50,348 nt of DNA from Candidatus Gastranaerophilales bacterium (GTDB lineage: Bacteria > Cyanobacteriota > Vampirovibrionia > Gastranaerophilales > Gastranaerophilaceae): contig CALURI010000015.1 of NCBI GenBank assembly GCA_944323135.1, positions 1 through 50,348 of the forward strand, given 5' to 3'. Each line of letters begins with the position of its first letter. Position 1 is the stretch's first letter. Positions 1 through 50,348 of this stretch are shown in pieces. Under the pieces are notes generated by a model. The model was not told the DNA's origin and made no database searches. It saw nothing but the letters and a program-made list of their open reading frames with translations. Position numbers and translations under genes: made by a program.

Positions 1-337
1 TGTTTAACATTTTAAATTTATTTTGCCCGAAATAATCAAACTATCTGTAAAATATAATCAAACCATGTGTTCTTTTATAGTATTGTAATTTAACGGGACA
101 TTTTATCTGCACGCATAAAAAGATTATTCGGCAAAGTTGGCTTTGTGTTTGACCTTTGGTAGTCGGAAGTAATCGTTTTACATGTTAAAAAACGGTCTTT
201 TACTGGTCATCATTGTCCGATTACTGTCCAAGAATTGTCTTAAATTTTTTAATTTAAAGCCAGTATTATAGCCTATTTAGCCCTCATAATTATATGCCCA
301 GTGCTATTTTTTTAATAGTTTTCCAAATAGTATTTTA
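1..337. other. Left-edge noncoding stretch
   Basis: I see no convincing coding sequence here in any frame. The stretch lies downstream of the K+ channel gene, so it may hold its 3' end and terminator. An imperfect pair of complementary arms (168-175 and 218-225, eight bases, 42-base loop) is visible, but I would not call it a terminator. There is no sign of a KtrA/TrkA regulatory subunit. Confidence 0.4.
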
Positions 338-1621
338 TTAGACAGCTATGTCTTCTTTTGGACTTATTACTTTTGAATTGTATTTCTGCTGAAAAAATGC
401 AATACCTAATGTTAATGGACCAACTCTTCCTAAAAACATTGTAGCTATCAAAATAATTTTTGCCCAATCAGATAATTCAGATGTTATTCCCAAACTTAAT
501 CCAACTGTGCCTAATGCAGATGTTGTTTCAAAACATAACTCTAAAAAAGAGTGAGTATCAAAAAAACAAACTAGTGTTGTACTGACTGCCAAAAGTAAGA
601 CATACGTTGTCGCATTTGCAACAGCCGTCATAACTCTATTGGGAGGGATTTTTTTCTTAAAAAAAGTTATATTATCTGGATGACCGTCTTTTACACTGCC
701 AATTACACCTAACAATGCTGAAATAGTTGTAGTTTTTATACCGCCACCTGTACCTGAAGGGGAGGCTCCTATTATCATAACAAAAATCATAACAAACAAT
801 ACTGCATTGGATAAATTAGCAAGATTTATACTATTAAATCCTGCAGTTGTAGATGCCGAAGCAATTTGAAAAAAAGCTTCTAGTATAGAAGAATTCATAT
901 CTAACGCGTAAATTGTAGTTCCAATGATACAAATTAACAAAGTTATTAATATAATTATTTTTGAGGTTAAAGTAATTTCTTTTTTTTCACCCTTTATACA
1001 TTTATAAATATCCATTGGAACGATAAATCCGATAGATCCTAAATAGCATAATATTGCAATTGTAATACATATTACAGCATTGTTTTGATACTCCATAAGA
1101 CTGTCCGAATAAAGGCTAAATCCTGCAGTTGCAAAAGCAGATACCGAATGAAAAAATCCGGACCAAAGCGGAGTATCTACTCCCAAGTGTTTAAATTGAA
1201 AAAATAATATAATAGCTCCTAAAAGTTCAATTATAAATGTGTATACAATCACGTTTTTTATAAAAGATTTAATATTAAAATTTTCCGGTAATGTAAATTC
1301 TGCAGATAAGATTCGTATACGCTGCGTTGAGATATTATCACTTCTGGAGAGAATAAAAAATGAAGTTAATGTCATATAACCAATCGCTCCCAATTGGATT
1401 AAACATAATAAAACTACATGTCCAAAAGTGGTATATATATCTGAAATACCTGCAGTTGATAATCCTGTTGTAGATAATGCGGACACTATATTAAATAAAT
1501 TATCAATTAATGATACATGTGTTTTTTGTGCAATTGGTAATGATATGAAGATCAATCCAATAATTACATATGTTAAAAAACCTAAAAATATTTTGGTTGT
1601 TGGATTATGAGTTTTATTCAT
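338..1621 (-). CDS. ktrB: KtrB/TrkH-family K+ transporter, channel subunit
   Basis: Integral membrane K+ uptake subunit of the Trk/Ktr/HKT superfamily. At 427 aa it has the compact KtrB length. Four pore-loop repeats are visible, each keeping its filter glycine: STTGLS near the N-terminus, ATAGFS, TTAGFN, and GTVGLS near the C-terminus. The glycine-rich stretch SGTGGGIKT matches the flexible intramembrane gating loop of the third repeat. The start ATG overlaps the stop of the upstream gene by one base (TAATG), implying translational coupling. The usual cytoplasmic NAD/ATP-binding partner (KtrA/TrkA) is not in the window. A KdpDE-like two-component pair lies divergently just upstream, suggesting K+ or osmotic control. 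The family is clear; ktrB versus trkH naming is less certain. Confidence 0.9.
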   Translation of the reverse strand: MNKTHNPTTKIFLGFLTYVIIGLIFISLPIAQKTHVSLIDNLFNIVSALSTTGLSTAGISDIYTTFGHVVLLCLIQLGAIGYMTLTSFFILSRSDNISTQRIRILSAEFTLPENFNIKSFIKNVIVYTFIIELLGAIILFFQFKHLGVDTPLWSGFFHSVSAFATAGFSLYSDSLMEYQNNAVICITIAILCYLGSIGFIVPMDIYKCIKGEKKEITLTSKIIILITLLICIIGTTIYALDMNSSILEAFFQIASASTTAGFNSINLANLSNAVLFVMIFVMIIGASPSGTGGGIKTTTISALLGVIGSVKDGHPDNITFFKKKIPPNRVMTAVANATTYVLLLAVSTTLVCFFDTHSFLELCFETTSALGTVGLSLGITSELSDWAKIILIATMFLGRVGPLTLGIAFFQQKYNSKVISPKEDIAV

Positions 1622-2340
1622 TATCCTAAATCTCCATTAAGTTCATCTTTTTTTGTCCCAACACAATATCCAGGAATTATGTGTGCAAGCGGAATTATCT
1701 TGGATACTTTCTTTGCTATATCTGTACCTGTTGTAGCTAATGATGTAGTTAGGCAAACATTATCAACCTGTTGAATATAATCTTGCCAGCCTAATTTACG
1801 AGTATTATCATCATTGAATATTGCTCCATTTACTTTCCCTGAAATTTTATTACCCAAAACAATTCCTGCTAACAAACTGCCTAGGCCAAAAGCAAATTGA
1901 ATAGGTTTTGTTATGGGAGGAAAATGGTATTTGTTGTTTAAAAATTTATTAAGTCTGATACCGGCTTCTACAAAGATTGTTGGAATAATATAATTGCCTA
2001 ATAATTGTGTAGAACTTTCTTTAATTTTAGCTTTTGTATTATCACTATCTGTTATTATTCCTGCCACCAAGCCTCCTGCAACAGATGATGATGCTATTTT
2101 AATTACATCTTTTCCGTTTAATTCTACATTTTTTAAATTCTTTACAAGTTGTTTCACACTTTTAGTAGAAATATGTCTTGTAAAAATATCTGATTTTAGA
2201 TTATGCTTTTTTAATACATTACTAAGTCCCATTGAAACACCAACAATACTGCCAGTTAATGATAAAAATTTATTTACTGTATTGGTTTTATGTCTTTTAT
2301 ATATGGGGTGATTATAATTTTCTATATTTATTGCTATCAT
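1621..2340 (-). CDS. Hypothetical protein coupled to the K+ channel gene
   Basis: I do not recognise this 239-aa protein. It is basic near the N-terminus and contains several glycine- and alanine-rich hydrophobic stretches (around residues 27-42, 84-97 and 150-167) that could be membrane helices or amphipathic packing segments. There is no signal peptide or catalytic motif I can name. Its stop codon shares one base with the ATG of the K+ channel gene downstream, so the two are almost certainly co-translated. That makes it a candidate accessory protein of the transporter, but this is inference from position only. The gene looks intact and its base composition matches its neighbours. Confidence 0.7.
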   Translation of the reverse strand: MIAINIENYNHPIYKRHKTNTVNKFLSLTGSIVGVSMGLSNVLKKHNLKSDIFTRHISTKSVKQLVKNLKNVELNGKDVIKIASSSVAGGLVAGIITDSDNTKAKIKESSTQLLGNYIIPTIFVEAGIRLNKFLNNKYHFPPITKPIQFAFGLGSLLAGIVLGNKISGKVNGAIFNDDNTRKLGWQDYIQQVDNVCLTTSLATTGTDIAKKVSKIIPLAHIIPGYCVGTKKDELNGDLG

Positions 2341-2485
2341 TTGTGGTTACTTTTAATTAAGAAAAATCTTTTTGTAATTGTCTATTCTTTACATGGATAT
2401 TTTAAATTTAAAAATTGTATTTTCAAGATTCCAAAAGAAATCTTAATGCTAAATTAACACAGAATAAAAAATATTAATTCTATTT

Positions 2486-2494
2486 TGATATAAT
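2486..2494 (+). promoter_or_regulatory. Extended -10 promoter of the KdpD-like gene
   Basis: TGATATAAT at 2486-2494 is a perfect TATAAT preceded by the TGn of an extended -10 element. The ATG follows at 2514, so transcription would start only about 13 bases upstream and the leader would be very short. No good -35 is visible, which is typical of extended -10 promoters. Confidence 0.5.
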
Positions 2495-2513
2495 TTCGTG
2501 TTATAAAAGAAAT

Positions 2514-4439
2514 ATGCAAATAGATTCAAGTATTCAATGTAAAGTTAATAAAGAACATATTTTGGTTTGTTTATCTGGCTCTCCGTCAAATATCAAAGTT
2601 GTTAAAGCTGCTTGTGCTATGACTAAGGTTTTTGATGCAAATTTTACTGCTCTTTTTATAGAAACGTCCCAAGCTAAGAATATGACACAGTCAGATAAAA
2701 AACGCTTAGAAGATAATATAGAATTTGCAAAAGAAAATAATGCAAAAATTGTAACTATAAATGGAGATGATATTGCTTTTCTTGTCTCTCAATACGCACA
2801 AAAAAGTAATGTTACAAAGATTTTAATTGGTCGTTCAGGTTATAAATCAACAAAACTTTTTTCACCTCCTAATATTGTTGATAAAATTATCACATTAACA
2901 CCAAATGTTGAAATTTATATTATTCCAGACAAAGTTCAAAAACCATATATTGGTCAAAATCAAATAAAAACTAAAAATAATTTGTTTAAAATATTATCAT
3001 TAAAAGAAATTATAAAATCTATTTTAATAATTCTTGTGGCAACATTAATATCTAAAATTTTAAATTTATACAATATTAATGATGCTAATATTATTCTTAT
3101 TTATATTATGGCTGTTCTTTTGACAGCTTATACAACAGGAAGCCGAATATATAGTATTCTAGCTTCAATATTGACAGTTTTTGTTTTTAATTTCTTTTTT
3201 GTAAAACCGTATTATAGTCTGACGGCTTATATTTCAGATTATTATATTACATTTTTAATAATGTTTTTAGTTGCATTTTGGGGTAGTTCTATTGCTCAAA
3301 AAGTCAAAGAACAATCAAGACTATCATCATTAAAGGCTTATAGAACTGAAATAATGCTGGAAATGAGTCAAAAATTGCAACAAAGTCAAAGTATTGATGA
3401 TATAACAAAAGTAACCATATCTCAGATTAAAAAATTAATATTAGATAATATAGAATTATTTAATGTGAAATCAGACGGAAACATAAATATTCCTTCTGAT
3501 TATCCTAATGCCGAACGTATAAAGTCGTTATGTCAAAAGCCGGAAGATATATTTGAAATTGATGGAAAGACTTATTTGCCGATAAGGAATTTAAATAATG
3601 TTTTTGCGATTGTTGTTCTAAATAAAACTAATATAAGTGAATTTGAAAAGAATCTATTAATAGCAATGTTAAGAGAAGTTGCTCTTGCATATGAAAAAGA
3701 AGAAATTTCACAAGCTAAAAATGAATTATTTATGAAAAATAAACAAGAAGAGCTTCGTTCAACTCTATTAAGAGGTATTTCACATGATTTAAGAACGCCG
3801 TTAACCAGTATTTCAGGTTTTGCTGAAATTTTAATAAATAATACAAGTTTGTTATCAGAAGACAAAAAGCAAGAAATTTATACAAATATTTATGATGATT
3901 CAATATGGCTTCTAAATTTAGTAGAAAATTTACTTTCTATTACTCGTTTTGATAAAAATGAAATAAAGATAAAAAAAGAGGAGGAATATTTTTCTGATAT
4001 TTTTACAGATGTAATTTCTCATTTAGGAAGAAAAAAAGAAAATTTTAATATAGTTATAGATTTGGAGGATGAAATGTTAAGTGCTTTAATGGATGGAAGA
4101 TTAATTGCGCAAGTTATCTTTAATTTGGTAGATAATGCAATGAAATATTCTCCAATTTCAACTAATATAATAATTGGAGCAAGAATGATTGGTAAAGATG
4201 TTGAAGTATATGTAGCAGATGAAGGGCAAGGTATTCCTGACGCAGAAAAAGATAAAATATGTGAAATGTTTTACACTATAAAAAATGCATCAATTGATGG
4301 AAGACGCGGTTTGGGGCTAGGTTTAGCTCTTTGTAAATCAATAATTGCTGCCCATGGTGGAGTTTTAGAAATAAAAAATAATGTACCTAATGGCACAATA
4401 TTTTCTTTTACTATAAACAGAGGTGATAATAATGAGTGA
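2514..4439 (+). CDS. kdpD: KdpD-like sensor histidine kinase lacking the N-terminal KdpD domain
   Basis: Membrane sensor kinase of the KdpD family (641 aa; full-length KdpD is about 890). Order of domains: a universal-stress-protein-like domain (about residues 13-138), a four-helix DUF4118 membrane block (about 165-260), a GAF-like linker, HisKA with phospho-acceptor His424 in ISHDLRTPL, then HATPase with the N box around Asn537, a DEGQGIPD G1 box and a GLGLGLAL G2 box. The Walker-containing 'KdpD' domain that normally precedes the USP domain is absent, and the first residues already run into USP sequence, so this is a natural short form rather than a truncation within the gene. It overlaps the regulator gene downstream. 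No kdpFABC pump genes are in the window; a KtrB-type channel lies divergently instead. Confidence 0.9.
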   Translation: MQIDSSIQCKVNKEHILVCLSGSPSNIKVVKAACAMTKVFDANFTALFIETSQAKNMTQSDKKRLEDNIEFAKENNAKIVTINGDDIAFLVSQYAQKSNVTKILIGRSGYKSTKLFSPPNIVDKIITLTPNVEIYIIPDKVQKPYIGQNQIKTKNNLFKILSLKEIIKSILIILVATLISKILNLYNINDANIILIYIMAVLLTAYTTGSRIYSILASILTVFVFNFFFVKPYYSLTAYISDYYITFLIMFLVAFWGSSIAQKVKEQSRLSSLKAYRTEIMLEMSQKLQQSQSIDDITKVTISQIKKLILDNIELFNVKSDGNINIPSDYPNAERIKSLCQKPEDIFEIDGKTYLPIRNLNNVFAIVVLNKTNISEFEKNLLIAMLREVALAYEKEEISQAKNELFMKNKQEELRSTLLRGISHDLRTPLTSISGFAEILINNTSLLSEDKKQEIYTNIYDDSIWLLNLVENLLSITRFDKNEIKIKKEEEYFSDIFTDVISHLGRKKENFNIVIDLEDEMLSALMDGRLIAQVIFNLVDNAMKYSPISTNIIIGARMIGKDVEVYVADEGQGIPDAEKDKICEMFYTIKNASIDGRRGLGLGLALCKSIIAAHGGVLEIKNNVPNGTIFSFTINRGDNNE

Positions 4440-5133
4440 AAATAATGCAAAAGGCACTATATTAGTTATAGAAGATGATAAAGTTATACAAAATTTAATT
4501 GGTACGACTTTAGAAATATTTAATTATAACTATCAAATTGCATCTAATGCTACTCAAGGTATTTTAAAAGCTACATCATATAATCCGGATGTAATAATTT
4601 TAGATTTGGGGTTACCGGATATGGATGGAATTGAAGTTATAAAGAAAATTCGCTCATTTTCTCTTATTCCAATAATAATTGTTAGTGCACGGATTGAAAA
4701 TGAAGATAAAATTTTAGCTCTTGATGAGGGAGCTGATGATTATTTAACAAAACCTTTTAATACAGAGGAACTTCTTGCGCGTATAAGGGTAACAATGCGT
4801 CATACAAATATTTCTAAAAATGTTCATGAAGAAAATAATTCTATATTTGTTAACGGGGATTTAAAAATAGATTATGTTAAAGGTTGTACTTACATAAAAG
4901 AAGAAGAAATTCATTTGACTGCTATTGAATACAAGCTATTATGTTTATTTGCGAAAAATGTCGGAAAAGTTTTGACTCATAATTATATAAAAAAGGAAAT
5001 TTGGCTAGATGATAATGGCAGTGATTCGCAATTATCACTAAGAGTTTTTGTAACTAATTTGAGAAAAAAATTGAAAAATACTGATTATATAAAGACTCAT
5101 ATAGGTATTGGTTATAGAATGTTACAAATTTAA
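4432..5133 (+). CDS. kdpE: KdpE-like OmpR-family response regulator
   Basis: DNA-binding response regulator, 233 aa. The receiver domain has the acidic pocket Glu14-Asp15-Asp16, phospho-acceptor Asp58 (ILDLGLPD), Ser85 and Lys107 (LTKPF). The C-terminal third is an OmpR/PhoB winged helix ending in the typical THIGIGYRM. I prefer the ATG at 4432 over an in-frame GTG at 4423, because AGAGGTGA at 4419-4426 gives a well-placed ribosome site for the ATG and would overlap the GTG. The gene overlaps the kinase gene by eight bases, so the two are coupled and form a cognate pair. Target genes are not known from the sequence; the divergent K+ channel operon is the obvious candidate. Confidence 0.9.
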   Translation: MSENNAKGTILVIEDDKVIQNLIGTTLEIFNYNYQIASNATQGILKATSYNPDVIILDLGLPDMDGIEVIKKIRSFSLIPIIIVSARIENEDKILALDEGADDYLTKPFNTEELLARIRVTMRHTNISKNVHEENNSIFVNGDLKIDYVKGCTYIKEEEIHLTAIEYKLLCLFAKNVGKVLTHNYIKKEIWLDDNGSDSQLSLRVFVTNLRKKLKNTDYIKTHIGIGYRMLQI

Positions 5134-5377
5134 GTTTATTTACATTTTAATTATCGAAAATTATTGCAATATATGTTATATTAATCTTTAAATGTAATAA
5201 AAAATTAAGAACGAAAAATGTTACAAATTATAAAATGGGAGGTGGACGTTTTTTAGTCTAGCCAATTTTTTAAGTCCAAAAATTGTTTATTAAAAATTAT
5301 TTTTAGAAAATGGATTAAATTTCCCTAAGGATTATTCTATTAGATTTTAATATGATCTATAAAGTATAACAAAATTT
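5134..5377. other. Intergenic region between convergent genes
   Basis: No gene is supported. A conspicuous G-rich patch in otherwise AT-only sequence lies around 5235-5250 (GGGAGGTGGACG) followed by a T run; it could be a ribosome-site-like remnant of a very short reading frame. I see no clear terminator hairpin for either flanking gene. Confidence 0.3.
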
Positions 5378-5935
5378 TTAGATTTGAGTTTTTTGTTTTA
5401 GAATTTTATCAGATAGTTTATTTATTTCTTTTAAGTTTAAATTTAATATTTTTTTTTGAATTCTATCTTGAATTTTTTTGATATTTTCAAATATATCTAA
5501 GATTTGTGTAGTTGCAAATTTTTTATCAACTAATTTTTTTAATTTTAGTGATTCTGGAATTATGTTAATTAATTCTTTGTCTGATAGGTTTGTGAAATTA
5601 TAAGAAGGGTTATTTCTTTTTGCAATATTTTTTAAAATTTTTAATGTTGCACCTATTCGGGCTTTATCGTTATTGGGGATATACCTAATTTCAAATTTTT
5701 TTTGTCCATTAATTGATGCACTCATTTTATGCATTTTTCCTACTTCGTCTTTAATAATTATTGTATCTTTAGAACCATCATTTAGTATTATGTTTAGTGA
5801 TTTAACAAGAGTTCTGAGATCTTGGACAGCATACATTTTTTTAGATGCTTCATTGAGAGATTTTATTAAAGGTTCTGTTGGTATAAATTTAGCTCCAAAT
5901 GATATGTTATTATATTGTTGCATTTTATTTCCCAT
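5378..5935 (-). CDS. Hypothetical protein with N-terminal NISFGAKF motif
   Basis: Uncharacterised 185-aa protein, lysine-, asparagine- and isoleucine-rich, predicted soluble and largely helical, with no signal peptide or membrane helix. It opens with a short polar stretch and then NISFGAKF (residues 10-17). My recollection, not checkable here, is that similar 'xxFGA' N-terminal tags recur on many otherwise unrelated hypothetical proteins in gut Gastranaerophilales genomes, which would make it a lineage marker or targeting tag. The next methionine (residue 5) is an alternative start. It is isolated: convergent with the kdpE-like gene and flanked upstream by a long noncoding zone. Confidence 0.6.
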   Translation of the reverse strand: MGNKMQQYNNISFGAKFIPTEPLIKSLNEASKKMYAVQDLRTLVKSLNIILNDGSKDTIIIKDEVGKMHKMSASINGQKKFEIRYIPNNDKARIGATLKILKNIAKRNNPSYNFTNLSDKELINIIPESLKLKKLVDKKFATTQILDIFENIKKIQDRIQKKILNLNLKEINKLSDKILKQKTQI

Positions 5936-6009
5936 TTATTAGATAATAATTTATCTATATATATAAATTGAGAAAAAATTTTTTTTGCTAATTTGATATA
6001 TTTTTAAGA

Positions 6010-6092
6010 TTTTTATATGTTAGTTTCATAAAAAAAAGGAAGGGAGTGCTTTGTCTCTTTTCATTCTAAATGAATCACAAATAGTATTTTTA
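6010..6092 (-). repeat. Diverged repeat copy A (terminator-containing)
   Basis: This stretch shares with 6672-6757 the ordered blocks TTTTTATAT, TTTCATAAAAAA, a purine-rich/pyrimidine-rich hairpin, CATTCTAAATGAA and AGTATTTTTA. In this copy the hairpin has decayed: GAAGGGAG can pair with CTCTTTTC only through two G-T wobbles. Read on the minus strand it is a stem followed by a T run, like a weakened terminator. It probably marks the former 3' end of a minus-strand gene. Confidence 0.5.
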
Positions 6093-6095
6093 TTC

Positions 6096-6218
6096 TTAAA
6101 TAAATGTTTTATTGCAGATGCTTTTTGTACCTAAAATTTTTTGATGTTTTTCAAGAATTTTATATAATTCTGCCGCTTTATGTATAGCATCTAGGTTTTT
6201 TAAATTACTCCTTATTTT
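6096..6218 (-). pseudogene. Short coding-like remnant
   Basis: The minus-strand frame ending at TAA (6096-6098) reads as a lysine-rich helical peptide (NLKNLDAIHKAAELYKIL, then EKHQKILG). It has a Shine-Dalgarno-like AAGGAG just upstream but no acceptable start codon, and a stop precedes it. The peptide character and the terminator-like repeat A just downstream suggest the 3' remnant of a small gene. I cannot name the family. Confidence 0.25.
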
Positions 6219-6250
6219 TCAGAATTATTAATTTTTTTAGATATTTTAAT

Positions 6251-6289
6251 TATAAAAATACAGGATGATAATCATCCTGTATTTTTATA
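6251..6289 (-). terminator. Perfect 18-bp hairpin just downstream of the tRNA
   Basis: Arms 6251-6268 and 6272-6289 are exact reverse complements with a three-base loop; the core is CAGGATGA/TCATCCTG flanked by an A run on one side and a T run on the other. It starts one base past the tRNA discriminator position, so it should terminate the tRNA transcript on the minus strand. Because A and T runs flank both sides it could work in both directions. Confidence 0.8.
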
Positions 6290-6361
<72 letters not shown>

Positions 6362-6521
6362 AAATTTATTCTGGTGTTAAACCTATAACGGTAGCTACAT
6401 TACTTTTCATTACTAACAAATAAATCTTTTAATCATTTGTTCAGCAGTGTGCTTTAGGTTCATGATATTTAAATTTCAAACTATGTTAAATTTAGCATTA
6501 AAAACATAAAAAATCAAGTCC

Positions 6522-6644
6522 CTAAACTTGCATTGATTCTCCATTATTGTCTATAACATTAAAGTAATTCAAATGACTATCAGTAGAACCTCCATGCTCT
6601 CTATAAATTAATTTAAATTTGAATGGAGTAACGAATAGCACCAT
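6522..6644 (-). pseudogene. Short coding-like remnant or 40-codon gene
   Basis: An open minus-strand frame from ATG (6642-6644) to TAG (6522-6524) encodes about 40 residues, including MVLFVTPFKFKLIYREHGG and ending GESMQV. The peptide looks protein-like rather than random, but there is no good ribosome site and the family is unknown. It may be the N-terminal remnant of a larger lost gene. Confidence 0.25.
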
Positions 6645-6671
6645 TTTTTTGAGCAAGATTTTTTCAATTGA

Positions 6672-6757
6672 CTTTAATGTTTTTATATTTTAATTTCATA
6701 AAAAAGAAAGGGGCTCTTCGCCCCTTTCCATTCTAAATGAACCAAAAACAGTATTTT
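6672..6757 (-). repeat. Repeat copy B (with intact terminator hairpin)
   Basis: Partner of the copy at 6010-6092, with the same block order but an intact hairpin at 6706-6728. Flanking conserved words on both sides (TTTCATAAAAAA and CATTCTAAATGAA ... AGTATTTTTA) extend well beyond the stem, so the two copies are related by descent rather than only by both being terminators. Confidence 0.5.
6700..6728 (-). terminator. Rho-independent terminator of the Wzz-like gene
   Basis: A nine-base-pair stem GAAAGGGGC/GCCCCTTTC with loop TCTTC (6706-6728) is followed on the minus strand by a run of six T (6700-6705). It sits about 100 bases past the stop of the minus-strand Wzz-like gene. It is the most GC-rich hairpin in the neighbourhood and fits an intrinsic terminator well. 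Confidence 0.85.
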
Positions 6758-6829
6758 TAACTGTTATTTATATTATAACGTATATTGTTGATATTTTCAA
6801 GTCATTTTGTAACTGTAAGTTAGTTTTAT

Positions 6830-8188
6830 TTATTTATTTATTGCTTCTGCAGTAATGTTTTTATGCATTTCATTAAGCATAGATTTAATTTGTTTATAGA
6901 ATTTTGAATTTGTTTTCCCAATTGATATAACAAGGATTAATTTATCAGAATTTTCAATATTTTTTACAAATTCATTTGAAATATCTGCTTTAATGAAATT
7001 TATATTTCTAATATTTTCAAATTTTGATAAAATATTTTTTGGAATATCTTCAAACGTTACAATACTTATGCATTTATAAGTATTAGCCAATAATAAAAGT
7101 TTTAAATCAGAAAAATCTTCTTCTAAATTGTAAATAATATTATCTCCAAGCATTGAATATGTGAGTTTTTTATCAGTATTTTCAGCAAAAATTACAGCGA
7201 ATAATGAAGCTATAAATCCAAACACAATTCCTAATAAGATATTTATTAAAAGTTTTGGAGAGGAATATTCAAAATCTCTTAATTTTTGAGGTTCTTTAAG
7301 CACGAGTACTTTTGAAGAATCAGACATTTCATCAACCATCTTTGCCCATTCAAGTTTAGATGATAAAGCTGCAACTTTTTCAGCTTCTTCAGTTACAGCA
7401 GCACGTGATTTTTGACCTTGAAGAACTTGACCTTTAAGATTTGCCATTGCTTGTTGAGCTGATTTTGAAAAAGCACTCATTGCAGAAATCCCGCTTGATG
7501 TGGCTAATGCTTGTTCCGGTAGCCCGCTAGAGCTGTTTAATTTTGAATTTAAGGCCTTTTTAGCTTTATTGTATTCAGCTTCAATAACTTTTTTGTCTGA
7601 TTTTGATTTTTCGCTATTGAGTTGTTTGTGTAATTCTACATAGTTGTTAATAATAGAATTTACTACATTATACGCAAGTTCAGGATCTTTTGATTTATAT
7701 TCAATTGTAATAACATTGGTACCTTTTTTGTTTTCAAATGATATATTTTTCTTTAAAAAAGCTGCGGTTGAGATGTATTCACCTTCTTTTTTATTAGGTA
7801 AAATTCCCCATTTCTTTTTGTAAACAAGATTATTTTCTCTGATAACTTTATCTATAACAAGCGGAGATTGCATTAATTCAAGTTCATTAGTCAAAGTGCC
7901 TCCACCTCCGGACATAAGTGCAGCCATTCCTCCGCCGACACCACCGAGTTCTTCAATAGCATAAGGATTAATTTCCATCATATTTGTATTATTTGCTTTG
8001 TTTATGTATAAATCTGAATCGACTTTGTATTTTTTTGGAGAAATAAAGGTTAATATAATAAAACAAAATAAAATAACAAAAAATATTTTAGAAATCAAAA
8101 ATTTTCTGCTCCATAGTGCGAAAAAGATTTTTTTAAAATCAATTGTTAATTCTTCATCGAGTTCTTGATTATAATTGCAATTTTCCAT
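6830..8188 (-). CDS. Wzz-family polysaccharide co-polymerase with a degenerate kinase-like tail
   Basis: Inner-membrane chain-length/co-polymerase protein, 452 aa. It has a short cytoplasmic N-terminus, a first membrane helix (about residues 32-50), a Wzz periplasmic domain with an unusual glycine-rich insertion (GGVGGGMAALMSGGGG, about 82-97), a coiled-coil-prone middle, and a second helix (about 312-336). After that helix comes about 115 residues resembling the end of a bacterial tyrosine kinase (KLILVISIGKTNSKF followed by a helix), but with no Walker A motif and no tyrosine-rich tail, so kinase activity is unlikely. A good AAGGAG site precedes the ATG. It is transcribed divergently from the flippase and ends at the terminator at 6700-6728. 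Confidence 0.85.
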   Translation of the reverse strand: MENCNYNQELDEELTIDFKKIFFALWSRKFLISKIFFVILFCFIILTFISPKKYKVDSDLYINKANNTNMMEINPYAIEELGGVGGGMAALMSGGGGTLTNELELMQSPLVIDKVIRENNLVYKKKWGILPNKKEGEYISTAAFLKKNISFENKKGTNVITIEYKSKDPELAYNVVNSIINNYVELHKQLNSEKSKSDKKVIEAEYNKAKKALNSKLNSSSGLPEQALATSSGISAMSAFSKSAQQAMANLKGQVLQGQKSRAAVTEEAEKVAALSSKLEWAKMVDEMSDSSKVLVLKEPQKLRDFEYSSPKLLINILLGIVFGFIASLFAVIFAENTDKKLTYSMLGDNIIYNLEEDFSDLKLLLLANTYKCISIVTFEDIPKNILSKFENIRNINFIKADISNEFVKNIENSDKLILVISIGKTNSKFYKQIKSMLNEMHKNITAEAINK

Positions 8189-8198
8189 TATTGGCTCC

Positions 8199-8248
8199 TT
8201 ATGTTAAATTATTATTTAATTTTAACATAAAATAAATTATTATATAAT
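8199..8248. promoter_or_regulatory. Divergent promoter region with inverted repeat
   Basis: Between the divergent Wzz-like and flippase genes, ten-base arms TTATGTTAAA (8199-8208) and TTTAACATAA (8221-8230) form a perfect inverted repeat with a 12-base spacer. A perfect TATAAT follows at 8243-8248 on the plus strand, so the right arm would overlap the -35 position. This arrangement fits an operator controlling one or both genes; a leader hairpin on the minus-strand transcript is the alternative. Confidence 0.4.
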
Positions 8249-8281
8249 ATAAACTGAATATTTTTATTATATAATTATTAA

Positions 8282-9565
8282 ATGTTTAATCTTAAGTATA
8301 ATTTTCTTGTAATAATACAAATAATAGTTGGAATATTAAATTCTGTTCTTATTATGAGGGTATTTGGAGTTTCTGCATATTCTGATGCATATTTGTTGGC
8401 AATTTCTATATTTTCGGTCTTTTGTTTAATTTTACTTATGCCAATAGATCAATTTATGCAATTTTATAATGAGTTAAAAGTAAAGTCTTTAAAAAAATCT
8501 CATGATTTTTATAATTGTGCATTGGTTTTTTCTTTTTTTGCCGGAATTATTTGTTGTTTAATTTTTCATTTTGGTCTAAATATTATTATAAAACTTTTTA
8601 CTTTGGATATTGATTCTCAAAGATTTGAAATTTTGAAGCATTTGTTGTCCATATTAACTTGTGGACTAGTGTTTTATCCTATTAACGGTGTAAACGAACG
8701 TCTTTTAAATGCGGAGATGAGATTTTCAATTCCTTACATGTTGGTTATAATCCCTAATTTATTGGTTGTTTTAGTTCAAATTTTAATGATGATTAATCAT
8801 TATATAAATATTTATTACCTTGCTTATGCACAGGCATTAGGTTTATTTTTTGTATCTTTATTTGGTTCGATTTATATTTCAAAAACGCTAATTCGTTTTA
8901 AGTTTGTCGGTTGGCAGGATTATATGACCAAATTTATAAAAAACAGTATGATTATGCAGTTCGGTAACAGTTTTTGGTCTATGACTATTCCTGTTATTTT
9001 TAACAACTTTTTAGTAACATTCCCACAGGGTTATGTTTCTTATTTTTATTATGCAAGGAAAATTTTAGATATTGCAAATAATTTTTCTATTGGCCCATCT
9101 AAGAATATTCTTCGTTCAAAGATTTCAAAATTTGTATCTAAATCAGATGTTGAATCAATAAAAAAAGTTTCTAAATCATTTTTATTGTGGGGTGGTTTAG
9201 TGTTTTTAGTAACAGTTGTTGTTGCATATTTTGTACAAGGACCTGTTATTACCTTGATTACATCAAATAAGTTAACTCCTTTGGATTTGAAGATGATATC
9301 TTTGTTATTTTTAAGTTTGAGTCCTTGGTATTTTATTATTTTTTTAGAGACACCTTATGTATGTGTAAATGTACAATCAAAGAAAGCAAAGACAGTACTA
9401 TTTATTAATCTTTCATTTCTAATTATATTTGCTTCTCTTTTACCTCTTTTTAGACAAAGTATTGGAATTTATGCAATTGCTGTTTCGTTAATATTGGCAC
9501 AAATTATAAATTTAATTTCTCATACATATGTAGCAAATAGTATTATAGATAAAATGGATAAATAA
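8282..9565 (+). CDS. MurJ/MviN-like lipid-linked oligosaccharide flippase (Wzx role)
   Basis: Polytopic membrane protein, 427 aa, about 12 helices, with charged and aromatic residues restricted to short loops. The N-terminal GVSAYSDAYLLA matches the GxxxxxDAFxxA signature of MurJ/MviN-type MOP-superfamily flippases. It is shorter than typical MurJ (about 510 aa), and its setting among glycosyltransferases suggests it flips the undecaprenyl-linked repeat unit rather than lipid II. It is the only flippase candidate in the window. No convincing ribosome site precedes the ATG. It converges with the GT2 gene 12 bases downstream. Confidence 0.8.
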   Translation: MFNLKYNFLVIIQIIVGILNSVLIMRVFGVSAYSDAYLLAISIFSVFCLILLMPIDQFMQFYNELKVKSLKKSHDFYNCALVFSFFAGIICCLIFHFGLNIIIKLFTLDIDSQRFEILKHLLSILTCGLVFYPINGVNERLLNAEMRFSIPYMLVIIPNLLVVLVQILMMINHYINIYYLAYAQALGLFFVSLFGSIYISKTLIRFKFVGWQDYMTKFIKNSMIMQFGNSFWSMTIPVIFNNFLVTFPQGYVSYFYYARKILDIANNFSIGPSKNILRSKISKFVSKSDVESIKKVSKSFLLWGGLVFLVTVVVAYFVQGPVITLITSNKLTPLDLKMISLLFLSLSPWYFIIFLETPYVCVNVQSKKAKTVLFINLSFLIIFASLLPLFRQSIGIYAIAVSLILAQIINLISHTYVANSIIDKMDK

Positions 9566-9577
9566 TTTTTATTTTTT

Positions 9578-10624
9578 CTAATTTGTTTTTATAAAACGAT
9601 ATGGTTTTACTATCAGATATTTTCCTATTGGTCTGATAATTGACAAGTATACTCCTAACAGATGGTATTTGTCCATTTGAAGATATCTTTTCCCTAGTTT
9701 ATATCCGTTCATTTTTTCGACTGTTTTTTTATCAAAATCTTTATAGAGTTCAAGTATTTGCTTAATAAAATTAATATATTCTTGTTTCTGTTGTGTAAAA
9801 TATAGATTAGAACAGATATTTATTAATAAATAAAAAAAGCGATTGACAGAATGTAACTTTAATAATTTATTCGTTGTAAGATTATTATTAATATAATTAA
9901 TGCATTTTACTATTTTAGAGAATGTAGAGTATTTGTTTTGTTTAATCTTGTCCATTCCGGCTGTTAAAGAATTTTCCCTTGAAACAGTATAATTATATAG
10001 GTAGTCTTCTATTATTAAAATTTGAGGGTTTATTTCTAGACAATAAAATAAAAAGATACTATCTTCTCCATAATTTAGATTTTTAGGGAATTTAATATTA
10101 TTTGATTGTATAATATTTCTTTTATAAAGTTTATCCCAACATAGAATTTTCATATATTTAAATGTTTCTTCTATTTTGTCATAAAAGAAATATGGTTTGT
10201 TTTTAATTTTATTGGAAGGGTAAAAAAGAGTATCTTTAACCAAAGTATTTGCTTTTATTAGGTTTCTTTGAAAAGATATTAAATCAACATTTGTTTCTAT
10301 TGCTTTTTGGTATAATATTTCACATGCATTAAGTTCTAAATAATCATCACCATCGACAAACATAATATAATCACCAGATGCTGCTTGAATGCCGGTATTT
10401 CTTGCAATAGAAACTCCTTCATTTTTTTTATCAATGATTTTTATTCTATTATCCTGTTCAGCAAGTTTTTGAAGAATTTTTATAGTATTATCAGTAGAAC
10501 CATCATTTACACAGATTATCTCAATATCTTTTAGTGTTTGTTGAGTTAGCGAATTAACACATTTTCTTACATAATCTTCAAGGTTATAAAATGTAGCAAT
10601 TATTGATATTTTAATCTTTTTCAT
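9578..10624 (-). CDS. GT2-family glycosyltransferase
   Basis: Cytoplasmic GT-A fold glycosyltransferase, 348 aa. The nucleotide-sugar site is seen in ISIIATFYN (residues 7-14), VNDGS (39-43) and the metal-binding DGDD (91-94). The C-terminal half is helical and basic, as in capsule and O-antigen transferases of this family. It is the last gene of the long minus-strand operon and overlaps the end of the pyruvyltransferase fusion gene by 14 bases. Donor and acceptor sugars cannot be read from the sequence. Confidence 0.9.
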   Translation of the reverse strand: MKKIKISIIATFYNLEDYVRKCVNSLTQQTLKDIEIICVNDGSTDNTIKILQKLAEQDNRIKIIDKKNEGVSIARNTGIQAASGDYIMFVDGDDYLELNACEILYQKAIETNVDLISFQRNLIKANTLVKDTLFYPSNKIKNKPYFFYDKIEETFKYMKILCWDKLYKRNIIQSNNIKFPKNLNYGEDSIFLFYCLEINPQILIIEDYLYNYTVSRENSLTAGMDKIKQNKYSTFSKIVKCINYINNNLTTNKLLKLHSVNRFFYLLINICSNLYFTQQKQEYINFIKQILELYKDFDKKTVEKMNGYKLGKRYLQMDKYHLLGVYLSIIRPIGKYLIVKPYRFIKTN

Positions 10625-13049
10625 GTTGCAATTCCTTTAGTAATTTGTTTTTTCTTATTTTATCAGCAATAGGTGATATAAAAATATGTATAAAAAATAA
10701 ATAGAAAAATTTGTTTTTTCTATAAAATACATCTGGATGTAGTTTTTGGTATTTTTCTTTTAATTTAGTAAACTGTTTTTCTATGTCATTTTTTTGTTGC
10801 TTTTCCTTACGTAATTCTTCTTTTATTTTGATCAAAATTTGTTTTCTTTGATTATCTAAATTTTTATTGATCATTTCATAGTTAATACTTTGTGTATTGT
10901 TAAAATTTTCAAGAAAATCTTGAAAATTTTTGTAAATGGGGATATTAACATTTAATTTTTTAAATATTGAACTGAATCTTGTTGTATCACATTTATTTTT
11001 TAAACAAATTACAGGACGATTGAAAATTATTGCAAAGGCTACACAATGAAATGAATCAGTTACAATAAATTTAGAATCTCTGATAGATTTGAGCCAATTT
11101 TCAACAGATTTGTTATTATTTGTTTCCTTATATGGTGCTAACTGGTTTCCATAGAATTGATTAACTTTCAAATTATATTTTTCTTGCAGGTATTTTATTG
11201 TATTTGTGGTATCTTCATTTGGGTATAATACATAGCTCATTATACTATTTTCATAGTTATTTGTTTTTGTATTTTCTATCAATTTTTCATAATCTTGTTT
11301 TTTTAAGAAAAATACAGGATCCATAAACCATTCTGCATCAATATTGAATTTTTCTTTTAGTTTTTGTTTTGATATATCTTCTCTTGTTGATATAAAATCA
11401 AATCTTTTGAATAACAGTTCCAAATCTTGCATAATTTCAGGTTCTTCTTCAAAGTTCCAAGATCCAAAAGAACCAGATATAATCATTTTTTTTGTTGATG
11501 AGTCCGCAAAATCAAGTAAGCTTTGATATGTTAGGCCTTTCATATCTTTATAGCTAAGTTGATTATCCGCACCGACTATAATAGTATCTGAGAGTTTGTT
11601 CAAATTTTCAAAGTCTTTATTCACAAGGCATAAATCAGTTTTTTCTGCATATTTTTTGTTGAATTTTTTCGCATAGCCAATAGACATTCCATTGTTTATA
11701 TATCTTGCTGAAAATCCAAGTTTTTTGATACTTTCTTTTAAAGCGTAAGCTGTGAGAATTGAACCATAATTTTTCCAAGCAAACCAGGTTAATAGTAAAC
11801 AATCAACTTTATTTGTTGGTTTATGAATAAATAATTTAATTATATTTTTTATAAATTTTGGAGTATGCTCTTTGATTTTATAGTAAAAATATTTCCATCC
11901 GAGATTTTTTTTGAAGAGTTTGTCCATTTTTTCATATCCAAATTTTTCATAAATAGCCAGGTATTGTTTACTTGTATCATTTAGTTTAATAGGATATCTA
12001 AGAGGTCCATTATATTTTTTTAGTTTTGTTATATCAATATTTTCTATAATTAAATTTTCTTTTATTTTTCCAAGAATTTCTTTTCCTTTATTAGTGTTTA
12101 TTAAAACTAGTGATATACCCTTGTCTTTATCAAGAGTTCCTCCATTTTGTTTTAATAAATTGGGATATTCAATTTCTATACCCCAGCAATCAGCTATTGT
12201 AATATCTGAAATTCTATTTAGTCCTGTAAATTGGCAGTTATAGCAGCTTTCGCGATGAATACCTCCATTTATAAAAAGATTAAAATAAGAAGAAGTAGTT
12301 TGATATATTATTTTTTCTTTTAATTTATTTTTTTTTGTTTTGTATAAAACTGTAAATCCGGTAGTACTCCAACCAAAAATTTTTTTATTTCTGAATTTAA
12401 AATTTACTATTTCTAAAAGATTTTTTTTATTTTCTAAAAACTTCACATAACTATTAAATAATTTTAAAGAGGGCACACCTTCACAACTAAGGTCAACTGT
12501 TAATAAATTATTATAATCTTTATTTAGGAATGCTTTTAATCCAGCTATTTGACATGGCGTTCCAGAAAAAAGAACTAATCGATTTTGTTTAAGAAATTGT
12601 TTTGCTTCTTTATATGTGTTTTTTATATTACTTTGTACATATTTTGAGCCTTGCAGTTTATATAAATCTTTTTCATCATCTATATATATGTGTTTAACGT
12701 CAAATTCATTGTTTATTTTTTCCATTGTGCAACCAAATACAACCCCATTGTTTGATAGGATATATTTTGCAATTTGGGCAAACATGCCACCGGATGAAGA
12801 TTTTTTAGTGAGAGCATAATTTTTTGATTGTAGTGCAATAGTTTTTGATGGAAAGTTTTTTGTAATTGTGTCTATATTTTGACATACTATCTCACAAAGA
12901 TGACAATTTATGCATTTTTCTTCATCTATTGATGGGTATAGAAAACCTTGTTCATCTTCTTTCATTTTAATCGCATTTTTAGGGCATATGTTTTCGCATG
13001 CTCCACAAGATGTACATAATATTGGATTTGTATTTTTACCTATACTCAT
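10611..13049 (-). CDS. FrhB-like iron-sulfur protein fused to polysaccharide pyruvyltransferase
   Basis: An 812-aa two-part protein. The N-terminal half carries two ferredoxin-type motifs, Cys12-15-18-22 (CTSCGACENICP) and Cys46-49-52-56, followed by a coenzyme F420 hydrogenase/dehydrogenase beta-subunit-like domain (to about residue 390). From about residue 415 to 715 is a polysaccharide pyruvyltransferase domain (CsaB/WcaK type), starting LLLTWFAWKNYGSIL and containing DSFHCVAFAI. The last 80 residues are lysine-rich helix. The same two domains often occur as adjacent genes in polysaccharide clusters. Expected role: adding a ketal-linked pyruvate, or a related redox-linked modification, to a sugar. 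Its ATG shares one base with the stop of the upstream acyltransferase (TAATG). Confidence 0.85.
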   Translation of the reverse strand: MSIGKNTNPILCTSCGACENICPKNAIKMKEDEQGFLYPSIDEEKCINCHLCEIVCQNIDTITKNFPSKTIALQSKNYALTKKSSSGGMFAQIAKYILSNNGVVFGCTMEKINNEFDVKHIYIDDEKDLYKLQGSKYVQSNIKNTYKEAKQFLKQNRLVLFSGTPCQIAGLKAFLNKDYNNLLTVDLSCEGVPSLKLFNSYVKFLENKKNLLEIVNFKFRNKKIFGWSTTGFTVLYKTKKNKLKEKIIYQTTSSYFNLFINGGIHRESCYNCQFTGLNRISDITIADCWGIEIEYPNLLKQNGGTLDKDKGISLVLINTNKGKEILGKIKENLIIENIDITKLKKYNGPLRYPIKLNDTSKQYLAIYEKFGYEKMDKLFKKNLGWKYFYYKIKEHTPKFIKNIIKLFIHKPTNKVDCLLLTWFAWKNYGSILTAYALKESIKKLGFSARYINNGMSIGYAKKFNKKYAEKTDLCLVNKDFENLNKLSDTIIVGADNQLSYKDMKGLTYQSLLDFADSSTKKMIISGSFGSWNFEEEPEIMQDLELLFKRFDFISTREDISKQKLKEKFNIDAEWFMDPVFFLKKQDYEKLIENTKTNNYENSIMSYVLYPNEDTTNTIKYLQEKYNLKVNQFYGNQLAPYKETNNNKSVENWLKSIRDSKFIVTDSFHCVAFAIIFNRPVICLKNKCDTTRFSSIFKKLNVNIPIYKNFQDFLENFNNTQSINYEMINKNLDNQRKQILIKIKEELRKEKQQKNDIEKQFTKLKEKYQKLHPDVFYRKNKFFYLFFIHIFISPIADKIRKNKLLKELQHEKD

Positions 13050-14047
13050 TAGTTTTCTTTCATATAAAATATTTTTTGAAATTGTTTATATATTATTGCA
13101 TAACATATTCCAATTATTATACTAAATAAAATTTTAGCATAAAAAGGGAAAATTAAATGTCTTTGATTGTAAAGTGCTAGCAGTAATGTATCTATTAAAT
13201 AAATTTCTAGGGATATTTTACCAAGATAATTGAGTGAAGCTAAAATAAACTTAAATATATATGTATTTATGTATGTGCTAATTTCTGCAAAAAACATAGT
13301 GAGTGCTGGGGCTAAAATAATAAAAGGATATCTAATTAGTCCATATGTGAATTTTTCTTCTTTAAGAAATAAAAACATTATTACTAAACTTAAAAAGGCG
13401 AAAATTCCTCCAATATAAAAAATATTTTTTGTTCTGTCTGTGATTTTGTAATTATTACAATAATAGAATCCAAAGATAAGTCCAAGAATATATATAGGAA
13501 GTCGTAAAGTGGCTATTAAAATAGAAGTCCCCCAATATGGAATAGAAAGAAAAATAGGTATAAATAAAAATATTAAGATATTTTTTAGACTATAACAATG
13601 TTTTTTAATTATATTAACTAATATTGGAGAAATAAAATAAAACATGCATATTGCAGATATATACCAAAAACCATATGGGGGTTTAGACAATGTTGGTACC
13701 CAAAAATCTTGTTGGGTTAAATATCCAATTGCTTGGTGAAATGTTAAATTATTTGATGAAAAAATATAAAGTATTGTTATAGGTAGGACTGGCAACAATC
13801 TTTTTATTCTTCTTTTATAAAAAGATATTTCGTCATTATTATTATTTAGAGAGTAATATATTCCAAATCCAGATAAAAATAAAAATATATCAACTCCGCC
13901 AAAACCAATAGAAAATAAAGGAAATTTAATAAATAAAGGTAGATTTTGAGGCTGTGAATGATAGAAAACTATCCATAGTATAGCTATTCCCATAACTAGA
14001 TTTCTATTCTTACTAATAAGAAAAAGTATATTATTTTTATTTTGCAT
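13049..14047 (-). CDS. Acyltransferase-3 family membrane O-acyltransferase
   Basis: Polytopic inner-membrane protein, 332 aa, about ten helices, of the acyltransferase-3 (OafA/NodX/WecH) family, which transfers acetyl or other acyl groups onto extracytoplasmic sugars. The conserved first-helix histidine is His30 in IVFYHSQ, and the GGVDIFLFLSGF motif follows. It lacks an SGNH hydrolase extension. It sits between a GT4 gene upstream (34 bases) and the pyruvyltransferase fusion downstream (one-base overlap). It is one of three genes of this family in the window. Confidence 0.9.
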   Translation of the reverse strand: MQNKNNILFLISKNRNLVMGIAILWIVFYHSQPQNLPLFIKFPLFSIGFGGVDIFLFLSGFGIYYSLNNNNDEISFYKRRIKRLLPVLPITILYIFSSNNLTFHQAIGYLTQQDFWVPTLSKPPYGFWYISAICMFYFISPILVNIIKKHCYSLKNILIFLFIPIFLSIPYWGTSILIATLRLPIYILGLIFGFYYCNNYKITDRTKNIFYIGGIFAFLSLVIMFLFLKEEKFTYGLIRYPFIILAPALTMFFAEISTYINTYIFKFILASLNYLGKISLEIYLIDTLLLALYNQRHLIFPFYAKILFSIIIGICYAIIYKQFQKIFYMKEN

Positions 14048-14080
14048 AAATATATTTCCTTAAAAAATTTATAAAATTTT

Positions 14081-15139
14081 TTATTTTATTACCTCTTTTA
14101 ATTGTTTCGCAATATTTTCGATAGAAAATCTTTTAACATTTTGTTGTCCAAGAAAAATTAGTTCATTTCTTCTTGGTTCGTTATTTATTAGGGATTCTAA
14201 TTTCTTTGCAATTGATTTTGAATCAGTACTGCAAAATTCAGCACCGTTCCCTGCAACTTCTCTGAATACTGGGATGTCAGAACACAGCACTGGACAATTT
14301 GAATATTGAGCTTCGATTATAGGTATACCAAAACCTTCATATAATGATGGAAATACATATAATAATGCATTCTTGTATAATGATGGTAAATCCTCATCTG
14401 GAATATAACCAGTAAAAATTATATTATGGTGTTTGGTTAATTTTTCTCTATCTTCATTTCCCATACCTCCAACAAGTATAAGTTTTAGTTCTGGATATTT
14501 ATCTGAAATACTCTCAAACGCTTTAATCAGTTCTGGAATATTTTTATTTTGGTTTAATGTAGCAACTGATAAGATATATTTTTTTTCTGATAAATTGTAT
14601 TTATTTATAAAAGATTTATCAACTTTAAAATTAATAAAATTAGAAGATATGGAATTATATACAACTTTTATTTTATCAGAATTTATATAAAAATATTTTA
14701 ATAGTTCTTTTTTTACAGTATCTGATACGGCTATAATTATATCAGCTTTCTTTATTGCATTATAGAATCTTCTAAAGAAAAGAGTTCTTCCAATTTTAGT
14801 TGCTTGATTTGGGTATAAAAATAATCTTATATCGTGTATAACTGTAATATATTTACTTTTTTTTAATTTTATAAAAGGTAGAAAAAAATTTGTTGAAATT
14901 AGTAAAATTTCTTCTTTTATCATTAATAATTTAAATATAAAGATGAAGTTATACCAAAATATATAAGCAAAATTTTTTATGTATGAATTGAAAGAAAAAA
15001 TTTTTAAAAAGTTTTTAGAAAAATTTTTATAATTGAGATTTAATTCATTCAAAGCTTTTTCTACTATAATAGTATATTGCCCAATTCCTGTTTTATTTAG
15101 TAAAGCACATTCTTCTTCTATTATAATTGTTTTAGACAT
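14081..15139 (-). CDS. GT4-family glycosyltransferase
   Basis: GT-B fold retaining glycosyltransferase, 352 aa. The C-terminal half shows LSVATLNQNKN, ILVGG and the E-x7-E motif Glu268-Glu276 (EGFGIPIIE) typical of GT4 mannosyl-, glucosyl- and rhamnosyltransferases. The N-terminal half begins with an IIIEEECALLNKTGIGQY stretch where family members usually have a glycine-rich acceptor loop. It is preceded by a 168-base gap with TATAAT-like sequence, so it may have its own promoter within the larger minus-strand string. GAGG lies about ten bases before the ATG. Confidence 0.9.
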   Translation of the reverse strand: MSKTIIIEEECALLNKTGIGQYTIIVEKALNELNLNYKNFSKNFLKIFSFNSYIKNFAYIFWYNFIFIFKLLMIKEEILLISTNFFLPFIKLKKSKYITVIHDIRLFLYPNQATKIGRTLFFRRFYNAIKKADIIIAVSDTVKKELLKYFYINSDKIKVVYNSISSNFINFKVDKSFINKYNLSEKKYILSVATLNQNKNIPELIKAFESISDKYPELKLILVGGMGNEDREKLTKHHNIIFTGYIPDEDLPSLYKNALLYVFPSLYEGFGIPIIEAQYSNCPVLCSDIPVFREVAGNGAEFCSTDSKSIAKKLESLINNEPRRNELIFLGQQNVKRFSIENIAKQLKEVIK

Positions 15140-15307
15140 TAATCTTAAGCCTCATAATTTATTTCGTAATACTAATTTATAATTCATATTATAATAAAAA
15201 TATATATTTTTTTGTTTTTATTGCTAAGTTTTTAACGGTGTTAAAGCCTATATTAATTAAGTTTTTTATAATTTACAAATATTATTGTTACGTCCATATT
15301 AATCCTT

Positions 15308-16291
15308 TTATTTTAAACCTATAAATATTTTTATTTTTGGACAATAGTTTTCTATGAATTTTGATATTACTATAGGTAGTAACATCCCAGTTAAAAAAAT
15401 TATTATAAAAGAACTATTGTATGAAAAATATCCTAATTTATATATACATCTACTAAGAGATAAACCAAACCAATGTAATAAGTATATTTGATAATAATAT
15501 CCATCTATTATCCCATATAAAAATTTATTATTACAATTAACTGCTCTTTCTGCAACAAAGAAAATTACTAATATACCTAATAAGGCTGCTAAAAATTTAT
15601 AAAAAGAAGTTGGATTATAGAAATTTAATATCATAGAAATTGTATATAAAATAAAAAACAATAATGTAGATTTAGGTGAGATAATTTTTTTAAAAGGTTC
15701 CCAATATTTTGAGATTATCATTCCTAAAATAAAATATACATAATAATGTAAACAACTATTTATGCATAATAAATCATTAGCAATATTAACTGGTCTAAAA
15801 ATATTTATAAGCAATGTTGTAATTAATAAAATATGTAATAAAGCAAAATGTTTTTTTATAAATGGATATAGTAATTTAGAAAAAAGTAGCATAAAAAATA
15901 TAGCATATAAAAACCAAAAATAAGGTATAGGTCCATCCCAAGGATACAAAAACATTTTTAATAGGTAGGATTGTTCATGTACTATAAATTTTGAGAAAAA
16001 TAGATTTTTTATTATGTATGCTAAAATATTTAATAATACAAATGGAATAAAAAATCTTGAAAATTTTTTCTTTAAGAATTTTATTAGCGAAATTTCTTTA
16101 TAAGTATATACGAATAGAAATCCTGAAATGAGAAATAATAGAGGAACATGGATGGAATAAATTATTTTGTTAAGTAAAAAATTCCATTTAAATTGGTGTA
16201 GCAAGTCCATATTAGGTGAAGAATGACCTAATACGACAAGGCTAATTGCAAAACTTTGTAAAAATGTAATGATATTATTATGTTTTTTCAT
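15308..16291 (-). CDS. Acyltransferase-3 family membrane O-acyltransferase
   Basis: Second membrane acyltransferase of this family, 327 aa, about ten helices. His23 in LVVLGHSSPN is the conserved catalytic-type histidine, and IHVPLLFLISGFLF is the typical second motif. Its sequence differs strongly from the neighbour at 13049-14047, so this is not a recent duplication; the two probably modify different positions. It overlaps the Wzy gene by 14 bases and has an AGGA site seven bases before the ATG. Substrate is unknown; O-acetylation is the default guess. Confidence 0.9.
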   Translation of the reverse strand: MKKHNNIITFLQSFAISLVVLGHSSPNMDLLHQFKWNFLLNKIIYSIHVPLLFLISGFLFVYTYKEISLIKFLKKKFSRFFIPFVLLNILAYIIKNLFFSKFIVHEQSYLLKMFLYPWDGPIPYFWFLYAIFFMLLFSKLLYPFIKKHFALLHILLITTLLINIFRPVNIANDLLCINSCLHYYVYFILGMIISKYWEPFKKIISPKSTLLFFILYTISMILNFYNPTSFYKFLAALLGILVIFFVAERAVNCNNKFLYGIIDGYYYQIYLLHWFGLSLSRCIYKLGYFSYNSSFIIIFLTGMLLPIVISKFIENYCPKIKIFIGLK

Positions 16292-17702
16292 GTTTAATCC
16301 TGTTAATATAATAATTTGTTACTGTTAATATAAATCCTATTATTACCCAAGTATATGAATCATTTAACAGTGAAGAATAGAAAGTTGATAATATATAAGT
16401 GATTAAAAAAATCTGAAAACTAGATATTAAAATTTTTGCTTTCCCATAAAGCATTGGAATTAATTTATGTAAAATAATGATTTCTTTAACGATAAAATAA
16501 TAAAATAAATATGTTCCAATAATTCCAGTTTCAGAAAAAATTTTAATAAAAATAGTTGATGCTGGATTTGTTTTATTCAACAATACAAATATTTCTAGCT
16601 CTTTAGTTAATGGTATAGAAGAATGTGATAATTGTTCGGCTATCAAATATGACATATTACCATAACCAACTCCTAAGAATAAATGTTGAAGTCCCATTTT
16701 TATTGCATTTATAATAGTAATAATTCTGGTTGCCAAAGAAGGTTCTACCATAATAAAATCTTCAAAACTGTTTATATTTTGAATTACAAGAAAAATTCTA
16801 TTTAAATATGTACTAGACAAATCAATTTTAGTAAAAATTAATAATATTACAGAAATTAATGATAAGAATAATATAGATATTGGAATAAAATGTCTTATTA
16901 TTTTTTTATATTCTTGTCTAATAATTAGAAAATAAATAGTTGTAAAAATAATATTAAATATTAAAAAAATCGGAGATTGCGTTAATATTAAAGAAATCCA
17001 CATAAATGGGATAATTGTTCTTTTGGTTACTATATTTATTAGATTATTTTTAAATATTTTATATTTTGATAATGTCCATTCATATACTATTGGGGATACA
17101 ACAAAAATAAAATAGCCAAGAAATGATGGCTCATCAAATATGGAACGAGCTCTAGGTAAATTCCCAATCATTACTCTTGATATTTCAGTAGAGTTTAACA
17201 TTAATAATCTTTTATTACTTAAAATTGTAATTACTTCTTTCAATATTGGAATATCAAAATAAAAAATAAGAAAATCCAGAATTCCTAATAAAAAGACAAA
17301 CCAGAAAAATAAATATAAAAAACGAGTAAAAGTTTTTATATTTATGTATTTAGGTACTATAAATAAAGGCAATATACAAGGTAACATAACAGAGCAAATA
17401 AGACCGCCAAGTGTTCCGGTAATAAAACCTCCAATAAAAAACTTACCTTTTATAATTGAAAAAATGATTGTTATGAATGCCCATATAAAAAATAAAACTA
17501 AATATTTAAAAGGAGTTTGCTTATAATAATATAATAAAGTCCTTATTAATTTTTTGTTATAAAAAATGAGTAAAATGCAGAATATAAATAAAATAGCAGG
17601 AATATACACCGGTATAAATTGAGTACCTATAATAAAACAAAAGGATGGTAACATTAACAATACAAGTGCTATAAAAATTATATATTTTAAATTAATTTTC
17701 AT
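16278..17702 (-). CDS. wzy: O-antigen polymerase/ligase-like protein (Wzy)
   Basis: Integral membrane protein, 474 aa, with about 12 strongly hydrophobic helices and a larger extracytoplasmic loop in the second half containing GVGYGNMSYLIAEQL, which matches the region conserved in Wzy/WaaL family proteins. With no other candidate in the window, it most likely polymerises the repeat units. A ligase role cannot be excluded, since both families share this topology. It overlaps the GT4 gene upstream by 11 bases and the acyltransferase downstream by 14, so it is locked into the operon. Confidence 0.8.
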   Translation of the reverse strand: MKINLKYIIFIALVLLMLPSFCFIIGTQFIPVYIPAILFIFCILLIFYNKKLIRTLLYYYKQTPFKYLVLFFIWAFITIIFSIIKGKFFIGGFITGTLGGLICSVMLPCILPLFIVPKYINIKTFTRFLYLFFWFVFLLGILDFLIFYFDIPILKEVITILSNKRLLMLNSTEISRVMIGNLPRARSIFDEPSFLGYFIFVVSPIVYEWTLSKYKIFKNNLINIVTKRTIIPFMWISLILTQSPIFLIFNIIFTTIYFLIIRQEYKKIIRHFIPISILFLSLISVILLIFTKIDLSSTYLNRIFLVIQNINSFEDFIMVEPSLATRIITIINAIKMGLQHLFLGVGYGNMSYLIAEQLSHSSIPLTKELEIFVLLNKTNPASTIFIKIFSETGIIGTYLFYYFIVKEIIILHKLIPMLYGKAKILISSFQIFLITYILSTFYSSLLNDSYTWVIIGFILTVTNYYINRIKHEKT

Positions 17703-18843
17703 TAGATAAAATTCCTTTTTTATATATTTTTAATATTTTTTCTGCTATATTATTCCAATTAAAAATTGCCAATTGGTTTTTTTGTTTTTCATGTAATGTT
17801 AATCTTATGTTTTTATCTATTAATATTTGATAAAGTTGTTCAACTGTATTAAATATATTTTCAGGATTAAAGTATAAACATCCTTTCCCACCAACTTCAG
17901 GTAAAGAAGCTGCATTTGAAGATAATATTGGAATTCTGTATTCCATGGCTTCTAATAGTGGGATACCAAAACCCTCATACAAAGAAGGGAAAACAAAACA
18001 ACTAGCATTTTTGTATAAGACAGGTAATGCATCATTCTTAACATATCCTAAATATTTAATGTCTTGTTTATATGGTGATGTATTAATAGCGTCTAAAAAG
18101 TCATTCGTTTTTAATTGTATACCACCAGCAATTACTAATAAATGAGGAATTTTATATTTTTCTTTTATTTTATTAAATATATCTATTAAAATTGTCATAT
18201 TTTTATGTGGACGAATAACAGAAACGCTAAGTATATAAGGTTTATCTATATCTAATTGTTTTAGAGAAATATTAGAACTTGTAGTTTTATCTTTTCTTGT
18301 ATCTAAAGATTGACCGATAACTTCAATTTTGTCTGAATTAATTTGAGGATAATATTTAAGTATTTCTGATTTTGTAAAATTAGAAATAGCAATTACTCTA
18401 TATGCTTTTTTTAAAGTATATGTGAGCTCTTTTTTCATATACTCATAATATTTATGCATATCTTCATATTCTGGATATTTTTCATGATAAAAAAAACCTC
18501 CTAAATCATGAATGGTAACTACTGATTTTGTAAAAAATATTCTTGGAATATAGTTACAAAAATGATGAACTAGATTTAAATTTAACAGTAAACAATAAAG
18601 ATTTAATAATGAATTTTCGGTTATAATTCTCAAAATGGAATTATTTGTATTAATAGGAAATACAATTATTTTTAAATTTTTAAAAGTTAAATTTTTAAAA
18701 ATTTCTTTTGTATTTTCTCCTACAAATAAATAATAATAATTGTTATTATCATTTAATAAAATAGCCTTAACTATATTATATATATAAGTTTCAACACCAC
18801 CAGTTTTACTTTTTAATCCTAAAGCATTTAAACCAATTTTCAT
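17692..18843 (-). CDS. GT4-family glycosyltransferase
   Basis: GT-B fold glycosyltransferase, 383 aa. The N-terminus has the glycine-rich LKSKTGGVETYIYN acceptor loop, the C-terminal half LSVSVIRPHKN, VIAGG and the E-x7-E pair Glu290-Glu298 (EGFGIPLLE). It resembles mannosyl- and rhamnosyltransferases of O-antigen clusters. Its ATG overlaps the stop of the upstream GT2 gene in an ATGA arrangement, indicating coupled translation. It is related to, but not a close copy of, the GT4 at 14081-15139. Confidence 0.92.
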   Translation of the reverse strand: MKIGLNALGLKSKTGGVETYIYNIVKAILLNDNNNYYYLFVGENTKEIFKNLTFKNLKIIVFPINTNNSILRIITENSLLNLYCLLLNLNLVHHFCNYIPRIFFTKSVVTIHDLGGFFYHEKYPEYEDMHKYYEYMKKELTYTLKKAYRVIAISNFTKSEILKYYPQINSDKIEVIGQSLDTRKDKTTSSNISLKQLDIDKPYILSVSVIRPHKNMTILIDIFNKIKEKYKIPHLLVIAGGIQLKTNDFLDAINTSPYKQDIKYLGYVKNDALPVLYKNASCFVFPSLYEGFGIPLLEAMEYRIPILSSNAASLPEVGGKGCLYFNPENIFNTVEQLYQILIDKNIRLTLHEKQKNQLAIFNWNNIAEKILKIYKKGILSNEN

Positions 18844-19727
18844 TTATTTAATCCTTTTTGAATACACTTTAACCCAAAATTACCCCAAATTAAGGTTAAC
18901 CAAAAAGCTTTTTGAATGAAATTATATTTTCCCCAAAAATGTTTTTTAAAGAATTTTTCCATTGACTGTGTAAAAATAAAAATACTTTTAATTTTTATTT
19001 TTTTTGTTGTTACTCCTCCGATATGGGTTACAATAGCATTTGGATTATATACTATTTCTTTTTCGGCTTCTTTTGTTCTAATTCCCCAATCAGTTTCTTC
19101 TTGGTACATAAAAAATTGTTCGTCCATTCCGCCAATCTTTTCAAATAATGCTTTTTTTACCATCATACAACATCCGGATAATGCCCAACAATTTTGAATT
19201 TGGTTTCTATCTAAATGCCATAAAGCATAACCGTTAAAATACTCATTTTTAGGAAAAGTTTTTGCCAAACCTATTAAATGAAACAAAGTATCTTTAGGAT
19301 ATGGTTTCCCTCTAAAACAAGGCTGTTGAAAACTGCCATCAGAATTTAACACTTTTGGGCCAACCATTCCAACTTCAGAATTTTCATCTAAATAATCACT
19401 TAGTATTTTTACAACATTGTTATGTAATATAACATCTGGATTTAATATTAAGAAATTTCTTCCTTTAGCAATTTTCATTGCTTGATTATTTGCTTTTGCA
19501 AAACCTAGGTTTTCATCACTTTTGATTATGCTAAAATGTTCTTTATTCTCTAAAATATTTTCAATGTATTTAAAACTTTCCTCATTTTTATCAGAATTAT
19601 TGTCAACAAGTATTACTTCGTAACTAATATTTTGAGTTTTTTGTTCTAAAGATTCAATAGTTTCTTGTAAATATTTTCCCGCATTCCAATTGACAATAAT
19701 TATTGAAACATCAAAGTTTTTATCCAT
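18840..19727 (-). CDS. GT2-family glycosyltransferase, rhamnosyltransferase-like
   Basis: GT-A fold inverting transferase, 295 aa. VSIIIVNWNAG (residues 7-17), LVDNNS (40-45) and LNPDV (95-99) replace the usual DxD, a pattern shared with WbbL-type rhamnosyltransferases. The conserved GCCMMVKKALFEKIGGMDE segment and the E-E-TDWG acidic motif follow. A GGAGG site lies just before the ATG, and the gene overlaps the initiating transferase by eight bases. Its position directly after the initiator suggests it adds the second sugar of the repeat unit. Confidence 0.92.
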   Translation of the reverse strand: MDKNFDVSIIIVNWNAGKYLQETIESLEQKTQNISYEVILVDNNSDKNEESFKYIENILENKEHFSIIKSDENLGFAKANNQAMKIAKGRNFLILNPDVILHNNVVKILSDYLDENSEVGMVGPKVLNSDGSFQQPCFRGKPYPKDTLFHLIGLAKTFPKNEYFNGYALWHLDRNQIQNCWALSGCCMMVKKALFEKIGGMDEQFFMYQEETDWGIRTKEAEKEIVYNPNAIVTHIGGVTTKKIKIKSIFIFTQSMEKFFKKHFWGKYNFIQKAFWLTLIWGNFGLKCIQKGLNK

Positions 19728-21093
19728 GTCTGCCTCCGAGAGCCAAAAATACTGCTTTTACAAGAATTCCGATTTCCCATAGCAAATTTTTGTGTTTCAA
19801 ATAATACAAATCATATTGTAGTTTTTCTGAAACATCATCAGCTAAAACACAATGTCCTTGATTTATCTGTGCCCAGCCTGTCCAGCCTGTTTTTACCCAC
19901 ATACGACAAGAATAATATGGAATTTCTTTGGAATAGATTTTTACTAAATCTTCCCATTCTGTACGAGGGCCTACTATTGACATTTCTCCTTTCAAAATAT
20001 TTATCATTTGCGGAATTTCATCAAAACGAGCTTTTCTTACAAATTTGCAAAAAGGGATGACTCTACTATCTTCATCTTGAGGTTCTGTATGTCCAATTTG
20101 ACCTGCTTTGGGAACATAGTCATTTGCATACATTGTTCTTAATTTATATGCTTTAAATATTTTTCCGTCTTTACCTACTCTGTTTTGAGTATAAATTGCA
20201 TTGCCACCGTCTGTTAATTTTACTCTAATCCCTATATACAAAAGTATTGGTGATGTGACGATAAGTATTATTAAAGCTGCGATTATGTCATATGCCCGTT
20301 TACAAAAATCATATATTTTAGAGCGATTTTTCATATAATCATAAAATAGCCAATTTATAGACATTCTGTCTATAAAATATTTCCCTGTAACCATTTCATA
20401 AAATTCCGGCATTTTATAAATTTTTATGTTATTTGGAATACTATTGACCATTTTGGTTAAAAATGTTTCTTCCATTCGCCTTTTTATTGCGACAATTACA
20501 ATATCAATTTTTTTGTCTTTTATAATTTCATCTAATTCATAAATCTTTGAAAATACAGGTATGTTTGTATCATTAATAATTGTATCTTCTTCGTCGTACT
20601 CGACAAAGCCTAAAACTTCCATTCTCAATGCTTTTTTAGCTATTATTTCATCTGCTATAAGTTTTGCATTAGAATTTGATCCGATTATTAATACATTTTT
20701 AATTCTTTTTATATTGAATAGATAATAATGAAAACATCTTCTGTAAATTCGCAAAATAATATAGATTGTTAATAGGTTAAACAAAATAAATTCAAAAGAT
20801 TTAATATCTTGGTTAAATGTAAGGAGTAATATTGTTGCAGGAATTTGGGAGAATACAACTCCTTCAAAAAGAAGATAAGAGTTTTTTAATGTTGAATTAA
20901 ATTCTCTGATTTTATAATTGTCTTTTAAAAAAAGAACGGCTATTCCGGTTAATGTCGTTAAAAGCACAGTAATATCCATGAATTCAAACGGTAAATTAAA
21001 ATGATTGAACCAGTAAACAGTGGATAGTACCAATGTAATTAAATCAAACAAAAACATTATTAAAATTGATTTTGATAATGTGTTATTAAACAT
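19720..21093 (-). CDS. Initiating polyprenyl-phosphate sugar phosphotransferase (WbaP/WcaJ type)
   Basis: Membrane enzyme, 457 aa, that transfers a sugar-1-phosphate from a nucleotide sugar to undecaprenyl phosphate, the first step of repeat-unit assembly. It has four or five N-terminal helices (about residues 10-110), a Rossmann-like CoA-binding domain (about 125-240), then the catalytic bacterial sugar transferase domain from about 265 with KRAYDIIAA, KLRTMY (from Lys317), RFDEIPQ and GEMSIVGPRTE. Length and full domain order match WbaP, WcaJ and CpsE-type proteins. It heads the glycosyltransferase operon; the sugar (glucose, galactose or other) is not decidable by eye. Confidence 0.93.
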   Translation of the reverse strand: MFNNTLSKSILIMFLFDLITLVLSTVYWFNHFNLPFEFMDITVLLTTLTGIAVLFLKDNYKIREFNSTLKNSYLLFEGVVFSQIPATILLLTFNQDIKSFEFILFNLLTIYIILRIYRRCFHYYLFNIKRIKNVLIIGSNSNAKLIADEIIAKKALRMEVLGFVEYDEEDTIINDTNIPVFSKIYELDEIIKDKKIDIVIVAIKRRMEETFLTKMVNSIPNNIKIYKMPEFYEMVTGKYFIDRMSINWLFYDYMKNRSKIYDFCKRAYDIIAALIILIVTSPILLYIGIRVKLTDGGNAIYTQNRVGKDGKIFKAYKLRTMYANDYVPKAGQIGHTEPQDEDSRVIPFCKFVRKARFDEIPQMINILKGEMSIVGPRTEWEDLVKIYSKEIPYYSCRMWVKTGWTGWAQINQGHCVLADDVSEKLQYDLYYLKHKNLLWEIGILVKAVFLALGGRHG

Positions 21094-21195
21094 TATTGCT
21101 CCAAGCTGTATTTTTTTATTTTACTATAAACAAAAAAGAATAAATATAGACGTTTGATTATATTTTTAAATATTTTAATTATTAGAAATATAATT

Positions 21196-21810
21196 TTAAA
21201 TATAATTTTTATAATTTTTTAAAACTTGGATATACAAGCATAATAAAAAATATCCTAAAATATAAGCCCCAAGTACATCTGTAGGATTATGAACTCCAAG
21301 CCATATTCTGCTTAAACCTACAAATATTACCCAAAAAATTGATATTGTAATTAATGAAAATTTTAATTTTTTATTTTTACAAAACTTATTAATATGCCAA
21401 ATTACCATACCCCATAAGCAGAATGTAACTAAACTGTGACTTGAGACATAACTAAAACTGTCAGGATTAATTGTAGTAATTTGAAAATCTAATGGTGGTC
21501 TGTCCCTTTTTATAATAGGTTTTATAATACAATTGAGTAAAAATGTAATTAGCGGGATTGAATATAGAAATATTAAATTTACCCATAATCTTTTTTTTAT
21601 AAAAAATATTCCAAAACTTATTAGCGGGATAACTATCATTATCCAATAAAGTATGCAATCCGGAAGCATTGGAATCCATAAAGGTAAAAAAGATAATTTG
21701 TACTGTAAAAATATAATAAAGCTCCTGTCCCATTGAGTTATTATGGGACAAGAGATTATTAAAACCGTAAGTATTATAAATAAAATTAGTAATGAAAATA
21801 TTTTTTTCAT
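21196..21810 (-). CDS. PAP2-family membrane phosphatase
   Basis: Membrane lipid phosphatase, 204 aa, six helices. All three acid-phosphatase motifs are present: K-x6-RP in KPIIKRDRP, a variant second motif SSHS with the catalytic histidine, and SR-x5-H-x3-D in SRIWLGVHNPTD. I chose the ATG at 21810 over an in-frame GTG at 21831, because the GTG lies inside the upstream gene while GGAAAA sits about seven bases before the ATG. Likely substrates are undecaprenyl pyrophosphate or phosphatidic acid. With the polysaccharide genes around it, recycling of the lipid carrier is plausible. Confidence 0.85.
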   Translation of the reverse strand: MKKIFSLLILFIILTVLIISCPIITQWDRSFIIFLQYKLSFLPLWIPMLPDCILYWIMIVIPLISFGIFFIKKRLWVNLIFLYSIPLITFLLNCIIKPIIKRDRPPLDFQITTINPDSFSYVSSHSLVTFCLWGMVIWHINKFCKNKKLKFSLITISIFWVIFVGLSRIWLGVHNPTDVLGAYILGYFLLCLYIQVLKNYKNYI

Positions 21811-21811
21811 A

Positions 21812-23338
21812 TTATTTTCCGCAGCAAGCACAATTCCCGCTACATGTATTTTTTAAACTTGTTTGAGGTTTTTCTTTTGAACAGAAGTGATCTCTATCTA
21901 CATAATATTCTCCTTCAAGAGGGAATATTGTCATCCAAAGATTCTCTCTCCAATCTTTATCAAGAATTTCTTTTACATCTTTGGAATATTTATCAATTTT
22001 TGATGTGATTTCAGGATTTGTTAAATATGCTGCGGCATTTTCATGAGTTTCATAAGGTTTGAATTCCTGATAATATTTTCTCAAAACTTCAGGTCTGTCA
22101 ACAATCATACAAGGTCTTAGCATATTACCGTCTTCATAAGGAATACCGTCTCTTATTGCGCGCATAAACGGTGCGGCCAGAGCTTCTGTCAAAGTACAAT
22201 CTTTAAGGTTATGTGTAGCTAAATGTACAAATGTACAAGGCTCAACATCTCCTCTTGGATTTACGTGAATATATTGTCTGCCTCCTGCAATACAGCCCAT
22301 CATTTCAGGCCCATCTCCCCAGAAATCTACTGTCATCATAGGTAATGTATTTCTTGCATTATAAACCGCTTTTAAAATTTGTTGTCTTTGTTGAGCATTA
22401 GGTACCATACTTACATCAGGGCTGTCTCCTACAGGTACGTAATGGAAAAACCATGCCCATAAAACTCCTTTATCTGATAACATTTTCATAAATTCATCAG
22501 ATGTTACTTCATCACAATTTTGACTTGTTGCTGTGATACTTGCTCCAAAGAAAATGCCAGCTTTTTTAAGCATATCCATTTTTTCCATAACCATATCAAA
22601 ACAACCTTCTCCACGAACGGCATCTGTATTTTCTTTCAAACCGCCTATTGAGAACATTGGTTGTACGTTACCTAATTTTTTCAATTTTTCAACTGTTTTT
22701 TCTGTTATTAAAGATCCGTTTGTAAATGTTATAAATGTACAGTCATTAAATTCTTCTGCTAGTTCTAAAAATTCTTTTCTTGCAAAAGGTTCCCCGCCTA
22801 CAACAGGGAAAATATGGATACCCATTACATCACGAGCTTCTGTGAATATTTCTCTCCATTTTTCTTTTGTTAAATCTTCTTTTACGTCATATTCATGCGC
22901 CCAGCAGCCCTTGCAATTGAAGTTACAACGTTTTGTAATACTTGCAAGCAATACCGTAGGCGGGAAAAATCCGTTCTTTTTATTAAATTCAGAGCGTTTT
23001 CTCAAATTATCACCGTAATATCCGTTTACAAAGAAGTTTTTAATCCATTTGTTTCTGCAATTAGGATCTAATTCCGTTAAAATCTTTTTCCACCAGTATA
23101 AATGCGGATGTTCTGATTTAAAAAGCCATTGCATTCTTCTGGCATGGTTTATTCCGCCTTTGGATCCGGATATTTTTTCAAAGATTTTTGCAAGGTTTAT
23201 CAATTTTTCTTTGCTGAAATTGTGCCCTAAATAGTTCAGTAACATATCTATGGCAATATCATTAAATCTTAGTTTTAATTTATCAAATTTCCCCATTGAA
23301 TTTGATTGCCAAACTGTGGATTGTTTTTCTACTCTCAT
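21812..23338 (-). CDS. Radical SAM protein with cysteine-rich C-terminus
   Basis: Radical S-adenosylmethionine enzyme, 508 aa. The 4Fe-4S/SAM motif is Cys138-x3-Cys142-x2-Cys145 (RCNFNCKGC), followed by VVGGEPFARKE. An N-terminal helical extension of about 125 residues precedes it. Further cysteines (CIAGGRQ, EPCTFVH) form a SPASM/twitch-like auxiliary site, and the protein ends CSGNCACCGK, a possible third metal site. AAGGAGC lies nine bases before the ATG and supports this start. It runs directly into the PAP2 phosphatase gene. The substrate is unknown; related proteins modify peptides or lipids. Confidence 0.85.
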   Translation of the reverse strand: MRVEKQSTVWQSNSMGKFDKLKLRFNDIAIDMLLNYLGHNFSKEKLINLAKIFEKISGSKGGINHARRMQWLFKSEHPHLYWWKKILTELDPNCRNKWIKNFFVNGYYGDNLRKRSEFNKKNGFFPPTVLLASITKRCNFNCKGCWAHEYDVKEDLTKEKWREIFTEARDVMGIHIFPVVGGEPFARKEFLELAEEFNDCTFITFTNGSLITEKTVEKLKKLGNVQPMFSIGGLKENTDAVRGEGCFDMVMEKMDMLKKAGIFFGASITATSQNCDEVTSDEFMKMLSDKGVLWAWFFHYVPVGDSPDVSMVPNAQQRQQILKAVYNARNTLPMMTVDFWGDGPEMMGCIAGGRQYIHVNPRGDVEPCTFVHLATHNLKDCTLTEALAAPFMRAIRDGIPYEDGNMLRPCMIVDRPEVLRKYYQEFKPYETHENAAAYLTNPEITSKIDKYSKDVKEILDKDWRENLWMTIFPLEGEYYVDRDHFCSKEKPQTSLKNTCSGNCACCGK

Positions 23339-23442
23339 TTCAAATGCTCCTTATTATCATACAATTATAACCCAAACATATTAATTCTTATTAAAATTAT
23401 AGACATGTTGCTAACTTATATTAACCGTGTAATAATCAATTT

Positions 23443-24300
23443 ATGGAAAATGTACTTGTAATTAATAACCCTAACGCCGGGAGGAAAAATGCTGCAAAAT
23501 ATAAAAAATTAATTATACAATTTTTATTAAGAAAAAATTGCAGTTTTAAAACTATTGAAATCAGTAAATTGTCAAGTACTGATTTTCAGAATTTTGATAC
23601 TATTTTGGCAGTCGGCGGTGATGGGACAATAAATAAGATTATTCCGTATATTGTGAATACAGATAAAGTGTTAGGCATAATTCCATGCGGAACCGCAAAT
23701 TTGCTTGCTGCAAAATTAAATATCCCGTCTAATCCGAAAAAAGCATTAAAGGTTTTAGATAATTGTAATGTTAAAAATATTGATATATTAAAAGTTCAAA
23801 ACAAATATTCTATTTTAAGAACAGGTCTTGGATATGATTCAGATATAATTTGCAAAACTCCCCAATCACTAAAAAATAAATTTGGTTACTTCGCATATTT
23901 TTTAGCGGGTATTTTATTTGCGCTAAGATTAAGACAAAGAAAATATAATATTTTATTTAAAGATAAAAAATTATCAATTTTAGCAACTTGCATAATTGTA
24001 GCTAATGCCGGCAATATGTTTAAGAATTTAGTTTCTATTTCAAATAATTGCAATCTTGAAGATGGAAAATTTGACGTTTTTATTTTAAAAGTCAGCAATC
24101 CTGTTACTTTTTTTATTGAATTTTTAGGGATAATTTTTAATTATAAAATTTCAAATTTCAAAGCTATGTATTTTCAAGCTTCTAATCTTTTGATAAAAAA
24201 TGATTTTATAACCGGACATATTGACGGAGAAAAACAAAAATTTAAAGACGATATTGAAATAAATATCGTCCCTAAATCTGTTAAAGTTTTTGGTAATTAA
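23443..24300 (+). CDS. Diacylglycerol/lipid kinase family protein (YegS/DgkB-like)
   Basis: Soluble, membrane-associating lipid kinase, 285 aa. NNPNAGR (residues 8-14), GGDGT (58-62) and IPCGTANLLA are the ATP-binding and catalytic signature of the DAGK catalytic domain; GHIDGE near the end matches the conserved C-terminal motif. It would phosphorylate diacylglycerol or a related polyprenyl or sphingoid lipid. It is a lone plus-strand gene between minus-strand operons, with only three bases to the SLBB gene end, and has no obvious Shine-Dalgarno site. The nearby PAP2 phosphatase would catalyse the reverse reaction. Confidence 0.9.
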   Translation: MENVLVINNPNAGRKNAAKYKKLIIQFLLRKNCSFKTIEISKLSSTDFQNFDTILAVGGDGTINKIIPYIVNTDKVLGIIPCGTANLLAAKLNIPSNPKKALKVLDNCNVKNIDILKVQNKYSILRTGLGYDSDIICKTPQSLKNKFGYFAYFLAGILFALRLRQRKYNILFKDKKLSILATCIIVANAGNMFKNLVSISNNCNLEDGKFDVFILKVSNPVTFFIEFLGIIFNYKISNFKAMYFQASNLLIKNDFITGHIDGEKQKFKDDIEINIVPKSVKVFGN

Positions 24301-24303
24301 TTT

Positions 24304-26817
24304 TTACCATTTATTAATTGCGAATGCCATAACAATAATTGATGCTATACCTTTCAGTGTATCACAAACAGGTGTAATCCAGTCATTGCCCGCAATTCTT
24401 CTTGGAACAACAATTGTATCTCCCGGTTCAATATTGCTGTGATTAGAAATTTTTTCGGCACGTCCGTTGACAGATACTTTGTATAATCTGAATTTGTTTG
24501 CGTTTGGAGTATATCCGCCAACTTCTTTTATGTAATATTTTGCGTTTGAACCTTTTTTATATACAAATGATTGCTCGTTGTATACTTCACCAATTACGCT
24601 TACGTGATTTGAAGTCCTTGGAATATAAATATCATCACCGTCTTGAACTTCGATGTTATCTAAATCTTTTATTTTATTTAAATCATTGCTTTTGATATTT
24701 AATGCAATTTGCCCGTTATATTTGTTTGCAATCGTTAAATCATCTGCTTTCAACATTTCAAGCATTTGCATTTTTGACTCTTGATCACCTTCTGAGGGTT
24801 TGTATGCACTTGCCATTCTGCCTTCTATAAGTTTTATGTCGCGTTCGTTATTTTTATGAGCAAGTTCAACTTGTTTCCCTTGAAGATTTGTTCTTTTGAA
24901 AATAACACCTCTCAAATCAGCTTCTGAAGTTAGTCCGCCTGCCATTTCAATCATATCTTTTAGTCGTTTACCTTCAACAAATGTAAAAACACCGGGTTTT
25001 TTAACAAAGCCTGAAACCTTTACGGTTTTCATAACTTCGTTGCCGCGTAAAGTCCTGAAAAATATTTTATCTTCTGGCATGATTGGAATTGATTTAATTC
25101 TGTCTGAATTAATCATAATATCATAGAGATAATATACTTCAGTTGTTCCGTCTTGTCTTGAGATTTCAACAGCTATATTTTCTGCAGGAATTAATTTATT
25201 TGAATTTGCTGTGCCTGCAGCCAGTTGTACATCGTTTTCTTCTACGGAACCTTTATATGATATTTCGGGTTCTTTTGAGTCTTCTGGAACTTTTTTGTCA
25301 ACGTCTGATTCCAAAAATTGAATATCAGTCATTACATCATTTAACATCATATTTGCAGTATATGTTAAATGTTTGGGAATATTTATACATCCGTAAACAT
25401 CGACAAATTGTGAATTTGTGTTTTTATATACATTAATTATGTCTTTCGGTTGTAACACCGGATCATTCATTCCCGCAAAAAATTCTTTTAAAAATACAGG
25501 AATAGTTTCTATTGAATTATCTTTTCCTGAAATTCTTCTGATTACTGCTTGATTTATGAAAGTTTCTTCGAGTAATTCGTCTTCACTTTTCAAAATATCT
25601 GATAATCTCATTCCTTCTTTATATGCATAAGTTGCGGGATGTTTAACATTCCCTTGAATTGTTACGATATTTTCTGCGGTATTATATAATTCTCTGAATT
25701 CAACAGCATCACCGCTTTTTAGTTTAGTATTTTTAGCTTCGCTCCAGGCAATATTTTCAGCTGTACGTTGTTTTGAATTTGCATCAAAACCTGTTAATGT
25801 TACTTCTGTTACTTGTGTTGCAGGTAAAAGACCTCCTGCAAAAGTTATAATTTTTTGTAAATTTTCACCGCTTTTAATTTCGTAGATACCCGGTACTGTA
25901 ACCCCATTTTTTATTGCGACAACATCTCCGATTTTATCTACAAAGATTTTATCATTTGGTCTTAATATAATTCCGTCATCGTTGCCTGAAAACAGAGCTT
26001 TATAGATATCAACATTTTTTGATTTGTTATTGGATGTGTATGTGATGTTTCTTAAAGTACCTGTCTTTTTAACCCCGCCGGCTGCATTTAAGGCATCAAG
26101 TACAGAGGAATTATTGCCTACAAGAATTTTGCCGGGTCTGTTTACTTGACCATATACAAATACTGAAAATTCTTGTCCTGATGCAACTGTTAATTTTACT
26201 TTGATACTTTTATATTTTTGTGAAGCTAATCTGTTTGCTTCATTTTCAACTTCGCTTATTGTTCTGTTTTCTGCTTTTACAAGGCCTACTCCTTGAATAA
26301 ATATGGAACCTTTTGAATCTACTTCTGTTTTAGTATTAGGATTCAATAAATTTGCTCCTGATATAGTCATAACATCAATGGAGTCTCCATATAAATATAC
26401 ATTGACTTTTTCACCGATGCTTAATTTATAATTGCTGTCAAATTTGCCTGCTGTTCCGTTTACAGATGAAGTTGTTGATGTAAACAAATCATAGCCTATT
26501 TGTTGTAACGGAGTTCCTGTAATTTCACTTTCTTTCCCGTTAAATAATTTTTCAATAGGGCTTAATTCAAATGCCAGTTGATTTGTTTGCAAAGATGTTT
26601 GGTAATTATTACTAAATGCATTTGTATTTAATTCTGTTTCTTCATTTTGTACTTGTTTTAATTTTGAAGATAAATTTTGAGTTTGTACTGATTGATATTG
26701 GTTGTTCATTTGTGATGTTGAGTTATTTATTTGAGCAGAATTATTTATTGTTGCTGCAAATGTTGCTGTCTCTGAACAGAATGTAATTAATAATAATAGT
26801 GCAATTATTTTTTTCAT
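24304..26817 (-). CDS. Multi-SLBB polysaccharide export protein (Wza-like)
   Basis: Exported 837-aa protein with a clear type I signal peptide (KKIIALLLLITF ... ATFAA). After a Ser/Gln/Asn-rich linker comes a polysaccharide-export domain (about residues 135-210, LSIGEKVNVYLYG), then about six SLBB repeats recognisable by VYGQVNRPG, NGVTVPGIYEI, IQGNVKHPA, VYGCINIPK, VSGFVKKPGVF and VIGEVYNEQ. It ends in a hydrophobic helix (IASIIVMAFAI). Wza itself is about 380 aa with two or three SLBB domains, so this is a much larger relative. No lipobox precedes the cysteine in the signal. It probably forms the periplasmic and outer-membrane export conduit for the polysaccharide made here. Confidence 0.88.
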   Translation of the reverse strand: MKKIIALLLLITFCSETATFAATINNSAQINNSTSQMNNQYQSVQTQNLSSKLKQVQNEETELNTNAFSNNYQTSLQTNQLAFELSPIEKLFNGKESEITGTPLQQIGYDLFTSTTSSVNGTAGKFDSNYKLSIGEKVNVYLYGDSIDVMTISGANLLNPNTKTEVDSKGSIFIQGVGLVKAENRTISEVENEANRLASQKYKSIKVKLTVASGQEFSVFVYGQVNRPGKILVGNNSSVLDALNAAGGVKKTGTLRNITYTSNNKSKNVDIYKALFSGNDDGIILRPNDKIFVDKIGDVVAIKNGVTVPGIYEIKSGENLQKIITFAGGLLPATQVTEVTLTGFDANSKQRTAENIAWSEAKNTKLKSGDAVEFRELYNTAENIVTIQGNVKHPATYAYKEGMRLSDILKSEDELLEETFINQAVIRRISGKDNSIETIPVFLKEFFAGMNDPVLQPKDIINVYKNTNSQFVDVYGCINIPKHLTYTANMMLNDVMTDIQFLESDVDKKVPEDSKEPEISYKGSVEENDVQLAAGTANSNKLIPAENIAVEISRQDGTTEVYYLYDIMINSDRIKSIPIMPEDKIFFRTLRGNEVMKTVKVSGFVKKPGVFTFVEGKRLKDMIEMAGGLTSEADLRGVIFKRTNLQGKQVELAHKNNERDIKLIEGRMASAYKPSEGDQESKMQMLEMLKADDLTIANKYNGQIALNIKSNDLNKIKDLDNIEVQDGDDIYIPRTSNHVSVIGEVYNEQSFVYKKGSNAKYYIKEVGGYTPNANKFRLYKVSVNGRAEKISNHSNIEPGDTIVVPRRIAGNDWITPVCDTLKGIASIIVMAFAINKW

Positions 26818-26871
26818 ATAATCCCTTTTAATTTTTATGTTTCTTTATAAATTTTTAGATATTTACAATTT

Positions 26872-27930
26872 TTATGTAATAGCAATTTCCATCAAAGATT
26901 TTATTGCAGGCCATTCAAGTTTCCACAAGCCTGAAGCGTCAAGTGCATAATTCCCTACACAGGCGAGCTTGCAGTCTTTACATTTATTTACTGTTTCAAT
27001 AAACAGTGGATCTTTTATTACATCTTTTAATGGTCTGTTTCTTACGCTTATAAATGGTTTTCTGTCATAGCAGCGTAACATATCACCGTTTGAATAGATT
27101 ACTGTTGCAATACGAGGCCAATGACATTCGTAATAAGTTTTCTTATTAATTATGTAATCCATAAAGTAATATGAATTTCTAATCGGGTAACCGTTTTTCT
27201 TTAACTCTTTTATTTTTATAAACATATCGGCAAGCTGTTCATTTTCAAGCTCTGTTTCTACAACATTTTGAGCTTCTTCAGGTCTTGATGCAGCTTTATT
27301 TACCGTAAAATACAATAAAATATCAGCATCTTTACAATATTGAGCAACTTCTTTTATTTGTTCAAAATTAGTTTGGGTTGATACTGTACAGCATACGTAA
27401 ATTCTCATTTTGGGAGAATGAATTTTATGATATTCAATGCCGGACATTACTTTATCGCAAATTCCCGGCATGTGTCTGATATCATCGTGGGCTTTGCCTA
27501 TTGCATCTAATGATACAAACATTAAATCAGTATATTTTGCAAAATCAGGGTTTGATTCTAAATACCAGCCGTTAGTTGCAATTTTTGTATAAAGACCTGC
27601 ATCATGTGATGCTTTGCAAATTTGTGCGAAATCTTCTCTTAATAAGGGTTCTCCTCCCCACAAAATGCTGTCCATATAACCAATTTGTCCTGCTTCCGTA
27701 AGAAGTCTTACAATTTCTTCAGTCGGCATATCATCATTGCCTTTTTTAGATTTCCAAAAACAGAAGTCGCAATCACAATTACATTTGCTTGTAACCATCA
27801 GTGAAAAGCATAAAGGTTTAGGTGTTTTTGAAAGTCTGCTTGCAATACATTCTAATGCCCCGCCTGCAAGATGTCTGTAATATTTTAGGCGTTCGAAAGT
27901 CATTTCATTTCTTGATTTTGTAATCATCAA
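26872..27930 (-). CDS. Radical SAM/SPASM-type protein
   Basis: Radical SAM enzyme, 352 aa, with Cys50-x3-Cys54-x2-Cys57 (KCNCDCDFC), the LWGGEPLLRED motif, and a C-terminal cysteine set (CHWPR, RCYDR, KCKDCKLAC) typical of SPASM or twitch auxiliary clusters. It lies between the CoA-activase-like gene upstream and the SLBB export gene downstream, all on the minus strand. It is distinct from the 508-aa radical SAM protein at 21812-23338. Peptide maturation, or modification of a lipid or sugar, are both possible; nothing in the sequence decides. No small precursor peptide gene is evident next to it. Confidence 0.85.
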   Translation of the reverse strand: MMITKSRNEMTFERLKYYRHLAGGALECIASRLSKTPKPLCFSLMVTSKCNCDCDFCFWKSKKGNDDMPTEEIVRLLTEAGQIGYMDSILWGGEPLLREDFAQICKASHDAGLYTKIATNGWYLESNPDFAKYTDLMFVSLDAIGKAHDDIRHMPGICDKVMSGIEYHKIHSPKMRIYVCCTVSTQTNFEQIKEVAQYCKDADILLYFTVNKAASRPEEAQNVVETELENEQLADMFIKIKELKKNGYPIRNSYYFMDYIINKKTYYECHWPRIATVIYSNGDMLRCYDRKPFISVRNRPLKDVIKDPLFIETVNKCKDCKLACVGNYALDASGLWKLEWPAIKSLMEIAIT

Positions 27931-28019
27931 TATCCCCTCTCAGCTATTTATAAATTCAAGACTATCATAAACAAATTATTGGAACAAAAAATATTACCCA
28001 AATGGATAATATTTTTACA

Positions 28020-29171
28020 TTAATTATTAATTTTTTTTAATTGTTTCCTTTTAATCAAATCTATAAAAGCTTCAATTCTTGTTATATAACCGGCTTTGCC
28101 TGTTTGTTCGTCAAGTACCAAAGAAAGAGTTGGAATATCTTCTTCTCTGCTGACTTTTGGCAAGATATTTTGAGCTACAATTTCAGGCATGCAAGAAAAT
28201 GGTGAAATATGAATGATTCCATCTATCCCATGTTTTGCAGCATAAACTGTATCTCCGATTGTTTCTATACATTCTCCGCCGATTGCGCGTTTCATATATT
28301 TTTTTGCATATTTGACGGATCTTTCTCTATGAGATTCTTTGTGATAAAAAATTGAAGGTTTTAATACATGTTCAAGCCAATCCCCAAACATAATCTGTCT
28401 TTGAACTTCTACTCCCATATCTCCAAGTTCTTTTTCAATATTTTGGTTGGTATAAGGATCCAAAAGTACAAAAAATTCTCCTATAAGGTAAACAATCGGA
28501 ACTTTTTTATTTGTATCTATCGGGATTTTTTTAAAATCTTCTATTATCCTTTGTTTTAATTTTTTTGCTTCCCATACAGAATTTGTTTCATCAGTTATTT
28601 CAAGCCATTTATTATAACATTTTTCGGCATCACCTTTATGTAGTTCTCTTGGTCTTGTATAAAAAAGCAAACGTTCTGCAGTGTCAATTGCAAAAAATTT
28701 GTTAAAACCCAGACTAAAACCTTTATAATAACACCAGGGATTTATGCAATGAGTTACATGCCAAAAAGCGTGAAGTGTCTGTTTCATTTTACTTTTATAC
28801 ATATCAAAAATAACCATGTCGAATTTATAGCCCATTGATTTTAGAGTTTTTTGAGCCATTTTTGTGTAATTCCCGAGTCTGCAAGAACCAGGAGCTTGAA
28901 ACATCATAAGAGTATTAGCACCTTGTTCTAAAGCCATAATATAATTCGCCAGATTTAATTTGTATGGAAGACAAATCCCTTCAATACTTTTTCTTACTCC
29001 TATTTCTAATGTTTCATTACTGTTAGGAGGAGGTATTACAACTTCTGCTCCTAAAGATAGTAAAAGAGCTTTTAATGGGATATCAATTCTACCCATTCGC
29101 GGCCAGGCAATAATCCTTTGTTTTGTCGGAATTTTATTTTCCATTTTAACATTTTCTGTTTTGTCATTCAT
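28020..29171 (-). CDS. CoA protein activase / 2-hydroxyacyl-CoA dehydratase-like iron-sulfur protein
   Basis: 383-aa protein of the 'CoA protein activase' group related to the D component of 2-hydroxyacyl-CoA dehydratases and double-cubane iron-sulfur proteins. Diagnostic segments are PRMGRIDIPLKALL, VVIPPPNSNETLEIG, GICLPYKLNL, APGSCRLGNY and SPFSCMPE, with cysteines at each likely cluster-ligand position. The C-terminus LVLDEQTGKAGYITRIEAF matches that of the protein at 30254-31339, so the two are distant paralogues and may work as a pair. The ASKHA ATPase that normally energises such proteins is not in the window. The substrate is unknown. Confidence 0.85.
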   Translation of the reverse strand: MNDKTENVKMENKIPTKQRIIAWPRMGRIDIPLKALLLSLGAEVVIPPPNSNETLEIGVRKSIEGICLPYKLNLANYIMALEQGANTLMMFQAPGSCRLGNYTKMAQKTLKSMGYKFDMVIFDMYKSKMKQTLHAFWHVTHCINPWCYYKGFSLGFNKFFAIDTAERLLFYTRPRELHKGDAEKCYNKWLEITDETNSVWEAKKLKQRIIEDFKKIPIDTNKKVPIVYLIGEFFVLLDPYTNQNIEKELGDMGVEVQRQIMFGDWLEHVLKPSIFYHKESHRERSVKYAKKYMKRAIGGECIETIGDTVYAAKHGIDGIIHISPFSCMPEIVAQNILPKVSREEDIPTLSLVLDEQTGKAGYITRIEAFIDLIKRKQLKKINN

Positions 29172-29192
29172 AAAAAATATCCTATCACAAAT

Positions 29193-30245
29193 TTATTTTA
29201 CCAGTATTGGGTTTGAGTATATCCAAGGATTATTTTTATATTTTGCTTCAAATCTGTATTTGCCGAATTTTTCAATTTTTAACTTAATTTGGTCTGATAT
29301 CGCAGAATAAAAATGTTCTCCATTTCTTAGAATTTTTATAGAAGCTTTTTGGAAAAGATTTATATATAAATATGTATTTTCTGTGAAATTTACACTTTCT
29401 CCGCAGCAGGCTTGTTCAATATCATTTTTAATCATAAATACCGGAAGATTTTTTGATTTTGAATACATTTTATTTACAATTATATTTTTTCCGTATTTTA
29501 TTGAATTTAAGATGTTTTCTTTTGCTTCTTCAAAATTATCCGGTAATTTATTATTAAGAATTAAAATATTGTTTAATGTTTTAAAACAGTATTCATAGGG
29601 GAAAATTTTTATGGGAATAATATATTTGGTAACTTTTAACGCGTGAGCATCAACTCCTGCTATTGCCGGAACAATTTTGGTATTTTTTATATTTAAATCA
29701 TCCCACCAAATAAGAGTTTTTGCATTTGGGCCTTTTATCAGTTTATGTCTGAAAAAATAAGCATAAGCTATTTTTAAAATATTTGTATCATCATAATTAT
29801 CAGCCCAGTCAGAAAACCAATTCCATATTTCTAAACCGTCTGCATTTATTGATTTATCCAGCCATTTTATTGGTTTTGCTTTATTTCTTCTTTTATCTGA
29901 TTCATCAGGGTGGGTGACAAAACCAAAACCGCCTTGATGTTTTACGGCTTCTATATAAGTTTTTGGATTTTCAGAAGGTTTTACTTCATTTTTAATATTC
30001 AATGCTAAATAATGATTATTATATTGGGGAGATATTTCTTCTCCTACTATTACGTAAACCCCGTTGTAAATCCCCTCTTTTATTTCCATTTTATTATGGT
30101 CTGAAATTATGATCCAAAAAAGTCCTGCTTTTTTTGCAGCTTTTGTTATTTCATCAATATTACCTGTGCCGTCTGAATATTCGGAATGTATATGTATGGC
30201 TCCGGAATATAAAAATAATTTGTTTTTTAATTTTTGTTTATTCAT
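29193..30245 (-). CDS. PHP-domain metal-dependent hydrolase
   Basis: 350-aa protein with an N-terminal PHP domain: His18-x-His20 (HIHSEYSDG), Asp49-His50 (SDHN), GEE, a conserved His in NNHYLAL, VTHPDES and GVDAHA supply nearly the complete trinuclear metal ligand set, so the enzyme should be an active phosphoesterase. The C-terminal ~110 residues form a beta-rich domain of unknown role. It is not a DNA polymerase or histidinol phosphatase by length or context. It is placed between the two CoA-activase-like genes, with gaps of 8 and 21 bases, suggesting a shared pathway I cannot name. Confidence 0.82.
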   Translation of the reverse strand: MNKQKLKNKLFLYSGAIHIHSEYSDGTGNIDEITKAAKKAGLFWIIISDHNKMEIKEGIYNGVYVIVGEEISPQYNNHYLALNIKNEVKPSENPKTYIEAVKHQGGFGFVTHPDESDKRRNKAKPIKWLDKSINADGLEIWNWFSDWADNYDDTNILKIAYAYFFRHKLIKGPNAKTLIWWDDLNIKNTKIVPAIAGVDAHALKVTKYIIPIKIFPYEYCFKTLNNILILNNKLPDNFEEAKENILNSIKYGKNIIVNKMYSKSKNLPVFMIKNDIEQACCGESVNFTENTYLYINLFQKASIKILRNGEHFYSAISDQIKLKIEKFGKYRFEAKYKNNPWIYSNPILVK

Positions 30246-30253
30246 ATCAAAAA

Positions 30254-31339
30254 TTATTTCATAGATCCTGTTAAAATTTTGTTATTGTTAATTTCGACAA
30301 TTTCAGTAATCTGTTTTGTGATTTTATGTGAATTTTTGTCAATAAGTCTTCTTTTCTTTCTCATTAACATATCAATAAAAGCTTCCAATCTTGTAACAAA
30401 ACCGGCTTCCCCTGTATGTTCATCAATTGTCAAATGAATTAAGGGCATGCCTTTTTCTTTACAATGATATGTCATTTCATCTACCATTAATGAATCAGGT
30501 CCGCAGCCGAATGCTGACAGAGCAATTATGCCATCAACTTTATTATTTAATAAATAATATGCCGCAGTTCCCGTTAATTCTAATTCATTGGCCCAGTATT
30601 GAATTTCTCCCAAAGCTTTAATAGATGAAATAGCTTTTTCACGGGAAACGTTTATTGATGTATAAACTTTTACATCCATTTTTTCCAATTTTTTTATAAG
30701 GTTCATTGAAATCCTATCATCAAAAAGATTATACCCATGAGCCATAATTACAACAGATAATGGTTTTACAATTTCAACTGTATTTTTAATTAATTTTCCT
30801 TCAATTGCATTTTTAAGAGCTTCTTGATAACAAATTCCGGATTGAGTCATTTTACAAAATCTGTTATATGTTTCCCACCCGGCATTAATTGCATTTTTAA
30901 TACGAATAGAATCTTTAATTTCAAAAGCATTTGCAATTTGTGTACAAAAGTTTTTAAAATCTATATTTTCAGTTTTATCAAGGGTTGGTTCTATCATTGT
31001 AAAATCACGATTAATTACATTTCTTATAATTTCTGGCAACCCTCTTATCTTGCTGCAATTATTAATTTTATAATCTGTAGATTGAATTGATGGTACAAAA
31101 ATTACGTTGCAGCCTTTATCAAGTAAATTTATTATGTGGCCGGCAAAAACTTTTACAGGTAAACAGGTATCGGATACTACATATTTACACCCTTCATTTA
31201 TGATTTTTGTTGTAGTTTTGTCAGATAAAATTATTTTTATCCCTAGTGATTTAAAAAATCCATAATAAAAAGGGTAACTATTATAATATGAAATTGCTCT
31301 TGGTATTCCTATTTTTTTATTAAAAAAAGAATTATTCAT
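30254..31339 (-). CDS. DUF2229-type acyl-CoA dehydratase activase-related protein
   Basis: 361-aa protein with the N-terminal signature KIGIPRAISYYNSYPF, Cys51, SDTCLPVKVF (Cys59) and later ALSAFGCGPDS, matching the DUF2229 / activase-related family that accompanies 2-hydroxyacyl-CoA dehydratase-like enzymes. It ends with LTIDEHTGEAGFVTRLEAF, the same tail signature as the protein at 28020-29171. Both proteins likely bind iron-sulfur clusters and act together in an ATP-driven one-electron reduction, but no ATPase subunit is present locally. It is the first gene of this minus-strand string. Confidence 0.83.
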   Translation of the reverse strand: MNNSFFNKKIGIPRAISYYNSYPFYYGFFKSLGIKIILSDKTTTKIINEGCKYVVSDTCLPVKVFAGHIINLLDKGCNVIFVPSIQSTDYKINNCSKIRGLPEIIRNVINRDFTMIEPTLDKTENIDFKNFCTQIANAFEIKDSIRIKNAINAGWETYNRFCKMTQSGICYQEALKNAIEGKLIKNTVEIVKPLSVVIMAHGYNLFDDRISMNLIKKLEKMDVKVYTSINVSREKAISSIKALGEIQYWANELELTGTAAYYLLNNKVDGIIALSAFGCGPDSLMVDEMTYHCKEKGMPLIHLTIDEHTGEAGFVTRLEAFIDMLMRKKRRLIDKNSHKITKQITEIVEINNNKILTGSMK

Positions 31340-31647
31340 TGTAAATTGTTAAATATTACCTATTAATTAAAAAAACTTCTCACATAAAGTATACAACAAG
31401 CAAGTAAAAATAAAATACTTTTTGTAAAATATAGCTATTAATATAAAATTGGTAAATGTTAAATAATCTGTGGTAATTCTTTTATATAAAGGTAAGGTGC
31501 TCATCAGCAATAGTTATTTTATTTTAAATATTAAGAAAAATTATTATTATAAAAAAGAATTTGTTTATTTGTGTTAATATTGTTTTGTAAAATAAGAAGT
31601 AATAATTTATATATTAACTAATTAAAATTTATTAAAGAGGTTAGGGA
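31340..31647. other. Divergent intergenic region before the sugar operon
   Basis: About 300 extremely AT-rich bases between divergent gene strings. It should contain promoters for both, and TAAAAT at 31588-31593 is a possible plus-strand -10 element, but no -35 stands out. The ribosome site AGAGG (31636-31640) lies seven bases before a TTG start. I see no gene, repeat or terminator here. Confidence 0.4.
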
Positions 31648-32682
31648 TTGTCCATATCGGAAAAGTTAGAAATTTTTATAATTACATTTAACAGAGCTAA
31701 AAAACTTCAAAATGTTCTAAGTCAAATTTTTATGGAAAATTCTCCAGTTAAAAATTTTGATATAACTGTCATTGATAATAATTCAACTGATTTTACAGAA
31801 GATGTTGTATCTAAATTCCAGGCTTTAAACAGTAATTTGAAGTATGAAAAAAATAAATATAATATAGGTGGAAATGCAAATATTGTAAAAGCTTTTTATA
31901 AAGCGAATAAAGATTATGTATGGATTCTTGCAGATAATGATGATTTATGCTGGGATGGCTGGGAACAAGTTGAACAGTTTATAAAAGAAGATTCTGATGC
32001 TGTTGTTGTTGCAACGTATGAATGTCCAAAATATGATATTGCTCAATTATATGATCAAATGACATTTTTACCGGGTGTTATTTATAAAACAAATAATATT
32101 GATGATACTGTTATGGGGAATATGGAATTTAATATTTCAAATATGTTCCCTCATCTTGCACTGGCTTCAAAATTGATAAATGAAAATAAAAAGATTTCAA
32201 TTGTAGATAATGCGATTGTCTTAGTCAGAGATAATTGTGATGAAAACGGTAAATACGTTTATACAAGAGGTTATAAATCTGATGATGTTCATCCGTTGCA
32301 AAAAGGGATGAATTGGATTAGCGGTTATGCAAATTCTTTATATTTGATAAAAGATAAAAAAATTAGAAATTATATTATTTCGCATAATCGGTATTGTACA
32401 GAATTGAATTCTGCAAAAGTTTTATTTTGGTTAAAAAAAGAACCTGAACAAAATTTATATAATTATTTATGTGTTTTTGCAGTCCTTTCATTTTGTGATA
32501 AATTAAGGTTTATATTAAGTTTGATTTTTTATTATTCTTTATACAGAATTATTTATATCAGTAAAAGAGAACGTTTTAATGATATAAATAAAATATTATC
32601 TGTACAGTTTGATTTAAGACTTTTCTCATTTATAAAAATTAAAATATTTAAAATAAATAAAAATATAGAAGGAGTATATTAA
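31648..32682 (+). CDS. GT2-family glycosyltransferase with TTG start
   Basis: GT-A fold transferase, 344 aa. FIITFNRAKKL (residues 10-20), VIDNNS (41-46) and ILADNDD (93-99) form the nucleotide-sugar and metal site. The start is TTG, supported by AGAGG seven bases upstream; the first ATG lies after the nucleotide-binding strand and would destroy the fold. The C-terminal part has a hydrophobic stretch (LSLIFYYSLYRIIYI) that may anchor it to the membrane. It opens the plus-strand operon, and its stop overlaps the rfbF start by one base. Confidence 0.88.
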   Translation: MSISEKLEIFIITFNRAKKLQNVLSQIFMENSPVKNFDITVIDNNSTDFTEDVVSKFQALNSNLKYEKNKYNIGGNANIVKAFYKANKDYVWILADNDDLCWDGWEQVEQFIKEDSDAVVVATYECPKYDIAQLYDQMTFLPGVIYKTNNIDDTVMGNMEFNISNMFPHLALASKLINENKKISIVDNAIVLVRDNCDENGKYVYTRGYKSDDVHPLQKGMNWISGYANSLYLIKDKKIRNYIISHNRYCTELNSAKVLFWLKKEPEQNLYNYLCVFAVLSFCDKLRFILSLIFYYSLYRIIYISKRERFNDINKILSVQFDLRLFSFIKIKIFKINKNIEGVY

Positions 32683-33485
32683 TGAAAGTTGTAATACTTG
32701 CAGGTGGCTTAGGGACAAGATTATCTGAAGAAACAAGATTGATGCCAAAACCAATGGTTGCAATTGGTGGCAAACCTATATTGTGGCATATTATGAAATC
32801 ATATTCTTATTATGGATTTAATGATTTTATAATATTGACAGGTTATAAATCTCACGTGATTAAAGATTATTTTGTCCACTATTATCAGCAATATTCAGAC
32901 ATTACAGTAGATATGCTGAATAATACTGTTGATATTCACAGAATAGAAACAGAACCTTGGAAGGTTACAATGTTGTATACCGGATTAGATACAATGACCG
33001 GCAGCCGTATCAAAAAAGCTCAGGAATATATTGGGAATGAAAGGTTTTTGTTGACTTATGGTGATGGTGTTTCTGATGTAAATATAAAAGAGCTTGTTAA
33101 ATATCACGAAAACAAAGGAAAGTATTTAACAATGACTGCAGTTCAACCATCAGGTAAATTTGGAGCTTTAAATCTTTCATCTTCAAATGATGTATTATCA
33201 TTTAAAGAAAAACCGAAAGGAGATGGAGCTTGGGTTAATGGAGGTTTCTTTGTTTGTGAACCGGAAATATTTGATTATATTGATGGATCGCATAATAAAG
33301 TTATTTTTGAACGTGAACCGCTGGAAAATCTTGCTCAAGACAGACAATTATGTGCATATAAGCATGACGGATTCTGGAAACCTATGGATACATTGAAGGA
33401 TAAAATTGATTTGACTGCAATGTGGGAAGAGGGGAATGCTCCTTGGGCAAAATGGTTAAATAAAAAAGAGGTGGTAAATGTTTAA
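32682..33485 (+). CDS. rfbF: Glucose-1-phosphate cytidylyltransferase
   Basis: Makes CDP-glucose from glucose-1-phosphate and CTP, the entry step of CDP-3,6-dideoxyhexose synthesis. At 267 aa it has the family length. GGLGTR (residues 8-13), MPKPM (21-25), GGKPILWH and LTYGDGVSDV match RfbF/AscA proteins closely, as does FKEKPKGDGAWVNGGFFV. Good upstream GGAG site. It overlaps rfbG by eight bases. With the next two genes it forms the classical rfbFGH block in canonical order. Confidence 0.95.
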   Translation: MKVVILAGGLGTRLSEETRLMPKPMVAIGGKPILWHIMKSYSYYGFNDFIILTGYKSHVIKDYFVHYYQQYSDITVDMLNNTVDIHRIETEPWKVTMLYTGLDTMTGSRIKKAQEYIGNERFLLTYGDGVSDVNIKELVKYHENKGKYLTMTAVQPSGKFGALNLSSSNDVLSFKEKPKGDGAWVNGGFFVCEPEIFDYIDGSHNKVIFEREPLENLAQDRQLCAYKHDGFWKPMDTLKDKIDLTAMWEEGNAPWAKWLNKKEVVNV

Positions 33486-34566
33486 TAATATTTATAAGGG
33501 CAAAAAAGTTTTTTTAACAGGGCATACAGGGTTTAAAGGTAGTTGGCTTGCTCTATGGTTGACTTCAATGGGTGCAGATGTCTGCGGATATTCATTAGCA
33601 CCTAATACTCAGCCGTCTATGTTCGAAGAACTTGACATAGAAAATAAAATATCAAAATCTGTAATCGGTAATATTTTAGATAGCGGCAAATTAGAGCAGG
33701 CTATGATAGAATTTCAACCGGATATAGTTTTTCATTTAGCGGCACAGCCTCTTGTAAGATTGTCTTATGCAGAACCGCTTTTGACATATCAGACAAATGT
33801 TATAGGGACTTTAAATGTTTTAATTGCAGCTGAAAAATGTAAGTCAGTTAAAGCTTTTGTTAATATAACTACAGATAAATGTTATGAAAATAAAGAAATT
33901 AACAGAGGATATAGAGAAGATGAACCTATGGGCGGATATGATATGTATTCATCATCAAAGGGCTGTGTAGAAATCATGTCTTCATCATTCAGACGTTCAT
34001 TTTTGCAAGGCGAAGAAGGTTACGCAATGGCGACTGCCAGAGCAGGAAATGTAATTGGCGGTGGTGATTGGGCTTTAGATAGATTAATCCCTGACTGTGT
34101 CAGATATATTAATTCCGGACTGAAAATAGAAATAAGAAATCCGATTGCAGTCAGACCTTGGCAGCATGTATTAGAACCTTTATCCGGATATTTACTTTTA
34201 GGACAAAAACTTTTGGAAGAAGGTAAAAAATTTGCAGAAGGTTTTAACTTTGGACCAAATGAAGAAAGTGTTTTAAAGGTTGCAGAAGTTGCCCAAATGG
34301 TTGTAGATAATTATGGTAAGGGAGAAGTTGTTGTTCATAAAAAAGATAATTTGCACGAGGCTAATCTTCTTATGTTGAATATTGAAAAAGCTGAAAAAGT
34401 TTTAGGCTGGACACCAACTTATACTGCAGAAGTTGCAATTGCCAAAACAGTTGATTGGTATAAACATTTTTATGCAAAAGATGCAGATATGTATGAATAC
34501 ACATTGAAACAAATACAAGAATATGAGGGAAATATAAAATGGAACAAGAATTACGCAATAAAGTAA
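33478..34566 (+). CDS. rfbG: CDP-glucose 4,6-dehydratase
   Basis: Short-chain dehydrogenase/reductase-fold enzyme, 362 aa, converting CDP-glucose to CDP-4-keto-6-deoxyglucose with bound NAD. The Rossmann motif is GHTGFKG (residues 15-21); the catalytic triad segment is YSSSK (in YDMYSSSKGC), with ITTDKCYENKE before it. AVRPWQHVLEPLSGY is typical of RfbG rather than dTDP-glucose dehydratases. It overlaps rfbF by 8 and rfbH by 28 bases. Confidence 0.95.
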   Translation: MFNNIYKGKKVFLTGHTGFKGSWLALWLTSMGADVCGYSLAPNTQPSMFEELDIENKISKSVIGNILDSGKLEQAMIEFQPDIVFHLAAQPLVRLSYAEPLLTYQTNVIGTLNVLIAAEKCKSVKAFVNITTDKCYENKEINRGYREDEPMGGYDMYSSSKGCVEIMSSSFRRSFLQGEEGYAMATARAGNVIGGGDWALDRLIPDCVRYINSGLKIEIRNPIAVRPWQHVLEPLSGYLLLGQKLLEEGKKFAEGFNFGPNEESVLKVAEVAQMVVDNYGKGEVVVHKKDNLHEANLLMLNIEKAEKVLGWTPTYTAEVAIAKTVDWYKHFYAKDADMYEYTLKQIQEYEGNIKWNKNYAIK

Positions 34567-35918
34567 AAGACGCAGCAAAAGAATATTACAACGCTATATA
34601 TGGCAAAAAAAGAGAATTTGATTATATTCCGCCAAGCGGAAAGCTTTTGGGAGAAGAAGAATTATTAAATATGATTGATGCTTCTTTAGATATGTGGTTA
34701 ACTGCTGGAAGATTTAATAAAGAATTTGAATCAAAATTCGCGAAATATTTGGGTGTCAAATTTGCACTTTCAACTAATTCAGGCTCAAGTGCTAATTTGT
34801 TAGCATTTTCTGCTTTGACTTCCCATAAATTGGGTGATAGAGCATTGAAAAAAGGTGATGAAGTTATTTCTGTTGCAGCTGGGTTTCCAACTACAATAAA
34901 TCCTATTATTCAACATGGTATGGTTCCTGTGTTTGTTGATTGTGAGATAGGAACTTATAATATTGACGCAGATAAAATAGAAGAAGCAATTACTCCTAAA
35001 ACAAAAGCTATATTCTTGGCTCATACATTAGGAAATAGTTATGATTTAGATAAGATAATGTCACTTGCGGAAAAATATAATCTTTGGGTAATTGAGGATA
35101 GCTGCGATGCGTTAGGCGGAGAATATAAAGGCAAGAAAATCGGTACAATCGGTCATATCGGAACATTTAGTTTTTATCCTGCTCACCATTTAACAATGGG
35201 AGAAGGCGGTGCTGTTGTAACAAATGATCCGCAATTGTATAAGATTATAATGTCATTTAGAGATTGGGGCAGAGATTGTTGTTGTCCTCCCGGACGTGAT
35301 GGCGTTTGCGGAAAGAGATTTTCTCAACAGCTTGGAAATCTTCCGTTTGGGTATGACCACAAATATACTTATTCTCATATCGGATTTAATTTAAAAATTA
35401 CTGATTGGCAAGCAGCTTTAGGTTGTTCTCAAATTGATAAATTAGATAGATTTATTGGTATAAGAACTCATAATGCGGCTCGTTTGACTGAAAAATTATC
35501 TAAAATGAGTGAATATTTAATTCTTCCAAAAATCAATAATGGTGTAAAACCTTCTTGGTTTGGCTATTTGATTTCGGTAAAAGAAAATGCACCATTTACA
35601 AAACAAGAAATGGTTGAGTATTTGGAAAGTCATAAAGTTGGTACACGTCAATTGTTTGCAGGTAATATTTTGAGACAGCCTATGATTGTAGATAATGATG
35701 TTAATTTAAGAATTGGCAATTCAAATTTGATAAATTCAAAAGAATTGACAGATGAACATTATAAATTGTTACCTAATACAGACTTTATTATGAATAATAC
35801 TTTCTGGGTCGGTACATTCCCTGCATTAGGAGACGAAGAAATCGATAGAATTGCGGGAACTATTATTGAATTTATTAATAATAAAGTATCTAATGCTTGT
35901 GTTGTTGCAGGGAAATAG
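34539..35918 (+). CDS. rfbH: CDP-4-keto-6-deoxyglucose 3-dehydrase (E1)
   Basis: PMP-dependent iron-sulfur enzyme, 459 aa, that removes the 3-hydroxyl from CDP-4-keto-6-deoxyglucose. SFYPAHHLTMGEGG carries His216-His217 where ordinary aminotransferases of this fold have the PLP lysine, the hallmark of the E1 dehydrase. A cysteine cluster (Cys247-249 and Cys257, CCCPPGRDGVC) fits the [2Fe-2S] site. The reaction normally needs an NADH-dependent flavin/iron-sulfur reductase (E3; AscD/DdhD), which is not in the window; a housekeeping reductase could substitute. The product is CDP-3,6-dideoxy-4-keto-glucose. Confidence 0.95.
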   Translation: MEQELRNKVKDAAKEYYNAIYGKKREFDYIPPSGKLLGEEELLNMIDASLDMWLTAGRFNKEFESKFAKYLGVKFALSTNSGSSANLLAFSALTSHKLGDRALKKGDEVISVAAGFPTTINPIIQHGMVPVFVDCEIGTYNIDADKIEEAITPKTKAIFLAHTLGNSYDLDKIMSLAEKYNLWVIEDSCDALGGEYKGKKIGTIGHIGTFSFYPAHHLTMGEGGAVVTNDPQLYKIIMSFRDWGRDCCCPPGRDGVCGKRFSQQLGNLPFGYDHKYTYSHIGFNLKITDWQAALGCSQIDKLDRFIGIRTHNAARLTEKLSKMSEYLILPKINNGVKPSWFGYLISVKENAPFTKQEMVEYLESHKVGTRQLFAGNILRQPMIVDNDVNLRIGNSNLINSKELTDEHYKLLPNTDFIMNNTFWVGTFPALGDEEIDRIAGTIIEFINNKVSNACVVAGK

Positions 35919-35929
35919 GTGGTAAAATA

Positions 35930-36727
35930 ATGGGAAATTCAATACTAAGTGAGATAAGAAAAACTATCGTAAAAATGGTGCATAAAGCGTGTGTATCACA
36001 TGTCGGTGCTGCAATGAGTGTAGTTGATATATTGTATACTTTGTACTTTGATGTCGCAAATATTAGTAAGGACAATATCAATTCACCTGATAGAGATATA
36101 ATTATATTGAGTAAAGGACATTCAAGTGCAGCTTTATACTCTGTTTTATATCATAAAGGTTTTTTGTCAAAAGATTACATTGAAAATTATTCAATTGATG
36201 GCGGCTCTTTACCTTGTCATATTGATAAAGAAAAGTCTCCGTTTTTTGAAGTTTCTTCAGGATCATTGGGACATGGACCTTCTTTGGGTGCTGGTTTTGC
36301 ATTAGCAAAAAAAATGGATAAAAATTCAGGAAGAGTCTTTGTGATATGCGGGGATGGAGAGTGTAACGAGGGCTCAGTATGGGAAGCTTTGATGTTTGCT
36401 TCTACACACAAACTTGATAATTTTGTATTTATTGTTGATTATAACAAATTTCAAGGTTTCGGAGCTACCAATGAGGTTATAAACCAATCAAATATTGCAG
36501 AAAGGGTAAAGTCTTTTGGGTTTGATACTTTAGTTATTGACGGGAATAATCTTGATGAATTAAAAACAGCATTGAATCACAAGAGTGATAGACCTGTTGC
36601 AATTATTGCTGATACAACAAAAGGTAAGGGTGTGTCATTTATGGAAAACAGACTTGAATGGCATTACAAATCACCTAATGATGAACAGTTAGAAATTGCA
36701 TTAGCTGAAATTGAGGAGAAATATTAA
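35930..36727 (+). CDS. Split transketolase, N-terminal (ThDP-binding) subunit
   Basis: 265-aa protein corresponding to the first half of transketolase. SKGHSS (residues 61-66), GSLGHGPSLG and the thiamine diphosphate motif GDG (141-143) ... Asn172 (VDYNKFQG) are intact. I place the start at ATG 35930, seven bases after AGGTGG; an upstream in-frame TTG at 35897 lies inside rfbH. It overlaps its C-terminal partner by one base. Its position right after rfbFGH suggests a sugar-specific ketol-transfer enzyme rather than pentose phosphate metabolism. Confidence 0.9.
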   Translation: MGNSILSEIRKTIVKMVHKACVSHVGAAMSVVDILYTLYFDVANISKDNINSPDRDIIILSKGHSSAALYSVLYHKGFLSKDYIENYSIDGGSLPCHIDKEKSPFFEVSSGSLGHGPSLGAGFALAKKMDKNSGRVFVICGDGECNEGSVWEALMFASTHKLDNFVFIVDYNKFQGFGATNEVINQSNIAERVKSFGFDTLVIDGNNLDELKTALNHKSDRPVAIIADTTKGKGVSFMENRLEWHYKSPNDEQLEIALAEIEEKY

Positions 36728-37614
36728 TGAGAAAGACTTTTATAAATACATTAATAGAGCTTGCAAGGAAAGATAAAGATATTGTATTAATTACTCCTGA
36801 TATGGGCTTTTCTGTATTAGAACCGTTTTTTGAGGAATTTCCGGAACGTTCTATAAATTGTGGAATTGCCGAACAAAATGCTATTTCATTAGCGGCAGGA
36901 TTGGCTTTGGCCGGTAAAAAACCTTATGTTTATACAATTATCCCATTTCTTGTGGAAAGAGCATTTGAACAAGTCCGTTTAGATGTAGCTTATATGTGTA
37001 CAAATGTTAAATTAATAGGTATTGGTGCAGGTTTTACATATGGCGCGGCTGGAGCAACTCACCATGCGATTGAAGATATTTCTTTGATGAGAAGTTTACC
37101 TAATATGACCGTGTGTTGTCCGGGGGATAACAATGAGGCTGAACAACTTGTTCGTCAGTCTATTGAAACTATAGGACCGATGTATATAAGAATAGGTCGT
37201 CACAACAGAGGTGTTTTTGATAATAACAAAATTGAGATAGGAAAGGCTTCTGTAATAAAAGAAGGAAAGGGTATTGCTGTAATTTCAACAAGCAATATGC
37301 TACCTGATGCTGCAGGTTATTGTAAAAAATTGGAAGCAGAAGGTAGAAACCCTTATTTTATAAGTATGCATACCGTAAAACCTATCGATAAGACTATTAT
37401 TGAAAAATTGGTAAATGATGGAGTTGAAATTCATACACTTGAAGAACATAGTATAATCGGCGGTTTAGGAAGTGCTGTTGCAGAAGTAATTGCAGAAAGC
37501 GGTAAAGGAGTTAAATTCAAAAGAATAGGAATTCCTGATACATTTTCACACTATATAGGTAGTCAAAAATACATTAAAGAACAATTCGGTTTATACTTTG
37601 GTGAGGAATATTAA
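36727..37614 (+). CDS. Split transketolase, C-terminal subunit
   Basis: 295-aa partner of the preceding gene, with the pyrimidine-binding and C-terminal domains. The catalytic glutamate that activates ThDP is Glu49 in GIAEQNA; GAAGATHHAIEDI and GPMYIRIGR are family motifs. Together the halves total about 560 aa, shorter than housekeeping transketolase (about 660), as is usual for split forms in sugar and cofactor clusters. In this context it could transfer a two-carbon unit to the 4-keto group made by RfbH, giving a branched-chain sugar. That is inference. Confidence 0.9.
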   Translation: MRKTFINTLIELARKDKDIVLITPDMGFSVLEPFFEEFPERSINCGIAEQNAISLAAGLALAGKKPYVYTIIPFLVERAFEQVRLDVAYMCTNVKLIGIGAGFTYGAAGATHHAIEDISLMRSLPNMTVCCPGDNNEAEQLVRQSIETIGPMYIRIGRHNRGVFDNNKIEIGKASVIKEGKGIAVISTSNMLPDAAGYCKKLEAEGRNPYFISMHTVKPIDKTIIEKLVNDGVEIHTLEEHSIIGGLGSAVAEVIAESGKGVKFKRIGIPDTFSHYIGSQKYIKEQFGLYFGEEY

Positions 37615-37617
37615 AGC

Positions 37618-38340
37618 ATGAAGCTATTAAGATACGATAAAATTGGAGATAGAAGATGCTTTAAAATATTTGGATTTATAAAAATTTCTTTCCATAAAAG
37701 AAAGAAGTATATAGATGGTTTAAAAGTAATCAATCTAGGAAAAAATAATATATTCAAGCATAAATCAAGTAATCAAGTAAGCTGCAAAAATAGCTTGATC
37801 ATTATTAAGGGTAGCAATAATAGTATTGAAATTGGAGAAAATATAAATTTAATTAATACCCATATAGAAATATGGGGTGATAATGTTGTTGTCAACATTG
37901 GAAATAATTGTTTATTCAATAAAGTTTATGGTGTTTTTTGTGGAAGTCATGCTCCTGAAGATAAAATTACAGTAAATATAGGTAATAATTTTTTTAATAC
38001 TGAGGATTTACAAATATTTGTTGGTGGTGGTAAAAATACAAGTTTAGAAATTGGTGATAATTGCTTATTTTCGCGTAGGATATCCATTTATGCACATGAT
38101 GGTCATAAAATTTATGATAAAGGGACTGTGAATTTAATTAATAAGCCAAAGAATTCTCTGAAAATAGGTAATCATGTATGGATTTGTCATGGTGTAAATA
38201 TTTTAAAAGGGAGCTGTATTCCAAATAATACAGTAGTTGGAGCAGGAAGTGTAGTCACAAAAATATTTACGGAAGAAAATACATCTATTGGAGGCAATCC
38301 TGCTCGTGTTATAAAGAGAAAGATTGATTGGGAGAGATAA
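37618..38340 (+). CDS. Left-handed beta-helix (hexapeptide) acyltransferase
   Basis: 240-aa soluble acyltransferase with many imperfect hexapeptide repeats (for example SIEIGEN, VNIGNN, LEIGDN, LKIGNH). The C-terminal half carries YAHDGHKIYD with His163 as the probable catalytic base, then HVWICHGVNILKG, VVGAGSVVTK and GGNPARVIK, as in WbbJ/CatB-type O-acetyltransferases. A basic N-terminal segment of about 45 residues precedes the helix. It probably acetylates a cytoplasmic sugar nucleotide or lipid-linked sugar. It follows the transketolase gene by three bases. Confidence 0.9.
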   Translation: MKLLRYDKIGDRRCFKIFGFIKISFHKRKKYIDGLKVINLGKNNIFKHKSSNQVSCKNSLIIIKGSNNSIEIGENINLINTHIEIWGDNVVVNIGNNCLFNKVYGVFCGSHAPEDKITVNIGNNFFNTEDLQIFVGGGKNTSLEIGDNCLFSRRISIYAHDGHKIYDKGTVNLINKPKNSLKIGNHVWICHGVNILKGSCIPNNTVVGAGSVVTKIFTEENTSIGGNPARVIKRKIDWER

Positions 38341-38344
38341 AAAA

Positions 38345-39178
38345 ATGAAAAATATATTATTAACAGGATCCGGAGGATTTATCGGTTCTCATATAAAGGA
38401 AGCTTTAGCTGGTAAGTTCAATTTATTTATTCCAAGAAGTTTTCAGCTAAATTTGTTGGACAAAGATGCTGTAAAAAAATATGTCGAAGATAATAGTATA
38501 GAATTTATTATACATTCTGCATCTTGCGGAGTGAGAATTTCTCCTGAAGCAACAATTGATGAAGTCGCAAAACCTAATATTGAAATGTTTACAAATCTTG
38601 CAGATTTAACATCAAAAGATTGTCCAATGATTACAATAGGTTCCGGTGCAGAGTATGATAAAAGTCGTCCGCTTTGTAAAATTAACGAAAGCGATTTTGG
38701 CAAATCTATTCCAAAAGATCCTTATGGATATTCAAAATATCTTATTTCAAAAATGATAGAAGAAAGGGAAAATATCTTAAATCTTAGAGTGTTTGGAATT
38801 TACGGTTCAGGAGAGGACAAATCAAGAGTTACGTCTTGTATTGTAAATTCAAACAAAGCCAAAGAACCTATTGTATTAAATCAAAATGTAAAATTTGATT
38901 TTCTATACATAGATGATTTTTGTAAGATTGTAGAGTATTTTGTTAATAATCCTACAGATGAAAAATTTATTAATGTTACCCCAACAAAGAGTATTGAAAT
39001 TCTTGATTTGGCAAAAATTGTAAATAGTTTTTCTAATTATAAATCTGAAATTATAGTAAAAAATCCTGGTATGAATAAAGAATACACAGGAGATAACACA
39101 AAATTGTTGAGTATTATAAAAGATTTTGCATTTACATCTTATGAAGATGGAATGAAAAATTTTTATAAACAAATATAG
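38345..39178 (+). CDS. NAD(P)-dependent sugar reductase/epimerase (RfbJ-like)
   Basis: Extended SDR-fold enzyme, 277 aa. The cofactor motif is GSGGFIGSH near the N-terminus, and PYGYSK supplies the Tyr-x3-Lys pair. Length and divergence resemble abequose/paratose synthases (RfbJ/RfbS) and the reductases that finish CDP-3,6-dideoxy or branched sugars. I start at ATG 38345, just after the upstream stop with GGGAGAG at good spacing; an in-frame TTG at 38324 lies inside the acyltransferase gene. It most likely reduces the 4-keto sugar, or the side-chain ketone if the transketolase adds one. Confidence 0.85.
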   Translation: MKNILLTGSGGFIGSHIKEALAGKFNLFIPRSFQLNLLDKDAVKKYVEDNSIEFIIHSASCGVRISPEATIDEVAKPNIEMFTNLADLTSKDCPMITIGSGAEYDKSRPLCKINESDFGKSIPKDPYGYSKYLISKMIEERENILNLRVFGIYGSGEDKSRVTSCIVNSNKAKEPIVLNQNVKFDFLYIDDFCKIVEYFVNNPTDEKFINVTPTKSIEILDLAKIVNSFSNYKSEIIVKNPGMNKEYTGDNTKLLSIIKDFAFTSYEDGMKNFYKQI

Positions 39179-39187
39179 GATTTTTAT

Positions 39188-40341
39188 TTGGAGCTAAGAA
39201 TTGTGAATTATATGGAAGGATTAAAGAGAAAAAATTTAGATTATATTGATTATTTTAGAGCGGTAGCAATTATTTTTATTGTTGCGGGGCATACTTTAGT
39301 TTGGGGCAAAAGTACAATGTTGGAGTTTAATACTCTGTTATTTGCAGGTGGAACTTATTTTTTTGTATTTATTGCCGGATTTTTATTTCAGTATTTATCT
39401 TATAAATTTGATGTAAAAACGTATTTTAAAAAAAAATTATTAAATGTCATATGCCCATTTTTAGTTACTTTATTGCCTGTGTCGTTTTTATATGCATATC
39501 AAAATATAGATAATTGGGCTTTTCAACAAGCTAGTTTTGGAGTTCGTTTTTTTGCAGTTACTATTGGTGGATATATAGTTAATGGTCCAGTTTGGTTTAT
39601 TGGTATGATAGCTATAATGTTTTTATTTTCTCCTTTATTTTTGGCATCAAGGAAAAATAAAAAAATTCATATAACACTTTTGTTGTCTTCTTTAATTTTA
39701 TGTTTAATTATTCCAAGATATTCAAGTGTGAATATGTTTATAGGTTTTAATCCTTATGAATCTTCTGTTTGGAAAATCCTTTTTCTAAATTTATCATATT
39801 ACATAAAGATTTTTTTACATTTTGTTTTTATTTATCTATTTGGTATGGAAGTTTGTGTATTAATAAATAAATACTATGATAAAATCAAAGCAAATTTAAA
39901 ATCAATTTTTCAAATTTCGTTATTTTTATATATATATTCCATTTTATAACTCAATTATTTATTTTTAAAACAACAAACAACATACAATTTATTTCAAAAT
40001 TTATAGAAACTGTTGTTCTTTTAAGTGGATTGATGTTGTCAGAAGATAAAATAAAAAATAATAAAATTTTGGATAAATCTTTAAAATTTGTTGCAAAATA
40101 TTCTTTTGGGATATTCTTTATTCATTACTATATAATTAACTATGCTTATTTTCATACGATATATACTCAGCGTAACTGTCGTAATTACTTGTTTATAGGT
40201 AAAAATACTTTAGCTTGTTGTTTGTCTTCGATAGAATTATTTATTGTAACATTTTTTGGCAGTATATTATTTTTGTTTATTGTAAAATTAATTTTAAATA
40301 AAATAGGTATAAAAAATACAAGAATATTTATAGGAGTGTAA
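39188..40341 (+). pseudogene. Acyltransferase-3 gene, frame broken at a (TA)5 tract
   Basis: Third membrane acyltransferase of this family, split by a frameshift. The first part (39188-39949; LDYIDYFRAVAI, His35 in VAGHTLVW) ends prematurely in YIYSIL. The frame that continues the protein is shifted by +2 and stays open through the join, reading FHFITQLFIFK and on to the C-terminus (stop 40339-40341). At 39927-39936 there is TATATATATA; removing one TA unit gives one unbroken frame of about 383 codons, the normal family length. So the gene is either off by slippage, a recent pseudogene, or a sequencing error. The start is TTG 39188 or GTG 39203 (GGAG nine bases upstream). It sits in the sugar operon between the reductase and the FkbM methyltransferase. 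Confidence 0.85.
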
Positions 40342-40347
40342 TATTAA

Positions 40348-41364
40348 ATGGATTTGATAAAAGATTTAGATAACATTACGAACAAGTATGTAAATTATAT
40401 TAGGTATTGGTTTGATAGAGGACAATACTCTTTTGATATGCATGAAAAGTGGTTTGGAAGGGAAAATTTAAATTTATTTAATGGTGATATTGAAAATAAA
40501 TATAAAAACTTAATTAGGGGCTTGGATTCAAAAAGTATAGATATAATAGATAGAATAATATTTAGAATTCAGGAATATTTTAGAACCGGAAGTCCTTATT
40601 TTACTATGTCTGATGAAGAAAGAACTGAGTTTTTGGATTTACATAAACATTTGTATTCCAAAATTTTAAAACTTTCAGAAAATGTATATTATTGGAACGG
40701 ATATAATCTGCCGGTAAATGCTTTTGAACCAAATGTGTTTTATCATAAATATTATCTGCCTGAAATTTCAAATAAAAAACAAATAAAAAATAAAAACATA
40801 ATAGATGTAGGAGGTTATGTTGGGGATTCAGCTTTGGTATTCTCAAAGTTTACCAATAAAAAAGTTTATACATTTGAACCGACTTCATTCTTGTATGATA
40901 GTATTTTAAAAACAATTCAATTAAACAAATTACAAAATGTAGTTCCTGTTAAAAAAGGTTTGGGCTCAAATATTTCGAAAAAGGATATTTATATAGCATC
41001 CTTTGGTGGTTCAACTTTTGTTGATAGAAAGTGTTACGAAAATAATCAAAAAGAAACAGTTGAAATCACAACTCTTGATGATTTTGTAGAAAATAATAAT
41101 ATTAAAGTAGGGCTAATAAAAGTTGATATTGAGGGTGCAGAACAGGAATTCTTAAAAGGTGCAATAAATACTATTAAAAAGCAAAAACCTGTTTTGTTGA
41201 TTAGTATTTATCATAATTTTGATGACTTTTTTAATATTAAACCTTTAATAGAAAGTTGGGATCTAGGGTATAAATTTAAGATTATGAAACCAATAAACGG
41301 TCAAGTTTATACTGAAACGATATTGATAGCTGAAAGGGATAGAAAATGGACTATAAGAATTTAG
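40348..41364 (+). CDS. FkbM-family SAM-dependent methyltransferase
   Basis: 338-aa cytoplasmic protein. The C-terminal half (from about residue 145) is a class I methyltransferase of the FkbM family: IIDVGGYVGDSA (Asp153 begins the SAM-binding loop), VYTFEPTSF and the family-typical IKVDIEGAEQEFL. The N-terminal 140 residues are a helical extension of unknown role, common in FkbM proteins of polysaccharide clusters. Expected activity is O-methylation of a sugar. It follows the broken acyltransferase by six bases, with AGGAG about ten bases before the ATG, and overlaps the next gene by 19 bases. Confidence 0.9.
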   Translation: MDLIKDLDNITNKYVNYIRYWFDRGQYSFDMHEKWFGRENLNLFNGDIENKYKNLIRGLDSKSIDIIDRIIFRIQEYFRTGSPYFTMSDEERTEFLDLHKHLYSKILKLSENVYYWNGYNLPVNAFEPNVFYHKYYLPEISNKKQIKNKNIIDVGGYVGDSALVFSKFTNKKVYTFEPTSFLYDSILKTIQLNKLQNVVPVKKGLGSNISKKDIYIASFGGSTFVDRKCYENNQKETVEITTLDDFVENNNIKVGLIKVDIEGAEQEFLKGAINTIKKQKPVLLISIYHNFDDFFNIKPLIESWDLGYKFKIMKPINGQVYTETILIAERDRKWTIRI

Positions 41365-42332
41365 ATGTATTTGTTTTAACATATAATCGTGCTGAATATT
41401 TGCGAGTAATGCTTGAAAGCCTTTGTACGCAAATAGCAAAAGGGTTTAATATAAAAGTTTTAAATAATTGTAGTACAGATAATACTTTAGAGGTTATCGA
41501 AGAAATCAAGAAAAAATACCCTGATAGAAATATATCTGTAATTACTCATGAAAAGAATTTGGGTAATGTTGGTAATTTCAAAAGATCTCAGGAACTTGCA
41601 GAAAATGAGTATACTGCGATATTTCATGATGACGATGCTATTCATCCTGAGTACATTGAAACCGCAATGAAAATATTTGAAGAAAATCCTGATGTAGTTA
41701 TGTGTTCTGGCAGCCTGTGGGGGGTATATAATGTAAGTAATGATGATTGGGATATATTATATAAAGATTATTATAAGTATAATAAAGATGATGGAATTTA
41801 TTATAATTTATTGATAAACAGACCTACTTTTGCTTCAAATATTTATAAAACGAAAATTTATAAGGAAATTGAATATCATCCTGAACTGTATGGAAAATTG
41901 CATGACATTATATTTATGTTAGATATAAATAGGCTTGGTGCAGTTGCTTTTATAATCGGTACTTGTATAAGATGGCGTCAAAGTGCTAATAATGATTCAA
42001 ATAATTTATCAACTGGTCCATTTCCGGATGAAATTGCAAATATAATTAACAGAATTGCTTATTTGAATAAAAAACATAGTTTTTTAGGTAAAGCTTTATT
42101 ATGGAACTTCGCATATTTTTTATATCGTTGGAGTATTTTAAAGCGTTTTGAATCTTGGGAAGAATTTACAAAGAGGTTGATTAAAAAAACAGATAAAGAG
42201 GCTGCATTTTCAAAATTAGAAGTATTTTTATATAGTAAAAAATGGTATATTAAAATATTTAAAAAATTAATAAAAAAACGGGCAAAATATTATAAGAAGA
42301 AATTATATAGGAATTATGACAGTCGATTCTAA
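41346..42332 (+). CDS. GT2-family glycosyltransferase
   Basis: GT-A fold transferase, 328 aa. VFVLTYNRAEYL (residues 8-19), VLNNCS (38-43) and FHDDD (93-97) form the donor-binding site. It resembles the next gene and the GT2 at 31648-32682 in its N-terminal half, so the three may be old paralogues with different specificity. The C-terminus is strongly basic (many Lys and Arg), consistent with peripheral membrane binding. It overlaps both neighbours (19 and 17 bases). Confidence 0.9.
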   Translation: MDYKNLDVFVLTYNRAEYLRVMLESLCTQIAKGFNIKVLNNCSTDNTLEVIEEIKKKYPDRNISVITHEKNLGNVGNFKRSQELAENEYTAIFHDDDAIHPEYIETAMKIFEENPDVVMCSGSLWGVYNVSNDDWDILYKDYYKYNKDDGIYYNLLINRPTFASNIYKTKIYKEIEYHPELYGKLHDIIFMLDINRLGAVAFIIGTCIRWRQSANNDSNNLSTGPFPDEIANIINRIAYLNKKHSFLGKALLWNFAYFLYRWSILKRFESWEEFTKRLIKKTDKEAAFSKLEVFLYSKKWYIKIFKKLIKKRAKYYKKKLYRNYDSRF

Positions 42333-43632
42333 ATTATTATCAATTTGTATTCCTACATATAATGGTGGAAAATATATTCAAAATAATATTGATATTATTA
42401 TTAGGCAAATAAAAGAATATAATTTGTTAGGTGTAGAAATTATAGTATCTGATAATTGCTCTACTGATAATATGAGTGATATTATGGCAGAATATCAGAA
42501 AAAATACCCTGATATTATTCGCTATAACTGTAATGATGTGAATGTTGGCTACGACAAAAATGTTATGAAATGTTGTGAGTTAGCTCAAGGAAAGTTTATT
42601 CATTTATTTGGCGATGATGATTTATATTCCCCAAACGGTTTAAAAAGATTATATGATATTTTAGCCAAGAATGAAGATTTATCTATACTTGTTTTATCTA
42701 ATTATTATTTAAGAGATGATGATTATCATGGCTTAATTTTATCCAGAAAATCTGAAAATGAAAAATACATATTAGAAGACAAAATATATTTAAATGATTC
42801 AGATAATTTTATAATAGATATTGAAGATAGAGCTTGGCCTAACACTAATCTTGTTTTTAGAAAAGAATATTTTAGGCAAATTCCTAATCTTGAAAATTTT
42901 TATAAAAAAGATTGGATTCATTTATATATTCTTCTTTATATAGCTAAAAAATGGCCTAATTGTTATTTGTTTGCAGATAAATATCCGATTGTAATTAATC
43001 GTGTAGGGGTTCAAAGTTGGTTGAATAATATTGATGGTCCTAGAATTTATTTTAATAATTTGTGGGTTTATAGTTTTGCCAATAAGTTGGGGTATTCTGA
43101 AAAAGTTTTTGATTGGTATCGTAAAACTTTGTTAAGTGAATATATTAAAAATATAACGTTTAGACGTTCGAATAATTTTTTTATAAATATATGGTATATT
43201 ATAAAATATTTTAGATATTGGAATGATTTACCAGATTTTTATGCAAAATTTATAATGAAATATTTAAAACCTGTGGAAACTATATTTTCAATCAAAAATG
43301 AAAAAACTCTTTCGAAAAAATGTAAAATTTTAACAATATTAGGATTTAGATTTTGTTTAAAAGAATATAGCAAACCTGTATTAGTACTGCTAAATAAATT
43401 AAAAAAAACTGATATAATATTAATTCAAAATCAGAAAGGTAATTTAAAACAGTTTATTAAAGGTGATTTATATATTGAATTGTCAGAAATTTTGAGAAAT
43501 CTTCCTCAGGGTGTGTCTATTCCGGAAAAATTTAATAAAAGAATAACGAGATTAAAAAATAAAAAATTGATACCTTATTCATATTATTTATTTGATTGTA
43601 TGGAAATTCAAAAATTTATAAATATAAATTGA
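42316..43632 (+). CDS. GT2-family glycosyltransferase with C-terminal extension
   Basis: 438-aa GT-A transferase with ICIPTYNGGKY (residues 10-20), VSDNCS (44-49) and FGDDD (98-102). After the catalytic domain (to about residue 310) comes an extra basic segment of more than 100 residues that I cannot assign; it contains a short hydrophobic patch (CKILTILGFRFCL) and ends near KFININ. It is the last gene of the long overlapping run that starts at 31648, and a 102-base gap follows. Confidence 0.88.
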   Translation: MTVDSKLLSICIPTYNGGKYIQNNIDIIIRQIKEYNLLGVEIIVSDNCSTDNMSDIMAEYQKKYPDIIRYNCNDVNVGYDKNVMKCCELAQGKFIHLFGDDDLYSPNGLKRLYDILAKNEDLSILVLSNYYLRDDDYHGLILSRKSENEKYILEDKIYLNDSDNFIIDIEDRAWPNTNLVFRKEYFRQIPNLENFYKKDWIHLYILLYIAKKWPNCYLFADKYPIVINRVGVQSWLNNIDGPRIYFNNLWVYSFANKLGYSEKVFDWYRKTLLSEYIKNITFRRSNNFFINIWYIIKYFRYWNDLPDFYAKFIMKYLKPVETIFSIKNEKTLSKKCKILTILGFRFCLKEYSKPVLVLLNKLKKTDIILIQNQKGNLKQFIKGDLYIELSEILRNLPQGVSIPEKFNKRITRLKNKKLIPYSYYLFDCMEIQKFININ

Positions 43633-43695
43633 TAAAAATAGAAATTAATACTAATAGCTATATTCAAAAATATTTAAGGATATTAATTTAATATT

Positions 43696-43727
43696 TATGA
43701 TAAAATAGTCAATGTAATATTTAAGGG
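43696..43727 (+). promoter_or_regulatory. Promoter and ribosome site of the nucleotidyltransferase triad
   Basis: In the 102-base gap, TATGAT (43696-43701) and the adjoining TAAAAT (43701-43706) are possible -10 elements. AAGGG (43723-43727) lies seven bases before the ATG at 43735. The gap and the good ribosome site suggest a separate transcript for the three genes that follow. Confidence 0.35.
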
Positions 43728-43734
43728 TAGTATA

Positions 43735-44505
43735 ATGACTAATAAATCTGATTTATTAAATATAAATGTAGAAGCACCTATAAATATTGTTATCCCAATG
43801 GCAGGAGCTGGTAGCCGTTTTGCTGTTGAAGGGTATGATGTTCCTAAACCGTTTATAGAATTTAGCGGGAAGATGATGATTGAACATGTTCTTGAAAGTT
43901 TTAAGTTAATAAATTCAAATATCATTTTAGTGCTTCAAGAAAAATTCTTAAAAGATGAAGAATGTCAATTAAAATATTTAAAGGAAAAATATATTTTAGA
44001 ATATGTAACTGTTCCAAAATTGACAATGGGAGCTGCGATTACTGCTTTGGCTGCACATAAGTCGATAAAGCCCGAATATGATATTATTTTTGCGGATTCA
44101 GATAATATATTTGATTGTTTTGATGTATGTAATTTTATTTCAAATATAAGAGATAGAAAATTAGACGGGGCATTATTAACAATAAATTCTGAAAATCCCT
44201 GCTTTTCTTATGCAAGTGTTGATAAAGACGGGTATTTAATAGAGACAAAAGAAAAATCAGTTATTTCAAATCATGCAATTTGCGGGATGTATTATTTTAG
44301 AAATGTTGAATTATTTAAAGATGCGGTAATAGATCTTGTTGTTGCAAATGATTTACAAAAAGGCGAATTTTATATGTCAGGAGTTTATAATCATTTAAAG
44401 AAATTAAATGGTAAAATAGGGGTTTTTGATATAAAACATTTTGATTGTGTGGGAACTCCGGAACAATTAAAGGAATATATCGGGAGGGATTTTGCAAAAG
44501 TTTAA
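43735..44505 (+). CDS. Sugar-1-phosphate nucleotidyltransferase family protein
   Basis: 256-aa enzyme of the NTP_transferase family. IPMAGAGSRF (Gly24 to Arg28) is the nucleotide-binding loop, PKPF (37-40) the conserved lysine motif, and IIFADSDNIFD the metal-binding aspartate. It should activate a phosphorylated sugar, polyol or similar compound as an NDP derivative. It differs strongly from RfbF, so it feeds a different building block. It overlaps the following fusion gene by 14 bases, and with the HAD phosphatase forms a three-gene unit. Confidence 0.87.
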   Translation: MTNKSDLLNINVEAPINIVIPMAGAGSRFAVEGYDVPKPFIEFSGKMMIEHVLESFKLINSNIILVLQEKFLKDEECQLKYLKEKYILEYVTVPKLTMGAAITALAAHKSIKPEYDIIFADSDNIFDCFDVCNFISNIRDRKLDGALLTINSENPCFSYASVDKDGYLIETKEKSVISNHAICGMYYFRNVELFKDAVIDLVVANDLQKGEFYMSGVYNHLKKLNGKIGVFDIKHFDCVGTPEQLKEYIGRDFAKV

Positions 44506-46180
44506 TAATATTCTGCTTTTTGGTGGAGAAACAAAAAATGAAAATATGCCTGTCGGTTTTTATTCCTCTCTTGCATTGTTACCATTAAGAGGAAAACCTG
44601 TTATTTGGTGGCAGTTAAATAACTTAAAAAAATATGGTATGGATAAGTTTATAATTGCGGTATGCAGTAATAATTTTAAACTTATTGATTATATAAAAAA
44701 TATTTTAATAGAGAATTTTAATATTGAATTAGTGCTTGTAAGCAGTAAAAAAAATATTTTGAGCTCTTTAAAATATTCACTTCAAAAAGCTGATTTAAGT
44801 TTGCCTACAAGAGTTGTATTAGGTGATACTTTAATCCCTGAAAGTATTAATGATGAAACAGATGTACTTTTTACTTCTAAAGATATAATTACTTCTGATA
44901 GTTGGTGTTTGGTAGAAAAAGATTCTAAAAATTATGTAACAGAATTTTTTGATAAACAGAAAAATCTTGATTTAACTAATAAAGAAGTACTTGTTGGATA
45001 TTATGCATTTTCAGATACTAAGTATCTTTTAAATTGTTGTGTGAAATCAAGATTAATGTTAAAAAAAGAAATATCTACAGCTCTTAAAACTTATCAGGAA
45101 CGTTATAGATTAAAAGCTGTATTAATAAATGATTGGTATGATTTAGGACATACTTCAGGTTTAATAAAGTCTAAAAATCTTTTATTTAACGCAAGATGTT
45201 TTAATTCAATTTCTGTTGATACTGAAAGGGGTTTATTAATAAAAACAAGTACAAAAATTCAGAAATTGGAAGATGAGGCTTTGTGGTATGAAAATATTCC
45301 TGATGAATTGAAGATATTCTCTCCTCGTTTAATAAGTTTTGAAAAGGATAATAATATCGCTAAATTAGTTCAGGAATTGTACGGGTATCAATCATTGCAG
45401 GAACTTTATTTGTCAGGTGCCGTAAATATTGAAGATTGGCATTATATAATTGAAAGACTTCTATCTTTACATAAAAGATTTGAAAATTATAAATCAGATG
45501 TTGATAAAAGTGCATTAAAATGGTTATATTTTGACAAAACAAAAGAAAGATTGCAGGATTTGCGAAATCAAAATCATTATTGGATTAAAAAATTAGACAA
45601 TGAGTTTGAGTATATAAACGGTAAACAATATAAAGGGATTGCAACTTTAATTTCAGGTATAGAAGATGTTTGTAATAAATTAAGCCAAAATGGGACATTT
45701 ACAGTTATTCATGGTGATTATTGTTTTTCCAATATATTATTTGATTCAAACAATTACGTTTTTAAATTGATAGATCCTCGCGGAAGGCTTAATGGCGAAC
45801 CAACAATTTTTGGGGATCCGAGATATGATATTGCTAAATTAAGACACAGTGTTGTCGGGTTGTATGATTTTATTGTTCAAGACATGTTTAAAATTGAAGA
45901 AACTGAATCAAGATTTAATTATAAAATTTTATCCAGTGCAGATTATGATGTGTTAGGAAAAATATTCGATAAATTGGTACAAGACAACGGTTTTGATAAT
46001 GAAGAAATAAAATTTATTGAAGGTTTATTATTTTTATCAATGATTCCTTTACATAAAGATAATGTTCAGCGTCAAAAAATGTTTTATATAAAAGCATTGG
46101 AATTATTAAATGAAACAGTAAAACAAACAAAATGGGATAAAGAAAAAGATGACAGAGAAAAAGCTTCGTATATGTATTGA
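44492..46180 (+). CDS. Nucleotidyltransferase-like / APH-type phosphotransferase fusion
   Basis: 562-aa two-domain protein. The first ~230 residues resemble a sugar nucleotidyltransferase (LPLRGKPVIWWQ, VVLGDTLIP), but the glycine-rich loop is degenerate (GGETKNENMPVG), so catalysis there is doubtful. The second half is an aminoglycoside/choline kinase-like domain with HGDYCFSN (His407, Asp409, Asn414) and IDPRG (Asp428), the Brenner motif and metal aspartate, so it should be an active small-molecule kinase. Start is TTG with GGGAGGG just upstream, inside the previous gene. It overlaps the HAD gene by 32 bases. The likely role is to phosphorylate the compound that the preceding enzyme activates. 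Confidence 0.83.
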   Translation: MQKFNNILLFGGETKNENMPVGFYSSLALLPLRGKPVIWWQLNNLKKYGMDKFIIAVCSNNFKLIDYIKNILIENFNIELVLVSSKKNILSSLKYSLQKADLSLPTRVVLGDTLIPESINDETDVLFTSKDIITSDSWCLVEKDSKNYVTEFFDKQKNLDLTNKEVLVGYYAFSDTKYLLNCCVKSRLMLKKEISTALKTYQERYRLKAVLINDWYDLGHTSGLIKSKNLLFNARCFNSISVDTERGLLIKTSTKIQKLEDEALWYENIPDELKIFSPRLISFEKDNNIAKLVQELYGYQSLQELYLSGAVNIEDWHYIIERLLSLHKRFENYKSDVDKSALKWLYFDKTKERLQDLRNQNHYWIKKLDNEFEYINGKQYKGIATLISGIEDVCNKLSQNGTFTVIHGDYCFSNILFDSNNYVFKLIDPRGRLNGEPTIFGDPRYDIAKLRHSVVGLYDFIVQDMFKIEETESRFNYKILSSADYDVLGKIFDKLVQDNGFDNEEIKFIEGLLFLSMIPLHKDNVQRQKMFYIKALELLNETVKQTKWDKEKDDREKASYMY

Positions 46181-46526
46181 TTTAGACGGTACGATATGTA
46201 CTATAAAAAAGCCGGGTGAAAGTTACGCTGATGTTAAAGTTATGCCCGGAGCAAAGGAATTTATAGACAGTTTGAAAGCTGATGGGCATACAATAATTAT
46301 CAATACTGCCAGAAATATGCAGACTCAAGGGCATAATGTCGGTAAAGTAATGAAAAATATCGGCAAGATTACTCTTGATTGGCTGGATGAAAATGAAATT
46401 CAATATGATGAGATATTTTTTGGCAAACCAAATGCAGATATTACGATAGATGACAGAGTAATAAAGTTTGAAAGCTGGCAGAAAATGGATAAAGAAGATG
46501 TTTTAAAGCAAGCTAAGGACAGATAA
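46149..46526 (+). CDS. Small HAD-family phosphatase (capsule biosynthesis type)
   Basis: 125-aa haloacid dehalogenase-fold phosphatase lacking a cap domain. The nucleophile motif is Asp11-Leu-Asp13-Gly-Thr (DLDGT), the second motif Thr/Ser region is NTARN, and the acidic motif is ITIDDRVIKF. Proteins of this size and pattern are often annotated as capsule biosynthesis phosphatases. It overlaps the kinase fusion by 32 bases and completes the triad; together they could make, proofread and activate a phosphorylated precursor. Confidence 0.87.
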   Translation: MTEKKLRICIDLDGTICTIKKPGESYADVKVMPGAKEFIDSLKADGHTIIINTARNMQTQGHNVGKVMKNIGKITLDWLDENEIQYDEIFFGKPNADITIDDRVIKFESWQKMDKEDVLKQAKDR

Positions 46527-46553
46527 TTTAAAGTTTTTATTTTATTTTCTGTT

Positions 46554-46580
46554 TATAATATTATTATTTTAATATATAAT
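46554..46580 (+). promoter_or_regulatory. Possible promoter of the WavE-like pair
   Basis: In the 110-base gap before the WavE-like genes there are two perfect TATAAT hexamers, at 46554-46559 and 46575-46580. Neither has a good -35 at standard spacing. The gap makes a separate transcript likely, but which hexamer is used cannot be judged. Confidence 0.3.
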
Positions 46581-46636
46581 AAAAAGAAACTATCTTTTTT
46601 AGAATACGTAAATTGATTAAGTGAGTTAAGTAGGAT

Positions 46637-47710
46637 ATGCAAATTTCAAGCAAAGATTTGTCTGTTGTTGTACAAGGAGCTGTAAGTTCCTTAGAGACTT
46701 CTTTGTGTTTGAAAAGTGTTAGAAAGTATTTGCCGGAAGCTCAAATTATACTTTCAACTTGGAAGGGTTCAGATGTTTCTCAATATGATGGTTTGTATGA
46801 TGAACTTGTTTTAAGTGACGATCCAGGAGCTGTAATATTTGATATTAAAGATAAAAAAACGAACAGTTTAAACAGAATTCTTGTATCAAGCCGTAACGGA
46901 ATAGAAAAAACAGAAAGACCCTATGTATTAAGAATAAGAACGGATTTAGTACTAAAAAATGATAATCTTTTAAGGTTATATGATAATTTCAAGGTTAGGA
47001 ATAAGGAAAAATCTCTTTTCAAACAAAGAATTTTTGCCTATGATATTTTTTCTTTAAAATTTAATGTATGTAAAAATAAAACGCAATCTCTTTTATTTCA
47101 TATTTCTGATTGGTGTTATTTTGGTTTACAGGAAGATATTAAAGAGTTATTTAATGTTGCTGAAGTTAAGGAACCCGAATTTTCAGAGTATTTTAAAACT
47201 CATCAAAAATTATCAGATGATATTTATATTTCAAGAATGTGGAAAATGTCTCCTGAACAATATTTTACTTATAGTAATGCTTTGAAAGTTTTTAAGAATT
47301 TAAAATTTGAAAATTATCTGGATGTTAATGCGGAAAATATTAAAATTTCAGAAGACTTTATAATAAATAATTTTAGAATATTTGCTCCTGAAGAATGGGG
47401 AATTTATTCTCTCAAAAAACAATATAAAAGAACGAATATGGAAGCAAGAAATTTGTTTTCTTATTATTCTTATTTAACTCAGAAAAAAGATTATAAAAAA
47501 TACTGTGATTCTTCAATTGAAATAAAGGATGTAGAATTTTTTGAAAAATTATATGAAATTAAATATTTTGAACAGTTGAGAAAACATTTTGTATTGATAA
47601 GAGTAGTAAGTCCAGAGAAAAAAATATTTGAAATTTTTTCTTTACTTTTATATTTATTCAAATTTTTATATACATTATTTATGGAGGTATTATGCAAAAA
47701 GAAAAAATAA
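46637..47710 (+). CDS. WavE-like lipopolysaccharide synthesis protein (copy 1)
   Basis: 357-aa protein of the WavE family, named after a Vibrio cholerae LPS core gene and related to glycosyltransferases. Family features are LSVVVQGAV (residues 8-16), SVRKYLPEAQIILSTWKGSD, a conserved R-x-RTD motif (VLRIRTDLV) that may be the metal/donor site, HISDWCYFG, and SPEQYF. A hydrophobic, basic C-terminus suggests membrane association. It overlaps the next gene, a paralogue, by 19 bases. The transferred group is unknown. Confidence 0.85.
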   Translation: MQISSKDLSVVVQGAVSSLETSLCLKSVRKYLPEAQIILSTWKGSDVSQYDGLYDELVLSDDPGAVIFDIKDKKTNSLNRILVSSRNGIEKTERPYVLRIRTDLVLKNDNLLRLYDNFKVRNKEKSLFKQRIFAYDIFSLKFNVCKNKTQSLLFHISDWCYFGLQEDIKELFNVAEVKEPEFSEYFKTHQKLSDDIYISRMWKMSPEQYFTYSNALKVFKNLKFENYLDVNAENIKISEDFIINNFRIFAPEEWGIYSLKKQYKRTNMEARNLFSYYSYLTQKKDYKKYCDSSIEIKDVEFFEKLYEIKYFEQLRKHFVLIRVVSPEKKIFEIFSLLLYLFKFLYTLFMEVLCKKKK

Positions 47711-48786
47711 CATCAGATGAAATTAGTGTTGTTATACAAGGACCTGTGCATAAAATCCGAACTAAGCAATGTATAGACAGTGTGAGAAAATTTTTGCCGC
47801 AAGCCGAAATTATTTTATCTACTTGGGAAGATACAGATGTAGATGGGTTGGATTATGATATTTTGATAATGAGTAAAGACCCTGGTGGTATACTTCAAAA
47901 AAACTTTAAAAATAAAAAGATGTATGGGAATTTAAACCGTATGATTACATCTACTAATTCCGGAATTGAAAAAGCTTCAAGAAAATATATTTTAAAACTT
48001 CGATCTGATATGATTATTGATAGTACAAATTTTTTGAATATGTTTTTTGAATTTCCAAACAGATGTGAGCAATACAAATTGTTTGAAAAACGAATATTAG
48101 CATCAACATTATTTTCAAAGTTTGCGGAAGTAAAACACGGAAAACGTCAAGAGATTGCTTTTCATATTTCTGACTGGTGGTTTTTCGGATTAAGTTGCGA
48201 TATTAAAAAATATTTGTTAGCATCTCAACTTGTAGAGGAACCGTATTTTTCAAATTATTTTGAGTATCCTGAGAATAAAGATAAAAAATCGGTTTATATA
48301 AAATTTTCCTGGCGTTTTTCTCCTGAACAGTATTTGGGGTATTCCTGTTTTTCAAAATACTTTCCGGATGTAAGAATGGAAGATTGTTCTGATGTGTCTG
48401 ATAGTATAAATAAAAAGTCACAGATTTGCCTTGCTAATAATTTTATTTTCTTAGAATATAAGCAATCAGGGATAAGAAACTTGAAAATGGCTTGTAGTAA
48501 ATATGAACCATTCAGCGGAGAACAATATTTGGATTTATATAATTTTTATAATTTTGAAATGCAATACAGCAAATATTGCGATTTTTCTTATGTTCCGAAA
48601 TCTCAGAGTATTTTGTTTAAAGATAAAAAAGCAGGACTAAAAATTCTTCGTTTTTATAAGCATTTGTATAAATTGTTTGATGAACAAGTTGCTAAAAAAG
48701 AAAAATTTGAACAGTTTTTTATTGGAATTCCGGTATCTGCTTTATCTCTTATACCTGTGTTGTTTAGAATTTTGAGATGTAAGTAG
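47692..48786 (+). CDS. WavE-like lipopolysaccharide synthesis protein (copy 2)
   Basis: 364-aa tandem paralogue of the preceding protein, alignable along most of its length: ISVVIQGPV, SVRKFLPQAEIILSTWEDTD, LKLRSDMI, HISDWWFFG and SPEQYLGY match position by position. The divergence is old enough that only motifs are identical, so the copies probably act on different acceptors. GGAGG lies a few bases before the ATG inside the upstream gene. It converges with lactate dehydrogenase eight bases downstream and closes the plus-strand polysaccharide block. Confidence 0.85.
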   Translation: MQKEKITSDEISVVIQGPVHKIRTKQCIDSVRKFLPQAEIILSTWEDTDVDGLDYDILIMSKDPGGILQKNFKNKKMYGNLNRMITSTNSGIEKASRKYILKLRSDMIIDSTNFLNMFFEFPNRCEQYKLFEKRILASTLFSKFAEVKHGKRQEIAFHISDWWFFGLSCDIKKYLLASQLVEEPYFSNYFEYPENKDKKSVYIKFSWRFSPEQYLGYSCFSKYFPDVRMEDCSDVSDSINKKSQICLANNFIFLEYKQSGIRNLKMACSKYEPFSGEQYLDLYNFYNFEMQYSKYCDFSYVPKSQSILFKDKKAGLKILRFYKHLYKLFDEQVAKKEKFEQFFIGIPVSALSLIPVLFRILRCK

Positions 48787-48794
48787 ATTGATTG

Positions 48795-49760
48795 TTAAAT
48801 ATTTATGCTTTTTAAAACATTTTGCAGGCTAGTAGCAGATTCTTTTAACCTTTTTGCTTCTTCATCATTAAGTTGTATCGGAACCAGTGTTTCAACGCCG
48901 TTTTTGCCGACAATTGCCGGCATGCTTAATGAAATATTTGAGATATCGTATTCTCCATGCATCATTGAAGATATCGGAAGGATTGATTTTTCATCTCTGA
49001 CAATCGCTTCACAAATTCGTTTTACAGACATTGCAATACCGTAATATGTTGCTTTCTTCCTTGAAATGATTTCATAGGCGCTGTTTTTTACTTTTAGAGC
49101 AATTTCATCCGTATCTTTTTCGTGATTAAAATGTCCTCGCATTTCACAAAATTTATTAAGTGGAATTCCTGAAACATTTGCGCTGCTGTATGCAGCAATT
49201 TCACTATCTCCATGTTCTCCTATGATAAATGCGTGAACACTTCTGCTATCAACATTAAGATGTTCTCCGATTGAGTATTTTAATCTTGCGGTATCAAGAA
49301 CAGTACCTGAACCTATTACTCTGTTTTCAGGTAACCCGCTTAATTTAACGGCGACAGTTGTTAAAATATCAACAGGGTTAGATACGATAATTAATATCCC
49401 TTTGAAATCTCTCTGTTTAATTTCAGGCAGAATTGTTTTAAATATTTCAACGTTTTTATGTACTAAATCAAGTCTGGTTTCTCCGGGTTTTTGGTTTGCG
49501 CCAGCGGTAATAATTACAATTGAAGCATTTTCAATGTCATCATAATTCCCTGCATATATTTTCATTGGCTTTGCAAAAGGAATTCCGTGACTAATATCCA
49601 AAGCTTCTCCTTCCGCTCTTCCATAATCAGCATCAATCATTGCAATTTCTGAAAATAAACCGCTTTGCATTAAACTAAAAACACAAGCAGAGCCAACAAA
49701 ACCACAGCCTATCATTACAGCTTTTCTAAAATTTAAACAATTCAAACATTTGTTATCCAT
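48795..49760 (-). CDS. ldh: L-lactate dehydrogenase
   Basis: 321-aa NAD-dependent enzyme reducing pyruvate to L-lactate in fermentation. The Rossmann motif is GCGFVGS, a slight variant of GxGxxG. Substrate residues match lactate rather than malate dehydrogenase: Gln90 (specificity position; Arg in MDH), Arg96, the Asp156/His183 proton relay (spacing 27, as in canonical LDH), Arg159, and IGEHGDSE around the catalytic histidine. A cysteine-bearing N-terminal tail (KCLNCLN) is unusual. It is not part of the polysaccharide pathway and marks the border of the cluster. AAGGAA precedes the ATG. Confidence 0.95.
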   Translation of the reverse strand: MDNKCLNCLNFRKAVMIGCGFVGSACVFSLMQSGLFSEIAMIDADYGRAEGEALDISHGIPFAKPMKIYAGNYDDIENASIVIITAGANQKPGETRLDLVHKNVEIFKTILPEIKQRDFKGILIIVSNPVDILTTVAVKLSGLPENRVIGSGTVLDTARLKYSIGEHLNVDSRSVHAFIIGEHGDSEIAAYSSANVSGIPLNKFCEMRGHFNHEKDTDEIALKVKNSAYEIISRKKATYYGIAMSVKRICEAIVRDEKSILPISSMMHGEYDISNISLSMPAIVGKNGVETLVPIQLNDEEAKRLKESATSLQNVLKSINI

Positions 49761-50060
49761 ATTTTTATTCCTTATTAATTTCTTGATTAACAGTAATTTT
49801 TATACAGATTTAATAAAATTTCAATTATCCAAATTGTTAAATATTTAAAATTTTAATTATTTAATAATTTTTTATATTTATTAATTATTTTTTTATCTTC
49901 ATCACCGATTAACAAAAGATCCATATAATCAATTTTATTTGTAGTTATTTCTTTAATTTGTATGAGTTAAAATAGTCCAAATTATTTTTGTGTAGAAATT
50001 TTCATTATATCCTAATACTTGTTATTACAAATTTAGAGAATATTTTCTTTGCTATTTAAA
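49761..50060. other. Intergenic region upstream of ldh
   Basis: About 300 AT-rich bases that should include the ldh promoter. The only other content I can support is a short acetyltransferase-like remnant (49853-49966). No terminator hairpin is obvious. Confidence 0.4.
49853..49966 (-). pseudogene. GNAT-acetyltransferase-like N-terminal remnant
   Basis: A 37-codon minus-strand frame without a start codon reads IQIKEITTNKIDYMDLLLIG followed by DEDKKIINKYKKLLNN and a stop. The D-Y-M-x-L-L-L-x-x-D-E pattern followed by a helix resembles the beginning of a group of small GNAT acetyltransferases, as far as I can recall. Nothing of the acetyl-CoA-binding part remains, so this is a dead fragment. 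The family assignment is tentative. Confidence 0.3.
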
Positions 50061-50348
50061 TTAATATAATATTGGTTGTTTTTTTATCATTTCAATCCAC
50101 TGTTCAAGAGAAACTTCGGTCAAATACATATTCGGTGAAAAATCAACTAGTGTAGCTCCGCCATTTTTGTAATAATCATTCAAAAAATGCTCTAATGTTG
50201 CGGACCAATTGATAACGACTTTTTTATTATTGTCACGTTCGAGAAAGATATATTTTGAATTCTCTCGTGGTGATTTTTGATTTAAACTTGAAAATTCTTG
50301 TAAAATTTTTGTTGAATCTTCAAGTGGTCTTTTCGCATCAGGTAGTCT
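50061..50348 (-). CDS. Partial hypothetical protein, cut by the right window edge
   Basis: A minus-strand frame is open from the window edge (50348) to TAA at 50061-50063, 95 codons with no internal stop; the start lies outside the window. The peptide is well-balanced and protein-like (KYIFLERDNNKKVVINWSAT, later NGGATLVDFSPNMYLTEVS, then EQWIEMIKKQ). I do not recognise the family. No membrane helix is present in the visible part. Confidence 0.65.
   Translation of the reverse strand, partial: RLPDAKRPLEDSTKILQEFSSLNQKSPRENSKYIFLERDNNKKVVINWSATLEHFLNDYYKNGGATLVDFSPNMYLTEVSLEQWIEMIKKQPILY

Follow-up and report, generated by a model that had tools for sequence, protein, structure and literature searches.

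A Gastranaerophilales genome encodes two catalytic-type subunits of the benzoyl-CoA reductase/2-hydroxyacyl-CoA dehydratase (BCR/HAD) fold, one from the COG3580/DUF2229 family (COG3580a) and one from COG3581 (COG3581a), within the window analysed here, a contiguous stretch of 50,348 nucleotides. Together they very likely constitute a BCR/HAD-type reductase pair that is served in trans by an activase encoded elsewhere in the genome. The pair is kept or lost in related genomes along with radical SAM enzymes and surface-polysaccharide genes, and it may therefore modify a cell-surface lipid or a lipid-linked molecule.

Organization of the locus

An earlier note on this sequence described a four-gene cluster at positions 26872-31339. 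We confirmed the four ORFs, all on the minus strand, and their domain matches (Table 1), including the placement of the PHP metallohydrolase gene between the two paralogues. The genes and their order stand, but they probably form two transcription modules, COG3580-PHP-COG3581 followed by the gene for radical SAM protein 1 (rSAM1). The gaps within the first module are 8 bp (COG3580-PHP) and 21 bp (PHP-COG3581), whereas 89 bp separate COG3581 from rSAM1, and this gap holds a terminator-like hairpin with a U-tract. The hairpin is absent from the list produced by a consensus terminator scan based on G+C content. The two halves of the cluster are inverted or located on separate contigs in some relatives. 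The ATG at 27927 is probably the start of rSAM1.

The polysaccharide export gene (SLBB/Poly_export) that the earlier note placed next to the cluster comes directly after rSAM1, and the genes for a lipid kinase (DAGK) and a lipid phosphatase (PAP2) adjoin a second radical SAM gene (rSAM2). The locus is a surface-polysaccharide island of the Wzx/Wzy/Wza type. At 32682-37614 the window also carries two transketolase genes, which form a pair, and a set of CDP-sugar genes, the latter on the strand opposite to the cluster.

Table 1. Features of the cluster and its surroundings, in window coordinates
Feature	Position	Strand	Supporting match
COG3580/DUF2229 subunit (window copy "a", COG3580a)	30254..31339	-	PF09989 2e-48
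PHP metallohydrolase, CehA/McbA-like	29193..30245	-	PF02811 5.6e-8; CehA/McbA model 2.2e-16
COG3581 subunit (window copy "a", COG3581a)	28020..29171	-	PF09989 3.8e-8 and HGD-D tail 2.3e-6
Terminator-like hairpin and U-tract, COG3581/rSAM1 gap	27982..28016	-	fold -11.4 kcal/mol, z -2.93
Radical SAM protein 1 (rSAM1)	26872..27930	-	PF04055 1.5e-11, weak SPASM
SLBB/Poly_export outer-membrane polysaccharide export protein, Wza-like	24304..26817	-	PF10531, PF02563
YegS-like lipid kinase (DAGK)	23443..24300	+	PF00781 1.7e-21
Radical SAM/SPASM protein 2 (rSAM2)	21812..23338	-	PF04055 1.4e-17
PAP2 lipid phosphatase	21196..21831	-	PF01569 1.8e-19; weakly SepP-like (undecaprenyl-diphosphatase), NF047884 8e-6

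Two catalytic-type subunits with invariant cysteines

The paralogues had been taken for members of the dehydratase-activase superfamily. Both do belong to the BCR/HAD superfamily; they are not activases, however, but catalytic-type subunits, encoded as separate proteins of 361 (COG3580a) and 383 amino acids (COG3581a). The tail signature that they were said to share is found in both (DEHTGEAGFVTRLEAFIDML and DEQTGKAGYITRIEAFIDLI) and corresponds to the C-terminal motif of the HGD-D/BCR-HAD family, as indicated by the Pfam HGD-D match and by alignment with the double-cubane structures 6eno and 7yyl.

Structure prediction is consistent with this assignment. For the AlphaFold2 models of COG3580a (pLDDT 88.2) and COG3581a (pLDDT 86.9), the top Foldseek and VIA matches are BCR/HAD subunits and extend over the whole length. 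The best VIA matches are 2-hydroxyisocaproyl-CoA dehydratase (3o3m, Z 16.4) for COG3580a and the double-cubane cluster protein DCCP (7yzm, Z 15.9) for COG3581a, compared with a Z of about 9-10 for the next unrelated fold. Three cysteines are invariant in each subunit: C59, C95 and C279 in COG3580a (53 of 53 Gastranaerophilales sequences, as well as 30 diverse sequences) and C67, C97 and C327 in COG3581a (alignment A1). We infer heterodimer formation by COG3580a and COG3581a, along with their cluster type and the class of their substrate.

The earlier note would have been contradicted by a gene order confined to this genome or by variable cysteines at the cluster positions. Neither was found, since the order recurs at about 60 loci and the cysteines are invariant. 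That the system carries out a redox modification, with a lipid, a sugar or a CoA compound as its target, is plausible as a hypothesis.

An activase, probably acting in trans, and a second copy of the pair

The same note considered the ATPase that drives such proteins to be missing. None is encoded in the cluster, but a single stand-alone activase of the ASKHA type lies on another contig (G000:C5:10770-11771; PF01869; TIGR00241 187 bits, cut-off 125), which rules out a genome-wide absence, and nearly all relatives encode one (51 of 58). The genome also contains a second COG3580 (COG3580b) and a second COG3581 (COG3581b) on other contigs, and COG3580a is placed by the tree as a late duplicate of COG3580b. 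The activase presumably serves COG3580a/COG3581a, to which it would supply low-potential electrons driven by ATP, as well as the housekeeping pair COG3580b/COG3581b.

Relationship to known systems

The combination of genes had been considered without a described counterpart, yet its domain pair is already known from the plasmalogen synthase PlsA/PlsR and from Ger, which reduces glycerol esters (glycerol ester reductase). These fused homologues of the window subunits are described as anaerobic ATP-driven reductases that convert phospholipid esters into vinyl or alkyl ethers (PMC9702350, PMC13274423, PMC12838417). These enzymes have the DUF2229 and HGD-D-like regions and the same three-cysteine patterns as both window subunits. 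In contrast to the separate window proteins, they are fused chains (about 1430-1460 amino acids in the examples L142 and L143) with one or two activase domains. Both window subunits group with stand-alone forms in trees and in phmmer searches, and branch lengths above 2 separate them from the fused PlsA-type enzymes; we therefore do not transfer a substrate from those enzymes. Direct membership in PlsA/Ger was rejected, given this distance and the absence of the fused architecture from the window. PlsA homologues that lack the activase domain are frequent among anaerobes; according to PMC13274423, no role is known for them.

Operons comprising a COG3580-COG3581-activase (COG1924-type) triad occur in Firmicutes and other anaerobes (phmmer). 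They share with the window pair the subunit families, their order and the cysteines, and an activase is likewise present in the genome. The three genes are adjacent in the triads, whereas in this genome the activase stands by itself on a different contig, PHP separates COG3580 from COG3581, and the window pair is a duplicate tied to rSAM1 and rSAM2. Neighbours of the Firmicutes triads are involved in spore germination or encode a methylmalonyl-CoA mutase or an amino-acid enzyme; they do not point to lipids, and no consistent common pathway emerged from these neighbourhoods. Literature searches covering DUF2229, the COG3580/COG3581 families and proteins termed "activase-related" returned nothing useful, and those on plasmalogens in Melainabacteria a passing mention at most.

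The closest solved structures are DCCP (6eno, 7yyl) and HadBC, the (R)-2-hydroxyisocaproyl-CoA dehydratase (3o3m), whose fold agrees with that of the window pair along some 280-310 residues (Z 15-16) and which share its C-terminal motif. However, identity to the window pair is 11-16%, and the pair scores 12-15 bits against the DCCP model of NCBIfam (cut-off 350).

Co-occurrence across related genomes

Across 33 genomes of the genus, COG3581a, PHP, rSAM1 and SLBB are all present (13 genomes) or all absent (19 genomes), with a fragment in the remaining one (Fisher 2e-8 for each association, a statistic that ignores relatedness). Of the 13 genomes with the cassette, 12 encode rSAM2 and 11 DAGK; neither gene is detected in the 19 without it. 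The RfbF and GT2 genes are found at almost none of the cluster loci, and nearby GT2/CDP-sugar genes were accordingly discarded as members of the conserved set.

Given the polysaccharide-island surroundings, proximity may reflect island turnover, and the reductase, PHP and radical SAM genes could have unrelated functions and be gained and lost as a block. The presence pattern is patchy, since it requires about 8 changes (shuffle mean 13) on a rough two-gene tree with weakly supported nodes, a count that is indicative only. Moreover, the activase and the COG3580b/COG3581b copies are unaffected by the presence or absence of the cassette. We nevertheless regard such hitch-hiking as improbable. Co-occurrence persists in two genomes (G022 and G025) where the modules are on different large contigs, and rSAM1, COG3581a and rSAM2 still largely co-occur in deep families without an SLBB gene. 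COG3581, rSAM1 and rSAM2 are also unusually conserved (about 74-98%), in contrast to PHP, whose sequence drifts (45-68%).

Related gut bacteria that have the pair, which always comes with one set of radical SAM and export genes, and others that lack it constitute a natural experiment. Because these cassette-plus and cassette-minus bacteria are close relatives, a comparison of their lipids or surface glycans could assign a function.

The PHP enzyme and candidate substrates

The metal-ligand residues of PHP (H18, H20, D25, H50, E70, H78, H112, D199 and H201) are conserved in 58 of 58 sequences. These ligands and the C-terminal region are shared with CehA/McbA-family PHP metallohydrolases, although the window protein scores 60.2 bits against the family model (NCBIfam NF038032), below the cut-off of 80. 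In other lineages PHP occurs without the cassette, beside a DeoC/LacD aldolase. Because orthologs exist without COG3581a, we dropped PHP as the primary defining component.

The pairing with an aldolase fits a genuine BCR/HAD reductase or dehydratase pair whose substrate is not a lipid but a soluble CoA thioester or a phosphorylated or nucleotide sugar, with a dehydration or deoxygenation that feeds the adjacent pathway for an unusual sugar. The nearest solved structures are of CoA-ester enzymes, the window carries the CDP-sugar and transketolase genes, and the presence of the export gene goes along with that of the entire set. We consider a soluble substrate rather unlikely: within the DUF2229 branch, all members with a function tested in the cited literature use phospholipid esters, and the CDP-sugar genes lie outside the conserved set, on the opposite strand.

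We favour, tentatively, a duplicated reductase of the PlsA branch that is energized in trans and, together with the two radical SAM enzymes, acts on a lipid or lipid-linked molecule of the cell surface; that the substrate is of this lipid class is, taken by itself, possible but somewhat doubtful. COG3580a and COG3581a would be the iron-sulfur subunits of this anaerobic, ATP-driven BCR/HAD-type enzyme of the PlsA/Ger branch, passing single electrons to a carbonyl or ester group in a membrane lipid or in a lipid-linked precursor of a surface glycan. The two radical SAM enzymes, rSAM2 and rSAM1, would perform C-H radical chemistry on the reductase's product, PHP and PAP2 may remove phosphate, and DAGK and the polysaccharide genes could supply or consume the product. 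It is a more speculative and on balance unlikely extension that this second lipid-type BCR/HAD reductase, the two radical SAM enzymes, the lipid kinase and the lipid phosphatases produce a so far undescribed lipid, or lipid anchor for an exported surface polysaccharide, with ether linkages or C-C cross-links. If a surface lipid is modified, ether-type or radical-made lipids would be added to what is found in these widespread, poorly studied gut bacteria.

Radical SAM partners

rSAM1 has a CxxxCxxC motif and SPASM-like C-terminal cysteines, and all motif cysteines are conserved in 54 of 54 sequences. Its best NCBIfam match is TIGR03961 (PTO1314 radical SAM) at 114 bits, below the cut-off of 306. 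The oldest neighbour of COG3581a is rSAM2, not the rSAM1 named in the earlier note: in deep lineages (L087/L088, G046, G049 and G036) rSAM2 is encoded immediately upstream of COG3581a. rSAM2 was considered as a candidate membrane-spanning lipid synthase (Mss); against the tetraether synthase structure 7tol it gives only a weak match (E 0.002).

This link, the strongest as well as the oldest, would also be expected if the radical SAM proteins built or modified a double-cubane-like cluster in COG3581a, or if the pair fed electrons to them; the nearest folds also include those of double-cubane proteins. We find this very unlikely, however, because COG3581b and the Firmicutes triads as a rule lack such a radical SAM neighbour, the rSAM2 family is broad and includes members not adjacent to COG3581 in some genomes, and the cysteines that are invariant family-wide number three per subunit, not six. 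FixC/FixX genes were absent from the window and from the other loci examined, except in G022 and G025, where they adjoin rSAM1.

Identity of the paralogues and gene order

Candidatus Gastranaerophilales are non-photosynthetic gut relatives of cyanobacteria; the host genome is 1.95 Mb, with the window as its contig C15, and near-identical loci were found in records labelled Candidatus Gastranaerophilales. The four-gene order proposed in the earlier note is confirmed on the minus strand as COG3580/DUF2229, PHP, COG3581 and radical SAM 1 (rSAM1), after which an SLBB/Poly_export gene follows (see table). The gaps are 8 bp (COG3580-PHP), 21 bp (PHP-COG3581) and 89 bp (COG3581-rSAM1), and RNA folding places a U-tailed hairpin in the last (-11.4 kcal/mol, z -2.9). 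On this basis COG3580-PHP-COG3581 appears to form a single transcript, followed by a second for rSAM1-SLBB.

Both paralogues match DUF2229 in Pfam and share the tail signature described in the earlier note; this is the HGD-D C-terminal tail, which aligns with the double-cubane protein 6eno/7yyl. The top structural matches of their AlphaFold2 models (pLDDT 86.9 for COG3581, 88.2 for COG3580) are exclusively benzoyl-CoA reductase/2-hydroxyacyl-CoA dehydratase (BCR/HAD) subunits: the double-cubane cluster protein 7yzm for COG3581 (Z 15.9, 297 aligned, rmsd 4.4) and 3o3m for COG3580 (Z 16.4, 285 aligned, rmsd 4.1). Unrelated folds come next for both models, at Z of about 10 or less. In alignments of Gastranaerophilales and other anaerobes each paralogue has three invariant cysteines, at the same positions as in fused PlsA-type proteins found in Tepidibacter and Sporotomaculum. 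The paralogues are catalytic-type iron-sulfur subunits and not activases, and would bind an iron-sulfur cluster.

The ATPase thought to be missing is encoded elsewhere in the genome, by the only activase above curated cut-offs (TIGR00241, 187 bits); second copies of COG3580 and COG3581 lie on contigs C10 and C9. The activase is present in 51 of 58 relatives, including relatives without the window cluster. Firmicutes and others carry the three families side by side as a COG3580-COG3581-activase triad. One such triad in Tepidibacter has next to it, in divergent orientation, a pair of divergent radical SAM/SPASM genes. BCR/HAD chemistry is oxygen-sensitive; DUF2229 also scores above cut-off in the control genomes Thermus composti and Deinobacterium chartae, both of aerobe-type genera.

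Features discussed in the text
Feature	Location	Strand	Length (aa)	Support
COG3580/DUF2229	window 30254-31339	-	361	Pfam, NCBIfam
PHP	window 29193-30245	-	350	Pfam, NCBIfam
COG3581	window 28020-29171	-	383	Pfam, NCBIfam
rSAM1	window 26872-27930	-	352	Pfam, NCBIfam
SLBB/Poly_export	window 24304-26817	-		Pfam, NCBIfam
rSAM2	window 21812-23338	-		
Ferredoxin/FrhB-pyruvyl transferase fusion	window 10611-13049		812	
CDP-sugar and transketolase genes	window 32682-37614			
Activase	C5:10770-11771			TIGR00241
FixC-like/FixX-like genes by rSAM1	L271:12830-14424; L244:3542-5166			
PHP ortholog and DeoC/LacD-type aldolase, outside the COG3580/COG3581 cluster	L233:6221-7908; L235:4920-6613; L236:5645-7378			
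Tepidibacter radical SAM/SPASM genes next to a triad	L094:4779-6942			

Co-inheritance and ancestry

The COG3580-PHP-COG3581(-rSAM1-SLBB) arrangement recurs in about 60 of the 80 loci fetched. Within the genus, 13 of 33 genomes encode the whole cassette (the window-type COG3581, COG3581a, with PHP, rSAM1 and SLBB), 19 encode none of it, and one incomplete genome has a COG3581 fragment at a contig end (Fisher 2e-8 for each gene across genus genomes, kinship ignored). A second radical SAM gene (rSAM2) and a lipid kinase are found in 12 and 11 of the 13 cassette genomes, respectively, and in none of the 19 others. In genomes G022 and G025 the COG3580-PHP-COG3581 and rSAM1-SLBB-kinase-rSAM2 modules are on different large contigs, yet co-occur, and the rSAM1-SLBB half is inverted in two loci. 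A rough tree implies about eight presence/absence changes. The pattern argues for a functional link but falls short of proof, since a single deletion could account for most of the losses.

In the COG3581 tree, the split between the window copy and the housekeeping copy (COG3581b) predates the divergence of the order's families; the window COG3580 is a later duplicate on a long branch. Consecutive rSAM2-COG3581a-COG3580-COG3581b genes occur in some deep lineages (L087/L088 and G046), giving a single COG3580 for two COG3581, and COG3581 directly follows rSAM2 in G049 and in one G036 copy; rSAM2 is therefore the oldest visible partner of COG3581a. In the window it lies 4.7 kb away, beside the lipid kinase and a PAP2 phosphatase. 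PHP was a later recruit: in lineages without COG3581a, those of its orthologs that were tested adjoin a DeoC/LacD aldolase. Pairwise conservation is far higher for COG3581, rSAM1 and rSAM2 than for PHP. rSAM2 is a member of a radical SAM family that is broad in bacteria (motifs GCWA...GCIAGGR), possibly that of the membrane-spanning lipid synthase; Desulfallas and Desulfovirgula records contain relatives at 37-39%.

Proposed chemistry

Where BCR/HAD systems have been characterised, ATP hydrolysis by a dimeric activase drives a single low-potential electron into the iron-sulfur subunits, and these reduce a carbonyl or ester. Within the DUF2229 branch, PlsA/PlsR convert the phospholipid sn-1 ester to a vinyl ether, and alkyl ethers are the product of Ger (PMC9702350, PMC13274423, PMC12838417); homologues without an activase domain are described as common, with an unclear role (2026 paper, PMC13274423). 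We infer that the window pair is energised in trans by the shared activase and that the substrate it reduces is a lipid or a lipid-linked compound; rSAM1 and rSAM2 would act upon the same product. The co-inherited lipid kinase and polysaccharide exporter, with the PAP2 lipid phosphatase alongside, point to such a substrate. This assignment is the weak point, because trees place the window proteins very distant from PlsA, and the pair may instead act on a sugar or on a soluble CoA ester. G022 has FixC-like flavoprotein and FixX-like ferredoxin genes immediately upstream of rSAM1, and G025 has them close to it; absent from the window, these genes could supply low-potential electrons.

What the earlier note observed is confirmed, and its interpretation holds in part. 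The system is a split PlsA-branch reductase of duplicate origin whose activase is supplied in trans; it is linked with a pair of radical SAM enzymes and with an island of surface-polysaccharide genes. Its chemistry is not unprecedented, but for this enzyme class, which has no assigned role, the cassette is a clean case that can be tested.

Elsewhere in the window, one protein fuses a ferredoxin/FrhB-type coenzyme F420 hydrogenase beta domain to a polysaccharide pyruvyl transferase domain. CDP-sugar genes (RfbF-like, dehydratase and aminotransferase-type) precede a split transketolase pair, and the combination suggests a sugar that is branched or unusual.
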